From the NCBI RefSeq assembly GCF_030238365.1, contig NZ_JASSOT010000063.1, positions 62,001-126,000 on the forward strand: a stretch of 64,000 nucleotides of DNA. Direction: 5' to 3'. Origin of the DNA: Lelliottia wanjuensis. GTDB lineage: Bacteria; Pseudomonadota; Gammaproteobacteria; Enterobacterales; Enterobacteriaceae. How positions within the stretch are numbered: position 1 is the first letter of the stretch; every line of letters starts with the position of its first letter. A model generated the notes under the pieces. That model had not been told where the DNA came from. It saw only the letters and a list, made by a program, of their open reading frames with translations, and did not search any database. Made by a program: the position numbers and the translations under genes. This document shows, piece after piece, positions 1 through 64,000 of the stretch.

Positions 1-919
1 CGAGCGTCCCCTCCAGCATCGTCCCGCCGTACAGCGCCACGCCTGCCGCCTGTGCCGTATGCGCCAGCTTCAGCGCCTGCGCCGGACCGCCCGCTTTGGC
101 GATTTTCAGGGCATAGGCCCCGGTAAAGCCGCCGCTCGCCAGGGCATAGCCGTCGTGAAGGGTTGCCACCGCCTCGTCCGCCAGGATTGGCAGGGTAAAG
201 CGCTGGCTCAGCGTAATGAGACCGCGCGTGTCCCAGAGTGGGATCGGCTGCTCGACCAGGTCGATTCCGCCCGCCTGTAACCGCGTCATGCCCTGGATCG
301 CGCTGGTCAGATCCCACGCCTGATTCACATCCACACGAATGCTGACCTCCTCACCCAGCGCCGACTTGATCGCCAGGGCGTGGCGAATATCGCTGTGCAG
401 CTCGCCCGCGCCGATTTTCAGCTTGAAGGTGTTATGCCGCCCCTCGGCCAGCAGGCGTTTCCCCTCATCGATGTCTTTATGAGTGTTGCCGCTCGCCAGG
501 GTCCAGAGCACCGGTAGACGTGGCGTGAGTGCCCCGCCGAGCAGGCTGCTGACGGGCACATTGAGCTGTTTGCCGAGCGCGTCGAGAAACGCGGTTTCGA
601 GTGCAGATTTGGCAAAGGTGTTGCCTTTAACGCTGGCGTTCATCTTCCCGGCGAGCGATGCGACGCCGCTAAACGTCTGGCCGCACAGCAGCGGCGCGAG
701 ATAGGTTTCGATTGCCGAGCGAATGCCTTCCGGGCTTTCCGCCCCGTAGCTCAGCCCGCCGATAGTGGTGGCTTCCCCCCATCCGACCACGCCCTGCGCG
801 CATTCCATGCGCACAATGGTCAGGGTCTGGCAGCCCATGGTCGCCATCGACAGCTTGTGCGGGCGGATGGTTGGGATATCCACCAGCCAACAGGTGATGG
901 ATTCAATGGTGAGGCTCAT
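1..919 (-). CDS. catB: Muconate cycloisomerase, 3' part cut by window edge
   Basis: Enolase-superfamily enzyme that lactonises cis,cis-muconate to muconolactone in the catechol branch of the beta-ketoadipate pathway. The frame is open from the ATG at 917-919 to base 2, giving 306 codons; about 65 C-terminal residues lie outside, judging by the usual length near 370. Visible landmarks are the catalytic lysine pair in FKLKIG, the metal-ligand segments VDVNQ, VEQP and ADEA, the second catalytic lysine in LKIAKAG, and the family-typical YGGTMLE near the end. Its start overlaps the end of pcaD by 17 bases, so it is the last gene seen of the long minus-strand operon. Cycloisomerases for chloromuconate are close relatives; the neighbours favour plain muconate. 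Confidence 0.9.
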   Translation of the reverse strand, partial: MSLTIESITCWLVDIPTIRPHKLSMATMGCQTLTIVRMECAQGVVGWGEATTIGGLSYGAESPEGIRSAIETYLAPLLCGQTFSGVASLAGKMNASVKGNTFAKSALETAFLDALGKQLNVPVSSLLGGALTPRLPVLWTLASGNTHKDIDEGKRLLAEGRHNTFKLKIGAGELHSDIRHALAIKSALGEEVSIRVDVNQAWDLTSAIQGMTRLQAGGIDLVEQPIPLWDTRGLITLSQRFTLPILADEAVATLHDGYALASGGFTGAYALKIAKAGGPAQALKLAHTAQAAGVALYGGTMLEGTL

Positions 920-1682
920 GCTCGGCTCCTGCGGTTAAAAAGGTGATCACATGCTGGTTAAACGCCGCCGCGCAGGCGACATTCGACAGGTGTGAGGCGG
1001 GTAAAATCAGAAAGTGCGCGTGGGGGGCATCGACCACGATAGCTTCGGCGTCTCGCGAGGTGGTGACAGTGTCACTTTCCCCGGCAATCACCAGCATCGG
1101 GAGCGGCATTTGCGTCAGTTCATCTCGCAGATCGGCCATCGCCAGCGCGTCGCAGCAGGCGGCGTAGCCCTCGGCGGGCGTCGCGGCGAGCTGCTCAATC
1201 AGCGGATAAACCACCTCCGGATTACTGTGGCGAAACGCAGGCGTAAACCAGCGGTCGGCGGCGCTCTCGGCAACCGGGTTCATGCCCTGCGCGCGCACCG
1301 TCGCGGCACGCTCACGCCAGCCCGCCTCCTGCCCAATTCGCGCGGCGGTGTTGGCCACCACAATTCGCTGAAATCGCTCCGGCGCGTGGCGGTTGAGCCA
1401 CATCCCGGTCATCCCGCCAAGCGAGATCCCGCAAAAACAGGCCCGCTCCACGTCGAGATGATCCAGCCGGGCAATCACGTCCTGCCCGAGTCGCTCGAGG
1501 GTGACGGGCTGTTGCCCGACGGCTGAACGCCCGTGTCCGCGCGTGTTGTAGCGCAGCACGCGAAAATGTTGCGTCAGCGCTGGGATTTGCGCCTGCCACA
1601 TCTCCCAGGTAGTGCCTAACGAATTCGACAGCACCAGCAGCGGCGCGTCCTCCGGGCCATCAAGCCGATACTCAATCTCCAT
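903..1682 (-). CDS. pcaD: 3-oxoadipate enol-lactonase
   Basis: Alpha/beta hydrolase of 259 residues that opens 3-oxoadipate enol-lactone to 3-oxoadipate, the point where catechol and protocatechuate branches meet. The nucleophile elbow GISLGG places the catalytic serine at residue 87. The acid probably sits in GESDTV and the histidine in ASHLSNV near the C-terminus. The ATG has an AAGGAG a few bases upstream, just after the pcaJ stop (9-base gap). Its position between CoA-transferase and cycloisomerase genes supports the family call. The symbol could equally be catD. Confidence 0.9.
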   Translation of the reverse strand: MEIEYRLDGPEDAPLLVLSNSLGTTWEMWQAQIPALTQHFRVLRYNTRGHGRSAVGQQPVTLERLGQDVIARLDHLDVERACFCGISLGGMTGMWLNRHAPERFQRIVVANTAARIGQEAGWRERAATVRAQGMNPVAESAADRWFTPAFRHSNPEVVYPLIEQLAATPAEGYAACCDALAMADLRDELTQMPLPMLVIAGESDTVTTSRDAEAIVVDAPHAHFLILPASHLSNVACAAAFNQHVITFLTAGAEHEPHH

Positions 1683-1691
1683 AGATTCTCC

Positions 1692-2354
1692 TTACGCCGT
1701 CGCGTCTTCGGTCAGCAGCGCGAACGTCAGCGCCACCGGCGTGACGGACTGCAAATACTCCGCCGTGATGTCGCCAAACAGCTCGCGCACCATCACGCCC
1801 TGCGGGGTGATATCCATCACCGCCATATCGCTGTAGATGCGGTCGATGCAGGCCATCCCGGTCAGGGGATAGGTGCATTGCTCGACGATTTTGCACTCGC
1901 CCTTTTTGGTCAGATGTTCGGTCATCACGAACACTTTTTTGGCCCCGATCGCCAGGTCCATCGCCCCGCCAACGGCAGGAATGGCGGACGGCGCGCCGGT
2001 GCTCCAGTTGGCGAGATCGCCCCGCGCCGAGACCTGGTAGGCCCCGAGCACACAGATATCCAGGTGCCCGCCGCGCATCATGGTGAAGGAGTCGCCGTGG
2101 TGGAAATAGCAGCCGCCCGCCAGCAACGTCACCGGCTGTTTACCGGCGTTAATCAGCTCAGCGTCTTCCTCCCCCGGCGCAGGCGCTGGCCCCATGCCGA
2201 GAATGCCGTTTTCGCTGTGCAGGAAAATCTCGCGGTCCGCCGGGAGATAGTTGGCAATCTGGGTCGGCATACCGATGCCGAGATTAACGTAGGCCCCCTC
2301 GGGGATGTCGCGCGCAATGCGTTCGGCAAGCTGTTGATGCGTCAATGTGTTCAC
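1692..2354 (-). CDS. pcaJ: 3-oxoadipate CoA-transferase subunit B
   Basis: Beta subunit (220 aa) of the succinyl-CoA:3-oxoadipate CoA-transferase, which activates 3-oxoadipate for thiolysis. The SENG motif in HSENGILGMG carries the glutamate that forms the acyl-CoA intermediate in this family. I chose the GTG at 2352-2354: it has an AGGAG-type site, starts at VNTLTHQQLAERIA as relatives do, and gives a GTGA overlap with the pcaI stop; an upstream ATG would add an unrelated 34-residue leader. It pairs with pcaI directly upstream. catJ is an equivalent name. Confidence 0.9.
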   Translation of the reverse strand: MNTLTHQQLAERIARDIPEGAYVNLGIGMPTQIANYLPADREIFLHSENGILGMGPAPAPGEEDAELINAGKQPVTLLAGGCYFHHGDSFTMMRGGHLDICVLGAYQVSARGDLANWSTGAPSAIPAVGGAMDLAIGAKKVFVMTEHLTKKGECKIVEQCTYPLTGMACIDRIYSDMAVMDITPQGVMVRELFGDITAEYLQSVTPVALTFALLTEDATA

Positions 2355-3037
2355 GCGATCTCCTTGAGTGATGTGGGAGCAACCTGAATGATGCGCTGGA
2401 CGAAAATTCCCGGCGTGACCACCGCTTCCGGGTCCAGTTCGCCGAGGGCCACACACTCGCTCACCTGTGCAATGGTGCAGCTCGCCGCAGCGGCCATGAT
2501 TGGGCCAAAGTTGCGGCCGGTTTTGTCGTACACCAGGTTGCCCCAGCGGTCGGCTTTCAGCGCTTTGATCAGCGCGAAATCGGCTTTCAGCGGCAGTTCA
2601 AAGACGTAATCTTTGCCGTCGATATGGCGCGTCTCTTTGCCCCCGGCAAGCTCAGTGCCGTAGCCGGTTGGCGTAAAAATACCGCCTAATCCCGACCCGC
2701 CCGCCTGAATGCGCGCCGCGAGATTGCCCTGCGGCACCAGCTCCAGCTCGACCTCGCCGCGACGATAGAGATCGTCAAACACCCAGGAATCCACCTGACG
2801 TGGGAAGGAGCAGATCACCTTCTTTACACATCCGGCTTTCAGCAGCGCCGCCAGACCGTAGTCGCCGTTGCCAGCGTTATTGCTGATGAGGGTGAGTTCG
2901 CGCGGACGGCGGCGGATCAGGGCATCCAGCAGATCGGACGGCTGCCCCGCCGGGCCAAAGCCGCCAACCATCACCGTCGCGCCGTCAAAAATGTCTTTCA
3001 CCGCGCCATCCAGCGTGGCAATCCGTTTATCAATCAT
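2351..3037 (-). CDS. pcaI: 3-oxoadipate CoA-transferase subunit A
   Basis: Alpha subunit (228 aa) of the 3-oxoadipate CoA-transferase. The glycine-rich VMVGGFGPAGQPSDLL segment near residue 20 is the family I CoA-transferase signature. Start chosen at MIDKRIATL because its ATG overlaps the TGA of the upstream transporter gene (ATGA) and relatives begin here; the longer open frame only covers transporter sequence. Tight overlaps on both sides indicate translational coupling in one operon. Confidence 0.9.
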   Translation of the reverse strand: MIDKRIATLDGAVKDIFDGATVMVGGFGPAGQPSDLLDALIRRRPRELTLISNNAGNGDYGLAALLKAGCVKKVICSFPRQVDSWVFDDLYRRGEVELELVPQGNLAARIQAGGSGLGGIFTPTGYGTELAGGKETRHIDGKDYVFELPLKADFALIKALKADRWGNLVYDKTGRNFGPIMAAAASCTIAQVSECVALGELDPEAVVTPGIFVQRIIQVAPTSLKEIA

Positions 3038-4353
3038 TCCTGAGCCTCTTTGTTGTGATTGGGCAGGCTGCGCAGGGCAATCCACGCCAGCAGGGCGTAA
3101 ACCATCAGCAGAAGGGAGACCGGCCACGAGGCGTTAAACTCCATCAGTAACGCCACCGCCAGCATCGGCCCCAGACCGCCGGAGAAAATCGATCCCACTT
3201 CGTGCCCCAGCGCGAGACCGGAGTAGCGCACCCGCACCGGAAAGAGATCGCTCATGATGCAGGGCTGGGTGCCGATCATCGCCCCGTGGCAGAACGGCAG
3301 CCCGAGCAGCATCGCCAGCATGATCCAGCCGTACGTCCCGGTTGCGAGCAGCCAGAAGAACGGGAATGCCATCACCAGCAGGCCAATCACGCCGATGTAA
3401 TAGACCGGCTTGAGGCCGATGCGATCCGACAGCGCCCCCCAGAACAGAATCGAGAAGAACTCCACCAGCATCGCCAGGGTGACGGCGCTGATGATCTCCC
3501 CGGTGCTGATGCCGATGTGTTTGGCGTAGACCACCGAGAAGGTAAAGAAGATGTAGGACGCGCCGTTCTCCGGCAGACGCAGGGCTATCGCCTGCAGCAG
3601 CGCTTTCGGGTGTTCGCGAATAATCACCAGCAGCGGGATTTTCTCGTGCGCCTCTTCCGGTTTGGCCTGGGTAAACGCCTTGCTCTCGCGGATGTTTTTG
3701 CGGATGTAGACGCCGACCAAAAAGATGACGATGCTCAGCAGGAACGGGACGCGCCAGCCCCAGCTCATAAAGTCTTCTTCCGGCAGTTTTTGCACCAGAT
3801 AAAAGGCAAAGGCCGAGAGAACAAACCCGCCGGACACCCCCATCTGGCTCCAGGCGGTGTAGTACCCGCGACGTGACGCGGGCGCATTTTCACTCAGCAT
3901 CAGCACCCCGCCGCCCCACTCCCCGCCGGAGGCCACGCCCTGTAAGAAGCGCAGAATGATCAGCGACAGCGGCGCCCAGATGCCGATCTGCGCGTAGACC
4001 GGCAGGAGGCCAATTACAAAAGTGGTGGCGCCCATCAGCGTCAGGGTCATGATCAGCGTCATTTTGCGGCTGTAGCGATCGCCGATATGTCCGAAGACAA
4101 TCCCGCCCAGCGGACGGGCAAGGAAACCCACGGCGAAACCGGAAAACGCCAGCAGCGTGCCCTGGAGCGGATCGCCGCCCACCGGGAAGAACAGCGGGCC
4201 AAACACCAGCGCCGCCGCGGTGCCGTACAGGAAAAAGTCATACCACTCCAGCGCATTACCCAGCACCGAGGCGATCACCAGCTTGCGCATCTGCTGCGCG
4301 TCCTGGCCGCCCGCGGCGGTGGTCACGCGGTTTTCAGTGACGACATTACTCAT
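3034..4353 (-). CDS. MHS-family MFS permease, likely aromatic-acid importer
   Basis: Major facilitator of 439 residues with about 12 membrane segments. The N-terminal LGNALEWYDFFLYG and the loop GHIGDRYSRK are typical of the metabolite:H+ symporter branch that includes ShiA, ProP and PcaT-type permeases. It lies inside the catabolic operon, 29 bases after iacG and overlapping pcaI, so import of indole-3-acetate, or of a lower-pathway acid such as 3-oxoadipate or muconate, is the reasonable inference. Sequence alone does not decide the substrate. Confidence 0.8.
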   Translation of the reverse strand: MSNVVTENRVTTAAGGQDAQQMRKLVIASVLGNALEWYDFFLYGTAAALVFGPLFFPVGGDPLQGTLLAFSGFAVGFLARPLGGIVFGHIGDRYSRKMTLIMTLTLMGATTFVIGLLPVYAQIGIWAPLSLIILRFLQGVASGGEWGGGVLMLSENAPASRRGYYTAWSQMGVSGGFVLSAFAFYLVQKLPEEDFMSWGWRVPFLLSIVIFLVGVYIRKNIRESKAFTQAKPEEAHEKIPLLVIIREHPKALLQAIALRLPENGASYIFFTFSVVYAKHIGISTGEIISAVTLAMLVEFFSILFWGALSDRIGLKPVYYIGVIGLLVMAFPFFWLLATGTYGWIMLAMLLGLPFCHGAMIGTQPCIMSDLFPVRVRYSGLALGHEVGSIFSGGLGPMLAVALLMEFNASWPVSLLLMVYALLAWIALRSLPNHNKEAQE

Positions 4354-4382
4354 AACGCGCGTCCCCTCTTGTTGTCGTGGGC

Positions 4383-4877
4383 TTACGCCTGCACATCGTC
4401 ACCGACGGTGTGATAGCGGCGGTTGAAGTAGACCAGCCCGCGCGGCTGCTCGCTGATGCGGATCGCCTGCACCTGGCAGTAGAAAACGCTGTGGCTGCCC
4501 ACTTCGTGACAGGTGTCGATGGTGCAGTCGAAGCTGGCGATACTTGAACTGAGCACCGGCGCGCCGCTGCTCATCACCTGCCAGCGGTCGTGCAGAAATC
4601 GCTCTTCGGAGCGCAGGCTGGCGTTGGCAAAAACACCTGAGAGATCCTGATGTTCCCCGGAGAGTACGTTGACGCACAGGGTGCCGTTCTGTTTGAAGTG
4701 CTGATGGGCGTAGGAGTTGCGGTTCATGCACACCAGCAGCGTTGGCGGCTGGTCGGTCACGCTACAGACCGCCGAGGCGGTAAAGCCAAATTTCCCCGCC
4801 GGGCCGTCGGTGGTGATCACCGAAACCGCGCTGCCGAGCTGCGCCATCGCATTACGAAATTCTGTTTGCAGTGTCAT
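4383..4877 (-). CDS. iacG: NADH:flavin reductase, IAA monooxygenase component
   Basis: HpaC-like flavin reductase of 164 residues that supplies reduced flavin to a two-component monooxygenase. The segment KFGFTASAVCSVTDQPPTLL matches the flavin-binding core of this family. It is the ninth gene of a series matching iacHABICDEFG, and the only flavin reductase beside the flavoprotein oxygenase IacA, so partnership with IacA is inferred. It follows iacF with a 10-base gap. HpaC-type reductases are promiscuous, so the partner is assigned from context. Confidence 0.82.
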   Translation of the reverse strand: MTLQTEFRNAMAQLGSAVSVITTDGPAGKFGFTASAVCSVTDQPPTLLVCMNRNSYAHQHFKQNGTLCVNVLSGEHQDLSGVFANASLRSEERFLHDRWQVMSSGAPVLSSSIASFDCTIDTCHEVGSHSVFYCQVQAIRISEQPRGLVYFNRRYHTVGDDVQA

Positions 4878-4887
4878 AAGTCATTCC

Positions 4888-5820
4888 TTACAAATCGATA
4901 ACGAGACGGGCGCACTTCGCCCGCGAACAGCAGAGCAGGATCTGATCGCCGTCGGCTTTCTCTTCGTCGGTCAGATAGTGGTCGCGGTGATCCGGCTCGC
5001 CTTCCAGCACGTCCGTCAGGCAGCTGCCGCAGATCCCCTGCTTGCACGACACATTCACCTTCAGCCCGGCCTGAGCCAGCGCCTCGACGATGGTCTGGTT
5101 TTCCAGCACTTTCACGCTGATGCCGCTGGTCGCGGCCACCACTTCAAAAGCCGTTCCGCCGGTCTGCACTTCCGCGCTGAAACACTCCTGATGGATTTGC
5201 TCCTGGCGGTATCCCTGGGCTTTCGCCCTATCGGTCACCGCATCCATCAGCCGCGTCGGACCGCAGGTGTAGACGTGAGTGTTGTCGGGCACGTCGCACA
5301 GTACCGCGTCCAGATTCAGACGCTGTTCGTCGCTAAAGTGCAGGTGTACCCGTTCCGCAAAGGGGGCGTTTTCCAGCTGCGGAATAAACGCCGCCTGCGA
5401 GCGCGACCGGGCACAGTAGTGCAGCGAAAAACTGCGCCCGCCGGCGTGGAGTTCCGCCGCCATCGCCAGCATCGGCGTGATGCCAATCCCGCCGCCAATC
5501 AGCAGGCTGTGGGCAGCCGCATCGTCCAGCGCAAACAGGTTGCGCGGCTCGCTGACCTGAATCTGATCCCCTTCGCGCAGGGCGTGGGCAGCCAGCGATC
5601 CGCCCGTTGAGCGTGAGTCTTTCAGCACGCCGAGCTGGTAGTGCTGCGCGTCCTGAGGGTCGCTGCACAGAGAGTACGGACGAATCAGATCGGCGCTCAG
5701 ATGCAGGTCGATATGCGCCCCGGCGCGAAACGTCGGGAGCGGAATGCCATCCACATGCGCCAGGGTCAGCAGGACCACCTCGCCCTGCAGCTCGCGGCGG
5801 ATCACCTGTAAAGTCAGCAT
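4888..5820 (-). CDS. iacF: Rieske dioxygenase reductase (FNR plus 2Fe-2S)
   Basis: Electron-transfer protein of 310 residues in the phthalate dioxygenase reductase/VanB arrangement. The flavin-binding domain contains RPYSLCSDP, the NADH domain contains the LLIGGGIGITPMLAM loop, and the C-terminus has a plant-type ferredoxin domain with CKQGICGSC and a fourth cysteine near CCSRAKC. It should pass electrons from NADH to the oxygenase IacC/IacD. Start and stop spacing (9 and 10 bases to neighbours) fits the operon. Confidence 0.85.
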   Translation of the reverse strand: MLTLQVIRRELQGEVVLLTLAHVDGIPLPTFRAGAHIDLHLSADLIRPYSLCSDPQDAQHYQLGVLKDSRSTGGSLAAHALREGDQIQVSEPRNLFALDDAAAHSLLIGGGIGITPMLAMAAELHAGGRSFSLHYCARSRSQAAFIPQLENAPFAERVHLHFSDEQRLNLDAVLCDVPDNTHVYTCGPTRLMDAVTDRAKAQGYRQEQIHQECFSAEVQTGGTAFEVVAATSGISVKVLENQTIVEALAQAGLKVNVSCKQGICGSCLTDVLEGEPDHRDHYLTDEEKADGDQILLCCSRAKCARLVIDL

Positions 5821-5829
5821 GAAAACTCC

Positions 5830-6564
5830 TTAGCGCATGAACAGACCGCCGTTGATGTCCCAGGTCGCCCCGGTGACAAACGACGCTTGCGGGGAAGCCA
5901 GCAATGCCACGGCCTGGGCGATAAACTCCGGCTCGCCGAGTTTCCCGACCGGGATCATCTGCAGCAGCCCGGCCATTTTCTCTTCCGGCACCAGGGCGTG
6001 AACCATCGGCGAATCCATCGGACCCGGCGCGATGGCATTGACCGTCACGCCGGATTTGCTCAGCTCGCGGGCGAAGATTTTGGTCAGGGTCAAAATGCCG
6101 CCCTTCGAGGCCGCGTAGTGCGCGCCGGATGCCGTGCCGCCGTTCTGCCCGGCCAGCGACGCGAGGTTGATAATGCGACCGTAGTGTTGGGCGGCGAAGT
6201 AGCGCCCCAGCGTCTGGCAGCCAACGAAAGTGCCGCGCAGATTGGTGGAGATCACCCGGTCAAACTCGTCGACGCCAATCTCCATCACTGGCGTGGCGAG
6301 GGTCAGGGCGGCGTTATTCACCAGCACTTCCAGGCTGCCGAAACGGGCGACGGTGGCGTCCAGCGCGCGGGAAAAATCCTCCGGCTGGCGGATATCCAGC
6401 CCCAGCGCCAGCACGTTGTCGTGGTCGAGGGCGTCCGCCGCCTGCTGCGCGCGCGCGGCGTCGACGTCCGTCAGCACCACCTGGAACCCCTGCTCCAGCA
6501 GATGCGCGGCGATGACATTGCCCAGACCGGCGGCTGCGCCGGTCACTAATGCGGTTTGCGTCAT
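5830..6564 (-). CDS. iacE: Short-chain dehydrogenase of the IAA pathway
   Basis: SDR-family oxidoreductase of 244 residues. The Rossmann motif TGAAAGLG is near residue 9, NNAA near residue 90, and the catalytic Ser...YxxxK is seen as NLASLAGQ followed by HYAASKGG. I start at MTQTALVTG because it has a leader-free Rossmann fold; the longer frame runs into iacD. In the known iac pathway IacE acts on oxidised indole-acetate intermediates. A cis-dihydrodiol dehydrogenase role is the main alternative. Confidence 0.82.
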   Translation of the reverse strand: MTQTALVTGAAAGLGNVIAAHLLEQGFQVVLTDVDAARAQQAADALDHDNVLALGLDIRQPEDFSRALDATVARFGSLEVLVNNAALTLATPVMEIGVDEFDRVISTNLRGTFVGCQTLGRYFAAQHYGRIINLASLAGQNGGTASGAHYAASKGGILTLTKIFARELSKSGVTVNAIAPGPMDSPMVHALVPEEKMAGLLQMIPVGKLGEPEFIAQAVALLASPQASFVTGATWDINGGLFMR

Positions 6565-6574
6565 GAGCGATTCC

Positions 6575-7057
6575 TCACAGGATGTAGCCGATGCTGTGCA
6601 GCACATCGTCGCTGTTGACCAGGCGGATCACCTTCTGCTGGATGCGCAGGCGGTCGCCCTCGCGCTGCAGCTGCCAGGTAATATCCGCCGCGTAATGGCG
6701 GCTGTGGCCCTTGCGGTGTTCCCACAGGGACTGCGCCCCGCGCACTACAATCAGACCGTCGTTCGCCTCCAGCAGACGAAAACGCGACAGCGTGCGCAGG
6801 GTTCTGGCGCGCGGCGTGGTGGAGATCGACTCGCCGCTGTAGAGGCGGTGGACGCGTTTTTCACGCATGTGGTGATCGTCGCAGGCGTAGTTGAGCGTGT
6901 TTTTAAAGTCGGTTTCGTTCGGGTCGATCGGCACCACGTACAGACCGTCGTGCTGCCACAGATCCAGCCAGGCGGTGAATTCGCCCTGATCGAGCAGGTC
7001 GCCCTCGAGGTTAATCAGGGTCACGGCGGCAAAGAGTTGAGATTCTGGCGTCATCAT
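6575..7057 (-). CDS. iacD: Rieske dioxygenase small (beta) subunit
   Basis: Ring-hydroxylating dioxygenase beta subunit of 160 residues with the NTF2-like cone fold, non-catalytic and structural. The segments EFTAWLDLW and the C-terminal RIQQKVIRLV are family-typical. The first of two adjacent ATGs (7055-7057) overlaps the iacC stop as ATGA, giving MMTPESQLF. It forms the hexameric oxygenase with IacC. Confidence 0.85.
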   Translation of the reverse strand: MMTPESQLFAAVTLINLEGDLLDQGEFTAWLDLWQHDGLYVVPIDPNETDFKNTLNYACDDHHMREKRVHRLYSGESISTTPRARTLRTLSRFRLLEANDGLIVVRGAQSLWEHRKGHSRHYAADITWQLQREGDRLRIQQKVIRLVNSDDVLHSIGYIL

Positions 7058-8367
7058 TGTTCGCTCTCCGTCATCAGTTTTTTCCATTGCTGGTAGGCGG
7101 CGCGCATCCCGGTTTCGGCGCTGACGTCGCTGCGCAGACCGTCATCGGTGCGGTACTCGCCCGCCAGCCCACGGTTGAGCATGATCCACAGGTCGTCGCC
7201 CGCCGTGGCACCGCGCTGTACGCGCTCCCAGGCTTCCGAGTCGTCCGGCGTGCCGAAGCCCATCGGCCCCTGGAAGTGTTCGTGCAGACGCAGGCGCGCC
7301 TGGTTGGCGATTTCAGGGCCGCCGTCCATGGTGATCACCGCGTGGTGGATTTCGGTTTCGTTAACCGACACCGGCTGGAGCACGCGGAAGAAGGCCATCG
7401 AACAGGCGATGTTCGGGAAGATATTGAGGTTAAAACCGGAGCCGCCGACGGCGCGCACGATGCGACGCACCTGCTGTTCGTCGTGGTCGGCGCGCAGGGC
7501 CTCGGCCAGCGCTTCAAAGCGCTCGGGGATCGGGGCGTCGAGATTGGCCTCGAGATCCACTAATTCCGGGATCATCACCATCACGCTGTGGCCGTTGCCG
7601 AGATCTTCCACGTAGCCGCTGCCGTCGACGAAGTTGAGCATCTCTTCGGTCTGCTTATCGACGGAGCTTAAGAACGAGCGGTGCACCACCGGGAAGTGAT
7701 AGCCATCGGTGGTGTTTTCGAGCTGGATTTTCCAGTTGCCGGGGAAGCGGAAGCGGTGCGCCGGGCCGGTTTTGATCGGATAGCCCGCGCCCTGCTTCAT
7801 AAACAGATCCATCCACTTTTTCGCCGCGCCGAGGAAATCTTCCAGAGGTTCAATCTGCTCGTTAAAGGTGGCGAAAATCATCCCCGCGTACTGTTCCGTG
7901 CGCAGGGAAACCAGCCCCAGTTCGCCTTTTTCCAGCTGATCCGCGTAGCTTTCCGGGTGCGGCACGCCGCGCAGGCTGCCGTCCAGGGCATAGCCCCAGC
8001 CGTGGTACGGGCAGACGAAGCTGTTGGTTTTCCCACTGCGGTGTTCGCACACGGTCGCCGCGCGGTGACGGCAGCGGTTGAGCAGCGTGTGGACGGTGCC
8101 TTTGCGATCGCGCACCACGATCACCGGCTGAGTACCCAGCTCGGTGGTTTTGAAGCTGCCGGTGTCCGGGATTTCACTGGCGTGCGCCACCCACACCCAG
8201 GTCTTGCTGAAGATGCGATCCAGCTCAAGCTGGAACAGGCTGTCGGAGGTATAAAGCGAGGTGTGGACGCGGTCGCTTTGTACCAGTCCGGCAATATCTG
8301 CCGATGTCGGCAGAGAGTGCGGCGTGGTATCGATGTTTTTAATGGTGATCAGGTGATCGCAATTCAT
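7054..8367 (-). CDS. iacC: Rieske dioxygenase large (alpha) subunit
   Basis: Catalytic oxygenase subunit of 437 residues. The Rieske cluster ligands are C99 and H101 (CRHR) and C119 and H122 (CPYHGW). The mononuclear iron site shows H224 and H229 in DGYHFPVVH. Within an iac cluster this subunit with IacD and IacF is placed in the late steps towards catechol. It overlaps iacI upstream and iacD downstream by 4 bases each. Anthranilate and salicylate dioxygenases are related, and an anthranilate-like substrate is compatible with the pathway. Confidence 0.87.
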   Translation of the reverse strand: MNCDHLITIKNIDTTPHSLPTSADIAGLVQSDRVHTSLYTSDSLFQLELDRIFSKTWVWVAHASEIPDTGSFKTTELGTQPVIVVRDRKGTVHTLLNRCRHRAATVCEHRSGKTNSFVCPYHGWGYALDGSLRGVPHPESYADQLEKGELGLVSLRTEQYAGMIFATFNEQIEPLEDFLGAAKKWMDLFMKQGAGYPIKTGPAHRFRFPGNWKIQLENTTDGYHFPVVHRSFLSSVDKQTEEMLNFVDGSGYVEDLGNGHSVMVMIPELVDLEANLDAPIPERFEALAEALRADHDEQQVRRIVRAVGGSGFNLNIFPNIACSMAFFRVLQPVSVNETEIHHAVITMDGGPEIANQARLRLHEHFQGPMGFGTPDDSEAWERVQRGATAGDDLWIMLNRGLAGEYRTDDGLRSDVSAETGMRAAYQQWKKLMTESEQ

Positions 8368-8900
8368 GTCTGGTTCTCCTGCACGTTTTCTTTTTTATCA
8401 GGGACAGGTAATTCATCCGCCGCGTGCCAGCGGTCCACCGGTCGGCTGAACAGGTTGCGGGTGGTGAAGTGGCGCATCGCCATGCCGTTCGCCTCGCGCA
8501 CAAAGGTGACGCAGATTTCTGCGGCGTTCAGGTGCGCGCCGCCGGCGGTAAATTCCGAGGTTTGCAGCATCAGCCAGCGCCCGCGCAGTTCGCCGTCCGG
8601 CGTGTGGCCCAGCGCTTCCGAGCACAGGAAATGCGCGTTAAGGGCAAAGTGCGCGGGACGGCGGACGTAGCTCGCCATCATCGAAACAATCGCCTCGCGC
8701 CCCTGATGCTTGCCGAGGCGGGTGGCGTAGGGTTCGCCGATCCCTTCCCAGCAGGCGTCGGCGGTAAAGAGCGCGCCAATCGCCTGCACGGTGTCGGGGC
8801 TGTCGAGCTGGTCGCACAGGCGCATGTAATCGCTGATGCACACCCGCGCCGCCTGGCTGTCTTCGAGCTGCTGTAAGCGCAGCGCATCCTGTGCGTTCAT
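8364..8900 (-). CDS. iacI: SnoaL/NTF2-like protein of the IAA pathway
   Basis: Protein of 178 residues predicted to fold as an alpha+beta cone of the SnoaL/NTF2 superfamily, recognisable from DYMRLCDQLDSPDTV, ALFTADACWEGIG and the late HFTTRNLFSRPVDRW. Such proteins can be isomerases, hydrolases or dioxygenase-like small subunits; no catalytic set is obvious here. Its place between iacB and iacC matches iacI of the described cluster, whose exact step is not firmly established to my knowledge. It starts 4 bases after the iacB stop. Confidence 0.75.
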   Translation of the reverse strand: MNAQDALRLQQLEDSQAARVCISDYMRLCDQLDSPDTVQAIGALFTADACWEGIGEPYATRLGKHQGREAIVSMMASYVRRPAHFALNAHFLCSEALGHTPDGELRGRWLMLQTSEFTAGGAHLNAAEICVTFVREANGMAMRHFTTRNLFSRPVDRWHAADELPVPDKKENVQENQT

Positions 8901-8904
8901 GGTC

Positions 8905-9264
8905 TTAGCCCTGGATAATCAGTTCGCGGCCCACGCGGGCTTCGATTTTGCAGTACTTCCACAGTTTGCTGCCGCCCTCGCCCACCGGCGTGGTGCGGAA
9001 CAGGTTGCAGACGGCTGCGACGTTCTCCAGTTTCTCGGCGTCCGCCAGCACGTAGGTGGTCCAGGGGGCGGTGGTGGACGGGCCGACCATGAGCTGGTCG
9101 TCATCCATGTTGCCGATGACGCGAATGCCTGGCGTCTCTTCGATCCCTTTCATCATCACGCCGAAAGCGCCCCACACCTGTTTGGCTTCCGCCGGGCTGG
9201 CGTCGAAAAAGTTCTGATTCACCCCGATGCAAAACAGCACGCGTAACGTTGTTGACTGGCTCAT
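8905..9264 (-). CDS. iacB: Small IAA-pathway protein of unknown fold
   Basis: Protein of 119 residues with no motif I recognise; one domain without signal peptide or membrane segment. It resembles ferredoxin-like dimeric alpha/beta barrel proteins in size and in its N-terminal strand LRVLFCIGVNQNFF, but that is impression only. A strong AAGGAG lies ahead of the ATG. Its position between iacA and iacI corresponds to iacB, reported as required for IAA breakdown. Confidence 0.72.
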   Translation of the reverse strand: MSQSTTLRVLFCIGVNQNFFDASPAEAKQVWGAFGVMMKGIEETPGIRVIGNMDDDQLMVGPSTTAPWTTYVLADAEKLENVAAVCNLFRTTPVGEGGSKLWKYCKIEARVGRELIIQG

Positions 9265-9287
9265 CTGTTGCTCCTTACGTTAAAAAA

Positions 9288-10415
9288 TCACAAGTAACCG
9301 GGCAGCGGTTTGCCGCCGAAAAAGACCGTACCGGCGTTGAGGTACGAGAGATCGCCCATAAAGGCGTGCTGGGTGATCACCATGGTGTCGCGGACAAAAC
9401 GCTGCAGCGGGCTGGAGAGCGTGACGCCGCCCATGCCGTTCAGCGCCAGCGCCTGACGCGCTACGTCGGCGGCGACGCGGGTGACGTGGGTCGACGAGAG
9501 TCTGAGCGCATTAATCTGCTCGCAGCTCGCGTCGTCCCCGGCCAGCAGGCTCTGCCAAACGTCGTCGATGGCTTCGTAGAACCAGGCGCGGGCGGAGCGC
9601 AGTTCGGCTTCGCAGCGGGCAATTTGCATCTGCGCCTGCTGGCGGTCGGCCAGACGCGGCGCGCCGGTCACCGACTGCTGACGATGGGCGATGGCGTAGA
9701 TTTCGTTGAGCGCCGCGCGGGCCACGCCGAGTGCCACCACGGAGAGCACCTGGGTCGCGAGCGACAGCACCGGATAGCGGTACAGCGGCCCCTCGAGATT
9801 CAGCACCCCGCCGCGAATGAAGGTCCACTCGTGAGGGACGAAAACATCGTTGACCACCAGATCGTGGCTGCCGGTTCCGGCGAGGCCGACCGTGTCCCAG
9901 ACGGGATCGATCTGCACGCTGGCCCGTGGCAGAACCGCCATGCGCGGCAGGGCCTGATCGGCGTCCGGCAAAATTCCGACGCCCAGCACCGAGGCACCCA
10001 TGCTGCCGCTGGCAAAGCTCCAGCGTCCGCTGACGCGGTATCCGCCGTCGGCCTGAGTGGCTTTTTGCGTCGGGAAGATCCCGCCCGCAAAGACCACGTC
10101 CGGCCCGTCGCGGTAGAGCTCCTGCAGGGTGTCAGGCGGCAGCGCGCCGAGGTAAAACGGGCTCATGCCGAAACTCGCCACCCAGCCTGCGGAGCCGTCG
10201 GCAGTGGAGATTTGCTCCACCAGCTCGCAAAACTGCGCCGGGGAGCATTCGTCGCCGCCGTAGATTTTCGGCACCAGCGCGCGGTAGACGCCCACCTGTC
10301 TGAAACGGGCGATGATGTCGTCAGAGATATGACGTTGATGCTCAAACTCCCGGCTGCGAGCCGCGACATCACTCAGAAGCGGAACAAGTTCTTCACGAAC
10401 AGGAATGGCAGACAT
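9288..10415 (-). CDS. iacA: Indole-3-acetate monooxygenase, acyl-CoA-dehydrogenase fold
   Basis: Flavin-dependent oxygenase of 375 residues with an acyl-CoA dehydrogenase-like fold, the family of two-component monooxygenases. Visible features are the N-terminal helical part (RHISDDIIARFRQVGVYRAL), the beta domain around GSHDLVVNDVFVPHEW and a C-terminal helical domain. In characterised iac systems IacA performs the first attack on IAA, giving 2-hydroxy-IAA, and turns indole into indigo. The ATG at 10413-10415 has GGAGG 7 bases upstream; a longer frame adds 22 residues without a site. Needs reduced flavin, probably from IacG. Confidence 0.85.
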   Translation of the reverse strand: MSAIPVREELVPLLSDVAARSREFEHQRHISDDIIARFRQVGVYRALVPKIYGGDECSPAQFCELVEQISTADGSAGWVASFGMSPFYLGALPPDTLQELYRDGPDVVFAGGIFPTQKATQADGGYRVSGRWSFASGSMGASVLGVGILPDADQALPRMAVLPRASVQIDPVWDTVGLAGTGSHDLVVNDVFVPHEWTFIRGGVLNLEGPLYRYPVLSLATQVLSVVALGVARAALNEIYAIAHRQQSVTGAPRLADRQQAQMQIARCEAELRSARAWFYEAIDDVWQSLLAGDDASCEQINALRLSSTHVTRVAADVARQALALNGMGGVTLSSPLQRFVRDTMVITQHAFMGDLSYLNAGTVFFGGKPLPGYL

Positions 10416-10467
10416 GGCGTCCTCCGAAAAGGGTTGTGCGGTGTGCGCAAGGCGAGCGCGGCCGCAA

Positions 10468-10480
10468 TGAGTCGTACTCA
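10468..10480. repeat. Short inverted repeat between iacH and iacA
   Basis: TGAGTCGTACTCA has perfect 5-base arms around a 3-base centre. It lies in the 93-base gap between the iacH stop and the iacA start, the widest gap inside the operon. It could shape the mRNA between the two genes. No U-tract follows, so it is not a terminator. Confidence 0.35.
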
Positions 10481-10508
10481 CTGAGTCATCGGGTAAGAAA
10501 AACGGGAA

Positions 10509-11633
10509 TTACGCTTGTCGTCGGCCCGTGAGCCACTCGACGGCCTGCACCAGCAGCCCGTCGTGGCCTTTGGCGGCAATCAGCTGGAGTGAAACCGGAC
10601 GCCCGCGCAGTTCAGCCACAGTAAGCGTGATGGCCGGATGACCGCTGAGGTTGAACGGCCTGACCAGCCGCGTGAGGTTGACCACGCCGAGCGGATCGGC
10701 GGCTTCCTCGAGCGTCGGCGGCAGTTCCGGCAGCGTCGCCAGCGCCAGCAGCGGGGTTTTTGCTAGCAGTGCGTCGACCTGCGTGGTGAAGGTTGCGCGT
10801 ATCTGTTCGGCGGTATCGAGCGCTTCGGCGCTGACGTCCGCCCCGGCGCGGATACGCGAGGCGACGTCTGGAGAAACCTGATTGCCAGCCAGCAGCGGGC
10901 TGAACGCCTGCCAGTTTTCGTGGCTGATGAGGGTTAAGCCTGCCCGGTGGGCATCATTGAGATTCGGGAGCTGCGCCTGTTGCGGCGTCACGCCCTGCTG
11001 TTCAAGGAAATTGAGAAGCGTTGCGTCGATGTCTTCTGACGCGGCGGAGATAAACGCCATCGCCGGAAGCGCGTCCAGCGGCTCGCCGACGGATACGGAA
11101 AGCCGGGTCATCGCCTGGCGTAATACCGCGGCGTCGCTCGCAAAAACGCCGACACAGTCGAGAGAGCTTTGGGCAGGCATCACGCCGTCACGGCTGAGCA
11201 CGCCGAAGCCGGGTTTGAATCCGAGAATTCCGCAGCAGGCGGCGGGCATTCTGACGGAGCCGCCGGTGTCGGTGCCCAGCGAAAAATCGACGTCACCGGA
11301 GGCGACCACGGCGGCAGAGCCGCTGGACGAGCCGCCCGGAATCAGCGCCGGATAGCGCGGGTTGACCGGCGTGCCGCTCCAGGGATTAATCCCGGTGACG
11401 CCAAACGCCAGCTCATGCAGCGTAGTTTTGCCCGTCAGCTGGCAACGTTTTTCGAGTAACGTCGATACGACGCTGGCGTGTTGCCCGGCAACCGGGACAT
11501 CTGCCAGCGCCGGACAGCCTGCGCGGGTCTGATGCCCGGCGACGTCCAGGGTGTCTTTCACCGCGAATCGCAGGTCGCCCTCGCCGAGGACGAATTGCTC
11601 AACGTAACCATTGCTCTCATAAACTGGCTTCAT
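10509..11633 (-). CDS. iacH: Amidase-signature hydrolase of the IAA pathway
   Basis: Amidase-signature enzyme of 374 residues. The Ser-cisSer-Lys triad is visible: K26 in AVKDTLD, the cis-serine in GGSSSGSAA near residue 103 and the nucleophile S126 in GTDTGGSVR. It is the first gene after the intergenic promoter region and matches iacH, placed by others in opening or trimming of oxidised indole intermediates. It is shorter than GatA-type amidases (about 480) but normal for this group. Indole-3-acetamide hydrolysis to IAA is the main alternative. Confidence 0.8.
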   Translation of the reverse strand: MKPVYESNGYVEQFVLGEGDLRFAVKDTLDVAGHQTRAGCPALADVPVAGQHASVVSTLLEKRCQLTGKTTLHELAFGVTGINPWSGTPVNPRYPALIPGGSSSGSAAVVASGDVDFSLGTDTGGSVRMPAACCGILGFKPGFGVLSRDGVMPAQSSLDCVGVFASDAAVLRQAMTRLSVSVGEPLDALPAMAFISAASEDIDATLLNFLEQQGVTPQQAQLPNLNDAHRAGLTLISHENWQAFSPLLAGNQVSPDVASRIRAGADVSAEALDTAEQIRATFTTQVDALLAKTPLLALATLPELPPTLEEAADPLGVVNLTRLVRPFNLSGHPAITLTVAELRGRPVSLQLIAAKGHDGLLVQAVEWLTGRRQA

Positions 11634-11966
11634 GATTGATACCTTAACCAGAAAAAGTGAATCATATTCAGGCTGGCAGTCACTGCTGCCTTTTTGTCCT
11701 GACTAACGTTAGGTCAATCATGGAAGAATTAGATGAAAATTCAAGTAATCTTTCACGTTAATTTTACGCTGACGCAACATTTTATTAACCTTTAACTCTG
11801 CAAGGTTACTGATTCAGGATGATGAAAAATAAGACAAAACGGCGGGAACGGGAAAGGGATGCCGCCCTGAGAACTCAGCGCGGCATAAGCATTTTATTAG
11901 TGAAATTACAGAGAGTTAGAGAGAAAGACTACGGAGTTCACAAATTTGTCATCGGATAATTTGACC
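11634..11966 (-). promoter_or_regulatory. iac operon control region with candidate IacR operator
   Basis: AT-rich 333-base gap between iacR and iacH. A perfect 10-base palindrome CTAACGTTAG at 11703-11712 is embedded in a wider near-symmetric TGAC...GTCA context, about 70 bases before iacH, and overlaps a TTGACC box read on the minus strand (complement of 11712-11717). MarR proteins bind palindromes of this kind, so it is a good candidate for IacR. No convincing -10 box was found. Confidence 0.5.
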
Positions 11967-12440
11967 TCACAGTTCGTTGAGGTTATCCAGTACTTTGGCG
12001 AGTGAAAGATTCATCTTATCGACCTGCGACACACTCATCCCTTTGAAGCCTTTTTCGAACACTTTTTCGGTCAGGGCGTAGGCTTCTTCCACTTTTTTCA
12101 GACCGGCCTCCGTAAGCATCACTTCGGTGACGCGCGCGTCCTGTTCGCTGCTGGCGGTGGTCACCAGACCGTCATCGCGCAGCCGCCCGACGATTTTGGT
12201 GATGGTCGGCATTTTCGCCATCGCGTATTCAGAAATTTGCGAAATGCTGGCTTTACCGTACTGGTGCGTGACCATCAGCACCCGAAAGCGAGACACGTCC
12301 AGCTGGGCTTTTTTCAGTGTGATTTCCATAATTTGCGTGTAGCGCGCATAAACATTCACGATCCAGTAGAACGGAAACGCTTCGCGATGAAAGGCGGGAT
12401 CGTCAGGTGCGCCGTCCGGGGTATTTTTTAGAGTTGTCAT
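11967..12440 (-). CDS. iacR: MarR-family regulator of the IAA cluster
   Basis: Winged-helix repressor of 157 residues. The recognition region reads KASISQISEYAMAKMPTITKIVGRLRDDGLV, split here as KASISQISEYAM then AKMPTITKIVGRLR, followed by wing residues SSEQDARVTEV. The ATG at 12438-12440 has AAGGA upstream; a TTG five codons earlier is unlikely. It lies upstream of iacH in the same direction and is known in other iac clusters to respond to IAA. It may also act on the divergent permease at 12811. Confidence 0.82.
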   Translation of the reverse strand: MTTLKNTPDGAPDDPAFHREAFPFYWIVNVYARYTQIMEITLKKAQLDVSRFRVLMVTHQYGKASISQISEYAMAKMPTITKIVGRLRDDGLVTTASSEQDARVTEVMLTEAGLKKVEEAYALTEKVFEKGFKGMSVSQVDKMNLSLAKVLDNLNEL

Positions 12441-12606
12441 GCGTTTCCTTACCAAAAAGAGCGTCAGAGTGAACGATTATACCCCGCGATCCGGCGGCGA
12501 CTAAGCCTATCTGAGAGCGTGCTGAAACGTATAAGAGATCCCGATCGCATTATGATTCAAAATTGCTGGCTGATTAACAATTACGTATCATTTTTTACAC
12601 ATTGCA

Positions 12607-12636
12607 TTGACGATTGCGGTGGCTATTTTCTATACG
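12607..12636 (+). promoter_or_regulatory. Candidate sigma-70 promoter for the ACS permease
   Basis: TTGACG at 12607-12612 and TATACG at 12631-12636 are 18 bases apart and point towards the permease gene at 12811. Transcripts from here would run through the ERIC element. Confidence 0.4.
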
Positions 12637-12660
12637 TTTAGCGGACCTGTACGACAATTC

Positions 12661-12787
12661 TATACCCTAAATAATTCAAGTTGCAGGAAGGCGGCAAGGG
12701 AGTGAATCCCCAGGAGCTTACTCAAGTAAGTGACTGGGGTGAACGAGCGCAGCTAACGCACCTGCAGCTTGAAGTATGACGGGTATA
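12661..12787. repeat. ERIC element
   Basis: A 127-base imperfect palindrome starting TATACCC and ending GGGTATA. The core contains GTGAATCCCCAGGAGCTTAC and AAGTAAGTGACTGGGGTGA, the sequences used to define the enterobacterial repetitive intergenic consensus. It is full length and lies just upstream of the permease ribosome site, so it would be transcribed into the leader of that gene. Confidence 0.93.
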
Positions 12788-12810
12788 ATAATCGCAATGT
12801 GGAGCATTTC

Positions 12811-14193
12811 ATGAACCAACGTTCTTCTGTGGAGCAGACGCGCCCGCCGTCGTCTGCGCCCGACGCTCTGGACCCTCGCCAGCAGGCCGTGATCAAAAAG
12901 CTGTTCCGTCGGCTGATTGTATTTTTATTTATTCTGTTCGTTTTTTCCTACCTCGATCGCATCAACATTGGCTTTGCCGGTCTGACGATGGGCAAAGATC
13001 TGGGCCTGACCAGCACCATGTTTGGCCTCGCCACCACCCTGTTCTACGTGATGTACGTGATTTGCGGCATTCCGAGCAACATCATGCTGAGTATCGTCGG
13101 CGCGCGGCGCTGGATTGCGGTGCTAATGGTGGTGTGGGGCATCGCCTCCACCGCCACCATGTTCGCCACCGGGCCGAACAGTTTGTACGTCCTGCGCATG
13201 CTGGTCGGGATCGCCGAAGCGGGCTTTTTACCGGGCCTGTTGCTCTACTTAACCTACTGGTTCCCGGCCCATTACCGCGCTCGCGCCAACGCGCTGTTTA
13301 TGATTGCGATGCCGGTGACGATGGCGCTCGGATCGCTGGCTTCCGGCTACATTCTCAATATGGACGGCCTGCTGAATCTGAAGGGCTGGCAGTGGCTGTT
13401 CCTGCTGGAGGGCTTCCCGTCCGTGCTGCTCGGTCTGGTGGTCTGGTTCTGGCTGGATGACAGCCCGTCGAAGGCCAAATGGCTGACCGAGGATGACAAA
13501 GCGTGCCTCGCGGAGATGCTGGAAGCGGATAAAATCGCCGCCAGTAAAACCCAGCTGGAAGCGAATACCCTGCCCCAGCGCAGCGTGGCGCGCGAACTGT
13601 TCACACCGATTATTATTCTCTACACGGTGGCCTATTTCTGTCTCACCAATACGCTGAGCGCCCTGAGCGTCTGGACGCCGCTGATCCTGCGCAGCTTCAA
13701 CGAAACCAGCAGCAACGTCACCATCGGTTTGCTGAGCGCCATTCCACAGGTGTGTACGATTGTGGCGATGGTCTGGTGGAGTAAACGCTCCGATCGCCTG
13801 AACGAGCGCAAAATCCACACCCTGCTGCCGTATCTCTTTGCCGCCGCAGGCTGGATGTTAACCGCCTCGAGTACCCATGCGATGCTGCAGTTTACCGGCA
13901 TTGTGATGGCGTCGGCAGGCGCGTTTGCGGCGATGGTGATCTTCTGGACCACGCCGGACCGCTTTATCTCTCTGCGCGCTCGCGCGGTGGGGATCGCGGT
14001 GATCAACGCCACCGGGATGACCGGGGCGGCGCTGGGGCCGCTGCTGATGGGCTGGATGAAAGACGTCACCGGGAACTTCAACGCCGGGATCTTTATGGTG
14101 GCCGGATTCCTGGTGCTGGGCGCGCTGATTATCGCCCTGATCCCGATGAGCAAAACCGCTGTGCAAAAAGCTGCCGCCCCACTCTCGACTTGA
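12811..14193 (+). CDS. MFS permease, anion:cation symporter family
   Basis: Twelve-segment permease of 460 residues. YLDRINIGFAGLTMGKDLGL after the first helix is the hallmark of the ACS branch (phthalate, tartrate, hexuronate and glucarate carriers). Start chosen at MNQRSSVEQ with GGAG 8 bases upstream; the longer frame begins inside the ERIC element. It is divergent from iacR, so uptake of indole-3-acetate or another organic acid under IacR control is possible but unproven. Confidence 0.82.
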   Translation: MNQRSSVEQTRPPSSAPDALDPRQQAVIKKLFRRLIVFLFILFVFSYLDRINIGFAGLTMGKDLGLTSTMFGLATTLFYVMYVICGIPSNIMLSIVGARRWIAVLMVVWGIASTATMFATGPNSLYVLRMLVGIAEAGFLPGLLLYLTYWFPAHYRARANALFMIAMPVTMALGSLASGYILNMDGLLNLKGWQWLFLLEGFPSVLLGLVVWFWLDDSPSKAKWLTEDDKACLAEMLEADKIAASKTQLEANTLPQRSVARELFTPIIILYTVAYFCLTNTLSALSVWTPLILRSFNETSSNVTIGLLSAIPQVCTIVAMVWWSKRSDRLNERKIHTLLPYLFAAAGWMLTASSTHAMLQFTGIVMASAGAFAAMVIFWTTPDRFISLRARAVGIAVINATGMTGAALGPLLMGWMKDVTGNFNAGIFMVAGFLVLGALIIALIPMSKTAVQKAAAPLST

Positions 14194-14224
14194 CTTATTA
14201 TGTAAAAAAGATACTTTTCAGGAC

Positions 14225-15205
14225 ATGAAGAAAATCCTGATTATCGTCCCTGACGGCGGCATGTTGTTCGAAGCCGCCGGTATCGCAGACATTCTGATGC
14301 AGGCCAACCAGCTCCATCCGGAAGGCCTCGCCCAGCCTCGCTATCGCATTATTATCGCCACCACCCAGCCGCATCAGGTGATCCACGGCCAGTCCGGATT
14401 AAACCTGCTGGCGGACTATCGCCTGCCGGAGCTGGATCCGCGTGAACCGCTCGACACCATCATCATTACCGGTCGCGGGATGAACGAGCTGGAGAGCACC
14501 GCGGTGGTGGACTGGCTGCATCTGGCCGCCCCGCACGCCCGGCGCATCGCCTCGATTTGCGGCGGCGCGTTGCTGCTGGCGCAGAGCGGTTTACTCGACG
14601 GTCGCCGCGCCACCACTCACTGGCGGCTGCTGGAGACGATGCAAAAAACCTGGCCTGCCATCAAAGTCGAAGGCGGCCCGCTCTATATTCAGGACGGTCC
14701 GATCTGGACCTCTGGCGGCGTGAGCTCGGGGTTTGATCTGACGCTGGCGCTGGTCGAAGAGGATTACGGTTTTAGCCTGGCGCGCGACGTGGCCCAGGAT
14801 CTGGTCATGTACCTGCGCCGCCCCGGCGGGCAGCTGCAGTTCAGCCGCTACAACCTGCACCAGTCCAGCAGTTCCGGGCCGATCGGCGAACTCCAGACCT
14901 GGATTTTGAACCATCTCACGGACGATCTTTGCGTCGAAAAACTGGCGGAACAGGCGGCGATGAGTCCACGCAATTTCACCCGCGTCTTTACGCGCGAAAC
15001 CGGGGCGTCCCCGGCGCGTTACGTGATGGAAGCCCGCCTCGCCGCGGCCCGTCAGCTGCTGGAGCAGACCAGCGAACCGCTGGAGCGCATCGCGGAGCAG
15101 AGCGGGTTTGGCACCAGCATCAACCTCAGGCGCGTGTTTGAGAAACAGCTCCACCTCACTCCCGGCGAGTATCGCCAGCGCTTCCACTGCCGCAAAATGG
15201 CGTAA
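14225..15205 (+). CDS. GlxA-type AraC-family regulator
   Basis: Regulator of 326 residues with an N-terminal DJ-1/PfpI-like domain (ILIIVPDGGMLFEAAG; ASICGGALLLAQSGLLDG with cysteine 112 at the nucleophile elbow position) and a C-terminal AraC domain with two helix-turn-helix units (VEKLAEQAAMSPRNFTRVF and LERIAEQSGFGTSINLRRVF). The family senses metabolites through the first domain, usually without enzyme activity. It sits 31 bases after the permease and 78 bases before a GAPDH gene on the same strand; either could be its target. Confidence 0.83.
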   Translation: MKKILIIVPDGGMLFEAAGIADILMQANQLHPEGLAQPRYRIIIATTQPHQVIHGQSGLNLLADYRLPELDPREPLDTIIITGRGMNELESTAVVDWLHLAAPHARRIASICGGALLLAQSGLLDGRRATTHWRLLETMQKTWPAIKVEGGPLYIQDGPIWTSGGVSSGFDLTLALVEEDYGFSLARDVAQDLVMYLRRPGGQLQFSRYNLHQSSSSGPIGELQTWILNHLTDDLCVEKLAEQAAMSPRNFTRVFTRETGASPARYVMEARLAAARQLLEQTSEPLERIAEQSGFGTSINLRRVFEKQLHLTPGEYRQRFHCRKMA

Positions 15206-15283
15206 TGTGATCCTTTTTTGTCATTTACGCCAACCGGCCTGACGCCTACAGTGACTCCAGACACCACAGTTAAGGAGTGCATC

Positions 15284-16294
15284 ATGGTTAAGGTCGGTAT
15301 TAATGGTTTCGGCAGAATTGGACGCAACTTCCTGCGCACTGCCCTCGGCAATCCGGACATTGAGATCGTGGCGATTAACGATCTGACGGACAGTAAAACC
15401 CTCGCTCATCTGCTGAAATACGACTCCCTGCTCGGGACGCTGCCGGTGCCCGTAGAGGCTGCCGAGAATCATCTGCAGGTGGATGGCAAACGGATTACGG
15501 TCTTCAGCGAGCGCGACCCGGCGAATATTGCGTGGCGCAGCGTCGACGTGGATGTGGTGATTGAGGCCACCGGTTTCTTCACCGACCGCGAGAAAGCAGC
15601 GGTGCATATCACCAGCGGCGGTGCGAAACGGGTCATCATCTCCGCGCCGGGTAAGAACGACGATTTGACGGTGGTGATGGGCGTGAACCATCAGCTGTAC
15701 GATCCGGCGCAGCATTTTGTGGTGAGTAACGGGAGCTGCACGACCAACGGTCTGGCCCCGGCGGCGCAGGTGCTGCATCAGCACTTCGGCATCGAGCATG
15801 GCCTGATGAACACCACTCACGCCTATACCAACAGCCAGGCGCTGCACGACCAGCCTGAGAAAGATCTGCGCGGTGCGCGCGCGGCGGCGCTGTCGATTGT
15901 CCCTTACTCCAGCGGCGCGGCAAAAGCGCTCGGGAAGGTGATCCCAGAGCTCGACGGGCGTCTGACCGGGTATTCATTGCGCGTCCCGGTGCCGGTGGTA
16001 TCGATTGTCGATCTGACGGTGACCCTGAGCCGGGAGGTGACGGTTGAAGAGGTGAATAACGCGTTTCGTGAAGCGGCGTCTTCTGGGCCTCTGAAAGGCA
16101 TTCTGGGGTACAGCGATGAACCGTTGGTCTCGAGCGATTATCAGGGCGATCCGCGCTCATCAATTATCGACGGGCTTTCTACGCTGGTGATTGGCGGGAA
16201 TATGGTGAAGATCCTCGCATGGTATGACAACGAGTGGGGCTTCTCGAACCGCCTGGTGGATTTGGCGGTGCTGATGGATGAGAAAGGGGTGTAA
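15284..16294 (+). CDS. Type I glyceraldehyde-3-phosphate dehydrogenase paralog
   Basis: Complete GAPDH of 336 residues: INGFGRIGRN Rossmann motif, catalytic C152 in SCTTN, H179 in THAYT, and the C-terminal WYDNEWGFSNR. AAGGAG precedes the ATG at 15284; the longer frame has no site. It is more divergent than the highly conserved housekeeping gapA I would expect, and lies in accessory DNA after an AraC-type regulator, so it is probably a second copy of the gapC kind. Whether it oxidises glyceraldehyde-3-phosphate or another aldehyde phosphate cannot be told. Confidence 0.85.
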   Translation: MVKVGINGFGRIGRNFLRTALGNPDIEIVAINDLTDSKTLAHLLKYDSLLGTLPVPVEAAENHLQVDGKRITVFSERDPANIAWRSVDVDVVIEATGFFTDREKAAVHITSGGAKRVIISAPGKNDDLTVVMGVNHQLYDPAQHFVVSNGSCTTNGLAPAAQVLHQHFGIEHGLMNTTHAYTNSQALHDQPEKDLRGARAAALSIVPYSSGAAKALGKVIPELDGRLTGYSLRVPVPVVSIVDLTVTLSREVTVEEVNNAFREAASSGPLKGILGYSDEPLVSSDYQGDPRSSIIDGLSTLVIGGNMVKILAWYDNEWGFSNRLVDLAVLMDEKGV

Positions 16295-16300
16295 ACAGAA

Positions 16301-16740
16301 AAGCCGGGTGGCGGCTGTGCCTTACCCGGCCTACGTTTTGATTTTGTAGGCCCGGTAAGCGCAGCGCCACCGGGCGAATTCAGGCTCGGGTGCCAGCCAA
16401 CATGTCGGGTGGCGGCTTCGCCTTACCCGGCCTACGTTTTGATTTTGTAGGCCCGGTAAGCGCAGCGCCACCGGGCGAATTCAGGCCTGGGTGCCAATCA
16501 ACATGTCGGGTGGCGGCTGCGCCTTACGCGACCTACATTTTGATTTTGTAGGCCCGGTAAGCGAAGCGCCACCGGGCGAATTCAGGCCTGGGTGCCAATC
16601 AACATGTCGGGTGGCGGCTGCGCCTTACCCGACCTACGTTTTGATTTTGTAGGCCCGGTAAGCGCAGCGCCACCGGGCGAATTCAGGCTCGGGTGCCAAC
16701 CAACATGTCGGGTGGCGGCTTCGCCTTACCCGACCTACGA
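16301..16740. repeat. Tandem REP/BIME array, 101-base period
   Basis: GGGTGGCGGCT recurs at 16306, 16407, 16508, 16609 and 16710, exactly 101 bases apart. Each unit pairs a REP-like sequence with its inverted partner (GTAGGCCCGGTAAGCGCAGC ... GCCACCGGGCG) around a short AT-rich loop, plus a linker GAATTCAGGC...CAACATGTC. Four full units and a partial fifth fill the gap between the convergent GAPDH and MFS genes. Units differ at only a few bases, suggesting recent expansion or gene conversion. Confidence 0.92.
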
Positions 16741-16763
16741 AATCGCAAAATCCATGAACCACA

Positions 16764-17951
16764 CTATTGCGCTTTGACGCGTACCCCCATCAGCACAATC
16801 ACCATCGCGGAGACCAGCAGCAAGCCGCTTCCGGCGAACACGCCGCTTGCACCGTTGAGGTCGAACACTGCCCCGCCGCCTGCGGCACCCGCGCCAATCG
16901 CAAATTGAATCGATGCCACCAGCAGGCCACCCGCACTTTCAGCTTCGTCTGGCACGGTGGTCGCAAGCCAGGTTGACCAGCCCACCGGCACCAGGCCGAA
17001 GGCGAAGCCCCACATCGCGACCAGCAATCCGTCGAGCATCGCCAGATGACCGAACGCCACCATGGTCAGCGCCAGCACGCCCATCACGAAAGGAACCAGC
17101 GCCAGGGTCAGGCGTAAGTTTCGTGCCAGCAGGTGCCCGGCGATCGAGGTGCCGACAAAGTTAGCGAGGCCAAAGCCGAGCAGGATCAGCGAAATGCTCT
17201 CCACGCTCGCCTGCCCGACGGTTTCGAGGAACGGTCGCAGATAGGTGAAGAAGGCAAAGTGGCCGCTAAAAATCAGCACCGTCGCCAGCAGGCCGCCGAT
17301 CATCCCCGGACGGCGCAGCACACGCAGCAATGTCCCGAGACTGCCGCTACTTTCCGGTTTCATCGACGGAAGCACCCACAGCTGCCAGAGCAGCGCCAGC
17401 ATGCTCGGCAAAATGCAGAGGATAAAGACGTTGCGCCAGCCGATCAGGCTGCCGAGATAGCTGCCGAGCGGTGCGGCCACAACAGTCGCAATCGACACGC
17501 TGGAGAAGATGATCGCTAGCGCTTTCGGCACGTGCTGCGCAGGCACCAGACGCATCGCCGTGGCCGTCGACATCGCCCAGAACCCACCGATGGCGACGCC
17601 CAGCAGCAGGCGGCCCATCAGCAGCACCTGCAAATTCGGCGCGAAGGCCACCAGCAGGCTGGAGATAATCTGCAGCACCGAGAAAAACATCAGCACCCAG
17701 CGGCGGTCGATACTTTTGGTGGCCGGGGTGATGAGCAGCCCGGTCACCAGCGCCACCAGCGCCGTCGCGGTCACCGCCTGCCCGGCCATCCCTTCGCTGA
17801 CGCCGAGGCTTGCGGCCATCGGCGTTAACAAACTGGCGGGTAAAAACTCCGCCGTGATCAGGCCAAACACCCCCAGTCCCAGTGAATAGACCGCGCGCCA
17901 GGCGGGTCTGGCGGGCGCTATGGCCTCGCTTGCCGCGATACTTGAATTCAT
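16764..17951 (-). CDS. DHA1-family MFS exporter
   Basis: Permease of 395 residues with 12 predicted helices, resembling the NepI/YdhP/AraJ group of drug- and nucleoside-type exporters (LGLGVFGLITAEFLPASLL, then the A-loop region SIDRRWVLMFFSVLQ). Start MNSSIAAS has GGAG in the leader; upstream codons run towards the divergent regulator. It is divergent from an AraC-type gene with 116 bases between, a common layout of an efflux pump and its regulator. Substrate unknown. Confidence 0.8.
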   Translation of the reverse strand: MNSSIAASEAIAPARPAWRAVYSLGLGVFGLITAEFLPASLLTPMAASLGVSEGMAGQAVTATALVALVTGLLITPATKSIDRRWVLMFFSVLQIISSLLVAFAPNLQVLLMGRLLLGVAIGGFWAMSTATAMRLVPAQHVPKALAIIFSSVSIATVVAAPLGSYLGSLIGWRNVFILCILPSMLALLWQLWVLPSMKPESSGSLGTLLRVLRRPGMIGGLLATVLIFSGHFAFFTYLRPFLETVGQASVESISLILLGFGLANFVGTSIAGHLLARNLRLTLALVPFVMGVLALTMVAFGHLAMLDGLLVAMWGFAFGLVPVGWSTWLATTVPDEAESAGGLLVASIQFAIGAGAAGGGAVFDLNGASGVFAGSGLLLVSAMVIVLMGVRVKAQ

Positions 17952-18067
17952 CTGTTGCTCTCCAGTTAGAAAAATGTGACAAACATCGCAAAAGCATAGA
18001 GTGTTCCCCGTGGACGATCTATGACATATAATCTCCACTTATTGATAATTCGTCCGGAGTTGTGCCG

Positions 18068-19024
18068 ATGACCGTTCAGTCGCCCGATTTAATCAGTGAG
18101 CTTTTACGTGGAATGCGCCTCTCCGGAGTGAAATATCGCCGGATTGAGGCCAGCGCCCCTTTTGGCGTGGCGTTCAGCCAGGCGCCCGGCAAGGCGCAGT
18201 TTCATTTCGTCAGCCACGGTTCGGCGGTGCTGCGCATGGAGAGCGGCGCGGTGTTTAACCTCAGCAGCGGCGATGCGCTGTTCATCCCCAACGGCAATGC
18301 CCACGCCCTGCTGTCGGACGAAAACGCCTGCGTCACGCCGGTGTCGGCCTTCCCCAGTGAGCCGATTTGCAACTCCGTGTGCGCCATCACCTGCGAGCCC
18401 TGCCCGGAAAGCGCACACACGGTCATATTCAGCGGATGCATGGATTTTGAACTCGGCGGGATGCAGCCGCTGATCAAAGCGATGCCGGAAGTGATGATGG
18501 TCAGCCGTCTGATGTCGACCTGGCCGGAGATCCACCCGCTGCTGGCGGCGATGGAGCGGGAATCCATGACCCGCCAGGTCGGTTTCGCCGGGATCCTGGC
18601 GCGCCTCGCCGACGTGGTAGCGGCGCTGATCGTCCGCGGTTGGGTGGAAGCCGGCTGCGGAAAAGCCACGGGCTGGGTACAGGTGCTGCGCGACCCGCGT
18701 CTGAGCCGCGCAATTTACGCCATGCATCAGCAGCCGGGCGTCAACTGGAGCGTGGCGGAGCTGGCGAAAGAGGCCGGAACTTCGCGTTCCGTGTTCGCCG
18801 AGCGGTTCTTATCAGCCACCGGCACCACGCCCGCTAAGTATCTGAGTGAACTGAGAATGCGCCTGGCGATTCAGTATATTCGACATGAGCATCAGGCGAT
18901 TGAGACGGTGGCGCTGCGGCTGGGATATGGATCGCTGGCGGCCTTTAGCCGGGCGTTTAAGCGTATTGTCGGCCATGCGCCGGGCACGCTGCGGGAGACC
19001 AGCCAGACCCCGGAAGAGGTCTGA
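18068..19024 (+). CDS. AraC-family regulator with cupin sensor
   Basis: Regulator of 318 residues: N-terminal cupin domain (FHFVSHGSAVLRM, SGDALFIPNGNAHALL) and C-terminal AraC helix-turn-helix pair (VAELAKEAGTSRSVFAERF and ETVALRLGYGSLAAFSRAF). The ATG at 18068 is 8 bases from GGAG; the GTG two codons earlier is too close. It should control the divergent exporter at 16764-17951. Four cysteines in the middle (NSVCAITCEPCPES) are common in this subfamily and may bind metal or sense redox. Confidence 0.83.
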   Translation: MTVQSPDLISELLRGMRLSGVKYRRIEASAPFGVAFSQAPGKAQFHFVSHGSAVLRMESGAVFNLSSGDALFIPNGNAHALLSDENACVTPVSAFPSEPICNSVCAITCEPCPESAHTVIFSGCMDFELGGMQPLIKAMPEVMMVSRLMSTWPEIHPLLAAMERESMTRQVGFAGILARLADVVAALIVRGWVEAGCGKATGWVQVLRDPRLSRAIYAMHQQPGVNWSVAELAKEAGTSRSVFAERFLSATGTTPAKYLSELRMRLAIQYIRHEHQAIETVALRLGYGSLAAFSRAFKRIVGHAPGTLRETSQTPEEV

Positions 19025-19035
19025 CCGGCGAGGCG

Positions 19036-20418
19036 TCAGAAATAATATTTAAAGCGCACGCGGCCACCGTAGCGGTCGTCGTTATTCCCGTCGCCGTCGT
19101 TCGGATGCGCTTGCACCCAGGAGGCGTAGGCCCCGAGATAGATATTAAAGTTCTTCATTTTCATCACGTTCGGGATGAGATACGACGCGTGAATGGTGTG
19201 GATATCGTAGTCGCCCGGATCGGTTATCCAGCAGTCGTTGTCGCAGTTGTCGAAGACATTCGCAGAGTTGAATTTATCCACCTGGTTGTGGGCGTAGATG
19301 TAGCCCAGCTCGAAGTTATGCCACAGGGCGTTAGTCCCGGCGGTGAAGTCGGTTTCATCCGTGGCGTCCATGTAGGCGGTGTTAAGATTCACCACCACGC
19401 CCTCTTCCGGATCGGTTTTTTGCCCGTTCCAGGTCATCGTCAGGCCATACCCGGTACGATCGGACTGATCGACCCACTGCCCGGACGCATCGCGATAGCC
19501 GTAGGCGTTGTTGACGAGGTTGCTCTCCATCGCCACCGCCGTGGAGAAGCGCCCGCTCTGCCATGAAATCACCGGACGCACGTACGCGACGTTTTTGTCG
19601 TTATCGAGATCGACGCCGTGATACTGCTTATCGACGAACAGCGTGCTGCCGTTTTCCAGCAGGGTGTTGACCTCAAAATACCAGTTATCGAGGGTTTTAC
19701 TCATCAGGAAATTGCCGCCGCTGTCGCTACGGCCTCGGCCCTCTTTCATCATGTAGATATAACCGTAGCCGTCGCTGTAGAGATCGTTGGCGGTATTCCC
19801 GGAGTACTCAATAAAGGTGTCCTGGTTCAGCGGGAACATATCGTAGGCTTCGAAGCGGCCGACTTTAATCTTCCAGTTATTTTCGTTGCCGAAGAAGAAC
19901 ACCGCATCATCGAGATTCATTTTACCCGTCAGATCCGCCAGCGGCTGGACGGAGAATCCGGCGAAATTACCGTCCTCCATTCGGCGATATCCATCAAACC
20001 CTAACAGCAGACGGCCGTTAATATCCCAGCGTTCATTATTTCCCGATGCCCAGTCCTTGTTAGCACTGGTTTTAATCGAGGTTAATGCGCCACTTCGGCT
20101 GGCGGCATCCATATTAAATTCGACGTCGCCATAAAATTTAATATCCCCATAGCCCGAGAGCGTGAGTTTGGGTAATGCGGCGGCGCTCACCGGCTCGGCG
20201 GACTGCACCGCCACGGTCGGCTGATTTTTTGCCGCCACGGTTTGGTTTTTCTCTAATTGCTCAATTTGCGCCTCGGCCTTTTCTGCCCGGCTTTCGGCTT
20301 TTTCCAGACGCGCTTCCAGCTGCGCGAGTTTTTCTTCCAGATCGGGGGAATTCTGTGCGGCATTGATCCCAGCGGAACAGAGCGCGCCGACGGCCAAAAC
20401 AATAAGTTTTATTCTCAT
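19036..20418 (-). CDS. RafY-like glycoporin with N-terminal coiled coil
   Basis: Outer-membrane protein of 460 residues. A signal peptide ends at about AGINA (residue 20), followed by a heptad-rich stretch (residues 24-60, leucines and Glu/Lys, EEKLAQLEARLEKAESRAEK) and a short Ala/Val linker. The remainder alternates short strands with aromatic girdles and ends in FKYYF, a C-terminal phenylalanine as porins need. Layout and length match the raffinose porin RafY/ScrY type. The ATG has AAGGGA upstream. It converges on the AraC gene and is divergent from treA, which hints at sugar uptake; no sugar genes other than treA adjoin it. Confidence 0.78.
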   Translation of the reverse strand: MRIKLIVLAVGALCSAGINAAQNSPDLEEKLAQLEARLEKAESRAEKAEAQIEQLEKNQTVAAKNQPTVAVQSAEPVSAAALPKLTLSGYGDIKFYGDVEFNMDAASRSGALTSIKTSANKDWASGNNERWDINGRLLLGFDGYRRMEDGNFAGFSVQPLADLTGKMNLDDAVFFFGNENNWKIKVGRFEAYDMFPLNQDTFIEYSGNTANDLYSDGYGYIYMMKEGRGRSDSGGNFLMSKTLDNWYFEVNTLLENGSTLFVDKQYHGVDLDNDKNVAYVRPVISWQSGRFSTAVAMESNLVNNAYGYRDASGQWVDQSDRTGYGLTMTWNGQKTDPEEGVVVNLNTAYMDATDETDFTAGTNALWHNFELGYIYAHNQVDKFNSANVFDNCDNDCWITDPGDYDIHTIHASYLIPNVMKMKNFNIYLGAYASWVQAHPNDGDGNNDDRYGGRVRFKYYF

Positions 20419-20834
20419 GGATCCCTTCCTGATAAATTATTATGACATTCCTGAACAGCTTCGGTATTTCGCCTAATCAGGGCGGCGGGTTCCATTACGT
20501 TTTTTCACCTGTTGATTATGATTTTTTATTTATGTGATCGTGAAGAAGCCTTTAGTGAGAAATTCAATAACGGAGCACGCGCGAGATCACACTTATAATT
20601 ACAGCAACCCATAACGAAAAATAAAAAATATAATTACGGCGCCTATAAATATTTAAAATTAATAAACCAAGTAAATCTATTAACGTTAAATATCCGTTTA
20701 TCCTGATACGGGTAAAGAGTCTGGAACTGTGAAAAATGGGAGGTTCGACACGCGAAACCCGTCAGATTCGTCTAAGGTTTTCAGGTGATTGACGGCAGCG
20801 GCGACGCTGCTCGCGAATAAAAAGGAGAAGACCG
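20419..20834. promoter_or_regulatory. AT-rich divergent control region, porin and treA
   Basis: A 416-base gap between divergent genes. It is clearly AT-richer than its surroundings, with half-sites resembling CRP (TGTGAT at 20533, TCACA at 20587) and a TATAAT at 20594-20599 without a good -35. I see no small gene. Both flanking promoters should lie here, but I cannot place them with confidence. Confidence 0.35.
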
Positions 20835-22526
20835 ATGACGAGAACCGAGATGCGCCGTCCCGCACCGCTTGCGCTGCGCGTGGCATTAGGGTGCGCGCTG
20901 CTGAGCGTCGCTGCACTGAGCGTTGCTGATGAGTTACCTTCTGGGCAAAAACAGTCGCCAGATATTTTGCTCGGCCCCCTGTTTAGCGACGTGCAAAGCG
21001 CCAAACTGTTCCCCGATCAAAAAACCTTCGCTGATGCGGTACCGAAAAGCGATCCGCTGATGATTCTGGCGGATTATCGTATGCAGCATCAGCAGCGCGG
21101 TTTTGACCTGCGCCACTTCGTGGAGGTGAATTTCACCCTGCCGGGCGAAGGCGAGAAGTACGTTCCCCCTGCCGGACAGAGCCTGCGCGAGCATATTGAC
21201 GGGCTGTGGCCAGTGCTGACGCGTACCACCGATAAGGCTGACAAATGGGATTCCCTGCTGCCGCTGCCGAAACCTTACGTGGTACCGGGCGGGCGTTTCC
21301 GCGAGGTCTATTACTGGGACAGTTACTTCACCATGCTGGGGCTGGCGGAGAGCGATCACTGGGACAAAATCAGCGATATGGTGGCGAACTTCGGCTATGA
21401 GCTGGACAACTTCGGTCATATCCCCAACGGCAACCGCAGCTATTATCTGAGCCGCTCCCAGCCGCCGTTCTTCGCCCTGATGGTCGAACTGCTGGCGACG
21501 CACGACAAGGACGCGCTGAAAACTTATCTGCCGCAGATGGAAAAAGAGTACAGCTACTGGATGGAAGGCGTGAAGACGCTGCAGCCCGGTCAGGCCAACA
21601 AACGAGTGGTGAAACTGGATGACGGATCGATTCTGAACCGCTACTGGGACGATCGCGACACGCCGCGCCCGGAATCCTGGCTGGATGATGTCAACACCGC
21701 CAAAAATAACCCGAACCGCCCGGCGACTGAGATCTACCGCGACCTGCGCTCCGCCGCGGCGTCCGGCTGGGACTTTAGCTCGCGCTGGATGGACGATCCG
21801 CAAAAACTCGGCACTATTCGCACCACCAGCATTGTGCCGGTGGATCTGAACGCCCTGCTGTTCAAGATGGAAAAACTGCTCGCCAAAGCTTCTCAGGAAT
21901 CAGGGGATACAGAGCGAGCTAACCGCTATGAAGCGCTGGCCAGTGCGCGACAAAAAGCGATTGAGAGCCATCTGTGGAATGACAAAGAGGGCTGGTATGC
22001 GGATTACGATCTGAAGAGCAATAAGGTGCGCAATCAGCTGACCGCCGCGGCCCTGTTCCCGCTGTATGTCAACGCGGCGTCCAAAGAGCGGGCGGATAAG
22101 GTGGCAAGCGCTACCGCCTCGCGCCTGTTGAAACCGGGCGGTGTCACCACCACCACGATTAACAGCGGGCAGCAGTGGGACGCGCCAAACGGCTGGGCAC
22201 CGTTGCAGTGGGTAGCCGCCGAAGGGTTGCAGAACTATGGTCACAAGAAAGTGGCGATGGATGTGACCTGGCGCTTCCTGACCAACGTGCAGCACACCTA
22301 CGATCGCGAGCAGAAACTGGTGGAGAAATATGATGTGTCGACCACCGGGACCGGCGGAGGCGGCGGCGAGTATCCGCTGCAGGACGGCTTCGGCTGGACC
22401 AACGGCGTGACGCTGAAGATGCTGGACCTGGTGTGCCCGAAAGAGAAACCGTGCGACAGCTTGCCGGCGACGCAGCCGGCGGCGAATGATGATGTGGCGC
22501 CGGTGGAGAAGAGTGCGGCTAAGTAG
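20835..22526 (+). CDS. treA: Periplasmic trehalase
   Basis: GH37 trehalase of 563 residues that splits trehalose to two glucoses in the periplasm, letting cells use trehalose at high osmolarity. Signal peptide to about residue 31 (SVADEL). Both family signatures are present: [15 protein letters not shown] at 151-165 and [14 protein letters not shown] in the C-terminal third, plus the glycine-rich [24 protein letters not shown] lies 8 bases before the ATG. Length matches E. coli TreA (565). Confidence 0.95.
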
Positions 22527-22543
22527 GAGTTGTGCGGTCTGAT

Positions 22544-22626
22544 GCCCTCACCCCGGCCCTCTCCCACGGGGAGAGGGAGAAAAGCAAGCGAGTTCCCTCT
22601 CCCACAGGGAGAGGGTTAGGGCGAGG
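22544..22626. repeat. GC-rich hairpin repeat, double copy
   Basis: Two hairpins with identical 9-base arms CCCTCTCCC/GGGAGAGGG at 22557-22577 and 22595-22615, flanked by CCTCACCCCGG and GGGCGAGGGG. The same unit recurs at 29577-29611 and 37163-37195. It lies between the convergent treA and receptor genes and could help end transcription, though no clean U-tract is present. Confidence 0.85.
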
Positions 22627-22633
22627 GGAAAAC

Positions 22634-24736
22634 TCAGAAGCTATAACTCGCCCCCACCTGCACCGTGCGATCCCGCCCAATCCAGCAGTTGGTCGCGTCG
22701 TAGCAGGTGAAGGTCTCTTTGTTGGTGATGTTCTGCGCGCTGGCTTTCAGGGTCAGCCCGGCCAGCGACGGCATGATTTCACCCATCTGATACGAGGCGG
22801 CCAGGTCGTACTGCGTCGTGCCACCCAGTTTGCCCCGATCGTTGGTCGGCGCGATCTCCATCGGACCGGTGTAGCGCGCCCCTGCGCCGAGGTTCAGTCC
22901 TTTCAGCGACGTGCTGTCGAAGGTGTAATCCCCCCAAAGATTAAAGGCGTTTTCCGGCACCTGCGTCGGGCGTTTGCCTTTGTACTTCTCATCTTCGGTG
23001 TTTATCGCGTGGGTGTAGGCGTAGTTGGCAATCAGCGTCAGGTTATCCGTTGGACGGCTGATGGCCGACAGCTCTGCCCCTTTCGACTCCACTTCGCCAG
23101 TCTGGCGATAATTGAGGAAGCCCGGATCGGTAGTGACCACGTTTTTCTGGCGGATGTTAAACACCGAGGCGGTAAAGGTGGTGGCGTACTCCTCCAGCAG
23201 GTATTTCACCCCGCCTTCCACCTGTTTGCTGGTGGTCGGTTTCACATCTTTCGCCGTCAGCGTGCCCTGCGGCGAGACCGGCGCAAAGCCTTCGGAGTAG
23301 CTGATGAACGGTGAAATGCCGTTTTCGAAGGCGTACAGCGCCCCCAGACGTTTGGTGACGCGATCCTGCGACACCCAGGCTTTATCACCGTTTTGCAGAT
23401 AATCGGTAGTGACTGAACGGTAGTCGTCGTAGCGCAGACTGCCGAGCAGGTTCAGGCCGCCGAATTCAATCTGGTCCTGCAGGTAGTAGCCGTTTTGCTG
23501 ATAGCTCAGGCGGTTTTTCTGCGCGGTGTAGAGACCGAGCGCCCCGTCGTTAACCTGCGAGTAGTCCGGGTCGCGCATGTCGATGCCCGGCGTGTTCGAC
23601 GCGTAGCGATAGTGGAAGTGCGAGTTCAGCTTCTGATAGTCAAACCCCGCCAGCAGATGATGTTTCCAGTCGCCCAGCTCAAGCGTTTTGGTGATCTGGT
23701 TATCGATATTAAAGCTCTGTAGATCTTCATCGGTGGTGTAGGCAAAGCGGTTCAGCTCATAGACTTGTGCGCCCGGCCCGGTGGAGTAGATGCTGCGCTG
23801 GTGCGTGTCCACGTCGAAATAGCGCGCTTTCTGGTTAAAGCCCCAGCCGCTGTCGAACTCGTGTTCAAAGCTGTAGCCCAGCATCCACTGGCGCTGTTTG
23901 AAACCGCTCCACTCGTCGCCCGCATAATCGCGGCGATCGGCATATTTCGAGCGCAGGTAAGAGAGCGGCAGCGGGTTAGACGGCGTCAGGCTCGGGGAGT
24001 TTTGCGCCAGCGCGTCAAGGGTCAGGCGCGTTTTGCTGTCCGGCTGCCAGGTGACGGACGGGGCCACCAGATAGTTTTCCGTGCGGGTGGTGTGCGGCTG
24101 ATCGTCGCCCTCCATCGCTTTACCCAGAAGACGGTAGTTCCAGTCGCTGGTGGCGATCTGCCCGGTGGAGTCGAGATACCCCTCTTTCAGGTTACGCGTG
24201 CCGGTGTTAAAGCCCACTTCCGTCTGCGCCGCTTTTTGCGGTTTTTTGCCCTGAATATTGACCAGCCCGCCCGGCGAGCCGCCGCCGTAGAGCACGGAGG
24301 CCGGGCCTTTAAGGATATCGACGCTCTCGATCAGCAGCGGGTCGATGCGCGCTTTGGTGTTCCCGGTGACGTTGTACGGCAGCTGCAGGCCGTTGTAATA
24401 CTCCTGCTCGACGGTGAATCCGCGAATTTTATATTCGCTCATGTAGGAGGTGTTGCCGCGCACTTCCGTCGACACGCCAGGGGCATAGCGCAGGATTTCG
24501 TTGACCGAATTCGCGTGGCGCTGTTCGATCTCGGTGGCGGAAATGGTGTTGATGACCTGCGGGGTTTTACTTTCGGCCACCGCTGATTTGGTGGCGCTGT
24601 TGGTCCACTCCGGGAGCGCGCTACCCTGCTCTGATCCGGTCACGACTATCGTGGATTCTTCCGCAAACGCACAGGTTTGCAATGCCAGTGAAACGGCTCC
24701 TGCCAACGCACATACTGCAAAACGCGAGGTGTTCAT
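22634..24736 (-). CDS. TonB-dependent ferric siderophore receptor
   Basis: Outer-membrane receptor of 700 residues. Signal peptide to about residue 25 (CAFAEES), TonB-box-like STIVVTG immediately after, plug domain with VNEILRYAPGVSTEVRG and VDILKGPASVLYGGGSPGG, and a barrel ending in VQVGASYSF. A late cysteine pair (TCYDATNCW) before the last strand resembles hydroxamate receptors of the FhuA/FoxA/FhuE group, so a ferrichrome- or ferrioxamine-type ligand is likely. The Fur-like box upstream supports iron control. No transporter genes adjoin it. Confidence 0.85.
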   Translation of the reverse strand: MNTSRFAVCALAGAVSLALQTCAFAEESTIVVTGSEQGSALPEWTNSATKSAVAESKTPQVINTISATEIEQRHANSVNEILRYAPGVSTEVRGNTSYMSEYKIRGFTVEQEYYNGLQLPYNVTGNTKARIDPLLIESVDILKGPASVLYGGGSPGGLVNIQGKKPQKAAQTEVGFNTGTRNLKEGYLDSTGQIATSDWNYRLLGKAMEGDDQPHTTRTENYLVAPSVTWQPDSKTRLTLDALAQNSPSLTPSNPLPLSYLRSKYADRRDYAGDEWSGFKQRQWMLGYSFEHEFDSGWGFNQKARYFDVDTHQRSIYSTGPGAQVYELNRFAYTTDEDLQSFNIDNQITKTLELGDWKHHLLAGFDYQKLNSHFHYRYASNTPGIDMRDPDYSQVNDGALGLYTAQKNRLSYQQNGYYLQDQIEFGGLNLLGSLRYDDYRSVTTDYLQNGDKAWVSQDRVTKRLGALYAFENGISPFISYSEGFAPVSPQGTLTAKDVKPTTSKQVEGGVKYLLEEYATTFTASVFNIRQKNVVTTDPGFLNYRQTGEVESKGAELSAISRPTDNLTLIANYAYTHAINTEDEKYKGKRPTQVPENAFNLWGDYTFDSTSLKGLNLGAGARYTGPMEIAPTNDRGKLGGTTQYDLAASYQMGEIMPSLAGLTLKASAQNITNKETFTCYDATNCWIGRDRTVQVGASYSF

Positions 24737-24769
24737 ATTGTCGTCTTATTATTAGATGATACAAAGAAC

Positions 24770-24788
24770 GACAATTATTCTCATTTCG
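24770..24788 (-). promoter_or_regulatory. Candidate Fur box
   Basis: The 19 bases starting GACAATTATTCTCATT match the Fur consensus GATAATGATAATCATTATC at 12 of 19 positions. They lie 34 bases upstream of the siderophore receptor start, within its expected promoter. Confidence 0.55.
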
Positions 24789-24807
24789 ATTAACAAAGCA
24801 ATATGGG

Positions 24808-24842
24808 GGCAAAAAAAACGGCCCTCAGTGAGAGCCGTTTCG
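24808..24842 (-). terminator. Intrinsic terminator of ymgE
   Basis: Read on the minus strand, AACGGCTCTC and GAGGGCCGTT form a stem around a short loop, followed by eight Ts. It lies directly after the ymgE stop and upstream of the siderophore receptor, insulating the two. Confidence 0.85.
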
Positions 24843-24846
24843 CTGT

Positions 24847-25101
24847 TTATGCCCGTCTGAGCAGGCGGAAAACCGCCAGGACGACGATTGCGCCCACGAC
24901 GGCCACCAGGAAACTGTGCAGATTAAAGCCGCTGACGCTGCCACCGACGCCAAACATGGTCGCCAGCCAGCCGCCGACTACCGCACCGATGACCCCCAGC
25001 ACGCAGGTCAGAATGAAACCGCCACCATCACGTCCCGGCATAATGAATTTTGCGATAACGCCGGCGATAAGACCAAAGACAATCCAGGCGATGATACCCA
25101 T
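24847..25101 (-). CDS. ymgE: Transglycosylase-associated-type membrane protein
   Basis: Small inner-membrane protein of 84 residues with three predicted helices and the GlsB/YeaQ/YmgE signature GLIAGVIAKFIMPGRDGGGF. The ATG at 25099-25101 is the family start; a longer frame adds 17 residues of unrelated leader. Function is not known; relatives are stress-induced. It ends at a strong terminator. Confidence 0.88.
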   Translation of the reverse strand: MGIIAWIVFGLIAGVIAKFIMPGRDGGGFILTCVLGVIGAVVGGWLATMFGVGGSVSGFNLHSFLVAVVGAIVVLAVFRLLRRA

Positions 25102-25242
25102 TGCGATGCCCTCTTGCAGATGAAATGCATGCGCTGAAAATGTTTCGCGCAAGTGACTTAAGTATAGGTCACCGCGCTAAAACCGTTTTCTTCTCACCGA
25201 CTTAATTACCTCTCAATTTTGAAAAAAAATCACCGGTTTGTA

Positions 25243-25269
25243 TTAAGTTCCGCTCACCATTGCCGATAC
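25243..25269 (+). promoter_or_regulatory. Sigma-28 (FliA) promoter of ycgR
   Basis: TTAAGTTC, 11 bases, then GCCGATAC fits the flagellar class 3 consensus TAAAGTTT-N11-GCCGATAA very closely, 40 bases ahead of the ycgR GTG start. In E. coli ycgR is FliA-dependent, so this site is both seen and expected. Confidence 0.85.
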
Positions 25270-25309
25270 TTCTGGGACAGTCCGTCAGACAATCGAGGAG
25301 CCATTCGGC

Positions 25310-26041
25310 GTGAGTAATTACAGTGAGCAGTTCCTGAAGCAAAATCCGCTGGCTGTATTAGGTGTATTACGCGACCTGCACAAGGGCGAAGTGCCTGTGC
25401 GCATCAGTTGGGCTACAAATCAGTTCATCAGCAGGATCCTGGAAGCGACACCGGAGCGTCTGGTGATTGACCTCGGCAGCCAGGAGTATGAGAACCGGGC
25501 GGTACTGCGCGCGAAAAACATCTCCGTGCTGGCAGAAACCAAAGGGGCGAAGGTTGAATTTGTCCTGCCGCATGTGGAACAAGGCGATTATCTCAATCTG
25601 CCGGCGTTTATTACTCCGCTGCCGGACAGCCTGTGGTTTGTCCAGCGCCGGGAGTATTTTCGTATTAACGCCCCACTGCACCCTTCCTATTTTTGTAAGG
25701 CCAAAATGCCGGACAAAAAAGAGATCCGCTTTCGCCTCTTCGACCTGTCACTCGGCGGGATGGGCGCACTGATGGACACACCACGACCGGACGGACTGGT
25801 TGAAGGGATGCGTTTTTCACAGATTGAACTGGATATGGCTGGCTGGGGACGTTTTTACTTTGACGCGCAGCTGATTGCGATCAGCGAACGCAAGGTGGTG
25901 GACAGCAAAAATGAGACCATTACCACACCGCGGCTGAGCTTTCGCTTTTTAAATGTCGGGCCTGGGGCTGAAAGGGAACTGCAGAGAATTATTTTCTCGC
26001 TGGAGCGAGAAGCACGGGAGCGCGCGAATAAGGTGCTCTGA
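25310..26041 (+). CDS. ycgR: Flagellar brake protein, c-di-GMP receptor
   Basis: Protein of 243 residues that slows flagellar rotation when bound to c-di-GMP. N-terminal YcgR domain (about 1-105) and C-terminal PilZ domain, with the nucleotide-binding RREYFR at 113-118 and DLSLGGMG near 145-152. GTG start with GAGGAG a little upstream. Convergent with emtA; the 37 bases between hold a GC-rich imperfect hairpin (GCCGGACAGC...GCTGCCCGGC). The FliA-type promoter indicates a flagellated organism. Confidence 0.95.
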   Translation: MSNYSEQFLKQNPLAVLGVLRDLHKGEVPVRISWATNQFISRILEATPERLVIDLGSQEYENRAVLRAKNISVLAETKGAKVEFVLPHVEQGDYLNLPAFITPLPDSLWFVQRREYFRINAPLHPSYFCKAKMPDKKEIRFRLFDLSLGGMGALMDTPRPDGLVEGMRFSQIELDMAGWGRFYFDAQLIAISERKVVDSKNETITTPRLSFRFLNVGPGAERELQRIIFSLEREARERANKVL

Positions 26042-26078
26042 AACGCGCCGGACAGCGGCTCGCTGCCCGGCTACGGCA

Positions 26079-26690
26079 TTACATGGCGTCCATCGCTTTC
26101 TGCACTTTCCAGATATAGCGTGGAGCCTGTGGTGCCGGGTGATTGTTCACCACATGCTCAAAGAACTCGTCTTTGTCCATGCCGTTAATCTCACTGATGG
26201 CCTTTTTGCGATCCGACGAGAAGGTGCGCAGTAACGCCCCCGCCCCGTTCACGTACGACACCACCAGCGCATACTGCATCACTTCCGGATCTTCGATGCC
26301 TTTCAGCACCCCGTGTTCCAGAATGCTCAGATAGGCGGTCCCCATGGAGATATTGCGCTCCGGGTTTTTCAGCTCACTGGTGGACGGCTGCCCGCTCCAG
26401 CCCATGTAGCGGTAAACTTCGCGCCCGGCGGTGGAGGCTTTCAGCTGCATCAGGCCCACCGCATTGGATTTGCTCACCAGCGTCGGGTTGCCGCCGGATT
26501 CGACCGCAATGATCGCCGTCACCAGACGCGGACTGACGCCCCATGCCTTACCGGCCTGTTCGCTGATCGGCATCCACTGCATCGCGCGTTTAACCGGCAC
26601 TTCCGGGTTCCACGGCGGATTTTGATAATCCTGTTTTGAACTACAGCCCGCCAGCAATACAATCAAAAAAGCAAACCATCTCAATTTCAC
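26079..26690 (-). CDS. emtA: Membrane-bound endolytic murein transglycosylase E
   Basis: Lipoprotein of 203 residues that cleaves peptidoglycan glycan strands endolytically with 1,6-anhydro product. Lipobox LLAGC with acylated C16; catalytic glutamate E64 in [11 protein letters not shown] motifs GLMQLKAS and later YVNGAGALL. Length equals E. coli EmtA/MltE. Divergent from ldcA, another murein enzyme, with a 111-base gap. Confidence 0.94.
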
Positions 26691-26801
26691 GTCATCTATC
26701 CTTATAGCCGATCATCGCGGTTAAGCATCCGCCCCTTGAAGCAGACCGCATACAGGCGGCATGATATAGGCATTTAGTTTCTCATTCAGCAAGGATTTGC
26801 C

Positions 26802-27716
26802 ATGTCTCAGTTTCATCTTGTTGCCCCGTCCGGGTACTGCATTAACCAGGACGCCGCCCGGCTTGGCGTGCAGCGCCTGGAAGCGTCCGGCCACAGGGTC
26901 GCTAACCAGACGATTATCCCCCGCCGCCTGCAGCGTTTCGCCGGATCTGAACAGCAAAGAGTGGCTGATATCAACGACCTGGCCACCCTCGAGGGGAAAA
27001 ACCAGATTATTCTGGCGGTGCGCGGCGGGTACGGCGCGAGCCGCTTACTGGACGCGATCGACTGGGACGGACTGGCCCGACGTCAGCAGCAGGACCCGCT
27101 GCTGATTTGCGGTCACAGCGATTTCACGGTGATTCAGCTCGGGCTGCTGGCCCTGCATAACGTCATCACCTTTAGCGGCCCGATGCTGGCGGGGAATTTC
27201 GGCGCGCCGGAGCTGAATGCCTTTACCGAAGAGCACTTCTGGCGCGCGCTGCAAAACCCAACGTTTAGCGTCGAGTGGCAAGGCGATGGCCCGGCGTGTG
27301 AGACCCAGGGACAACTGTGGGGCGGCAATCTGGCGATGCTGGTGTCGCTTGTCGGCACGCCGTGGCTGCCTAAAGTCGACAACGGCATTCTGGTGCTGGA
27401 AGACATCAACGAACATCCGTTCCGCGTCGAACGTATGCTGTTGCAGCTGAAGCACGCGGGTATTCTCGACCGTCAGCGCGCCGTGGTGTTGGGCAGTTTC
27501 AGCGGCGCGACGCCGAACGATTACGATGCGGGTTATACGCTTGAAACGATGATCGATTATCTGCGAACGCGCGTGGATATTCCGGTCATCAGCGGGCTGG
27601 CGTTTGGTCATGAACAGCAGACGGTGACGCTGCCGCTTGGCGCTCAGGCGACGCTTTCGCACTCGCAGGCGGGAAGCCGGTTAACTCTGAGCGGTCATCC
27701 TGTCTTAAAGGCATAA
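26802..27716 (+). CDS. ldcA: Muramoyltetrapeptide L,D-carboxypeptidase
   Basis: Cytoplasmic serine peptidase of 304 residues that trims the terminal D-alanine of recycled murein tetrapeptides. Nucleophile S106 in ICGHSDFT, a glutamate in LEDINEHPFR and a histidine in FGHEQQ form the S66-family Ser-Glu-His set. AAGGA precedes the ATG. Length agrees with E. coli LdcA. Confidence 0.95.
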   Translation: MSQFHLVAPSGYCINQDAARLGVQRLEASGHRVANQTIIPRRLQRFAGSEQQRVADINDLATLEGKNQIILAVRGGYGASRLLDAIDWDGLARRQQQDPLLICGHSDFTVIQLGLLALHNVITFSGPMLAGNFGAPELNAFTEEHFWRALQNPTFSVEWQGDGPACETQGQLWGGNLAMLVSLVGTPWLPKVDNGILVLEDINEHPFRVERMLLQLKHAGILDRQRAVVLGSFSGATPNDYDAGYTLETMIDYLRTRVDIPVISGLAFGHEQQTVTLPLGAQATLSHSQAGSRLTLSGHPVLKA

Positions 27717-27795
27717 AAAAGCCGTATTTCCACCTCAATAAAACGCTGTTTCTGTCGTTAATATGATAGGGTTTTAGTAACAGTCACAACATTGA

Positions 27796-29547
<1,752 letters not shown>

Positions 29548-29576
29548 GTTTATTGCCGGGTAAAGTGCGGTCTGGT

Positions 29577-29611
29577 GCCCTCACCCCGGCCCTCTCCCAC
29601 AGGGAGAGGGG
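29577..29611. repeat. GC-rich hairpin repeat, single copy
   Basis: CCTCACCCCGG followed by CCCTCTCCC-ACA-GGGAGAGGG (hairpin 29590-29610); same family and orientation as the copy at 22544. Lies in the convergent gap of cvrA and dadX. Confidence 0.85.
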
Positions 29612-29621
29612 GAAACCAGAA

Positions 29622-29657
29622 CCGTAGGCCGGATAAGGCGAAGCCGCCATCCGGCAA
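29622..29657. repeat. REP element
   Basis: GTAGGCCGGATAAGGCGAAG followed by CCGCCATCCGGCA is a classical enterobacterial REP palindrome, placed between convergent cvrA and dadX, directly after the hairpin repeat. Confidence 0.88.
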
Positions 29658-29661
29658 GAAG

Positions 29662-30732
29662 TTACACCGTCACAACCGGCACGCGCGGAGCCAAAGCGGT
29701 CAACAACTCGTACCCCACCGTCCCCGCCGCTGCGGCCACGTCATCCACTTTAACCTCGTTCCCCCACAGCTCCACCGGCGAACCGATGCCTGCCTGCGGA
29801 CACGGGGTGAGATCCACCGCCATCATATCCATCGAAACCGTGCCGACGGTGCCGGTACGTACTCCGTCGATCCACACCGGTGTGCCCGTTGGAGCGATGC
29901 GCGGATAACCGTCCGCATAGCCGCCCGCCACGATGCCGATACGCTGCTCGCCCGTCGAGCGATAGCGGCTTCCATACCCCACGGTGTCGCCCGCTTTTAA
30001 CGTCTGAATACCGATAATTTCACTGCGCAAGGTCATCACCGGTTTCAGGCCGCTGTTGGCAATGTCCTGCCACTGGCCCGACGGCGACGCGCCGTAGAGA
30101 ATAATCCCCGGCCGCACCCAGTCATAATGAGCTTCCGGGTGCCAGAGCGTGGCGGCGGAGTTCGACAGGGAACGGGCGCACTCCAGCCCTTCTGCCGCCT
30201 GGTTGATACGCACCATCGCATCGTTGATGCCGTCCGGCTTTTCGGCGTCGGCGAAGTGCGCCATCAGCGTCATCTCGCCGACGTTTTTCAGGGCCCGCAG
30301 CTGTTGCCACACCGTATGGACACGATCCGGCTGGAAGCCGAGACGGTTCATGCCGCTGTTCACTTTCAAATAGATGTCCAGCGGCGCGTGGAGTTTGGCA
30401 TTTTGCAGGGCTTTGATTTGCCAGTTGCTGTGCACGCTGGTGGTCAGACGGTACTTATCCAGCAGCGGCAGCTCATCGGCGTGGAAGAAACCTTCGAGCA
30501 GCAGGATCGGCCCTTTCCAGCCGCGCTCGCGCAGCAGGATCGCCTCTTCCAGATTCAGCAGGGCAAAACCATCCGTCGCACTGAGCGCACTCCAGATGGA
30601 CTCAATTCCGTGGCCGTAGCAGTTGGCTTTCACCACCGACCAGACGCGAGAGCCCGGCGCAGCACGGCGGACAATCTGCAGGTTGTTTTTCAGCGCCTGC
30701 AGATCCAGCTGAGCCAGAATAGGACGGGACAT
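29662..30732 (-). CDS. dadX: Catabolic alanine racemase
   Basis: PLP-dependent racemase of 356 residues converting L-alanine to D-alanine for oxidation by DadA. PLP lysine K35 in VVKANCYGHG; the opposite-face tyrosine lies in VGYGSRYRS; HFADAEKP and the C-terminal YELLTALAPRVP are family segments. Twelve bases after dadA in one operon identifies it as dadX rather than the biosynthetic alr. Confidence 0.95.
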   Translation of the reverse strand: MSRPILAQLDLQALKNNLQIVRRAAPGSRVWSVVKANCYGHGIESIWSALSATDGFALLNLEEAILLRERGWKGPILLLEGFFHADELPLLDKYRLTTSVHSNWQIKALQNAKLHAPLDIYLKVNSGMNRLGFQPDRVHTVWQQLRALKNVGEMTLMAHFADAEKPDGINDAMVRINQAAEGLECARSLSNSAATLWHPEAHYDWVRPGIILYGASPSGQWQDIANSGLKPVMTLRSEIIGIQTLKAGDTVGYGSRYRSTGEQRIGIVAGGYADGYPRIAPTGTPVWIDGVRTGTVGTVSMDMMAVDLTPCPQAGIGSPVELWGNEVKVDDVAAAAGTVGYELLTALAPRVPVVTV

Positions 30733-30744
30733 GACAGCTCCTTG

Positions 30745-32043
30745 TTAATTATGCGCGCCATGCAGATGCTGCGGGCGAGATGGCGTGAATCCGGACTGAT
30801 AGCGCGCGGCGCTTAAGTCATCAAACGGAATCGCCGGGGTGCGGCCCGAGATCAAATCACTCAGCAGCTGACCCGAACCGCAGGCCATGGTCCAGCCCAG
30901 GGTTCCGTGGCCGGTGTTGGTCCATAAGTTCTTAAACGGCGTGCGGCCGACAATCGGCGTGCCGTCCGGGGTCATAGGACGTAAACCGGTCCAGAACGTG
31001 GCCTGCTCGACAAAGCCCCCGCGCGGGAACAGATCGCGCACCACCATCTCCAGGGTTTCGCGGCGCGGTTGCAGCAATTCCGTGTTAAAGCCGACAATCT
31101 CCGCCATGCCGCCGACGCGAATTCGGTCATCGAAACGGGTAATGGCGATTTTGTAGGTTTCATCAAGGATAGTTGAAACCGGCGCACCGTTGTCCTCTTT
31201 CACCGGAATGGTCAGCGAGTAGCCCTTGAGTGGATAGACCGGAATATCGAGAATGCCTTTCAGCATCGCCGTGGAGTAGGAACCGAACGCCATGACGTAG
31301 GCATCGGCTTTGATCACTTCCTCGCCGCACTTCACGCCGTAGATTTTTTCGCTTTCGTACAGGAGCTTATCGACAGCGGTGTTGTAGCGGAACGTCACGC
31401 CCGCCTGCTCGCACATCTTCGCCAGACGCTGGGTAAAGAGCTGGCAGTCGCCGGTTTCGTCGTTCGGCAGACGCAACCCGCCCGTCAGTTTGTGTGCCAC
31501 TTCTGCCAGCGCCGGTTCCACCTGCGCCAGCTGACTGGCTTCGAGCAGCTGATACGGCACGCCCGCATCCTGCAACACGGCGATATCGCGGGTGGCGTTT
31601 TCATACTGCTGCGCGGTGCGGAACAGCTGGAGCGTGCCGCCCTGCCGTCCTTCGTATTCAATTCCGGTGGAGTGGCGTAGCTCTTTCAGGCAGTCGCGGC
31701 TGTACTCCGCCAGACGCACCATGCGGCCTTTGTTTTCCATGTAATGGCGCGTGTCGCAGTTGCGCAGCATCTGCCACATCCATTTGAGCTGAAACTGGGT
31801 GCCGTCGAGGCTGATTGCCAGCGGCGCGTGGCGCTGGAACATCCATTTGATGGCTTTCAGCGGTACGCCCGGAGCCGCCCACGGAGCCGCATAGCCAGGG
31901 GAGATCTGCCCGGCGTTAGCCGCGCTGGTCTCCAGTGCCGGTCCCGGTTCGCGATCGATGACCGTCACCTCATGCCCTGCCTGACTTAAATACCAGGCGC
32001 TGGTGACGCCGACAACCCCACTTCCCAGTATGACAACTCGCAT
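30745..32043 (-). CDS. dadA: D-amino acid dehydrogenase
   Basis: Membrane-associated FAD enzyme of 432 residues that oxidises D-alanine to pyruvate and passes electrons to quinones. [19 protein letters not shown] is the ADP-binding Rossmann start; [13 protein letters not shown] near the end is the second FAD segment. I use the ATG at 32041-32043 with GGAG 5 bases upstream; the GTG two codons earlier would overlap that site. Length identical to E. coli DadA. Confidence 0.96.
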
Positions 32044-32131
32044 AGCCACTCCGTTATGAGCAAAAGAACAATCTTCTAATTACAGATTGATAACCTAGTT
32101 GAAAATATTATTCAACATACGACTTTTTTAT

Positions 32132-32147
32132 GGTGACTTATCTCACA
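32132..32147 (-). promoter_or_regulatory. Candidate CRP site of dadAX
   Basis: GGTGA-CTTATC-TCACA matches the CRP consensus TGTGA-N6-TCACA in 9 of 10 defined bases, 89 bases upstream of dadA. The E. coli dad operon is CRP-activated and Lrp-controlled, so this is expected. The rest of the 323-base gap between dadA and ycgB is AT-rich and shows no gene. Confidence 0.55.
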
Positions 32148-32366
32148 TCTTCCCCAGCCAGCGGGGATAGCGGTTATTTAGGATCTTTTCCTGCGCGCTC
32201 TTTTTAGCCAGCAGAATATTCTGCGAGACACCCGTTTCCTGCGGGATCGAAAACGGGAAATCGCAAAGAAAAAATTTCTGTGTCAGCACGCTTTTCAATG
32301 CGTTGATCTATGCTTGAAAAGAGGTTCTCCAGATCAGAGAGAGCTATCAATAACGAGGGCGCGCTA

Positions 32367-33899
32367 ATGGCTACACTTGACTCCATATCCAAGGACAGCA
32401 CTCGTCTCAGCGATGGACCCGACTGGACCTTCGAGCTGCTGGATGTCTATCTGGCCGAGATCGACCGGGTAGCGAAGCTGTATCGGCTGGACACCTATCC
32501 GCACCAGATCGAAGTCATTACCTCCGAACAGATGATGGACGCCTACTCCAGCGTCGGGATGCCGATCAACTATCCGCACTGGTCGTTCGGCAAGAAATTC
32601 ATTGAGACAGAGCGGCTCTACAAGCACGGCCAGCAGGGCCTGGCGTATGAGATCGTCATTAACTCCAACCCGTGTATCGCTTATCTGATGGAAGAGAACA
32701 CCATTACCATGCAGGCGCTGGTGATGGCGCACGCCTGTTACGGGCACAACTCGTTCTTTAAAAATAACTATCTGTTCCGCAGCTGGACCGATGCCAGCTC
32801 GATTGTCGATTACCTGATCTTCGCGCGGAAATACATTACCGAATGCGAAGAGCGTTACGGCGTGGATGAGGTGGAGAAACTGCTCGACTCCTGTCACGCG
32901 CTGATGAATTACGGCGTTGACCGCTACAAACGTCCGCAAAAAATCTCCCTGCAGGAGGAGAAAGCGCGGCAGAAAAGTCGCGAAGAGTATCTGCAAAGCC
33001 AGGTGAATATGCTGTGGCGTACCCTGCCGAAACGCGAAGAGGAGAAGACGATCGCCGAAGCGCGGCGTTATCCGTCTGAGCCGCAGGAGAACTTACTCTA
33101 CTTTATGGAAAAAAATGCGCCGCTGCTTGAACCCTGGCAGCGGGAAATCTTGCGTATCGTGCGTAAGGTGAGCCAGTATTTTTATCCGCAAAAACAGACC
33201 CAGGTGATGAACGAGGGCTGGGCGACGTTCTGGCACTACACCATCCTCAATCACCTGTATGACGAAGGCAAAGTGACCGAGCGGTTTATGCTCGAGTTTT
33301 TGCACAGCCACACTAACGTGGTGTTCCAGCCGCCGTACAACAGCCCGTGGTACAGTGGGATTAACCCGTATGCCCTCGGCTTTGCGATGTTCCAGGATAT
33401 CAAACGCATCTGTCAGTCGCCGACGGAAGAGGATAAATACTGGTTCCCGGACATTGCCGGGTCCGACTGGCTGGAGACGCTGCATTTCGCGATGCGCGAC
33501 TTTAAGGACGAGAGCTTTATCAGCCAGTTTATGTCGCCGAAAATCATGCGTGATTTCCGCTTCTTCACGGTGCTGGACGACGACCGGAATAACTACCTGG
33601 AGATTTCGGCGATTCATAACGAAGAGGGGTATCGTGAGATCCGCTCGCGTCTCTCTTCTCAGTACAATCTGAGCAATCTGGAGCCGAATATTCAGGTGTG
33701 GAACGTGGATTTACGCGGCGATCGCTCGCTGACGCTGCGCTATATTCCGCACAACCGCGCGCCGCTGGATAAAGGACGTAAAGAGGTGCTCAAGCATGTT
33801 CATCGCCTGTGGGGGTTTGACGTGCTGATGGAGCAGCAGAACGAGGACGGTAGCGTGGAGTTGCTGGAGCGGTGTCCGGCGCGGGCTAACACGTTGTGA
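32367..33899 (+). CDS. ycgB: SpoVR-family protein
   Basis: Cytoplasmic protein of 510 residues, the same length as E. coli YcgB, from the ATG at MATLDSISKD; the longer frame adds 19 leader residues. The SpoVR-like domain covers most of it, with conserved HACYGHNSFFKNNYLF and NEGWATFWHYTILN histidine/glutamate motifs that resemble a metal site. Function is not firmly known; E. coli ycgB is RpoS-dependent and the Bacillus relative affects spore cortex. Confidence 0.93.
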   Translation: MATLDSISKDSTRLSDGPDWTFELLDVYLAEIDRVAKLYRLDTYPHQIEVITSEQMMDAYSSVGMPINYPHWSFGKKFIETERLYKHGQQGLAYEIVINSNPCIAYLMEENTITMQALVMAHACYGHNSFFKNNYLFRSWTDASSIVDYLIFARKYITECEERYGVDEVEKLLDSCHALMNYGVDRYKRPQKISLQEEKARQKSREEYLQSQVNMLWRTLPKREEEKTIAEARRYPSEPQENLLYFMEKNAPLLEPWQREILRIVRKVSQYFYPQKQTQVMNEGWATFWHYTILNHLYDEGKVTERFMLEFLHSHTNVVFQPPYNSPWYSGINPYALGFAMFQDIKRICQSPTEEDKYWFPDIAGSDWLETLHFAMRDFKDESFISQFMSPKIMRDFRFFTVLDDDRNNYLEISAIHNEEGYREIRSRLSSQYNLSNLEPNIQVWNVDLRGDRSLTLRYIPHNRAPLDKGRKEVLKHVHRLWGFDVLMEQQNEDGSVELLERCPARANTL

Positions 33900-33929
33900 T
33901 GGGTGCCGGGTTGACTCTCTGCGGCCTGT

Positions 33930-33970
33930 TTGCCGGGTGGCGGCTGACGCCTTACCCGGCCTACAAAATG
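33930..33970. repeat. REP element
   Basis: GCCGGGTGGCGGCTGACGCC followed by TTACCCGGCCTACAAAATG, a REP palindrome in the convergent gap of ycgB and fadR; its half matches the units of the 16301-16740 array. Confidence 0.8.
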
Positions 33971-33983
33971 CATCGTCGTCGGG

Positions 33984-34016
33984 CAAAAAAAACCTCTCGA
34001 AAGAGAGGTTTTTTAT
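33984..34016. terminator. Bidirectional intrinsic terminator, ycgB/fadR
   Basis: AACCTCTC-GAAA-GAGAGGTT with an A-run before and a T-run after, so it works on both strands. A GAAA-type loop adds stability. Serves convergent ycgB and fadR. Confidence 0.93.
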
Positions 34017-34018
34017 TT

Positions 34019-34738
34019 TCAATGACCGTGAATCGCCAAATCGCCCGGCAGATTCTTCTGCATCCGGTGCCAGATCTCGCCACTGTCGTGGCCGTAACGG
34101 CGCACCGTTTCGTAAACCTGATCGTGCAGACCTTCGGTGCAGAGCTCACTCAGCTTGTGGTAGAAACCGAGCGCCAGGCTGCGCGCTTCCGGATTGGCGA
34201 AGTAATGACGACCAATGCGGGTATAGAGCCCTTTCATGCCGTTGAGGATCAGCCCGTAAATCGGGTTGCCCGAGGCAAACGCCAGACCGCGGAAAATGTT
34301 GTAATCCAGCGTCGCGAAGGCATCTGCGTGATCGTCAACCGCAGAGGCGGTTGCCAGCACTTCCAGCGCCTTATCAGGGTGCTGACGGAATGCGGTGCGG
34401 ATAAAGATGGTGGAAATGTTGGTGCGCACCGACAGCAGATTATCGATCAGCTGCGGAACGCTCTCATGATCGAGACGGGCGAGCGTTTCAAGAATATTCA
34501 GACCCGACGTTTCCCAGAAGTTATTCACTTTGGTCGGTTTGCCGTGTTGAATCGTCAACCAGCCATCACGTGCCAGACGCTGAAGAACTTCGCGTAAAGT
34601 GGTACGTGTTACGCCAATCAGTTCAGAAAGTTCACGTTCAGCGGGAAGGATCGTTCCAGGGGCGAAACGGTTATTCCAGATGCTTTCAATGATGTACTCT
34701 TCAGCGAAACCCGCCGGGCTTTGCGCCTTTATGACCAT
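34019..34738 (-). CDS. fadR: Fatty-acid metabolism regulator
   Basis: GntR-family regulator of 239 residues, same length as E. coli FadR. It represses fad genes and activates fabA/fabB; long-chain acyl-CoA releases it. The winged helix reads [20 protein letters not shown], and the all-helical acyl-CoA domain follows from about residue 80. A FadR-like box is visible upstream of fadD in this window. Divergent from nhaB. Confidence 0.96.
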
Positions 34739-34939
34739 AGTGAGATTTCCATTACACAGCTTTAGCTAATTCACTCATCATACCAGAGGCTGACAGGCGC
34801 AGGTAGCGCAGCGACGCGGGAAAAAAGGGATCGCCGTTTCATTTCTGTTAAATACCCGTCCCCGCTGCGTGACCGTTATTCATGCAAATTGTGCGTATAA
34901 TAATGTTTTGCTTAACTTTGGCGAGGAAGGAACTCTCTG

Positions 34940-36478
34940 GTGGAAATGTCTTATGGACGCGCCCTGTGGCGCAATTTTTTAGGCCAGTCTCCCGACTGGT
35001 ACAAGCTCACGTTACTCACTTTTCTGATCCTCAACCCGCTGGTGTTTATCTTTTCGCCATTTACCGCCGGATGGCTGCTGGTGGCGGAGTTTATCTTCGC
35101 TCTGGCGATGGCGCTGAAATGCTACCCGCTGCTCCCCGGCGGGCTGCTGGCGATTGAAGCGGTGTTCATCGGGATGACCAGCGCCGAGCGCGTCAAACAC
35201 GAGCTGGCCACCAACCTCGAAGTGCTCCTGCTGCTGATCTTTATGGTCGCCGGGATCTACTTTATGAAACAGCTGCTGCTGTTCATCTTCACGCGGTTAT
35301 TGCTGAGCATTCGGTCCAAAACCGTGCTCTCCCTCTCCTTCTGTCTCGCCGCCGCGTTTCTCTCCGCATTCCTCGATGCGCTGACGGTGGTGGCGGTCGT
35401 GATCAGCGTCGCGGTCGGTTTTTACGCCATTTATCATCGCGTGGTGTCGTCTAAACCCGAGAGCGATCTGCAGGATGACAGCCAGATTGAAACGCCGAAG
35501 CGCGAGGTGCTGGAACAATTCCGCGCATTCTTGCGCAGCCTGATGATGCACGCGGGCGTCGGTACCGCGCTCGGCGGCGTGATGACCATGGTCGGCGAGC
35601 CGCAAAATCTGATTATCGCCAAAGCGGCGGGCTGGAACTTTACAGAGTTCTTCCTGCGCATCGCGCCGGTGAGTGTTCCGGTCTTTTTCTGCGGTTTAGT
35701 CACCTGCGTGCTGCTGGAAAAAACCAAAAGCTTCGGGTATGGCGCACAGCTGCCGGGGCCGGTGCGCGACGTGCTGCACGAGTTTGATCTGAAAAGCCGT
35801 CGCCAGCGCACGCGTCAGGAGAAGCTGGCCCTGATAGCGCAGGGTGTCATCGGCGTGTGGCTGATCATCGCCCTGGCGTTTCACCTGGCGGAGGTCGGGC
35901 TGATTGGCCTGTCGGTGATTATTCTCGCCACCTCGTTTACCGGCGTGACCGATGAACATGCCATCGGCAAAGCTTTTACCGAGGCACTGCCCTTTACCGC
36001 CCTGCTGGCGGTGTTTTTTGCCATTGTGGCGGTGATTGTCGATCAGCAGCTGTTTTCGCCGATTATCGACTTTGTTCTGCGGGCGTCTCCAGACTCGCAG
36101 CTGTCGCTGTTTTATCTGTTTAACGGCCTGCTCTCATCCATTTCTGATAACGTGTTTGTCGGGTCGGTGTATATCAACGAAGCCAAATCCGCGCTGGAGC
36201 ATGGCGTTATCAGCATTAATCAGTTTGAGCTGCTGGCGGTGGCGATCAATACCGGCACCAATCTGCCGTCGGTGGCGACACCGAACGGCCAGGCGGCGTT
36301 CCTGTTCCTGCTGACCTCGGCGCTGGCCCCGCTGATTCGTCTCTCTTACGGGCGGATGGTGTGGATGGCGCTGCCGTATACGCTGGTATTAACGCTGGTC
36401 GGTTTGCTGTGCGTCAAATTTACCCTCATTCCTTATACGCAATGGTTGTTGCATATAGGTATACTGGCCGCGCATTAA
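34940..36478 (+). CDS. nhaB: Na+/H+ antiporter NhaB
   Basis: Electrogenic sodium:proton exchanger of 512 residues (E. coli 513) with about 12 helices. Conserved segments include [20 protein letters not shown] and [18 protein letters not shown]. The GTG at 34940 gives the family start [16 protein letters not shown] and has GAAGGA upstream; the ATG two codons later is less likely. Confidence 0.95.
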
Positions 36479-36489
36479 GTCCCTGAATT

Positions 36490-36513
36490 CGGGCAGTTCG
36501 CTGCCCGGTTTGA
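36490..36513 (+). terminator. Hairpin after nhaB
   Basis: CGGGCAG-TTCG-CTGCCCG, a 7-base stem with the very stable UUCG loop, 12 bases after the nhaB stop, then GTTTGACTTT. The U-tract is interrupted, so termination may be partial. Confidence 0.6.
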
Positions 36514-36622
36514 CTTTCTGCATTATAAACATCCAATTACGTTTTATTTTGCCAGGTGGATCTGGCGCTTAAAGCGTTTTGGTTTACACTGCGCTTTCTA
36601 AGCCTGTTCCAGGGAAATGATT

Positions 36623-37153
36623 ATGTTGCGATTTTTGAACCAGTGCTCTCGCGGTCGCGGAGCGTGGTTGTTGATGGCCCTGACCGCCTTTGCGCTGGAA
36701 ATGGTAGCGCTGTGGTTCCAGCATGTGATGTTGCTGAAACCTTGTGTGTTGTGTATTTACGAACGTTGTGCGCTGTTCGGCATCATGGGTGCGGGTCTGG
36801 TCGGGGCAATTGCGCCGAAATCCCCACTGCGTTATGCCGGGATCGCCATTTGGTTGTACAGTGCCTGGAAAGGCATTGAGCTGGCCTGGCAGCACACTAT
36901 GATGCAGCTGCATCCGTCGCCATTTATGACCTGCGATTTTGCCGCCCGCTTCCCGAGCTGGCTGCCGCTGGACAAATGGCTGCCGCAGGTGTTTGTTGCC
37001 TCCGGTGACTGCTCTGTTCGTCAGTGGGAATTTCTGACGCTGGAGATGCCGCAGTGGCTGGTCGGTATTTTCGTCGCCTACTTCGTGATAGCGCTGCTGG
37101 TGCTGATTGCCCAGCCGTTCAAACCGAAAAAACGCGATTTGTTTGGAAGATAA
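36623..37153 (+). CDS. dsbB: Disulfide bond formation protein B
   Basis: Inner-membrane quinone reductase of 176 residues that reoxidises DsbA. Four helices; the two essential pairs are C41/C44 in KPCVLC and C104/C130 in the second periplasmic loop, the E. coli numbering. I take the second ATG (36623), 8 bases from AGGG, giving MLRFLNQCS; the ATG at 36617 is too close to the site. Confidence 0.95.
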
Positions 37154-37162
37154 GTGTTTTCT

Positions 37163-37195
37163 CCCTCTCCCGTGGGAGAGGGCCGGGGTGAGGGC
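37163..37195. repeat. GC-rich hairpin repeat, inverted copy
   Basis: CCCTCTCCC-GT-GGGAGAGGG then CCGGGGTGAGGGC: the reverse orientation of the copies at 22544 and 29577. Lies after dsbB. Confidence 0.85.
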
Positions 37196-37231
37196 AACAG
37201 GCCGCACCGTACACACCGCCCAACCCCCAAC

Positions 37232-37257
37232 AAAAAACCCGCCTCGGCGGGTTTTTT
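37232..37257. terminator. Bidirectional intrinsic terminator, dsbB/ycgN
   Basis: AAAAAACCCGCC-TC-GGCGGGTTTTTT is a perfect inverted repeat with A- and T-runs, serving convergent dsbB and ycgN. Confidence 0.93.
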
Positions 37258-37259
37258 AT

Positions 37260-37703
37260 TTATGCACGTTTAGGATGGTTGAGAATATGGTCTTCCCAGT
37301 CCTGCACTTCAGACTCTTTCACCGCAATATGTCTCACCGAGATACGCTCGCCGTGCATCGCCGCTTTTGAGCCCGTCAGCAGCGGGTGCCAGTCCGGCAA
37401 TCCTTTCCCTTCCGCCAGCAGACGATACGCGCAGGTGTGCGGCAGCCATTCAAAGGTCGGGAGATTGTCGCGGGTCAGCTTGATGCAATCCGGCTCGTAC
37501 TCGAAACGGCGCTCGTAGTTACGGCACTGACAGGTTTTGATATTCAGCTGCTTGCAGGCAACGTTGGTGAAGTAGATTTCGTCCGTGTCTTCGTCCATCA
37601 GCTTGTGCAGGCAGCACTGCCCGCAGCCGTCACACAGCGATTCCCACTCCACGTCGGTCATTTCGTCGAGAGTCTTGCTTTGCCAGAAAGGGGTTTCGCT
37701 CAT
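37260..37703 (-). CDS. ycgN: YcgN, UPF0260 cysteine-cluster protein
   Basis: Soluble protein of 147 residues with the CxxCGQCC-type cluster [13 protein letters not shown] and later [17 protein letters not shown] and a cysteine in LPHTCAYRL; the pattern suggests a zinc or iron-sulfur site. Function unknown. I use the ATG at 37701-37703 (MSETPFWQ, as in relatives); a GTG four codons upstream is possible. Confidence 0.9.
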
Positions 37704-37766
37704 AGGGATGTCCACACGTCAAAAGAAAGCGCACCTTATAACCAGTCTGGCACGTGGATGCAAGTT

Positions 37767-37789
37767 TTGCCGCCGAATAACGGCGGCAA
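37767..37789. other. Perfect hairpin between ycgM and ycgN
   Basis: TTGCCGCCG-AATAA-CGGCGGCAA has 9-base perfect arms. No T-run follows on the minus strand, so it is more likely a transcript stabiliser or processing signal than a terminator. Confidence 0.5.
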
Positions 37790-37796
37790 GGGGGTT

Positions 37797-38456
37797 TTAC
37801 AGCACGCGAGTCTTAACGGATTGCCCGTTAAACCCAATCTCCAGTTCGTCGCCGCTGGTCAGCGGGCCGACGCCTTCCGGCGTGCCGGTGAGGATCACAT
37901 CGCCCGGTTTGAGGGTGAAGTAGCGGCTCATGTAGGCAATCAGCGGCAGGATCTTGTGGATCATGTCTAAAGTGTTGCCCTGCTGACGCACGTCACCGTT
38001 AATTTTCAGGCTCAGGGGAGTGTTTTGCGGGTCGGAATGGAATTCGGCGGCCGGGATAAAACCGGAGATCGGGCAGGAATTATCAAAGCCTTTGGCTTTT
38101 TCCCACGGCTGCCCCGCCTTCTTCATTTTGCCCTGCACGTCGCGTAAGGTCAGATCCAATGCAACGCCGTAGCCCGCAATCGCTTTCTGCACGTGCTCTT
38201 CGGAGGCCTGACGCAGCGTGCCGCCAATCAGCACCGCCAGTTCGACTTCGTGGTGAACCGACCCCAGCCCTTGCGGTAGCGCCAGCGGCTGGCGGATATC
38301 GCAGAGCGCCGTTTCCGGCTTGATAAACAACACAGGCTCTTCTGGCACGGCACTGCCCATTTCCTGAATGTGCTTCGCATAGTTGCTGCCGACGCAGACC
38401 ACTTTGCTCACGGGATAATCCAGTAATGCGCCTTGCCAGTTGTGATGTTGATACAT
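37797..38456 (-). CDS. ycgM: FAH-family hydrolase/tautomerase YcgM
   Basis: Fumarylacetoacetate hydrolase-fold enzyme of 219 residues. Metal ligands are seen in VHHEVELAVLIG and the LDLTLRDVQ region; GDVILTGTPEGVG is the family C-terminal motif. Mammalian FAHD1 and bacterial relatives act as acylpyruvate hydrolases, oxaloacetate decarboxylases or tautomerases; which applies here is not settled. Upstream of ycgN, same strand, 93-base gap. Confidence 0.9.
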   Translation of the reverse strand: MYQHHNWQGALLDYPVSKVVCVGSNYAKHIQEMGSAVPEEPVLFIKPETALCDIRQPLALPQGLGSVHHEVELAVLIGGTLRQASEEHVQKAIAGYGVALDLTLRDVQGKMKKAGQPWEKAKGFDNSCPISGFIPAAEFHSDPQNTPLSLKINGDVRQQGNTLDMIHKILPLIAYMSRYFTLKPGDVILTGTPEGVGPLTSGDELEIGFNGQSVKTRVL

Positions 38457-38503
38457 GCTCGTCCCCTAAACGGTTGATATGTCACCCACGGAGTTGGCCG
38501 GGG

Positions 38504-38779
38504 TTATTTTTTTCCGTCACCCGCGAGATGCTGTTTTAATAAATTCTCAGGAGGTGGCGGCAGCTGTAAATAATAGCCCTGTTCTTTCAGCGCGGTTTTC
38601 ACTTTTTCCAGATCGGCATTCACCAGTTTTTTACGACCATCCAGCGGCAGCAGCATCGCCAGCTGCGGGGCACCGAAGCCTTTCATTAATTCTTCCGGCA
38701 CGCGGGAAAAATCGTCTTTTTTCTCGACATAAAGATAAGTCTGGTCGCGTTTAGTACTTCTGTAGATCACACAAAACAT
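38504..38779 (-). CDS. ycgL: YcgL-domain protein
   Basis: Small protein of 91 residues with the complete YcgL fold ([20 protein letters not shown] ... [10 protein letters not shown]). The C-terminal tail is short and ends DGKK. Function unknown; the gene is conserved next to minC in enterobacteria. Divergent from minC with a 123-base gap. Confidence 0.92.
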
Positions 38780-38842
38780 GTTTTTACTCTGAATTATCGG
38801 TGGTTGCTTGCCTCAATATAACAGTGACTATAACATGCCTGA

Positions 38843-39610
<768 letters not shown>

Positions 39611-39633
39611 TCCCTTTTTAACAAGGAATTTCT

Positions 39634-40446
39634 ATGGCACGCATTATTGTTGTGACTTCGGGTAAAGGAGGCGTTGGCAAGACCACCTCCAGCGCGGCCA
39701 TCGCTACTGGTTTGGCCCAGAAGGGAAAGAAGACAGTTGTTATCGATTTCGATATCGGCCTGCGTAACCTCGACCTGATCATGGGCTGCGAGCGTCGCGT
39801 GGTGTATGACTTCGTTAACGTCATCCAGGGTGATGCGACCTTAAACCAGGCGCTTATCAAAGATAAGCGCACGGAAAACCTCTTTATTCTCCCGGCCTCT
39901 CAGACGCGCGACAAAGATGCGCTGACCCGTGAAGGCGTGGAGAAAGTGCTCGACGAGCTGAAGAAGATGGAGTTCGACTTTGTGGTCTGCGACTCCCCTG
40001 CTGGTATCGAAACGGGCGCGCTGATGGCGCTGTACTTCGCTGACGAAGCCATCATCACCACCAACCCCGAAGTGTCGTCCGTGCGTGACTCCGACCGTAT
40101 TCTGGGCATTCTGGCGTCGAAATCTCGTCGTGCAGAAAATGGCCAGGACCCGATTAAAGAGCACCTGCTGCTGACCCGCTACAATCCGGGCCGCGTCAAC
40201 AAAGGTGACATGCTGAGCATGGAAGATGTGCTGGAGATCCTGCGCATCAAACTGGTCGGCGTGATTCCGGAAGATCAGTCTGTGCTGCGCGCCTCTAACC
40301 AGGGTGAGCCGGTGATCCTTGATACGATGGCAGACGCGGGTAAAGCCTACGCTGATACCGTTGACCGTCTGCTGGGAGAAGATCGTCCTTTCCGCTTCAT
40401 TGAAGAAGAGAAGAAAGGTTTCCTCAAACGCCTGTTCGGAGGATAA
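39634..40446 (+). CDS. minD: Septum site-determining ATPase MinD
   Basis: Membrane-cycling ATPase of 270 residues that recruits MinC to the poles. Deviant Walker A KGGVGKTTSSAA at residue 10 onwards, switch segment VVCDSPAG, and C-terminal amphipathic targeting helix KKGFLKRLFGG. AAGGA before the ATG; 23 bases after minC. Confidence 0.98.
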   Translation: MARIIVVTSGKGGVGKTTSSAAIATGLAQKGKKTVVIDFDIGLRNLDLIMGCERRVVYDFVNVIQGDATLNQALIKDKRTENLFILPASQTRDKDALTREGVEKVLDELKKMEFDFVVCDSPAGIETGALMALYFADEAIITTNPEVSSVRDSDRILGILASKSRRAENGQDPIKEHLLLTRYNPGRVNKGDMLSMEDVLEILRIKLVGVIPEDQSVLRASNQGEPVILDTMADAGKAYADTVDRLLGEDRPFRFIEEEKKGFLKRLFGG

Positions 40447-40449
40447 GTT

Positions 40450-40719
40450 ATGGCATTACTGGACTTTTTTCTCTCGCGGAAAAAAAGCACCGCCAACATC
40501 GCGAAAGAGCGACTGCAAATTATCGTTGCGGAGCGTCGCCGCAGCGATGCTGAACCTCACTATTTGCCGCAGCTGCGCAAAGACATCCTGGAAGTGATTT
40601 GTAAGTACGTGCAGATCGACCCGGAGATGGTCACCGTGCAGCTTGAGCAGAAGGACGGAGATATTTCGATTCTGGAGCTGAACGTGACGCTGCCGGAAGC
40701 GGAAGAGTCGCGTCCGTAG
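40450..40719 (+). CDS. minE: Topological specificity factor MinE
   Basis: Protein of 89 residues that stimulates MinD ATPase and drives pole-to-pole oscillation. N-terminal anti-MinCD part ([20 protein letters not shown]) and C-terminal dimerisation part. Three bases after the minD stop, so translationally coupled. A REP-type palindrome follows the stop. Confidence 0.97.
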
Positions 40720-40729
40720 CATTAAAACA

Positions 40730-40812
40730 TGTCGGTTGTAGGCCGGGTAAGCGCAGCGCCTCCCGGCAAATCCCCGGTGGCGCTTCGCTTACCGGGGCTA
40801 CAAAACCGACAT
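40730..40812. repeat. BIME: two facing REP units
   Basis: GTCGGTTGTAGGCCGGGTAA ... CCCGGCAAATCCCCGG ... TTACCGGGGCTACAAAACCGAC; the ends form a long inverted repeat about 80 bases across. Lies between convergent minE and rnd. Confidence 0.9.
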
Positions 40813-40825
40813 ACTCACGCTATTT

Positions 40826-41953
40826 TTACTGCGGATAGCTTTCCAGCAGGGTTTTCAGACGTTCGCCCATCAGTTCCCCGCGCCAGCCCGCGATCAGTTC
40901 CGGCAGGCCATTGTTTGGTTTTAACTTCCAGTGCCAGTTCAGCAGCTGATTGATCTGACGGCGTGACGCCAGCAGTTCCGGACTCACCTTGTTTTCTGTG
41001 CCCACTTCCAGCACCAGCGCTTTGATATCTTTAAAGGCTTTGCGATACCCCGGCATATCCATCAGGTTCAGGAGCGGCTCAGGCAGTTGGTCTTCCGGCA
41101 GCTCTTGCGCTTTGGCGACCAGCGCCAGCAGGGTTTTGCCGTGGAAGCGGATCTCACTCCCGGACAAACCAATACTGTCCAGCTCGCCCATGCTGCCCGG
41201 CATGTAGCGCGCCACGGCCCACAGGTGCTCTTCACGCACTACAAAGTTCACCGCCAGATCGCGCTCGCGCGCTTTGCGCAGACGCCAGTCGGCCAGCAGC
41301 TGCAGGCAGGCAAGCTGACGGGTGCGCAGCTGCCAGGCGTTGGTGATATCGCGCCAGGCGTCTTTCGGGTCGAGCACTTCCTGACGACGCTGCTGAGTCA
41401 TGCGACATTCATTCAGCGCCGCGTCCAGCCAGCCGGCCTCTTCGCACGCTTTCATCAGCTGGCCGCAGATTGGCAGGAGATAAAACACGTCGGCGGCGGC
41501 GTAGTCGAGCTGGCGTTCGGTCAACGGACGGGCCAGCCAGTCGGTGCGCGATTCGCTCTTATCCAGCGCAATCCCGGTGTACTCTTCCACCATCGCGGCA
41601 AAGCCCCAGGAGAGCGGACGACCGGAGAAAGCAGCCAGGATTTGCGTATCAATCAGCGGCTCTGGCATCACGCCAAAGGTGTTCATGAACACTTCCAGAT
41701 CTTCACTGCCCGCGTGCAGATATTTGGTGACCGCCGTGTCGAGCAGCAGATCGCGCATCGGCGTCCAGTCCGTGATGCCCAGAGGGTCAATCAGCGAGAC
41801 CTTTTTGCCGTCGTACATCTGGATCAAACCCAACTGAGGATAGTAGGTTCGCGTACGAACAAACTCGGTATCCAGAGCAATGGCGGGAAAGTCGCGGGTG
41901 ACGTCGCACAGCGTTGCCAGCTCGTCGTTGGTGGTGATCATCTGGTAATTCAA
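40826..41953 (-). CDS. rnd: Ribonuclease D
   Basis: 3'-5' exoribonuclease of 375 residues for tRNA and small RNA 3' maturation. DEDDy motifs: ALDTEFVRTRTYYP (Exo I), LHAGSEDLEVF (Exo II), LDYAAADVFYLL (Exo III, with its tyrosine); then an HRDC domain (RREEHLW region to GYRKAFKDI). Start taken at TTG 41951-41953, giving the E. coli length; the E. coli gene also uses UUG. Confidence 0.95.
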   Translation of the reverse strand: MNYQMITTNDELATLCDVTRDFPAIALDTEFVRTRTYYPQLGLIQMYDGKKVSLIDPLGITDWTPMRDLLLDTAVTKYLHAGSEDLEVFMNTFGVMPEPLIDTQILAAFSGRPLSWGFAAMVEEYTGIALDKSESRTDWLARPLTERQLDYAAADVFYLLPICGQLMKACEEAGWLDAALNECRMTQQRRQEVLDPKDAWRDITNAWQLRTRQLACLQLLADWRLRKARERDLAVNFVVREEHLWAVARYMPGSMGELDSIGLSGSEIRFHGKTLLALVAKAQELPEDQLPEPLLNLMDMPGYRKAFKDIKALVLEVGTENKVSPELLASRRQINQLLNWHWKLKPNNGLPELIAGWRGELMGERLKTLLESYPQ

Positions 41954-41980
41954 AACGGTTTCTCTCTGGTTTGCGCCCAT

Positions 41981-42005
41981 AAAAAACGCCGGCTAACCGG
42001 CGTGT
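41981..42005 (-). terminator. Intrinsic terminator of fadD
   Basis: On the minus strand CGCCGG-TTAG-CCGGCG followed by TTTTTT, 21 bases after the fadD stop and 28 before the rnd start. Confidence 0.92.
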
Positions 42006-42025
42006 GATGGCGACTCACTCGAAGC

Positions 42026-43711
42026 TTAGGCTTTATTGTCCACTTTGGCGCGGGCTTCGTCACGTAATTCTCGTCGTAATATCTTCCCGACGTTCGATTT
42101 CGGCAGCTCGGTGCGGAACTCCACCAGCTTCGGCACTTTGTAGCCGGTGAGCTGACGGCGGCAGAAGGCGATCAGTTCGTCTTCGCTCAGCGAGGCGTCT
42201 TTTTTGACCACAAAGATCTTCACCGCTTCGCCGCTGCTACCGGACGGCACGCCGACGGCGGCCACTTCCTGCACCCCTTCGTGCTGCATCACCACGTCTT
42301 CGATTTCGTTTGGATAGACGTTAAAACCGGAGACCAGAATCATGTCTTTCTTGCGATCGACAATGCGCAGGAAGCCTTCATCGTCCATCACCGCGATGTC
42401 GCCCGTATAGAGCCAGCCATCTTTGATGATCTCATCCGTCGCATCCGGGCGCTGCCAGTAGCCGAGCATCACCTGCGGCCCTTTCACGCATAATTCACCC
42501 GGCTCGCCGTGCGGCACTTCGTTGCCTTCGTCGTCGACCAGTTTGGCTTCCGTCGACGGTACCGGCAGACCGATGCTGCCGCTGTGATAATCGATGTCGT
42601 GCGGATTCACGCTGACCAGCGGCGCGCACTCCGTCAGGCCGTAGCCTTCCAGCAGATACTGCCCGGTAAGCTTCACCCAGCGGTCGGCCACCGCCTGCTG
42701 AACCGGCATCCCGCCGCCCGCAGAGAGGTGCAGCGTGGAGAAGTCGAGCTGCTGGAACTCTTTGTTATTCAGCAGCGCGTTGAACAGCGTATTGACGCCA
42801 GTCATCGCGGTGAACGGGTATTTCGCCAGCTCTTTCACCAGCCCCGGAATATCGCGCGGGTTGGTGATGAGTAAATTCTGTCCGCCCAGCTCGATAAACA
42901 GCAGGCAGTTCATGGTCAGGGCAAAGATGTGATACAGCGGCAGCGCTGTGACGACCAGCTCTTTGCCGCGATGCAGCAGCGGGCCGTAGGTGGCATTCAC
43001 CTGTTCGAGGTTCGCCAGCATGTTGCGGTGGGTCAGCATCGCCCCTTTGGCGACGCCGGTGGTGCCGCCGGTGTACTGCAGGAAGGCCAGATCCTCTGAC
43101 ACCACTTCCGGTTTCACGTACTGCATGCGATACCCGCTGTGCAGCGCCCGACGGAAGGAGATGGCATCCGGCAGATGGTATTTCGGCACCAGACGCTTCA
43201 CGTATTTGACGACAAAGTTAACCAGCGTGCCTTTGGCCGTCGAAAGCTGATCGCCCATACGGGTCAGGATCACGTGGCGAACCTGAGTCTTATCGACCAC
43301 TTTTTCGAGGGTATGGGCAAAGTTGGAGACGATCACGATCGCCGCCGCACCGCTATCATTCAGCTGGTGTTCCAGCTCGCGCGGGGTATAGAGCGGGTTG
43401 ACGTTCACCACAATCATCCCCGCTCGCAGAATACCGAACAGCGCCACCGGATACTGAAGCAGGTTAGGCATCATCAGCGCGACGCGGTCGCCCTTCTTCA
43501 GCCCCAACCCTTCCTGCAAATAGGCCGCAAACGCCCGGCTGCGCTCTTCCAGTTTGCGGAAGGTCATCACTTCGCCCATGTTCACAAACGCAGGCTGATC
43601 CGCATAGCGCGAAACCGAGTGCTCAAATAATTCAACCAGGGATTGATAACGGTCAGGATTGATCTCCGCAGGCACATCTGCGGGATAACGGTTAAGCCAA
43701 ACCTTTTTCAA
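42026..43711 (-). CDS. fadD: Long-chain fatty acyl-CoA synthetase
   Basis: Membrane-associated AMP-forming ligase of 561 residues that activates fatty acids as they enter the cell. ATP/AMP motif [16 protein letters not shown] near residue 212; [28 protein letters not shown] and the C-terminal catalytic lysine in [12 protein letters not shown]. Start at TTG 43709-43711 with AGAGGTG upstream gives the E. coli length; E. coli fadD also uses UUG. Confidence 0.96.
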
Positions 43712-43782
43712 TGCATCACCTCTGAAATGAGTGTTCGTCGTCATCACAACCCCGATAATAAACAGTTCGTTAACATTATATT

Positions 43783-43799
43783 AACTCAGCGTACCAGTT
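43783..43799 (-). promoter_or_regulatory. Candidate FadR operator of fadD
   Basis: On the minus strand AACTGGTACGCTGAGTT, close to the FadR consensus AGCTGGTCCGACNTGTT, 72 bases before the fadD start. fadD is a known FadR target and fadR lies in this window. Confidence 0.6.
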
Positions 43800-43860
43800 T
43801 ATTAATTGTTCGGATTTAAGGTTGCGAAGCGCGTCACTCTTTTTTTTGTGTTTCGTCCGT

Positions 43861-43894
43861 AAAAAACAGAGACAGCGGCTGAGCCGCTGTCTCT
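43861..43894 (-). terminator. Intrinsic terminator of yeaY
   Basis: AGAGACAGCGGCT and AGCCGCTGTCTCT form a 13-base perfect stem at 43868-43894; the minus strand continues into GTTTTTT. Twenty bases after the yeaY stop, it separates yeaY from fadD. Confidence 0.93.
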
Positions 43895-43914
43895 TATCTA
43901 AATATAACAGTAAC

Positions 43915-44499
43915 TTACTCGGTAACGATGGTCTGCACCTGCGCCGGGCCCGGGTTGTACCAGCCCCATCCACCGTAGCCGCCATAGCGGTATGGGTGTG
44001 GTCCCCACATCCACGGGTCCATTGGCTGCGGTGGCAGCATGACCTGCTGAGTGAGGTGCCAGCGTTTGTAGCCGTTCGCCTGCATGGTCATGAATTTATA
44101 CGGCGTGTTGCCGATTTTGCCCTGCACCGCACCGGTAATCGGCCCAACGACCGTCACCAGCTGACCGCGGAAATCCACCGGGTCGAGGAAACCGTTCACG
44201 TCAGCGTAAATGCGCCCGCGCGACGGTTCGCCGAGAGTCGGTCGTGCGCCGCTGTCCAGCGGTACCGTCGCAATTTCGAGGCGAGTTTTACCCTGCTGGT
44301 TCTGGATATCCACCACTTTACCGCCGAAGCGCGCTTCCTGACCGACGTACAGTTCAGGGGCATTCATCACCCGCACCAGATCCTGCTGCGGCGTTGGACT
44401 GCTCCCTTTGATCGCGTCAGGAACGGTGACACATCCGCTTAATGCCACAGCGATAGCGCCCGCTATGAAGAGGCGTACAGCCTTAGTTTGAACCGCCAT
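43915..44499 (-). CDS. yeaY: Slp-family outer membrane lipoprotein
   Basis: Lipoprotein of 194 residues; lipobox VALSGC with acylated cysteine 23. The Slp domain follows ([28 protein letters not shown]), and the tail is rich in Pro, Trp, Tyr and Gly ([20 protein letters not shown]). Related to the starvation lipoprotein Slp; precise role unknown. Sits upstream of fadD and downstream of tsaB on the same strand. Confidence 0.92.
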
Positions 44500-44536
44500 G
44501 ATGCGACTCCCTTTTCTCAGTGCTTATTACTGAGAT

Positions 44537-45232
44537 TCACGCCCTGCCCGGAAGTTTCTTCCAGGCCACTTCATTTCGTAAATAAACTGGCTCAGCGTGT
44601 TCAACGGCCACGGTTTTTCCGGCCGCCAGCAGCTGACAGGCGATCGGCAGCATGTCTTCGGCGTGCGGAAGTAACACCTGACCATCGACTAACGTGAGAC
44701 CGCTGTCTTTTGCCAGATCCGGCCACGCTGGCCAGCCTGTACCGACTGTAGCCCACTCGTCCGTAAGGTGTTTCAACCGTTCAGCAACGGCCTCAGGTTT
44801 GAGCACCGACTCGGTCTCTTCTCCGTGCCAGACGCCCTGCTCATCGCGGGTATATTCCGCCCAGTAGACTTCGCCCATGCGGGCGTCGATCGCGGCGAGG
44901 ACGCGTGTGGCGCCGGTCATGCGCCATGCGCCCTGCGCCATGGTCGCCAGCGTCGAGACGCCGATCATCGGCAGATCGGCTCCCAGCGCCAGGCCCTGAG
45001 CGATACCAATCCCGATACGCACGCCGGTGAAGCTGCCTGGCCCACGGCCAAACGCCAGCGCGTCGAGTTCAGTTAAGGTGGAGTTGCCCTGGTGAAGGAT
45101 CTCTTTCACCAGCGGCAGAATACGTTGGGTATGTTCCCGGGGGCACTCTTCAAAATGGGCAAAGAGGGAACCGTTATCCCACAGGGCTGCCGAGCAGGCC
45201 TCTGTAGCGGTATCAATAGCCAGAATTCGCAT
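44537..45232 (-). CDS. tsaB: tRNA t6A synthesis protein TsaB
   Basis: ASKHA-fold scaffold protein of 231 residues needed with TsaC, TsaD and TsaE for N6-threonylcarbamoyladenosine at tRNA position 37. Starts [17 protein letters not shown], the family N-terminus; [19 protein letters not shown] is the conserved glycine-rich loop. The longer frame adds ten unrelated residues. Length as in E. coli. Confidence 0.95.
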
Positions 45233-45297
45233 GGGTCTCGCGCTCTCGCAATAGTCAGTCACAAAATGGCGCGCATCTTAGCACACCCCGGCGGAAA

Positions 45298-47208
45298 TTA
45301 CTCCGCCGTTGGGTTCGCCAGGAAACGCACCGCGCGATTAATGTCCCGCGTACGCGGTGCGGGCGGCAGGCTGGCAAGGAATGTCGCGCCGTACGGGCGC
45401 ATCACCAGGCGGTTATCGCAGATAACCAGTACGCCGCGGTCGTCCGTATCACGGATGAGACGCCCGACGCCCTGTTTCAGGGTAATAACCGCATCCGGCA
45501 ACTGGACGTCATCAAAGGGATCGCCCCCGCGCAGACGGCAGTCTTCCATCCGCGCTTTCAGGAGTGGATCGTCCGGCGAGGTAAACGGCAGTTTGTCGAT
45601 GATGACTAATGACAGCGCATCCCCTCGCACGTCCACCCCTTCCCAGAAGCTGCTGGTCGCTACCAGCAGCGCGTTTCCGGCGGTGACAAACTGCTGAAGC
45701 AGCTGGCCTTTGCTGGTTTCGCCCTGCAACAGCACGGGTAAGGTCATGGTGGCGCGGAACTGCTCGGCGAGGTCGCGCATCATGGCGTGGGAGGTGCAGA
45801 GCATAAAGCAGCGGCCATTGTTGGCCTCGATCATCGGTTTGAGCATCGCCGCCAGCTGTTTCGCCGCGCCCGGCTGGTTCGGCAGGGGTAAATTACGCGG
45901 CACGCAGAGCAGCGCCTGGGTTTCGTAATCGAACGGGCTTGGCAGCAGGAGTGAATCCGATTCCTCAATCCCGAGGCGCTCGGTGAAGTGGTGCAGATCG
46001 TCATTCACGGAGAGCGTCGCGGAGGTAAAGATCCAGCTCCCCGGTTTCTGCGCCATCACCTCTTTGAATTTATCGGCGACGGTCAGCGGCGTCAGCGCGA
46101 GGGTGAACTGGCGCGCGGTGCATTCATACCAGTAGCTAAAGCCGGGCTGGTTGATCTCTTTCAGGCGTTTCAGACGTGAGCGGTAGAGCGTGGCGCGCTC
46201 AAAGGCGGCGTCGAGCAGTGCGCTGCGCCCGAGCGACAGTTTGGCGACGTCGTAGCACAGCTCCAGCGCATCATCGAGCAAGAGCAGCGCGCGCTGGATG
46301 TTGCTGTCGACTAACAGCTCGCGCAGGTTTCCGCGATAGCCGGGCTCGCCCAGCTGCATACGGAAATCCTGCGCGCTTTGCGCCAGGCGATCGGCGCATT
46401 TTTGCAGCTGTTGGGTGTCGCGCAGTTCGGTGCGATAGGCGATAGTGAAATCTTTGGCAAGATCCTGAAGCTGGCGGCTGGAGAGCGACTGACCAAAATA
46501 CTGGCTGGCGATATCCGGTAGCTGATGGGCTTCATCGAAGATCATCACTTCGGCCTCCGGGATCAGTTCGCCGAACCCGCCGTCTTTGACCACCATATCG
46601 GCCAGGAACAGATGGTGGTTCACCACCACCACGTCGGCGTCCATCGCCGTTTTGCGCGCTTTGACGACAAAACAATCTTTATACAGCGGGCAGTCGCTGC
46701 CGAGGCAGTTGTCGTTGGTGCTGGTCACGAGTGGCCACGCCGGGGAATCTTCGGCGACGCTGGCGCAGGTGCTGATATCCCCGTCAGTGGTCTGGTTAGC
46801 CCAGGCGCGGAGAATGATCACATCGCTCAGGGTGTTGACCGGCAGATCGCCCCCGGCCAGCGCCTGCTGTTCGAGGCGCTCCAGACAGAGATAGTTCGAG
46901 CGCCCTTTCAGGAGCGCCAGTCGGCCTTTGTATTTCAGGGCTTTTGCCACCGTCGGCAGATCGCGGCTGTAGAGCTGATCCTGCAACGCTTTCGAGCCGG
47001 TCGAGATGATCACTTTCTTCTTCGCGCGCAGCGCAGGGGCGAGATAGGCGTAAGTTTTGCCCGTCCCGGTTCCCGCCTCGACCACCAGCGACTGGGTATT
47101 TTTGATGGCGCGGGTGACCGCTTCTGCCATGTGTCGTTGCGGCTCGCGCGGTTTAAAACCGGGAATCGCCTGCGCTAACTGACCGTCTGCTGAAAAATCG
47201 TCTGCCAC
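45298..47208 (-). CDS. yoaA: DinG-like iron-sulfur DNA helicase
   Basis: XPD/DinG-family 5'-3' helicase of 636 residues, same length as E. coli YoaA, which works with HolC in repair of stalled forks. Walker A EAGTGTGKT near residue 44; iron-sulfur cysteines in STCASVAED and NCLGSDCPLYKDC; DEAH in MIFDEAHQL; late helicase motifs SFWEGVDVRG and LKQGVGRLIRD. All motifs intact. Confidence 0.95.
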   Translation of the reverse strand: MADDFSADGQLAQAIPGFKPREPQRHMAEAVTRAIKNTQSLVVEAGTGTGKTYAYLAPALRAKKKVIISTGSKALQDQLYSRDLPTVAKALKYKGRLALLKGRSNYLCLERLEQQALAGGDLPVNTLSDVIILRAWANQTTDGDISTCASVAEDSPAWPLVTSTNDNCLGSDCPLYKDCFVVKARKTAMDADVVVVNHHLFLADMVVKDGGFGELIPEAEVMIFDEAHQLPDIASQYFGQSLSSRQLQDLAKDFTIAYRTELRDTQQLQKCADRLAQSAQDFRMQLGEPGYRGNLRELLVDSNIQRALLLLDDALELCYDVAKLSLGRSALLDAAFERATLYRSRLKRLKEINQPGFSYWYECTARQFTLALTPLTVADKFKEVMAQKPGSWIFTSATLSVNDDLHHFTERLGIEESDSLLLPSPFDYETQALLCVPRNLPLPNQPGAAKQLAAMLKPMIEANNGRCFMLCTSHAMMRDLAEQFRATMTLPVLLQGETSKGQLLQQFVTAGNALLVATSSFWEGVDVRGDALSLVIIDKLPFTSPDDPLLKARMEDCRLRGGDPFDDVQLPDAVITLKQGVGRLIRDTDDRGVLVICDNRLVMRPYGATFLASLPPAPRTRDINRAVRFLANPTAE

Positions 47209-47335
47209 GTTGCTCTCTCACTGTATTTTTGCACAGGGATTATGTCAGCCCGCCCTCTCCTGTGCCAGTCGAAATAGACGTTGACGGAACATTATGGCAG
47301 TCTTGCGGCCTGAAGCCATTTATGAGGAAAGGTTT

Positions 47336-47680
47336 ATGACAATTGTGCGCATTGATGCCGAAGCCCGCTGGTCTGACGTGGTGATTCACAACCAGACGCT
47401 CTATTACACCGGTGTACCGGAAAACCTGGACGCCGATGCGTTCGAGCAAACGGCCAACACGCTGGCGCAAATTGACGCGATTCTGGAAAAACAGGGCAGC
47501 GATAAATCCCGCATTCTGGATGCGACCATTTTCCTGGCGAATAAAGACGATTTCGCGGCGATGAATAAAGCCTGGGATGCCTGGGTCGTCGCGGGTCACG
47601 CGCCTGTACGCTGTACGGTACAGGCCACGCTGATGAAGCCGCAGTATAAAGTTGAAATCAAGATAATCGCGGCGGTGTAA
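47336..47680 (+). CDS. yoaB: RidA-family protein YoaB
   Basis: Small RidA/YjgF-like protein of 114 residues, matching E. coli YoaB in length. The conserved late arginine (PVRCTVQATL) that binds the imine carboxylate in RidA proteins is present. GAGGAAAG precedes the ATG at 47336. Divergent from yoaA; convergent with yoaH, 5 bases apart. Confidence 0.92.
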   Translation: MTIVRIDAEARWSDVVIHNQTLYYTGVPENLDADAFEQTANTLAQIDAILEKQGSDKSRILDATIFLANKDDFAAMNKAWDAWVVAGHAPVRCTVQATLMKPQYKVEIKIIAAV

Positions 47681-47685
47681 GACGA

Positions 47686-47871
47686 TTACTCGTCTTCTTC
47701 GTCATCCTCGAAACGCGCCACGATCCGATCGCCGGTATGGGTGGCGCGAATTTCCTGGGCGACGGTGGTAATCGCTTCGCCGCTGCTCATCCCATTGGAC
47801 ATCAGCTCCTGAATTCGCTCGACCGCTTTTTGCTGCTGTTCGTGACTGAGGGAAGGTAAACCTGCAAACAT
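47686..47871 (-). CDS. yoaH: UPF0181 protein YoaH
   Basis: Protein of 61 residues with the conserved [20 protein letters not shown] start and acidic C-terminus (RFEDDEEDE). AGGAG precedes the ATG; two extra upstream codons are possible. Function unknown. E. coli has yoaC between yoaB and yoaH; it is missing here. Divergent from pabB with 61 bases between. Confidence 0.92.
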
Positions 47872-47932
47872 GATCAACTCCTGCTAAATTATCTGCGCTA
47901 ATACATTCACGCAGCCCGGTAGTATGCCACAC

Positions 47933-49291
47933 ATGAACCCGTTACCCCCTACTGTCATTTCATTACCCTGGCGTCAAGACGCCGCCGAATTCTGGTTTTC
48001 GCGCGTAAGCCATCTCCCGTGGGCGATGCTGTTGCACTCGGGGCTCGCGGATCATCCCTATAGCCGCTTTGATATTCTGGTCGCCGACCCGCTCACCACG
48101 CTTCTGACGCACGGCGACACCACGCGTATTTCGTCAGACGCTGAACGTGTCTGCGACGATGATCCGCTGTCACTGCTGGAACGCGAACTGAGCGCCCTGC
48201 CTTTCACCGCCACAGCGAATGCGGATCTGCCCTTCCAGGGCGGCGCGCTGGGGCTGTTTGGCTACGATTTAGGCCGTCGATTTGAAGCTTTGCCCAACCA
48301 TGCAGAAGAGGATATTTCCCTGCCGGATATGGCCGTGGGGCTGTACGACTGGGCGGTGATTGTCGATCACCACAAGAAAACCGTTTCCCTGCTCAGCCAC
48401 ACCGACGCCCACGCGCGGCTGGCGTGGTTAGAGGCGCAACAGCCCGTTTCACTCTCTCATTTTACCTTAACTTCCGCCTGGCGATCCAACATGAGCGCCG
48501 ACGCGTACGCCGATAAATTCCGGCAGGTGCAGGCGTATCTGCACAGCGGGGATTGTTATCAGGTGAACCTCGCCCAGCGTTTTCAGGCGAGTTACACGGG
48601 TGACGAGTGGCAGGCGTTTACGCGTCTTAATGCCAGCAACCGTGCGCCGTTCAGCGCCTTTTTACGTCTGGAACAAGGCGCAGTGCTGAGTTTGTCGCCG
48701 GAGCGCTTTATCCATCTTGCAGACGGCACCATTCAGACCCGGCCCATTAAAGGCACCCTGCCGCGCCTGGCGGAGCCTGAAGCGGATAAGCAACAGGCGG
48801 AGAAACTCGCCGCGTCACCGAAAGATCGCGCCGAGAATCTGATGATTGTCGATCTGATGCGTAACGATATTGGCCGCGTGGCAGAGCCTGGCAGCGTGCG
48901 CGTGCCTGAGTTGTTTGTCGTGGAGCCGTTCCCGGCGGTGCATCATCTGGTCAGCACCATTACGGCAAAACTTCCTCCCAACCGTTCGGCCTGCGATCTG
49001 CTGCGCGCCGCGTTTCCTGGCGGGTCGATCACCGGCGCACCGAAAGTGCGCGCCATGCAGATTATCGATGAGCTTGAGCCGCATCGCCGTAACGCCTGGT
49101 GCGGCAGCATCGGCTATCTGAGCCTGTGCGGCACGATGGATACCAGCATTACCATCCGCACCCTGACGGCCTGCGACGGGCAGCTATACTGCTCGGCGGG
49201 CGGCGGGATTGTGGCCGACAGCCAGTGCGCCGCGGAATATCAGGAAACCTTTGATAAAGTGAATCGCATCCTGCATCAACTGGAGAATTAA
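47933..49291 (+). CDS. pabB: Aminodeoxychorismate synthase component I
   Basis: Chorismate-utilising enzyme of 452 residues that aminates chorismate with ammonia from PabA, for folate. N-terminal domain with the structural tryptophan region (WAMLLHSGLADHPYSRFD) and C-terminal chorismate domain with TRPIKGTLPR, DLMRNDIGRV and FPGGSITGAPKVRAMQ. Start chosen at MNPLPPTV; the ATG three codons earlier is equally open, neither has a strong site. Confidence 0.95.
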   Translation: MNPLPPTVISLPWRQDAAEFWFSRVSHLPWAMLLHSGLADHPYSRFDILVADPLTTLLTHGDTTRISSDAERVCDDDPLSLLERELSALPFTATANADLPFQGGALGLFGYDLGRRFEALPNHAEEDISLPDMAVGLYDWAVIVDHHKKTVSLLSHTDAHARLAWLEAQQPVSLSHFTLTSAWRSNMSADAYADKFRQVQAYLHSGDCYQVNLAQRFQASYTGDEWQAFTRLNASNRAPFSAFLRLEQGAVLSLSPERFIHLADGTIQTRPIKGTLPRLAEPEADKQQAEKLAASPKDRAENLMIVDLMRNDIGRVAEPGSVRVPELFVVEPFPAVHHLVSTITAKLPPNRSACDLLRAAFPGGSITGAPKVRAMQIIDELEPHRRNAWCGSIGYLSLCGTMDTSITIRTLTACDGQLYCSAGGGIVADSQCAAEYQETFDKVNRILHQLEN

Positions 49292-49294
49292 CGT

Positions 49295-49873
49295 TTGGAT
49301 ACCCACGATCTGACCCTGGATGATTTTCTGTCGCGCTTTCAGCTTTTGCGCCCGCAGGTAAACCGCGACGCGCTGAACAGCCGCCAGGCGGCGGTGCTGA
49401 TTCCGGTGGTGCGCCGCGAACAGCCAGGATTGTTACTCACCAAGCGCTCGTCGCATCTGCGTAAGCACGCCGGTCAGGTGGCGTTTCCCGGCGGGGCGGT
49501 GGATGCGTCTGACGCCTCACTGATTGCCGCCGCGCTGCGCGAAGCTCAGGAAGAGGTGGCGATCCCGCCGGAAGCCGTTGAAGTGATTGGCGTGCTACCG
49601 CCGGTGGACAGCGTGACCGGTTTTCAGGTGACACCGGTGGTGGGGATTATCCCGCCTAATCTGCACTATCACGCCAGCGAAGATGAAGTGGCGGCGGTGT
49701 TTGAAATGCCGCTGGCGGAAGCCCTGCGTCTCAGTCGTTATCATCCGCTGGATATTCAACGTCGTGGACACGATCACCGGGTGTGGTTGTCGTGGTATCA
49801 GCATTATTTTGTCTGGGGCATGACGGCGGGCATTATCCGTGAGCTGGCGCTGCAAATCGGCCTGAAACCTTGA
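49295..49873 (+). CDS. nudL: Nudix hydrolase NudL
   Basis: Putative CoA pyrophosphatase of 192 residues. The CoA-family motif [20 protein letters not shown] lies just before the Nudix box ending REAQEEV. TTG start at 49295, three bases after the pabB stop, gives the E. coli length and implies coupling with pabB. Confidence 0.93.
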
Positions 49874-50056
49874 CTATACTTTACATTCCGATTTTTTCTG
49901 CGCCTTTGCGAGTGACGTCGCATCATTAGTAAATCAGGGGTTATTCATTAGTTTAATTCATGTGAATAGTTCAGCCGACCTGGTGGTTCCCTCTTACACT
50001 ATGCGCAGTTATAACATCGTTACTGGAACCCCGGTAACCCTGTCAGGAGTGAGAAA

Positions 50057-51421
50057 GTGATTAGTATATTCGACATGTTCAAAGTGGGGATTGGCCCGTC
50101 TTCTTCCCACACTGTAGGCCCAATGAAGGCCGGTAAACAGTTCGTCGATGATCTGGTCGAAAAAGGATTACTGGAAAGCACTACCCGCGTGGCCGTTGAT
50201 GTTTACGGTTCGCTCTCTTTAACGGGTAAGGGCCACCACACCGATATCGCCATTATTATGGGTCTGGCAGGTAACATGCCGGACACAGTGGATATTGACG
50301 CCATTCCGGCGTTTATCCGCGACACTGAAACACGCGGTCGTCTGCTACTGGCTAACGGCAAGCATGAAGTGGATTTCCCCCACGACGACGGCATGCGTTT
50401 CCGTAGCGACAACCTGTCGCTGCATGAAAACGGCATGCAGATCCACGCCTTCAACGGCGACAAAGTCATCTACAGCAAAACCTACTACTCCATCGGCGGT
50501 GGTTTTATCGTCGACGAAGAGCATTTTGGCAAAGATACGGCGGGTGACGTGAACGTCCCTTACCCGTTTAAATCCGCGCAAGAGATGCTGGATTACTGCA
50601 AACAGACCGGCCTGTCCCTCTCCGGCATGGTGATGCAGAACGAACTGGCGCTGCACAGCAAAAAAGAGATCGAAGACTATTTTGGCAACGTGTGGCAGAC
50701 CATGCAGGCCTGTATCGATCGCGGGATCAACACCGAAGGCGTGCTGCCTGGGCCACTGCGCGTACCGCGTCGTGCCTCTGCCCTGCGCCGTATGCTGGTC
50801 ACCACCGATAAGTTCTCCAACGACCCGATGAACGTGGTTGACTGGGTGAATATGTTTGCGCTGGCGGTGAACGAAGAAAACGCCGCCGGTGGCCGCGTGG
50901 TCACCGCTCCGACCAACGGCGCATGCGGTATCGTTCCTGCGGTGCTGGCCTATTACGATCACTTTATCGAGCCGGTGACACCGGATATCTACATCCGCTA
51001 CTTCCTCGCATCCGGTGCGGTGGGCGCATTGTATAAAATGAATGCCTCTATTTCCGGTGCCGAAGTGGGCTGTCAGGGTGAAGTGGGCGTTGCCTGCTCC
51101 ATGGCGGCAGCGGGTCTGTCTGAACTGCTGGGCGCGAGCCCTGAGCAGGTATGCGTGGCCGCGGAAATCGGCATGGAGCATAACCTCGGTCTGACCTGTG
51201 ACCCGGTTGCGGGCCAGGTGCAGGTGCCGTGCATCGAGCGTAACGCGATCGCCTCGGTAAAAGCGATCAACGCCTCACGCATGGCGATGCGCCGCACCAG
51301 CGAACCGCGTGTGTCGCTGGATAAGGTCATCGAAACCATGTACGAAACCGGTAAAGACATGAACGCCAAATACCGTGAAACTTCACGCGGCGGTCTGGCA
51401 ATTAAGGTGCAGTGCGACTAA
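50057..51421 (+). CDS. sdaA: L-serine dehydratase 1
   Basis: Iron-sulfur L-serine deaminase of 454 residues (serine to pyruvate and ammonia). Beta domain at the N-terminus with GPSSSHTVGPMKAG; catalytic domain with NGACGIVP, GCQGEVGVACSMAAAG and LTCDPVAG, whose cysteines hold the 4Fe-4S cluster. GTG start after AGGAGTG. Separate promoter likely in the 183-base gap after nudL. Confidence 0.96.
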   Translation: MISIFDMFKVGIGPSSSHTVGPMKAGKQFVDDLVEKGLLESTTRVAVDVYGSLSLTGKGHHTDIAIIMGLAGNMPDTVDIDAIPAFIRDTETRGRLLLANGKHEVDFPHDDGMRFRSDNLSLHENGMQIHAFNGDKVIYSKTYYSIGGGFIVDEEHFGKDTAGDVNVPYPFKSAQEMLDYCKQTGLSLSGMVMQNELALHSKKEIEDYFGNVWQTMQACIDRGINTEGVLPGPLRVPRRASALRRMLVTTDKFSNDPMNVVDWVNMFALAVNEENAAGGRVVTAPTNGACGIVPAVLAYYDHFIEPVTPDIYIRYFLASGAVGALYKMNASISGAEVGCQGEVGVACSMAAAGLSELLGASPEQVCVAAEIGMEHNLGLTCDPVAGQVQVPCIERNAIASVKAINASRMAMRRTSEPRVSLDKVIETMYETGKDMNAKYRETSRGGLAIKVQCD

Positions 51422-51444
51422 GCACGCCATTGATTATTCTCTCT

Positions 51445-51470
51445 CGCCCATCTGCAACGGATGGGCGATA
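51445..51470 (+). terminator. Intrinsic terminator of sdaA
   Basis: CGCCCATC-TGCAACG-GATGGGCG, an 8-base stem 23 bases after the sdaA stop, followed by the moderately T-rich ATATTTATT. Confidence 0.65.
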
Positions 51471-51561
51471 TTTATTCGCTTTCTCGTCACCGTAACATTT
51501 CCCCACTACACTTTCTGTGTTGCCCTGGCTCCTGTGCTGGCGGCTTATCGAGCCCCCTTTC

Positions 51562-53160
51562 ATGCAGAATGCGCAAAGGATCATTAAAAGCTATCGCCGA
51601 AACCGCATTATGGTCTGTGTGCTGGTGGCTTTTATTACGCTCTTTCTGACTCTCGGCATTCGGTTTATTTCACAGCGCAATTTAAATCAGGAACGTATTC
51701 ACACCTTTGTCAGCCACTCGGTGAATGCGCTGGATAAGATCCTGCTGCCGCTGCAGGCGGGCCGGGAAACCTTACAAGCCCTGGTCGGCGCGCCCTGCCC
51801 TGACGCCCATCTGACGCTGCGTAAAAGGGCCGCAACCCTGCAAACCGTGCGTTCTATCGCCCTGATTAAAGACGGTATTCTTTACTGCTCCAGCATATTT
51901 GGCGATCGCGATGTTCCCATTCGTCAGGTGCAGCCCGATCTGCCCTCCAGCCAGCCGCAGTTGGTTCTGTCGACGGACAAATCGCTGCTCAAAGGCAGCC
52001 CGATTTTGATCCAGTGGTATCCGGTTTCCGACAGCGGGGAAGATGGCGTGATGCAGATTGTGAATATCGATCTGATCACCAAAATGATGCTCGAGCCGCA
52101 GCGCCCGCTGATCACCGACGTCAGCCTGAACGTCGGGAACAAATTCCTGCGCTACGGGCAGAATGTCACCGACTCGCTGGCGTTCACTCAGGACACCATG
52201 ATCCTGAGCCAGACCTCAGGCCATTTCCCCTTTACCATCACCGTCAGCGGGCCGGGAGCCAGCGAACTGGCGCTGATGAATCTCCCCTCTCAGCTTCCGC
52301 TTGCCGTCTTGCTGAGCCTGCTGCTGGGCTATATCGCCTGGTTTGCCACCGCCAGCCGCATGAGTTTTACCTGGGAAATTAACCTCGGATTAGCCGCACG
52401 CGAGTTCGAGCTGTTCTGCCAGCCGTTGCTCAACGCCCGGACGCAGAAATGCGTCGGGGTGGAGATCCTGCTGCGCTGGAATAACCCTCGCCAGGGCTGG
52501 ATATCGCCGGACGTATTTATCCCGCTGGCGGAGGAACACAATCTGATTGTGCCTCTGACGCGCTACGTGATTATGGAAACCGTCCGCCAGATTGGCTATT
52601 TCCCGGCGAACAAGGGGTTTCATATCGGGATTAACGTCGCGGCCAGCCACTTCCGCAACGGCGTGTTGCTCCAGGATCTGAACCGCTACTGGTTCAACGC
52701 CCGCCCGAAACAGCAGCTAATCATTGAACTCACCGAGCGGGACGCGCTACTGGATGTGGATTATCGCATTGTGCGCGAGCTGCATCGCAAAGAGGTCAAA
52801 CTGGCGATTGACGATTTCGGCACCGGCAACAGTTCCCTGTCGTGGCTGGAAAAACTGCGTCCGGATGTGCTGAAAATTGATAAGTCTTTCACCACCGCGC
52901 TGGGTACCGATGCGGTGAATTCGACGGTGACGGATATCATTATTGCCCTGGGGCAGCGGCTGAATATTGAACTGGTGGCGGAAGGCGTGGAGACACAGGA
53001 GCAGGCGCGTTACTTACGCCATCATGGGGTCAATATTTTGCAGGGATTTTTGTATGCGCGGCCGATGCCGCTGAAAGATTTTCCGCAGTGGCTGGCGGAG
53101 AGTTCGCCTCCGCCAGCCCCGCGTAACGGGCACGTGATGCCCGCTATGCCGTTACATTAA
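51562..53160 (+). CDS. pdeD: CSS-EAL c-di-GMP phosphodiesterase
   Basis: Inner-membrane phosphodiesterase of 532 residues, identical in length to E. coli PdeD (YoaD). Two helices flank a periplasmic CSS domain (residues about 40-230, CSS in LYCSSIFGD with a second cysteine in GAPCPDA) whose disulfide state controls activity. Cytoplasmic EAL domain: EAL itself reads EIL, then INVAASHF, IELTERDAL, DDFGTG, KIDKSF and AEGVET, so all catalytic residues are kept. The ATG at 51562 has only a weak site. Confidence 0.93.
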   Translation: MQNAQRIIKSYRRNRIMVCVLVAFITLFLTLGIRFISQRNLNQERIHTFVSHSVNALDKILLPLQAGRETLQALVGAPCPDAHLTLRKRAATLQTVRSIALIKDGILYCSSIFGDRDVPIRQVQPDLPSSQPQLVLSTDKSLLKGSPILIQWYPVSDSGEDGVMQIVNIDLITKMMLEPQRPLITDVSLNVGNKFLRYGQNVTDSLAFTQDTMILSQTSGHFPFTITVSGPGASELALMNLPSQLPLAVLLSLLLGYIAWFATASRMSFTWEINLGLAAREFELFCQPLLNARTQKCVGVEILLRWNNPRQGWISPDVFIPLAEEHNLIVPLTRYVIMETVRQIGYFPANKGFHIGINVAASHFRNGVLLQDLNRYWFNARPKQQLIIELTERDALLDVDYRIVRELHRKEVKLAIDDFGTGNSSLSWLEKLRPDVLKIDKSFTTALGTDAVNSTVTDIIIALGQRLNIELVAEGVETQEQARYLRHHGVNILQGFLYARPMPLKDFPQWLAESSPPPAPRNGHVMPAMPLH

Positions 53161-53166
53161 GCCTGA

Positions 53167-54726
53167 TTACTCTTCTTCGTCGTGGGCGGACTGCTCTTTA
53201 ACAATACGCACCATGTCTACCCGGTAATCATTCGCCTGCATGATAGTGATCTGCAGCGGCGGGAGTTCAATGATATCGCCGACGCGCGGGATTTGACCGT
53301 TCACGGCAATCACTAAACCGGCCACGGTCGCGATATCTTCTTCGTCGTTGATGACGTTATCGAGACCCAGCGTATGCTGCAGGGCGTGCAGGTCGGTGGT
53401 GCCTTTGACCAGCCAGCCGTCGCCATCGGCCACGATCTCTGGCGTTTCATCGGCGTCAGGGAACTCACCGGCAATTGCTTCCAGCACGTCCAGCGGGGTC
53501 ACCAGACCCTGCACCACGCCAAATTCGTTGGTGACGATAACGAAGCTACCGCGGGCACGACGCAGGACGCCAAGCAGGTTGATCGGGTCCAGGGTTTCCG
53601 GCACCACAATCGCCGGGGAGGCCGCGGCAATCGCTTCGACGTTCACGCCCTCTTCCAGCGCCACCAGCATCTCTTTAGCACGCACCACACCGATGATCTC
53701 ATCCAGCTCACCGCGACACACCGGGAACAGGCTGTGCGGCGAAGAGAGCAACTGCTGGCGAATTTCATCCACCGTCAGGTTGGCATCGACCCAGCTGATT
53801 TCACCGCGTGGTGTCATGATGCCGCGCAACGAGCGGGAAGCCAGGGAGAGGACGCCGTTAATCATGTAACGCTCTTCTTCCACAAACGCGCCTTCCGGCA
53901 CCGGGACCGGGTTACGGTTCGCGGTTTCCGGCTGGACGTTGGTCTGACGACGACCGCCCATCAGACGCAGGATGGCGTCAGCGGTACGGGCGCGCAGCGG
54001 CTGATTGGACTGCTGTTTAATGAAGTTGCGGCGCGCAATCTGGTTAAACAGCTCGATAATGATCGAGAAGCCAATCGCGGCGTACAGGTAGCCTTTTGGA
54101 ATATGGAAGCCGAAACCTTCTGCAACGAGGCTCAGACCGATCATCAGCAGGAAGCTCAGACACAGCACCACGACCGTTGGATGTTCGTTCACAAAACGGG
54201 TCAGCGGTTTAGACGCCAGCAGCATCACGGCCATCGCAATCACGACAGCGGCCATCATCACCGGCAGGTGGTTCACCATGCCGACGGCGGTAATCACCGC
54301 ATCCAGGGAGAAGACGGCGTCGAGCACTACGATCTGCGCAACCACCACCCAGAAACTCGCATAGCCTTTACCGTGTCCATCGTCGTGTTGTCGGTTTTCC
54401 AGCCGTTCATGCAACTCGGTTGTCGCTTTGAACAGCAGGAAGAGTCCCCCCACCAGCATGATCAAATCACGGCCGGAGAAGGTGAAATCCATCACGGTGA
54501 ACAGCGGTTTGGTCAGGGTGACCATCCACGAAATAACGGACAGCAGCGCAAGACGCATGATCAGCGCCAGCGAAAGGCCGATTAAACGCGCTTTGTCGCG
54601 CTGTTTTGGCGGCAGCTTATCCGCAAGGATGGCGATAAACACCAGGTTGTCGATACCGAGAACAATCTCAAGAACAACCAGCGTGAGTAATCCCACCCAG
54701 ATTGACGGGTCCATTAAGAATTCCAT
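53167..54726 (-). CDS. yoaE: TerC-like membrane protein with CBS and CorC domains
   Basis: Protein of 519 residues (E. coli 518). TerC-type membrane domain of about seven helices ([40 protein letters not shown] with the two metal-site aspartates), paired CBS domains (residues about 300-420, [13 protein letters not shown] and [20 protein letters not shown]) and a C-terminal CorC_HlyC domain. TerC relatives export manganese; the role of YoaE is inferred. Its 5' end is overlapped by a candidate leader ORF. Confidence 0.93.
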
Positions 54727-54922
54727 GACAAGCTCCTGCTAAAGGAATGACTAAACGGCGCCCCGAAAAGCATGGGCGAAATGACGGTAGACGTGTGTAA
54801 TGAGTGGCGAGGTTCGCCGGCGTGCGAGGCGCAAAATGGCCTGGAAGATGACTGACGTCGGTGACGATCCATACAGTGGGCTGTAGCCCTATACTCCTGG
54901 TTATTAAACGGAGGCTAAACAT
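54668..54922 (-). CDS. Candidate leader ORF overlapping yoaE start
   Basis: Open frame of 84 codons that overlaps the first 59 bases of yoaE in another frame. The peptide contains [18 protein letters not shown] and ends with THAGCS. It reminds me of yoaL, a small ORF reported upstream of yoaE in E. coli, but I am working from memory. No clear ribosome site precedes the first ATG. If translated, it could couple its translation to yoaE. Confidence 0.35.
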
Positions 54923-55189
54923 ATCAGAGACAATGGCTTTTTAGCAAAGATTTACTTTCCTTTGCAAAGATCTGTTACAGAGTCGATTTTCATTTGAGAT
55001 AAATCTCGTCTGCGTAGCTAAATTACGGATCTTCATCACATAAATTATTTTTTCACTATCTAAAATAATTCCCGGAAGTCTTCGTTAATTTAACTCTAAC
55101 CCTTTATCTGAATCGATTCGGTGCGCCGGGGAAGATTCTCAGTACAACTGCCTGGCAGTTGTATTCATGATAATAAAAGGAGGTAGCAA
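54923..55189 (+). promoter_or_regulatory. manXYZ control region: Mlc/NagC-like site and palindrome
   Basis: AT-rich gap upstream of manX. AATTATTTT (55043-55051) and AAAATAATT (55062-55070) form a perfect inverted repeat of 9-base arms, 10 apart, matching Mlc/NagC sites; Mlc represses man genes in E. coli. ATCACA at 55035 may be a CRP half-site. A second, 21-base perfect palindrome with TACAACTGCC arms lies at 55143-55163 just before the ribosome site. Confidence 0.65.
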
Positions 55190-56152
55190 GTGACCATTGC
55201 TATTGTAATAGGCACACATGGTTGGGCTGCAGAGCAGTTACTCAAAACCGCAGAGATGCTGTTGGGTGAGCAGGAAAACGTTGGCTGGATCGATTTCGTC
55301 CCTGGCGAAAACGCTGAAACGCTGATCGAAAAATACACGGCTCAGCTGGAGAAACTGGATACCCGTAGCGGGGTGCTGTTTCTCGTTGATACATGGGGTG
55401 GCAGTCCGTTTAACGCCGCCAGCCGCATTGTCGTCGATAAAGAGCATTATGAAGTTGTCGCGGGCGTCAACATTCCTATGCTGGTCGAAACGCTGATGGC
55501 GCGTGACGACAACCCGAGCTTTGACGAACTGGTCGCTCTGGCTGTCGAAACCGGTCGCGAAGGCGTGAAAGCGCTGAAAGCGAAACCGGCAGAGAAACCT
55601 GCCCCGGTCGCTGCCGCCGTGAAAGCCGCGGTTCCCACTAAACCGATGGGCGCGAACGATTACATGGTGATCGGGCTGGCGCGTATTGATGACCGTTTAA
55701 TCCACGGCCAGGTGGCAACGCGCTGGACCAAAGAGACCAACGTGAAACGCATTATCGTCGTCAGCGACGAAGTGGCCGCCGATCACGTTCGTAAAACCCT
55801 CCTCACCCAGGTTGCTCCTCCGGGCGTTACCGCACACGTCGTGGACGTCGCCAAGATGATCCGCGTGTATAACAACCCGAAATATGCCGGTGAACGCGTC
55901 ATGCTCCTGTTCACCAACCCGACAGACGTTGAGCGCGTGGTGGAAGGCGGCGTGAAAATCACCTCCGTAAACATCGGTGGTATGGCTTTCCGTCAGGGCA
56001 AAACGCAGGTAAACAACGCGATTTCCGTCGATGAAAAAGATATCGAAGCCTTCAATAAGCTGAATGCACGCGGTATTGAACTGGAAGCCCGTAAGGTTTC
56101 CACGGATCAGAGACTGAAAATGATGGATTTGATCGGCAAGGTTGGGAAATAA
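55190..56152 (+). CDS. manX: Mannose PTS enzyme IIAB
   Basis: Cytoplasmic phosphotransfer protein of 320 residues for mannose, glucose, glucosamine and related sugars. IIA domain with phospho-histidine H10 (IGTHGWA), an Ala/Pro/Lys linker at about 131-153, and IIB domain with H172 in DDRLIHGQVATRW. GTG start behind AAGGAGG. Confidence 0.97.
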   Translation: MTIAIVIGTHGWAAEQLLKTAEMLLGEQENVGWIDFVPGENAETLIEKYTAQLEKLDTRSGVLFLVDTWGGSPFNAASRIVVDKEHYEVVAGVNIPMLVETLMARDDNPSFDELVALAVETGREGVKALKAKPAEKPAPVAAAVKAAVPTKPMGANDYMVIGLARIDDRLIHGQVATRWTKETNVKRIIVVSDEVAADHVRKTLLTQVAPPGVTAHVVDVAKMIRVYNNPKYAGERVMLLFTNPTDVERVVEGGVKITSVNIGGMAFRQGKTQVNNAISVDEKDIEAFNKLNARGIELEARKVSTDQRLKMMDLIGKVGK

Positions 56153-56200
56153 CCCAGGCGCTGATTTTTCACATAAAGCTTATGTTATAGGAGAAGTACA

Positions 56201-57001
56201 ATGGAGATTACCACTCTTCAGATTGTGCTGGTGTTCATCGTCGCGTGTATTGCGGGTATGGAATCCGTACTTGATGAATTTCAGTTCCACCGCCCACTGG
56301 TGGCCTGTACGTTGATTGGCGCCGTTCTCGGCGATATGAAAACCGGTATTATCATCGGTGGTACGCTGGAAATGATCGCCCTGGGCTGGATGAACATCGG
56401 TGCGGCAGTTGCGCCTGATGCGGCGCTGGCGTCCATCATTTCTACGGTTCTGGTTATTGCCGGACACCAAAGCATCGGTGCCGGTATCGCACTGGCAATC
56501 CCACTGGCAGCAGCAGGCCAGGTTCTGACCATCATCGTTCGTACTATTACCGTGGCCTTCCAGCACGCGGCGGATAAGGCGGCAGATAATGGCAACCTGA
56601 CGGCGCTCTCGTGGATCCACGTCTCGTCCCTGTTCCTGCAGGCCATGCGTATCGCTATCCCTGCGGTTATCGTTGCCATCTCTGTCGGTACCAGCGAAGT
56701 GCAGAGCATGCTGAACGCGATTCCAGAAGTCGTGACCGGCGGTCTGAACATCGCGGGTGGCATGATCGTGGTCGTCGGTTATGCGATGGTCATCAACATG
56801 ATGCGCGCAGGCTACCTGATGCCGTTCTTCTACCTCGGCTTTGTTACCGCGGCGTTCACTAACTTCAACCTGGTTGCTCTGGGTGTGATTGGTGCGGTGA
56901 TGGCGATTCTGTACATCCAGCTGAGCCCGAAATATAACCGCGTCGCGGGTGCACCAGCGCAGGCTGCTGGTAGCAACGATCTCGATAACGAACTGGACTA
57001 G
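56201..57001 (+). CDS. manY: Mannose PTS permease IIC
   Basis: Membrane subunit of 266 residues, E. coli length. Family features ALGWMNIGAAVAPDAALASI and repeated glycine-rich helices. Forms the sugar channel with ManZ. Also a known entry route for some bacteriocins and for phage lambda DNA in E. coli. Confidence 0.97.
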   Translation: MEITTLQIVLVFIVACIAGMESVLDEFQFHRPLVACTLIGAVLGDMKTGIIIGGTLEMIALGWMNIGAAVAPDAALASIISTVLVIAGHQSIGAGIALAIPLAAAGQVLTIIVRTITVAFQHAADKAADNGNLTALSWIHVSSLFLQAMRIAIPAVIVAISVGTSEVQSMLNAIPEVVTGGLNIAGGMIVVVGYAMVINMMRAGYLMPFFYLGFVTAAFTNFNLVALGVIGAVMAILYIQLSPKYNRVAGAPAQAAGSNDLDNELD

Positions 57002-57013
57002 CAGGTGAGCGAA

Positions 57014-57865
57014 ATGGTTGATATGACAAAAACTACCACCGAGAAAAAACTCACTCCGGGTGATATTCGTGGCGTATTCCTGCGTTCGAATCTGTTCCAG
57101 GGTTCATGGAACTTCGAACGTATGCAGGCGCTGGGCTTCTGCTTCTCCATGGTACCGGCGATTCGACGCCTGTATCCGGAAAACAACGAAGCACGTCGCC
57201 AGGCGATTAAACGTCACCTGGAATTCTTTAACACCCACCCTTATGTTGCGGCTCCGGTTCTGGGCGTAACTCTGGCGATGGAAGAGCAGCGTGCAAACGG
57301 CGCAGAGATTGACGATGGTGCCATCAACGGTATCAAAGTCGGTCTGATGGGTCCGCTGGCAGGCGTGGGCGACCCAATCTTCTGGGGTACCGTACGTCCG
57401 GTCTTCGCGGCACTCGGCGCGGGTATCGCGATGAGCGGCAGCCTGCTCGGCCCACTGCTGTTCTTCATTCTGTTCAACGCAGTCCGTCTGGCGACCCGTT
57501 ACTACGGCGTGGCTTACGGCTACCGTAAAGGTGTCGATATCGTTTCTGATATGGGCGGCGGCTTCCTGCAGAAACTGACTGAGGGGGCGTCCATTCTCGG
57601 CCTCTTTGTCATGGGGGCCCTGGTGAACAAGTGGACGCACGTGAACATCCCGCTGGTGGTGTCGACCATCACCGGTCAGGATGGACAAACGCGTGTGACC
57701 ACCGTGCAGACCATCCTCGACCAGCTGATGCCGGGCCTGGTGCCGCTGCTGCTGACCTTCGCCTGTATGTGGCTGCTGCGTAAGAAAGTGAACGCCCTGT
57801 GGATCATCGTTGGCTTCTTCGTCATCGGTATCGTGGGTTACGCTATCGGCCTGCTGGGTCTGTAA
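57014..57865 (+). CDS. manZ: Mannose PTS permease IID
   Basis: Membrane subunit of 283 residues. Conserved [20 protein letters not shown] and [20 protein letters not shown]. Start at [12 protein letters not shown] with AGGTGAG upstream gives E. coli length; the first in-frame candidate three codons earlier is less likely. Last gene of the man operon. Confidence 0.97.
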
Positions 57866-57890
57866 GTTTTCGCTTTATCCACCGGGGGCT

Positions 57891-57907
57891 TGCCCCCGGT
57901 TTTTTTA
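57891..57907 (+). terminator. Intrinsic terminator of manXYZ
   Basis: ACCGGGGGC-TT-GCCCCCGGT followed by seven Ts (stem begins at 57891, T-run ends near 57907), 26 bases after manZ and only a few bases before the yobD ribosome site, so yobD is probably expressed by read-through or its own signal. Confidence 0.92.
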
Positions 57908-57920
57908 TTCTGGAGGACGA

Positions 57921-58379
57921 ATGACGGTTACGGATATCGTACTGGTTCTGTTTATTGTTGCCCTTCTGGCGTACGCCATTTACGACGAATTCCTGATGCC
58001 CCGCCGCCACGGCGAGACACTGCTCTCCATCCCCCTCCTGCGTCGCGGTCGGGTTGATGCTTTTATCTTCGCGGGTCTGCTCGCCATTCTGATTTACAAC
58101 AATGCCATGAGCCACGGTGCATTATTAACCACATGGTTATTATGTGCGCTGGCATTAATGGCGATTTATCTCTTCTGGATCAGAGCGCCGAAGATCCTCT
58201 TCAAACGTCATGGCTTTTTCTTCGCCAATGCGTGGATAGAATATAACCGTATTAAAGAGATGAATTTATCCGAGGACGGCGTGCTGGTCATGCAATTAGA
58301 GCAGCGCCGCCTGCTCATCCGGGTGAAGAATATTGATGACCTCGAGAAGATATACAAATTAATGGTTAAAACTCAATGA
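57921..58379 (+). CDS. yobD: DUF986 membrane protein YobD
   Basis: Inner-membrane protein of 152 residues with three or four helices ([53 protein letters not shown]) and a positively charged segment [14 protein letters not shown]. Function unknown. ATG has GGAGG 4-5 bases upstream. Longer frames run back into manZ and the terminator. Confidence 0.92.
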
Positions 58380-58388
58380 GTTAAATTT

Positions 58389-58402
58389 ATAGCAACGGCT
58401 AT
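58389..58402. promoter_or_regulatory. Candidate MntR box 1 upstream of mntP
   Basis: ATAGCAACGGCTAT matches the core of the MntR operator (ATAGC-N4-GCTAT) known from E. coli mntH. Ten bases after the yobD stop. Confidence 0.7.
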
Positions 58403-58431
58403 ATATTGTCTCTTTTCGCGGCGAGCAATAT

Positions 58432-58445
58432 ATAGCCACAGCTAT
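58432..58445. promoter_or_regulatory. Candidate MntR box 2 upstream of mntP
   Basis: ATAGCCACAGCTAT, same core as box 1, with centres 43 bases apart (about four helical turns). The two boxes together also form nested inverted repeats of 6 and 12 bases. Confidence 0.7.
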
Positions 58446-58496
58446 ATTCCCGCCTGAATTAACTTATATTTATTAACGTTATTCTCACCAATAAAT

Positions 58497-58515
58497 CTAA
58501 ATGAAAATCGTTATC
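58497..58515. promoter_or_regulatory. Candidate Fur box upstream of mntP
   Basis: CTAAATGAAAATCGTTATC matches the 19-base Fur consensus at 14 positions and lies between the MntR boxes and the riboswitch. Confidence 0.55.
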
Positions 58516-58574
58516 AACAAGTTAATGGAATAATACCTTCCTGTTGTTGTTTTATATTCTCAAAATATGTTAAG

Positions 58575-58715
58575 GTTGCGCCCGTCGTTGGGGAGTAGCC
58601 GATTTCCCGTCCCAGGGAAATGTACGTGTCAACATACTCGTTGAAAAACGTGGTGCGTACGGATCGCTTTCTGCACAGATTCTGTGCATTGAGGTCAGGC
58701 GAGACCATAGATACA
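58575..58715 (+). ncRNA. yybP-ykoY manganese riboswitch
   Basis: GC-rich leader with the class landmarks TTGGGGAGTAGCC near the 5' end and GAGACCATAGATAC near the 3' end, connected by stems including TGCACAGATTCTGTGCA. The family binds Mn2+ and controls mntP in E. coli. It ends about 65 bases before mntP, leaving room for an expression platform over the ribosome site (GGGGGCAGTG region and downstream). Confidence 0.88.
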
Positions 58716-58778
58716 TCAACTGCTGTTTACTGGGGGCAGTGATGTGTCATATGGATATCCCCGGTCTGGACGCTTTAA

Positions 58779-59345
58779 ATGAATATCTCCGCTACGATCC
58801 TTCTCGCTTTCGGCATGTCCATGGACGCTTTCGCGGCCTCAATGGGTAAAGGTGCCACGCTCCACAAACCAAAATTCTCTGAAGCCCTGCGCACGGGTCT
58901 TATTTTCGGCGCTATCGAAACCCTCACCCCGCTTATCGGCTGGGGACTTGGCATGCTCGCCAGCCAGTTTGTGCTGGAGTGGAACCACTGGATTGCCTTT
59001 ATCCTGCTGGCGTTCCTCGGCGGGCGAATGGTGATTGAAGGGTGTCGCGGAAGTACAGCTGAAGACGAAGCGCCGATTCACCGCCACGGTTTCTGGCTGC
59101 TGGTGACCACCGCGATTGCCACCAGCCTGGATGCGATGGCCGTCGGCGTCGGTCTGGCGTTCCTGCAGGTGAATATCATCGCCACCGCGCTGGCTATCGG
59201 CTGTGCCACGCTGATCATGTCGACGCTGGGAATAATGGTCGGTCGCTTTATCGGCCCGCTGTTAGGTAAGCGAGCCGAAATCCTGGGCGGTATCGTGTTA
59301 ATCGGGATTGGCGGACAGATCCTCTGGTCGCACTTCTACGGTTAA
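58779..59345 (+). CDS. mntP: Manganese efflux pump MntP
   Basis: Inner-membrane exporter of 188 residues with six helices in two similar halves. [14 protein letters not shown] in helix 1 and [14 protein letters not shown] in helix 4 carry the paired aspartates of the transport site. Control by MntR, Fur and the riboswitch is suggested by the leader. Its TAA overlaps the stop of convergent rlmA. Confidence 0.96.
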
Positions 59346-60157
59346 CCCTCGCGCTGCCAGCAGTGAAGACTGAAATCTGTCTGGCAGCGAAACACCTCTT
59401 GTTTCCCTAAAGTTTCCCATACTTCCGGTTTTGCCCGCCACGCGAACGGCGTCATCTGGAGCAGCGCCACCGCCTCCTCGCCTGTCAGTGTCATTTCGTA
59501 GCCCAATGACTGCTCATGCTTCAACGCAAAACCGGCCAGTTGTTCGGAATGCGGGGCATGCAGGCGCACTTCGTCGTAAATCAGTCCTTTCATTTCCATC
59601 AGGTGTTTCGGCCCCGGTGTCACGGTGATCACCCATCCGCCCGGTTTGACGACCCGCGCCAGCTCTTCTGCTTTACACGGGGCGTAGATACGGATAATCG
59701 CATCCTGGCTGGCCTCTTCAAACGGCAGACGATGGCTCGAGGCCACACAAAATGTCACCTGCGGATAGCGCTTCGCCGCGGCGCGAATGGCCGATTTAGA
59801 GACATCCAGCCCCACCGTTTCGGCGCCTTTGCTTTTCGCCACCTCCGCGAAGGCTGCTGTGTAGTAGCCTTCTCCGCAGCCGATATCCAGAATCGACGTG
59901 GCGTTCTCTTCCATCACCGTGGCGAGCCGTTCAGCCACGGCATCACGCAGCGGCTGATAATGACCGGCGTCGAGAAACGCGCGACGCGCCTGCATCATCT
60001 CAGCGGAATCTCCCGGATCCCGGGAGCGTTTGTGCTGAACGGGCAGCAAATTCACATAGCCTTCTTTCGCCTTGTCAAACCGGTGCCCCTGCGGACAGGT
60101 ATAGCTATTGTGTTCGTGCGTCAGCAGCGCGTGGCATAAGGGACAACTGAATGACAT
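59342..60157 (-). CDS. rlmA: 23S rRNA (guanine-745-N1) methyltransferase
   Basis: SAM-dependent methyltransferase of 271 residues. N-terminal zinc site C5, C8, C21, H25 (SCPLCH and CPQGHRFD); SAM loop [25 protein letters not shown] is strongly conserved. Start at MSFSCPLCH; seven upstream codons are discarded because relatives begin here. Convergent with mntP, stops overlapping by 2 bases. Confidence 0.95.
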
Positions 60158-60223
60158 GGTAACTCCAGGCAATATCAAAGGGCGAAAGTGTACCGCTATT
60201 CGCCCTGGTATAAAACGCCTGGC

Positions 60224-61942
60224 TTAGCGCATCACGATAAGATGGTTAGAATCAGGTGGCAGGCCGTCGGGTTCGACGTTTTCAATGCGCAAAACATCGC
60301 CCATAATCTGGCTGAACACGGGTGCCGACACCGCCCCGCCGTAATAGCTGCCGTTTTGCGGATCGTTGATGACTACCGCGAGGGCAAACATCGGATGGCT
60401 GGCCGGCGCCACGCCTGCCGTGTAGGCCACGTATTTATCGACATACTTGCCATCGTCGCCAATCTTTTTCGCGGTGCCGGTTTTGATCGCCACGCGATAA
60501 TCGCGCACCGCCGCTTTGATGCCCCCGCCGCCCGGCAGCGCGACGCTCTCCATCATATGTTCGACCTGATGGACAATCTCCTCCGGCATCACCTGGTGGC
60601 CCATCACCGGCGGATCGATGCGTGTAATCGACAGCGGGCGTTCCAGGCCGTAGCTGCCGATGGTGGCGTAAACGTGCGCCAGCTGCAGCGGTGTAACCAT
60701 CAAACCGTAGCCAAAGGCAAAGGTCGCGCGGTCGAGCTGACTCCAGAATTTACGCTGCGGCAGCAGGCCGCTGCTCTCCCCCGTCAGCCCAAGTCCGGTG
60801 CTTGAGCCAAAACCGAAGCCCTGATAGGTATCCAGCAGGTGCTGAATGGGCATCGCCAGCGACAGGCGCGACACGCCCGTATCGCTCGATTTTTGTAAAA
60901 TGCCGGTCAGGGAGAGTTCAGGATAATAGCCGACGTCGCGGATCCGGTGACCATCCAGCGTGTACGGATGCGTATCAATGACGCTGTCCGGTTTCACCAG
61001 GCCCTGCTGAAGCGCCGTCATCAGTACCAGCGGTTTGACCGTGGAACCGGGCTCGAAGGTGTCGCTGATCGCCCGATTGCGGAAATCGTTTAGCGTCGCC
61101 CCTTCGCGGTTGTTCGGGTTGAAGTCCGGGAAACTCGCCATCGAGAGGATTTCCCCGGTCTGGACGTTAATCAACACCGCCGCACCGGATTCGGCTTTGT
61201 TCCACGCCACGGCGTTATCCAGCGCATCTTCGGTGATGGTTTGTAGCCGCTCGTCGATACTGAGCTGAATGTTATGCGCCGGAACCGGCGAGACTTCTGT
61301 CAGGTTCTCAATGACGTGGCCGTAGCGGTCTTCCCTTACCCGTCGAACGCCCGGTTTGCCGGTTAGCTGGGCGTTAAAGCTCTTTTCAACGCCCTCAATC
61401 CCCTGCCCGTCGATGTTGGTAAAGCCGAGCAGATTGGCGGCCACGTGTCCCGCAGGATAAAAGCGGCGCGATTCGTCGCGCAGGTTAATCCCCGGTAAGT
61501 TGAGTTTGTCGATCCACTGGGCCTGGGAGGGGTCCACCTGACGGGCCAGGTAGATAAAACGCCCCTGAGGACTGGCATTGATTCGCGCGGCCAGGCTGCT
61601 GAGGGAGATATGCAGGGCATTCGCCAGGGCCTGCCAGCGGTCGTCAAAGCCGACGCCCCCTTTGGCGAGAACCGTTTTCGGGTCGGCCCACACGGCCTGA
61701 ACCGGGACACTCACCGCCAGCGGACGGCCCTCACGATCGGTGATCATCCCGCGCGGCGCGTTTATCGCCACTTCGCGCAGGGAGCGCATATCTTCCTGTT
61801 TCACCAGGTTGTCAGGCTTGATGATTTGTAACCAGGCGACGCGGCCCAGAAGGAAGGTCAGGCTGCCTAAAATGGCGATGCAAAGCAGGACAAAACGCGC
61901 CGGGGTGAAATTTCCGGCAGGAGGAGTAGTTTTCTTTTTCAC
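60224..61942 (-). CDS. Second FtsI-type transpeptidase (PBP3SAL-like)
   Basis: Class B penicillin-binding protein of 572 residues, clearly FtsI-related. One N-terminal helix (residues about 16-36), pedestal domain (VAINAPRGMITDREG, VEKSFNAQLTG), and transpeptidase domain with nucleophile S300 in GSTVK, SSD at 352-354 (SSN in E. coli FtsI) and KTG at 487-489. The GTG at 61940-61942 has GGAG 5 bases upstream. It lies between rlmA and cspC, where Salmonella carries PBP3SAL, a divisome transpeptidase used in acidic conditions. The housekeeping ftsI would be in the dcw cluster, so this is a paralog. Confidence 0.88.
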   Translation of the reverse strand: MKKKTTPPAGNFTPARFVLLCIAILGSLTFLLGRVAWLQIIKPDNLVKQEDMRSLREVAINAPRGMITDREGRPLAVSVPVQAVWADPKTVLAKGGVGFDDRWQALANALHISLSSLAARINASPQGRFIYLARQVDPSQAQWIDKLNLPGINLRDESRRFYPAGHVAANLLGFTNIDGQGIEGVEKSFNAQLTGKPGVRRVREDRYGHVIENLTEVSPVPAHNIQLSIDERLQTITEDALDNAVAWNKAESGAAVLINVQTGEILSMASFPDFNPNNREGATLNDFRNRAISDTFEPGSTVKPLVLMTALQQGLVKPDSVIDTHPYTLDGHRIRDVGYYPELSLTGILQKSSDTGVSRLSLAMPIQHLLDTYQGFGFGSSTGLGLTGESSGLLPQRKFWSQLDRATFAFGYGLMVTPLQLAHVYATIGSYGLERPLSITRIDPPVMGHQVMPEEIVHQVEHMMESVALPGGGGIKAAVRDYRVAIKTGTAKKIGDDGKYVDKYVAYTAGVAPASHPMFALAVVINDPQNGSYYGGAVSAPVFSQIMGDVLRIENVEPDGLPPDSNHLIVMR

Positions 61943-62083
61943 CCGAGCTCCAGGTCTGATAAACAACGCCCTGATTTAACGGGAAAAACGTGACTTTTGG
62001 TGCGAAAACAATGCTTCTAACCTCGTAGCTTTGCAACAAACTACTAACAGAAGCTAAAGAGGTAACATTTTGAAAGAAGAGGA

Positions 62084-62110
62084 TTAAAAAAGCCCCGCAC
62101 AGGCGAGGCT
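62084..62110 (-). terminator. Intrinsic terminator of cspC
   Basis: On the minus strand AGCCTCGC-CTGT-GCGGGGCT, one mismatch, followed by TTTTTTAAT, 51 bases after the cspC stop. Confidence 0.85.
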
Positions 62111-62161
62111 TGATGTCTGAGAGCGAAACGCTTAAGCGTTTCTGAATCAGCAGGGATTCGA

Positions 62162-62371
62162 TCAGATAGCGGTTACGTTAACAGCAGCCGGACCTTTCTG
62201 GCCGTCCTGAATTTCGAACTCAACGTTCTGGCCTTCAGCCAGAGTTTTGAAGCCGTTACCCTGGATTGCAGAGAAGTGTACGAACACATCTTTGCTGCCG
62301 TCAGCAGGAGTAATGAAGCCAAAACCTTTAGACTCGTTGAACCACTTAACTTGACCTTTAATCTTTGCCAT
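62162..62371 (-). CDS. cspC: Cold-shock-like protein CspC
   Basis: Nucleic-acid chaperone of 69 residues with RNP1 KGFGFITP and RNP2 VFVHFSAI. Sequence looks identical to enterobacterial CspC; constitutive, stabilises rpoS and other stress mRNAs. ATG at MAKIKG with AAGGA upstream. yobF lies just upstream in the same transcript. Confidence 0.97.
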
Positions 62372-62396
62372 TTGCAAAATTCCTTAGATTGTTTTC

Positions 62397-62528
62397 TTAG
62401 CCCGCAGGCATTGACATAGATAAAACTGAGACATTACTGCATGAGGCACTAATATAAGGTTCGGCAGAGAAGCGGTATTCAACGACAACGTGTTTACTCA
62501 GGACTTCTTTACTGAAAATGCCACACAT
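62397..62528 (-). CDS. yobF: Small stress protein YobF
   Basis: Short ORF of 43 residues starting [20 protein letters not shown], the first gene of the yobF-cspC operon; 25 bases separate its stop from cspC. The protein ends SMSMPAG, while the E. coli protein as I remember it (47 aa) ends in a different, longer tail encoded by the next frame. A one-base indel explains this. Function unknown; linked to heat and stress response in E. coli. Confidence 0.85.
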
Positions 62529-63050
62529 AAACAGAACTGTACCTCGTTTGACCCAAAACGTGTTATTACATACAACGAAAATTATGGCAAGCCATTTTTA
62601 AACGTGTCTAGATCCGCCGCACAAACTCTGATGTGACCTTGCGACATTATGCACAACTGCATGCACGCATGACCGCACGTCAACCAGCGCCTACCGTCAG
62701 ACAGGAGCCCACAGAGGCCCTGTAATCTAAAGCAATTTTACCTTAGCTCAATCTTTGATATAGATCCAGCCAGCGCGGAATCTTTATTAGATGCAATGAT
62801 TGAGTTAGAACAATTTGCGAAAAGTTATGCTGAAATCAACGTAAGGGTTTGAGTTTCACAATGAAATTTTCCGGTTATTTATTGTTCGCCTTCATCATAT
62901 AAGTCTGAGACGCCAGTTTTCAGTTTTGCACCAAAATAATGAAACTTTTATGACCTTGCTTCAAAAGAAAGCAAGAAAAACGTTTCGATGGAAATACACG
63001 ACAAGGGCCAGAATTGTAATAAAGAATATATTCAGCGCAGCGGCGAGAGA
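62529..63050. promoter_or_regulatory. yobF-cspC leader and gene-free region
   Basis: A 522-base stretch. The first part is the expected promoter and leader of yobF-cspC. An open frame without any start codon runs from the TGA at 62670 to the TGA at 62852 on the plus strand (contains MIELEQFAKSYAEINVRV near the end), perhaps the remnant of a gene. The rest is AT-rich with no feature I can name. Confidence 0.4.
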
Positions 63051-64000
63051 TCACAGGGATAAATATTGACCAATTTTCAATATTCTAAAGTTGTCATTAA
63101 TCTGGGCTACATTACTCAGCGCCTGAGTCAGTTCCAGCACCGGCTCGTCGAGGGACTCATCGGCCAGCTCAAACACGCCCCAGTGGATCGGAAAGGCGCG
63201 CGGCATTCCCATCTGCTGCCAGAGTGCGATGGCGGATTGCGGATCCATATGATGGGCCGACATGAACCAGCGTGGTGCATACGCACCGGCAGGTAGCGCC
63301 GCGGCGGTGATCTCCCCCAGCCTTTCGGGGATGGCGAGCAGCTGTGGGGAATACCCCGTATCGCCGCTGAACCAGAAACGTTGCGTTGTCCCTTCGAACA
63401 CCCACCCGCACCACAGCGAACGATTTCGGTTCCAGAACGTGCGCATACTCCAGTGTTGAGCGGGCACTGCGGTAATCGCGAGCCCCTGAAAGATAGCGCT
63501 CTGCCACCAGTCGAGTTCAATAATGCTTTTCGCCCCGCGACGGCGGAACCAGTCGCCGAGGCCCAGCGGTACAAACACCCTGAGATCGGGAAAACGGCGC
63601 AGCAGGCGGCGGACAGTGGCGGAATCGAGATGATCGTAATGATTGTGAGAGATGACTAACGCATCGAGCCGCGGGAGCGTCTCAACGGAGATAACCGGTG
63701 GGGTTTTGCGTTCCGGCCCTACAAAGGGTAACGGAGAGGCGCGTCGGGAGAAAACCGGATCGGTCAGCAGATATTGCCCATCTAACCGCAGCAGCACGCT
63801 GGCATGCCCCAGCCACCAGACGCCATCTTCTGAGAGGTCGTTCAGCTCGGCAGGCTGCCACCACTGGCGGACAAAATCGTGATAACCAAGTGAAGGCGGC
63901 TTCGGTACTCCGGCCGCTTTACGCTCCTTTCGCCAGCGCTCGACGTCACCCGGCTGATGACCGGTGAAGTCGATATTGCGAAATCCGTCGGGGGTATGAT
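63051..64000 (-). CDS. Metallo-beta-lactamase-fold hydrolase, 5' part cut
   Basis: At least 316 codons, open to the window end. The frame reads upstream of the internal GTG at 63797 through NDLSEDGVWWLGHASVLL and HTPDGFRNIDFTGHQPGD, so the true start lies beyond 64000. The metal site HNHYDHLD, then FSGDTGYSP and the late IHWGVFEL, place it in the RomA/NAPE-phospholipase D-like branch of the superfamily. RomA of Enterobacter was named for effects on outer membrane proteins; the substrate of this enzyme is unknown. Not obviously linked to yobF-cspC. Confidence 0.85.
   Translation of the reverse strand, partial: HTPDGFRNIDFTGHQPGDVERWRKERKAAGVPKPPSLGYHDFVRQWWQPAELNDLSEDGVWWLGHASVLLRLDGQYLLTDPVFSRRASPLPFVGPERKTPPVISVETLPRLDALVISHNHYDHLDSATVRRLLRRFPDLRVFVPLGLGDWFRRRGAKSIIELDWWQSAIFQGLAITAVPAQHWSMRTFWNRNRSLWCGWVFEGTTQRFWFSGDTGYSPQLLAIPERLGEITAAALPAGAYAPRWFMSAHHMDPQSAIALWQQMGMPRAFPIHWGVFELADESLDEPVLELTQALSNVAQINDNFRILKIGQYLSL

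Follow-up and report, generated by a model that had tools for sequence, protein, structure and literature searches.

Gene content of the locus

The window, the whole 64,000-nucleotide stretch of Lelliottia wanjuensis DNA that was analysed, carries homologues of the full iac set (iacA, B, C, D, E, F, G, H and I) together, a gene set for consuming the plant hormone auxin (indole-3-acetate, IAA). The initial annotation placed these genes on the minus strand in the order iacHABICDEFG, with a MarR gene upstream and a permease, pcaI, pcaJ, pcaD and catB downstream of iacG. Open frames lie at each of these places and the Pfam and NCBIfam families agree with the names, catB being incomplete in the window. 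The features are as follows, with percentages given relative to Enterobacter soli.

1..919, minus strand: catB, muconate cycloisomerase, truncated by the window edge (TIGR02534, above cut-off)
903..1682, minus strand: pcaD, 3-oxoadipate enol-lactonase (TIGR02427, above cut-off)
1692..2354, minus strand: pcaJ, 3-oxoadipate CoA-transferase subunit B (TIGR02428, above cut-off)
2351..3037, minus strand: pcaI, 3-oxoadipate CoA-transferase subunit A (ATG at 3037; TIGR02429, above cut-off)
3034..4353, minus strand: mfs, metabolite:H+ symporter-like transporter (Pfam MFS_1; 92%)
4383..4877, minus strand: iacG, flavin reductase (Pfam Flavin_Reduct; 89%)
4888..5820, minus strand: iacF, ferredoxin reductase (Pfam Fer2 and NAD_binding_1; 82%)
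5830..6564, minus strand: iacE, short-chain dehydrogenase (Pfam adh_short_C2; YxxxK motif; 90%)
6575..7057, minus strand: iacD, dioxygenase small subunit (Pfam Ring_hydroxyl_B; 85%)
7054..8367, minus strand: iacC, Rieske dioxygenase large subunit (Pfam Rieske and Ring_hydroxyl_A; 93.6%)
8364..8900, minus strand: iacI, SnoaL-like (Pfam SnoaL_4 the sole family match; 85%)
8905..9264, minus strand: iacB, named from its position and its 94% identity with the E. soli counterpart (zero matches in Pfam and NCBIfam searches)
9288..10415, minus strand: iacA, acyl-CoA dehydrogenase-like flavin monooxygenase (Pfam Acyl-CoA_dh_2; 93%)
10509..11633, minus strand: iacH, amidase family (Pfam Amidase; 77%)
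11728..11768, minus strand: probable IacR operator, a conserved block upstream of iacH (imperfect palindrome at 11749-11728)
11967..12440, minus strand: iacR, MarR-type regulator (ATG at 12440; Pfam MarR)
12811..14193, plus strand: HpaX-like permease gene, divergent from iacR (TIGR02332, 731 bits versus a cut-off of 615.4)

No curated NCBIfam model names any Iac protein. IacC has both the Rieske and the mononuclear-iron motifs, and the mfs product scores 390.6 bits against TIGR00883, under the cut-off of 443.45. The listed frame of the HpaX-like permease opens at TTG 12769, with the ATG at 12811 as the likelier start.

Beyond the window, catB is whole (L004:11795-12919), and catC and catA come directly after it (TIGR03221, TIGR02439). 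Two of the three genes that the initial annotation proposed to look for on the left therefore follow catB, while the third, pcaF, is elsewhere: its one match above cut-off (723.3 bits versus 597) is at G000:C11:404729-405928, next to paa-like genes. The lower pathway is thus incomplete at the locus. From iacA to catA, neighbouring genes overlap by as much as 17 bases or stand up to 39 bases apart, and about 90 bases separate iacH and iacA. A single transcript for the operon is plausible. The cluster had also been described as lying beside treA, which is indeed in the window (20835-22526), but about 8 kb past iacR, with five frames of at least 250 amino acids (permease, GlxA-like, GAPDH, MFS and AraC-type) and a porin frame in between.

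The regulator and a candidate operator

The best PDB match of IacR is 7l19, the E. soli IacR, at 272 bits, and 7kua scores 145.2 bits; both are named as IacR structures in the available portion of PMC9613470, and the regulator is accordingly of the IacR type expected for an iac locus. In the gap between iacR and iacH, the best-conserved 30-base window scores 0.953 versus a median of 0.732, based on 27 non-redundant rows out of 28 (L115, more than 95% like another row, was dropped, and L017 is without an iacR-iacH pair). The core of the block, TTGAATWTTCA, occurs in all 28 rows. The block is probably the IacR operator, and its precise sequence is offered as a candidate. A sigma-70 scan lends no support to a promoter, because it gives two promoter-like sites, fewer than the shuffle mean of 3.2.

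Control of the divergent permease gene by IacR through the same motif was considered and rejected. The 20-base motif is absent at up to 5 mismatches from the 27 iacR-permease gaps (taken with 200 bases of the permease gene and 60 of iacR; L017 and L018 are without the pair), and the 11-base core, at 2 mismatches, is found in 8 of the 27, at varying places.

Extent of the unit and alternative readings

The HpaX-like permease gene accompanies iacR in relatives, and 12 relatives lacking iac showed no such gene at this site, from which we infer that it belongs to the iac module. The genome comparison covers 17 of the 18 iac-bearing genomes (all but G056, which is 78% complete and has split iac frames) and 13 iac-less ones, of which 12 (all but G001) supplied the iac-less stretches. 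At somewhat less than even odds, the gene may encode an arylacetate importer whose part in the enterobacterial auxin module has been missed. The permease gene, iacR and iac-mfs-pca-cat would then make up about 16 kb gained or lost together in Enterobacter-like bacteria, at a conserved site flanked by a resident desaturase gene on one side and by glxA-gapX or mfsC on the other. The desaturase-like and PhnD-like genes to the left of catA are resident in iac-less relatives, so the unit of gain or loss would be the permease gene, iacR and iac-mfs-pca-cat.

These two genes might instead be the last of the operon and have a role in auxin use, since they share its strand and follow catA in the same order, not only in the window's genome but also in E. 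soli and 5 of 14 other same-genus stretches. A 196-base gap, however, separates the pair from catA; the pair is present without iac in 9 of the 12 iac-less stretches, and 9 of the 14 iac-bearing ones show no such pair after catA (for L111, within the 1.5 kb beyond catA only). With stretches that have the pair and lack iac, and the reverse, its membership in the pathway was rejected as very unlikely. Searched against plasmids, the desaturase-like protein gave only relatives from other genera, labelled fatty acid desaturase or unannotated.

Degradation of a different aromatic acid, be it anthranilate, benzoate or 3-phenylpropionate, by a related Rieske dioxygenase is less probable again; of these, the initial annotation had named an anthranilate cluster as an alternative. 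The large subunit does match the HcaE, BenA and AntA models (217.4, 197.3 and 193.2 bits), but these scores are far under the respective cut-offs of 830, 780.95 and 671.9, on which ground the alternative was rejected; in addition, iacA, B, E, G, H and I and an IacR orthologue are all present, in iac order. Least credible, and likewise rejected, is an iad-type locus converting IAA to anthranilate: iad loci do contain genes distantly related to iacC, D, E and F (PMC9613470, in the portion available), but the regulator is not of the IadR type, matching the E. soli IacR at 272 bits versus 36.3 for the Variovorax regulator 7kfo, and catechol pathway genes follow iac.

Proposed pathway and comparison with known systems

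We consider the cluster, with a probability of about 0.93, to be an ordinary enterobacterial iac operon, orthologous to the published E. soli LF7 cluster, repressed by IacR, induced by IAA, and leading from IAA through catechol to 3-oxoadipyl-CoA. The earlier reading, of iac genes linked to the catechol branch of the beta-ketoadipate pathway and placed under a MarR regulator, is well borne out by homology, by gene order and by the orthologous LF7 cluster. For LF7, the available portion of PMC8383072 describes iacHABICDEFG-mfs-pcaIJD-catBCA as IacR-controlled and upregulated by IAA. The families, order, orthology and conserved block are observed here; the papers, in the portions available, supply IacR control, IAA-dependent induction for LF7 and, for other strains, the chemistry.

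For the window's own strain we infer the whole scheme and the place of the operator. IacR would repress a promoter inside the iacR-iacH gap until bound by IAA, and its release would then allow expression of iacHABICDEFG-mfs-pcaIJD-catBCA. The Iac proteins would convert IAA to 2-hydroxy-IAA, dioxindole-3-acetate and catechol, and CatA, CatB, CatC, PcaD and PcaIJ would carry catechol to 3-oxoadipyl-CoA, leaving the last step to a PcaF-type thiolase encoded elsewhere. An indolepyruvate decarboxylase is also encoded in this genome, so that IAA production and IAA consumption may be combined in one strain.

The cluster is real, was for the most part read correctly, and is already known; it is ordinary because the same arrangement has been described and tested in E. 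soli, a soil bacterium related to this one. Its occurrence in an enterobacterium had been called notable, but the LF7 arrangement is in print (PMC8383072, in the portion available), and IacC is found in 18 of the 60 genus genomes searched (counting the window's own) and in other Enterobacteriaceae. A near match to window positions 1-12600 was not found in the 'ecoli_genomes' collection.

Pseudomonas and Acinetobacter have homologous iacA-iacI sets, in many Pseudomonas loci in the H-A-B-I-C-D-E-F-G order. They differ in that IacC is 74-80% identical (among the best 80 of 576 matches), iacR is often on the opposite strand, and catBCA is missing or lies up- or downstream of iac without pcaIJD in between. 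A second enterobacterial lineage, represented by Enterobacter sp. JUb54 (L020) and Klebsiella pneumoniae plasmid NZ_CP118937.1 (L134), likewise has iacR and then HABICDEFG, but its IacC is about 80% identical and forms its own branch in the IacC tree, which is limited to nearer relatives because it was built from the best 80 of 576 matches (without L120, a 244-residue fragment from G056). In the plasmid, cat and pca genes were not found in the annotated stretch, for which the gene table is incomplete.

Where they extend far enough to tell, the loci from Kluyvera, Citrobacter, Buttiauxella, Pseudocitrobacter and Shimwellia (L007, L008, L010, L011 and L014-L019) also have the genes in the order iacHABICDEFG-mfs (L017 starts inside iacA). 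Between mfs and the cat genes, pcaIJD is present in the same-genus loci but was found in none of these ten, and catB was not found in L015, L016 and L018.

The closest known system is that of E. soli ATCC BAA-2102, which is LF7 according to the available portion of PMC9613470. Its locus (L012) has the identical gene order, with a MarR gene likewise upstream of iacH and pcaIJD and catBCA downstream, as in the window and its left flank. The outer neighbours are also shared (gapX, glxA and the permease on one side; the desaturase and PhnD genes on the other), IacC is 93.6% identical, and the operon proteins range from 73 to 94%. The differences are sequence divergence and an element in the window's iacR-permease gap, which we take to be ERIC-like, and which the E. 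soli row is without. The iacHABICDEFG-mfs-pcaIJD-catBCA operon of LF7 was reportedly described by Greenhut, Slezak and Leveau in 2018. As one more orthologue of that operon, the window cluster adds little to it, and the comparison as a whole supports auxin consumption as a patchy, mostly position-conserved trait in Enterobacter-like bacteria.

Layout and predicted function of the cluster

The window is C22:62001-126000 of the host genome, which comprises 5.37 Mb in 79 contigs. Leftwards from iacR, the rightmost gene of the cluster, the minus-strand order is iacHABICDEFG, mfs (for an MFS transporter), pcaI, pcaJ, pcaD and catB. The window edge truncates catB, which the adjoining stretch (L004) completes, adding catC and catA. 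Neighbouring genes from iacA to catA overlap by up to 17 bases or are separated by up to 39. Window positions are as follows.

12440-11967, minus strand: iacR
11859-11886: hairpin behind iacR
11758-11729: best-conserved 30 bases of the iacR-iacH gap
11749-11728: 22-base imperfect palindrome inside that block
12657-12787: 131-base element in the iacR-permease gap
14225-16294: GlxA-like regulator gene (DJ-1/PfpI plus AraC) with a GAPDH-family gene directly 3' of it

Every Iac protein falls in a fitting Pfam family except IacB, which has no Pfam match, and an NCBIfam search of the cluster proteins gave no iac-specific model among the matches listed. PcaI, PcaJ, PcaD, CatB, CatC and CatA exceed their curated cut-offs, and the sequences of IacC, IacE, IacF and IacH contain intact motifs. 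Gene order and families confirm the joining of an iac cluster to catechol/pca genes that the initial annotation had described, and homology and synteny make a role in IAA degradation well supported. Leftward extension, proposed there as a way to find catA, catC and pcaF, places catC and catA directly beyond catB. pcaF is elsewhere: the single match above the pcaF cut-off in the genome is at C11:404729-405928, on another contig, amid frames judged by eye, with no model used, to be paa genes. The route into central metabolism is thus predicted to be whole in the genome and incomplete at the locus.

The onward steps, by CatA, CatB, CatC, PcaD, PcaIJ and PcaF, form an established pathway. For the earlier steps, IacA is described as yielding 2-hydroxy-IAA and IacE dioxindole-3-acetate, with iacC, together with iacD, iacF and possibly iacI, leading on to catechol as a group of steps (PMC9613470). 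An indolepyruvate decarboxylase is also encoded in the genome (TIGR03393, 986.4 bits; cut-off 946), and the strain may thus be both a producer and a consumer of IAA.

The permease beside iacR scores 731 bits against TIGR02332 (HpaX; cut-off 615.4), and adjoins iacR in 12 of 14 enterobacterial loci from named records, L006-L019 (the flank of L017 is short, and none was found in L018), and in all 14 same-genus stretches, L107-L120; it might import IAA. The 131-base element between the two genes, with TATACC..GGTATA-like ends and an internal inverted repeat (12708-12739), resembles an ERIC repeat.

A candidate operator upstream of iacH

The 333-base iacR-iacH gap was aligned in 28 sequences, and conservation was scored over 27 non-redundant rows. 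The mean frequency of the commonest base in the best-conserved block is 0.953, versus a median of 0.732 for 30-base windows. The palindrome matches its reverse complement at 16 of 22 positions in the window and, in rows whose centre is A, at 18; its core, TTGAATWTTCA, is present in 28/28 rows and occurs once in the entire window. Because MarR repressors often bind such palindromes, the block is probably the IacR operator. In Enterobacter soli LF7, Greenhut et al. in 2018 reportedly found that deletion of iacR made expression constitutive, and noted a possible site for IacR ahead of iacH. An overlapping promoter is possible; a consensus promoter scan did not support one. Directly after iacR, a G+C-rich hairpin with a T-run is found in nine of the 28 rows (L006, L009, L111-L116 and L120; read from the alignment), which suggests that iacR is transcribed separately from iacH. 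The window's own hairpin has no T-run.

Occurrence and genomic site

At E <= 1e-100, IacC is carried by 18 of the 60 genomes searched within the genus, the window's own among them (one as a fragment only, in an assembly 78% complete). The genus as searched is broad, with records of E. soli, Silvania confinis, Pseudenterobacter timonensis and Leclercia adecarboxylata inside it (contig coordinates matched). Across the family, 10 of 198 genomes, own counted, have IacC at E <= 1e-150, and the carriers named outside the genus, among the matches listed, include Kluyvera, Citrobacter, Buttiauxella, Pseudocitrobacter and Shimwellia. Enterobacterial occurrence, which the initial annotation had considered notable, is therefore not surprising; iac clusters are also described in K. 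pneumoniae and Enterobacter species (PMC12502551).

The IacC search gave 78 loci from named records out of the best 80 of 576 matches. In a quick tree of 93 IacC rows (nearer relatives, given the cut at the best 80 matches; midpoint root), the 28 rows of the window's kind group in a single branch (SH-aLRT 97), whose neighbour holds Enterobacter sp. JUb54 and a Klebsiella pneumoniae plasmid. A conjugative IncF plasmid of K. pneumoniae (L134, NZ_CP118937.1:10500-39771) carries a second and divergent iac cluster, downstream of which are transposase genes of the IS3 family. The record named Pantoea sp. Ap-967 (L041, NZ_VWXK01000001.1) has a Pseudomonas-like arrangement and its IacC amid Pseudomonas rows, reflecting either recent transfer or a misnamed genome. 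Some Pseudomonas loci (L044, L058) have a further set of iacC, D and F homologues with an mfs gene, adjoining the main iac cluster.

Of the 17 iac-bearing genomes checked, 15 have treA within 15.1 kb of iacC; in G024 the two are 105 kb apart, and in G046 they lie on different contigs. Left of catA, 196 bases on, are a fatty-acid-desaturase-like gene and then a PhnD-like gene. Among 20-kb stretches ending at treA from 12 iac-less relatives, this pair is present in nine, beside glxA-gapX in six and mfsC in three, and was not seen in L127, L128 and L131; iac, mfs, cat, pca and the HpaX-like permease had no match listed in any of the 12. This argues that the pair is resident, and that the unit gained or lost at the site is the permease, iacR and iac-mfs-pca-cat. 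The two genes of the pair overlap (L004:8587-10339) and are kept together here with or without iac; plasmids in Klebsiella, Pantoea and Rhizobium carry relatives of the desaturase. Several of the iac-less relatives have the GAPDH-family and GlxA-like genes at the site too.

Comparison with the Enterobacter soli operon

The window cluster is orthologous to the published operon of E. soli. Strain ATCC BAA-2102 (L012) has the identical order, iacR-iacHABICDEFG-mfs-pcaIJD-catBCA, and both flanks are also alike, with gapX-glxA-permease on one side and desaturase-PhnD on the other; the E. soli row lacks the ERIC-like element. Operon proteins are 73% (PcaD) to 94% (IacB) identical, with IacC at 93.6%. 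This strain is LF7 (PMC9613470), for which the introduction of PMC8383072, citing Greenhut et al. 2018, gives iacHABICDEFG with pcaIJD-catBCA downstream, and the same paper, with the same citation, describes iacHABICDEFG-mfs-pcaIJD-catBCA as being under IacR control, with expression raised by IAA. The best PDB match of the window's IacR is 7l19 (272 bits), which is E. soli IacR (PMC11630574), followed by P. putida IacR 7kua (145.2 bits) and A. baumannii 7l1i (74.6 bits); the Variovorax regulator of the other, iad-type pathway, 7kfo, gives 36.3 bits.

All 14 same-genus stretches have pcaIJD between mfs and catB, as do L006, L009, L012 and L013, records of the same genus (L009 and L115 denote one locus). 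At the remaining 10 of the 14 loci L006-L019, pcaIJD was not found between mfs and cat (three loci from Kluyvera, three from Buttiauxella, two from Pseudocitrobacter and one each from Citrobacter and Shimwellia). This argues that the pca-iac joining is shared within the genus, also by LF7, rather than peculiar to the window. The novelty of the cluster is low, because a bacterium of the same genus has already been published with the same arrangement.
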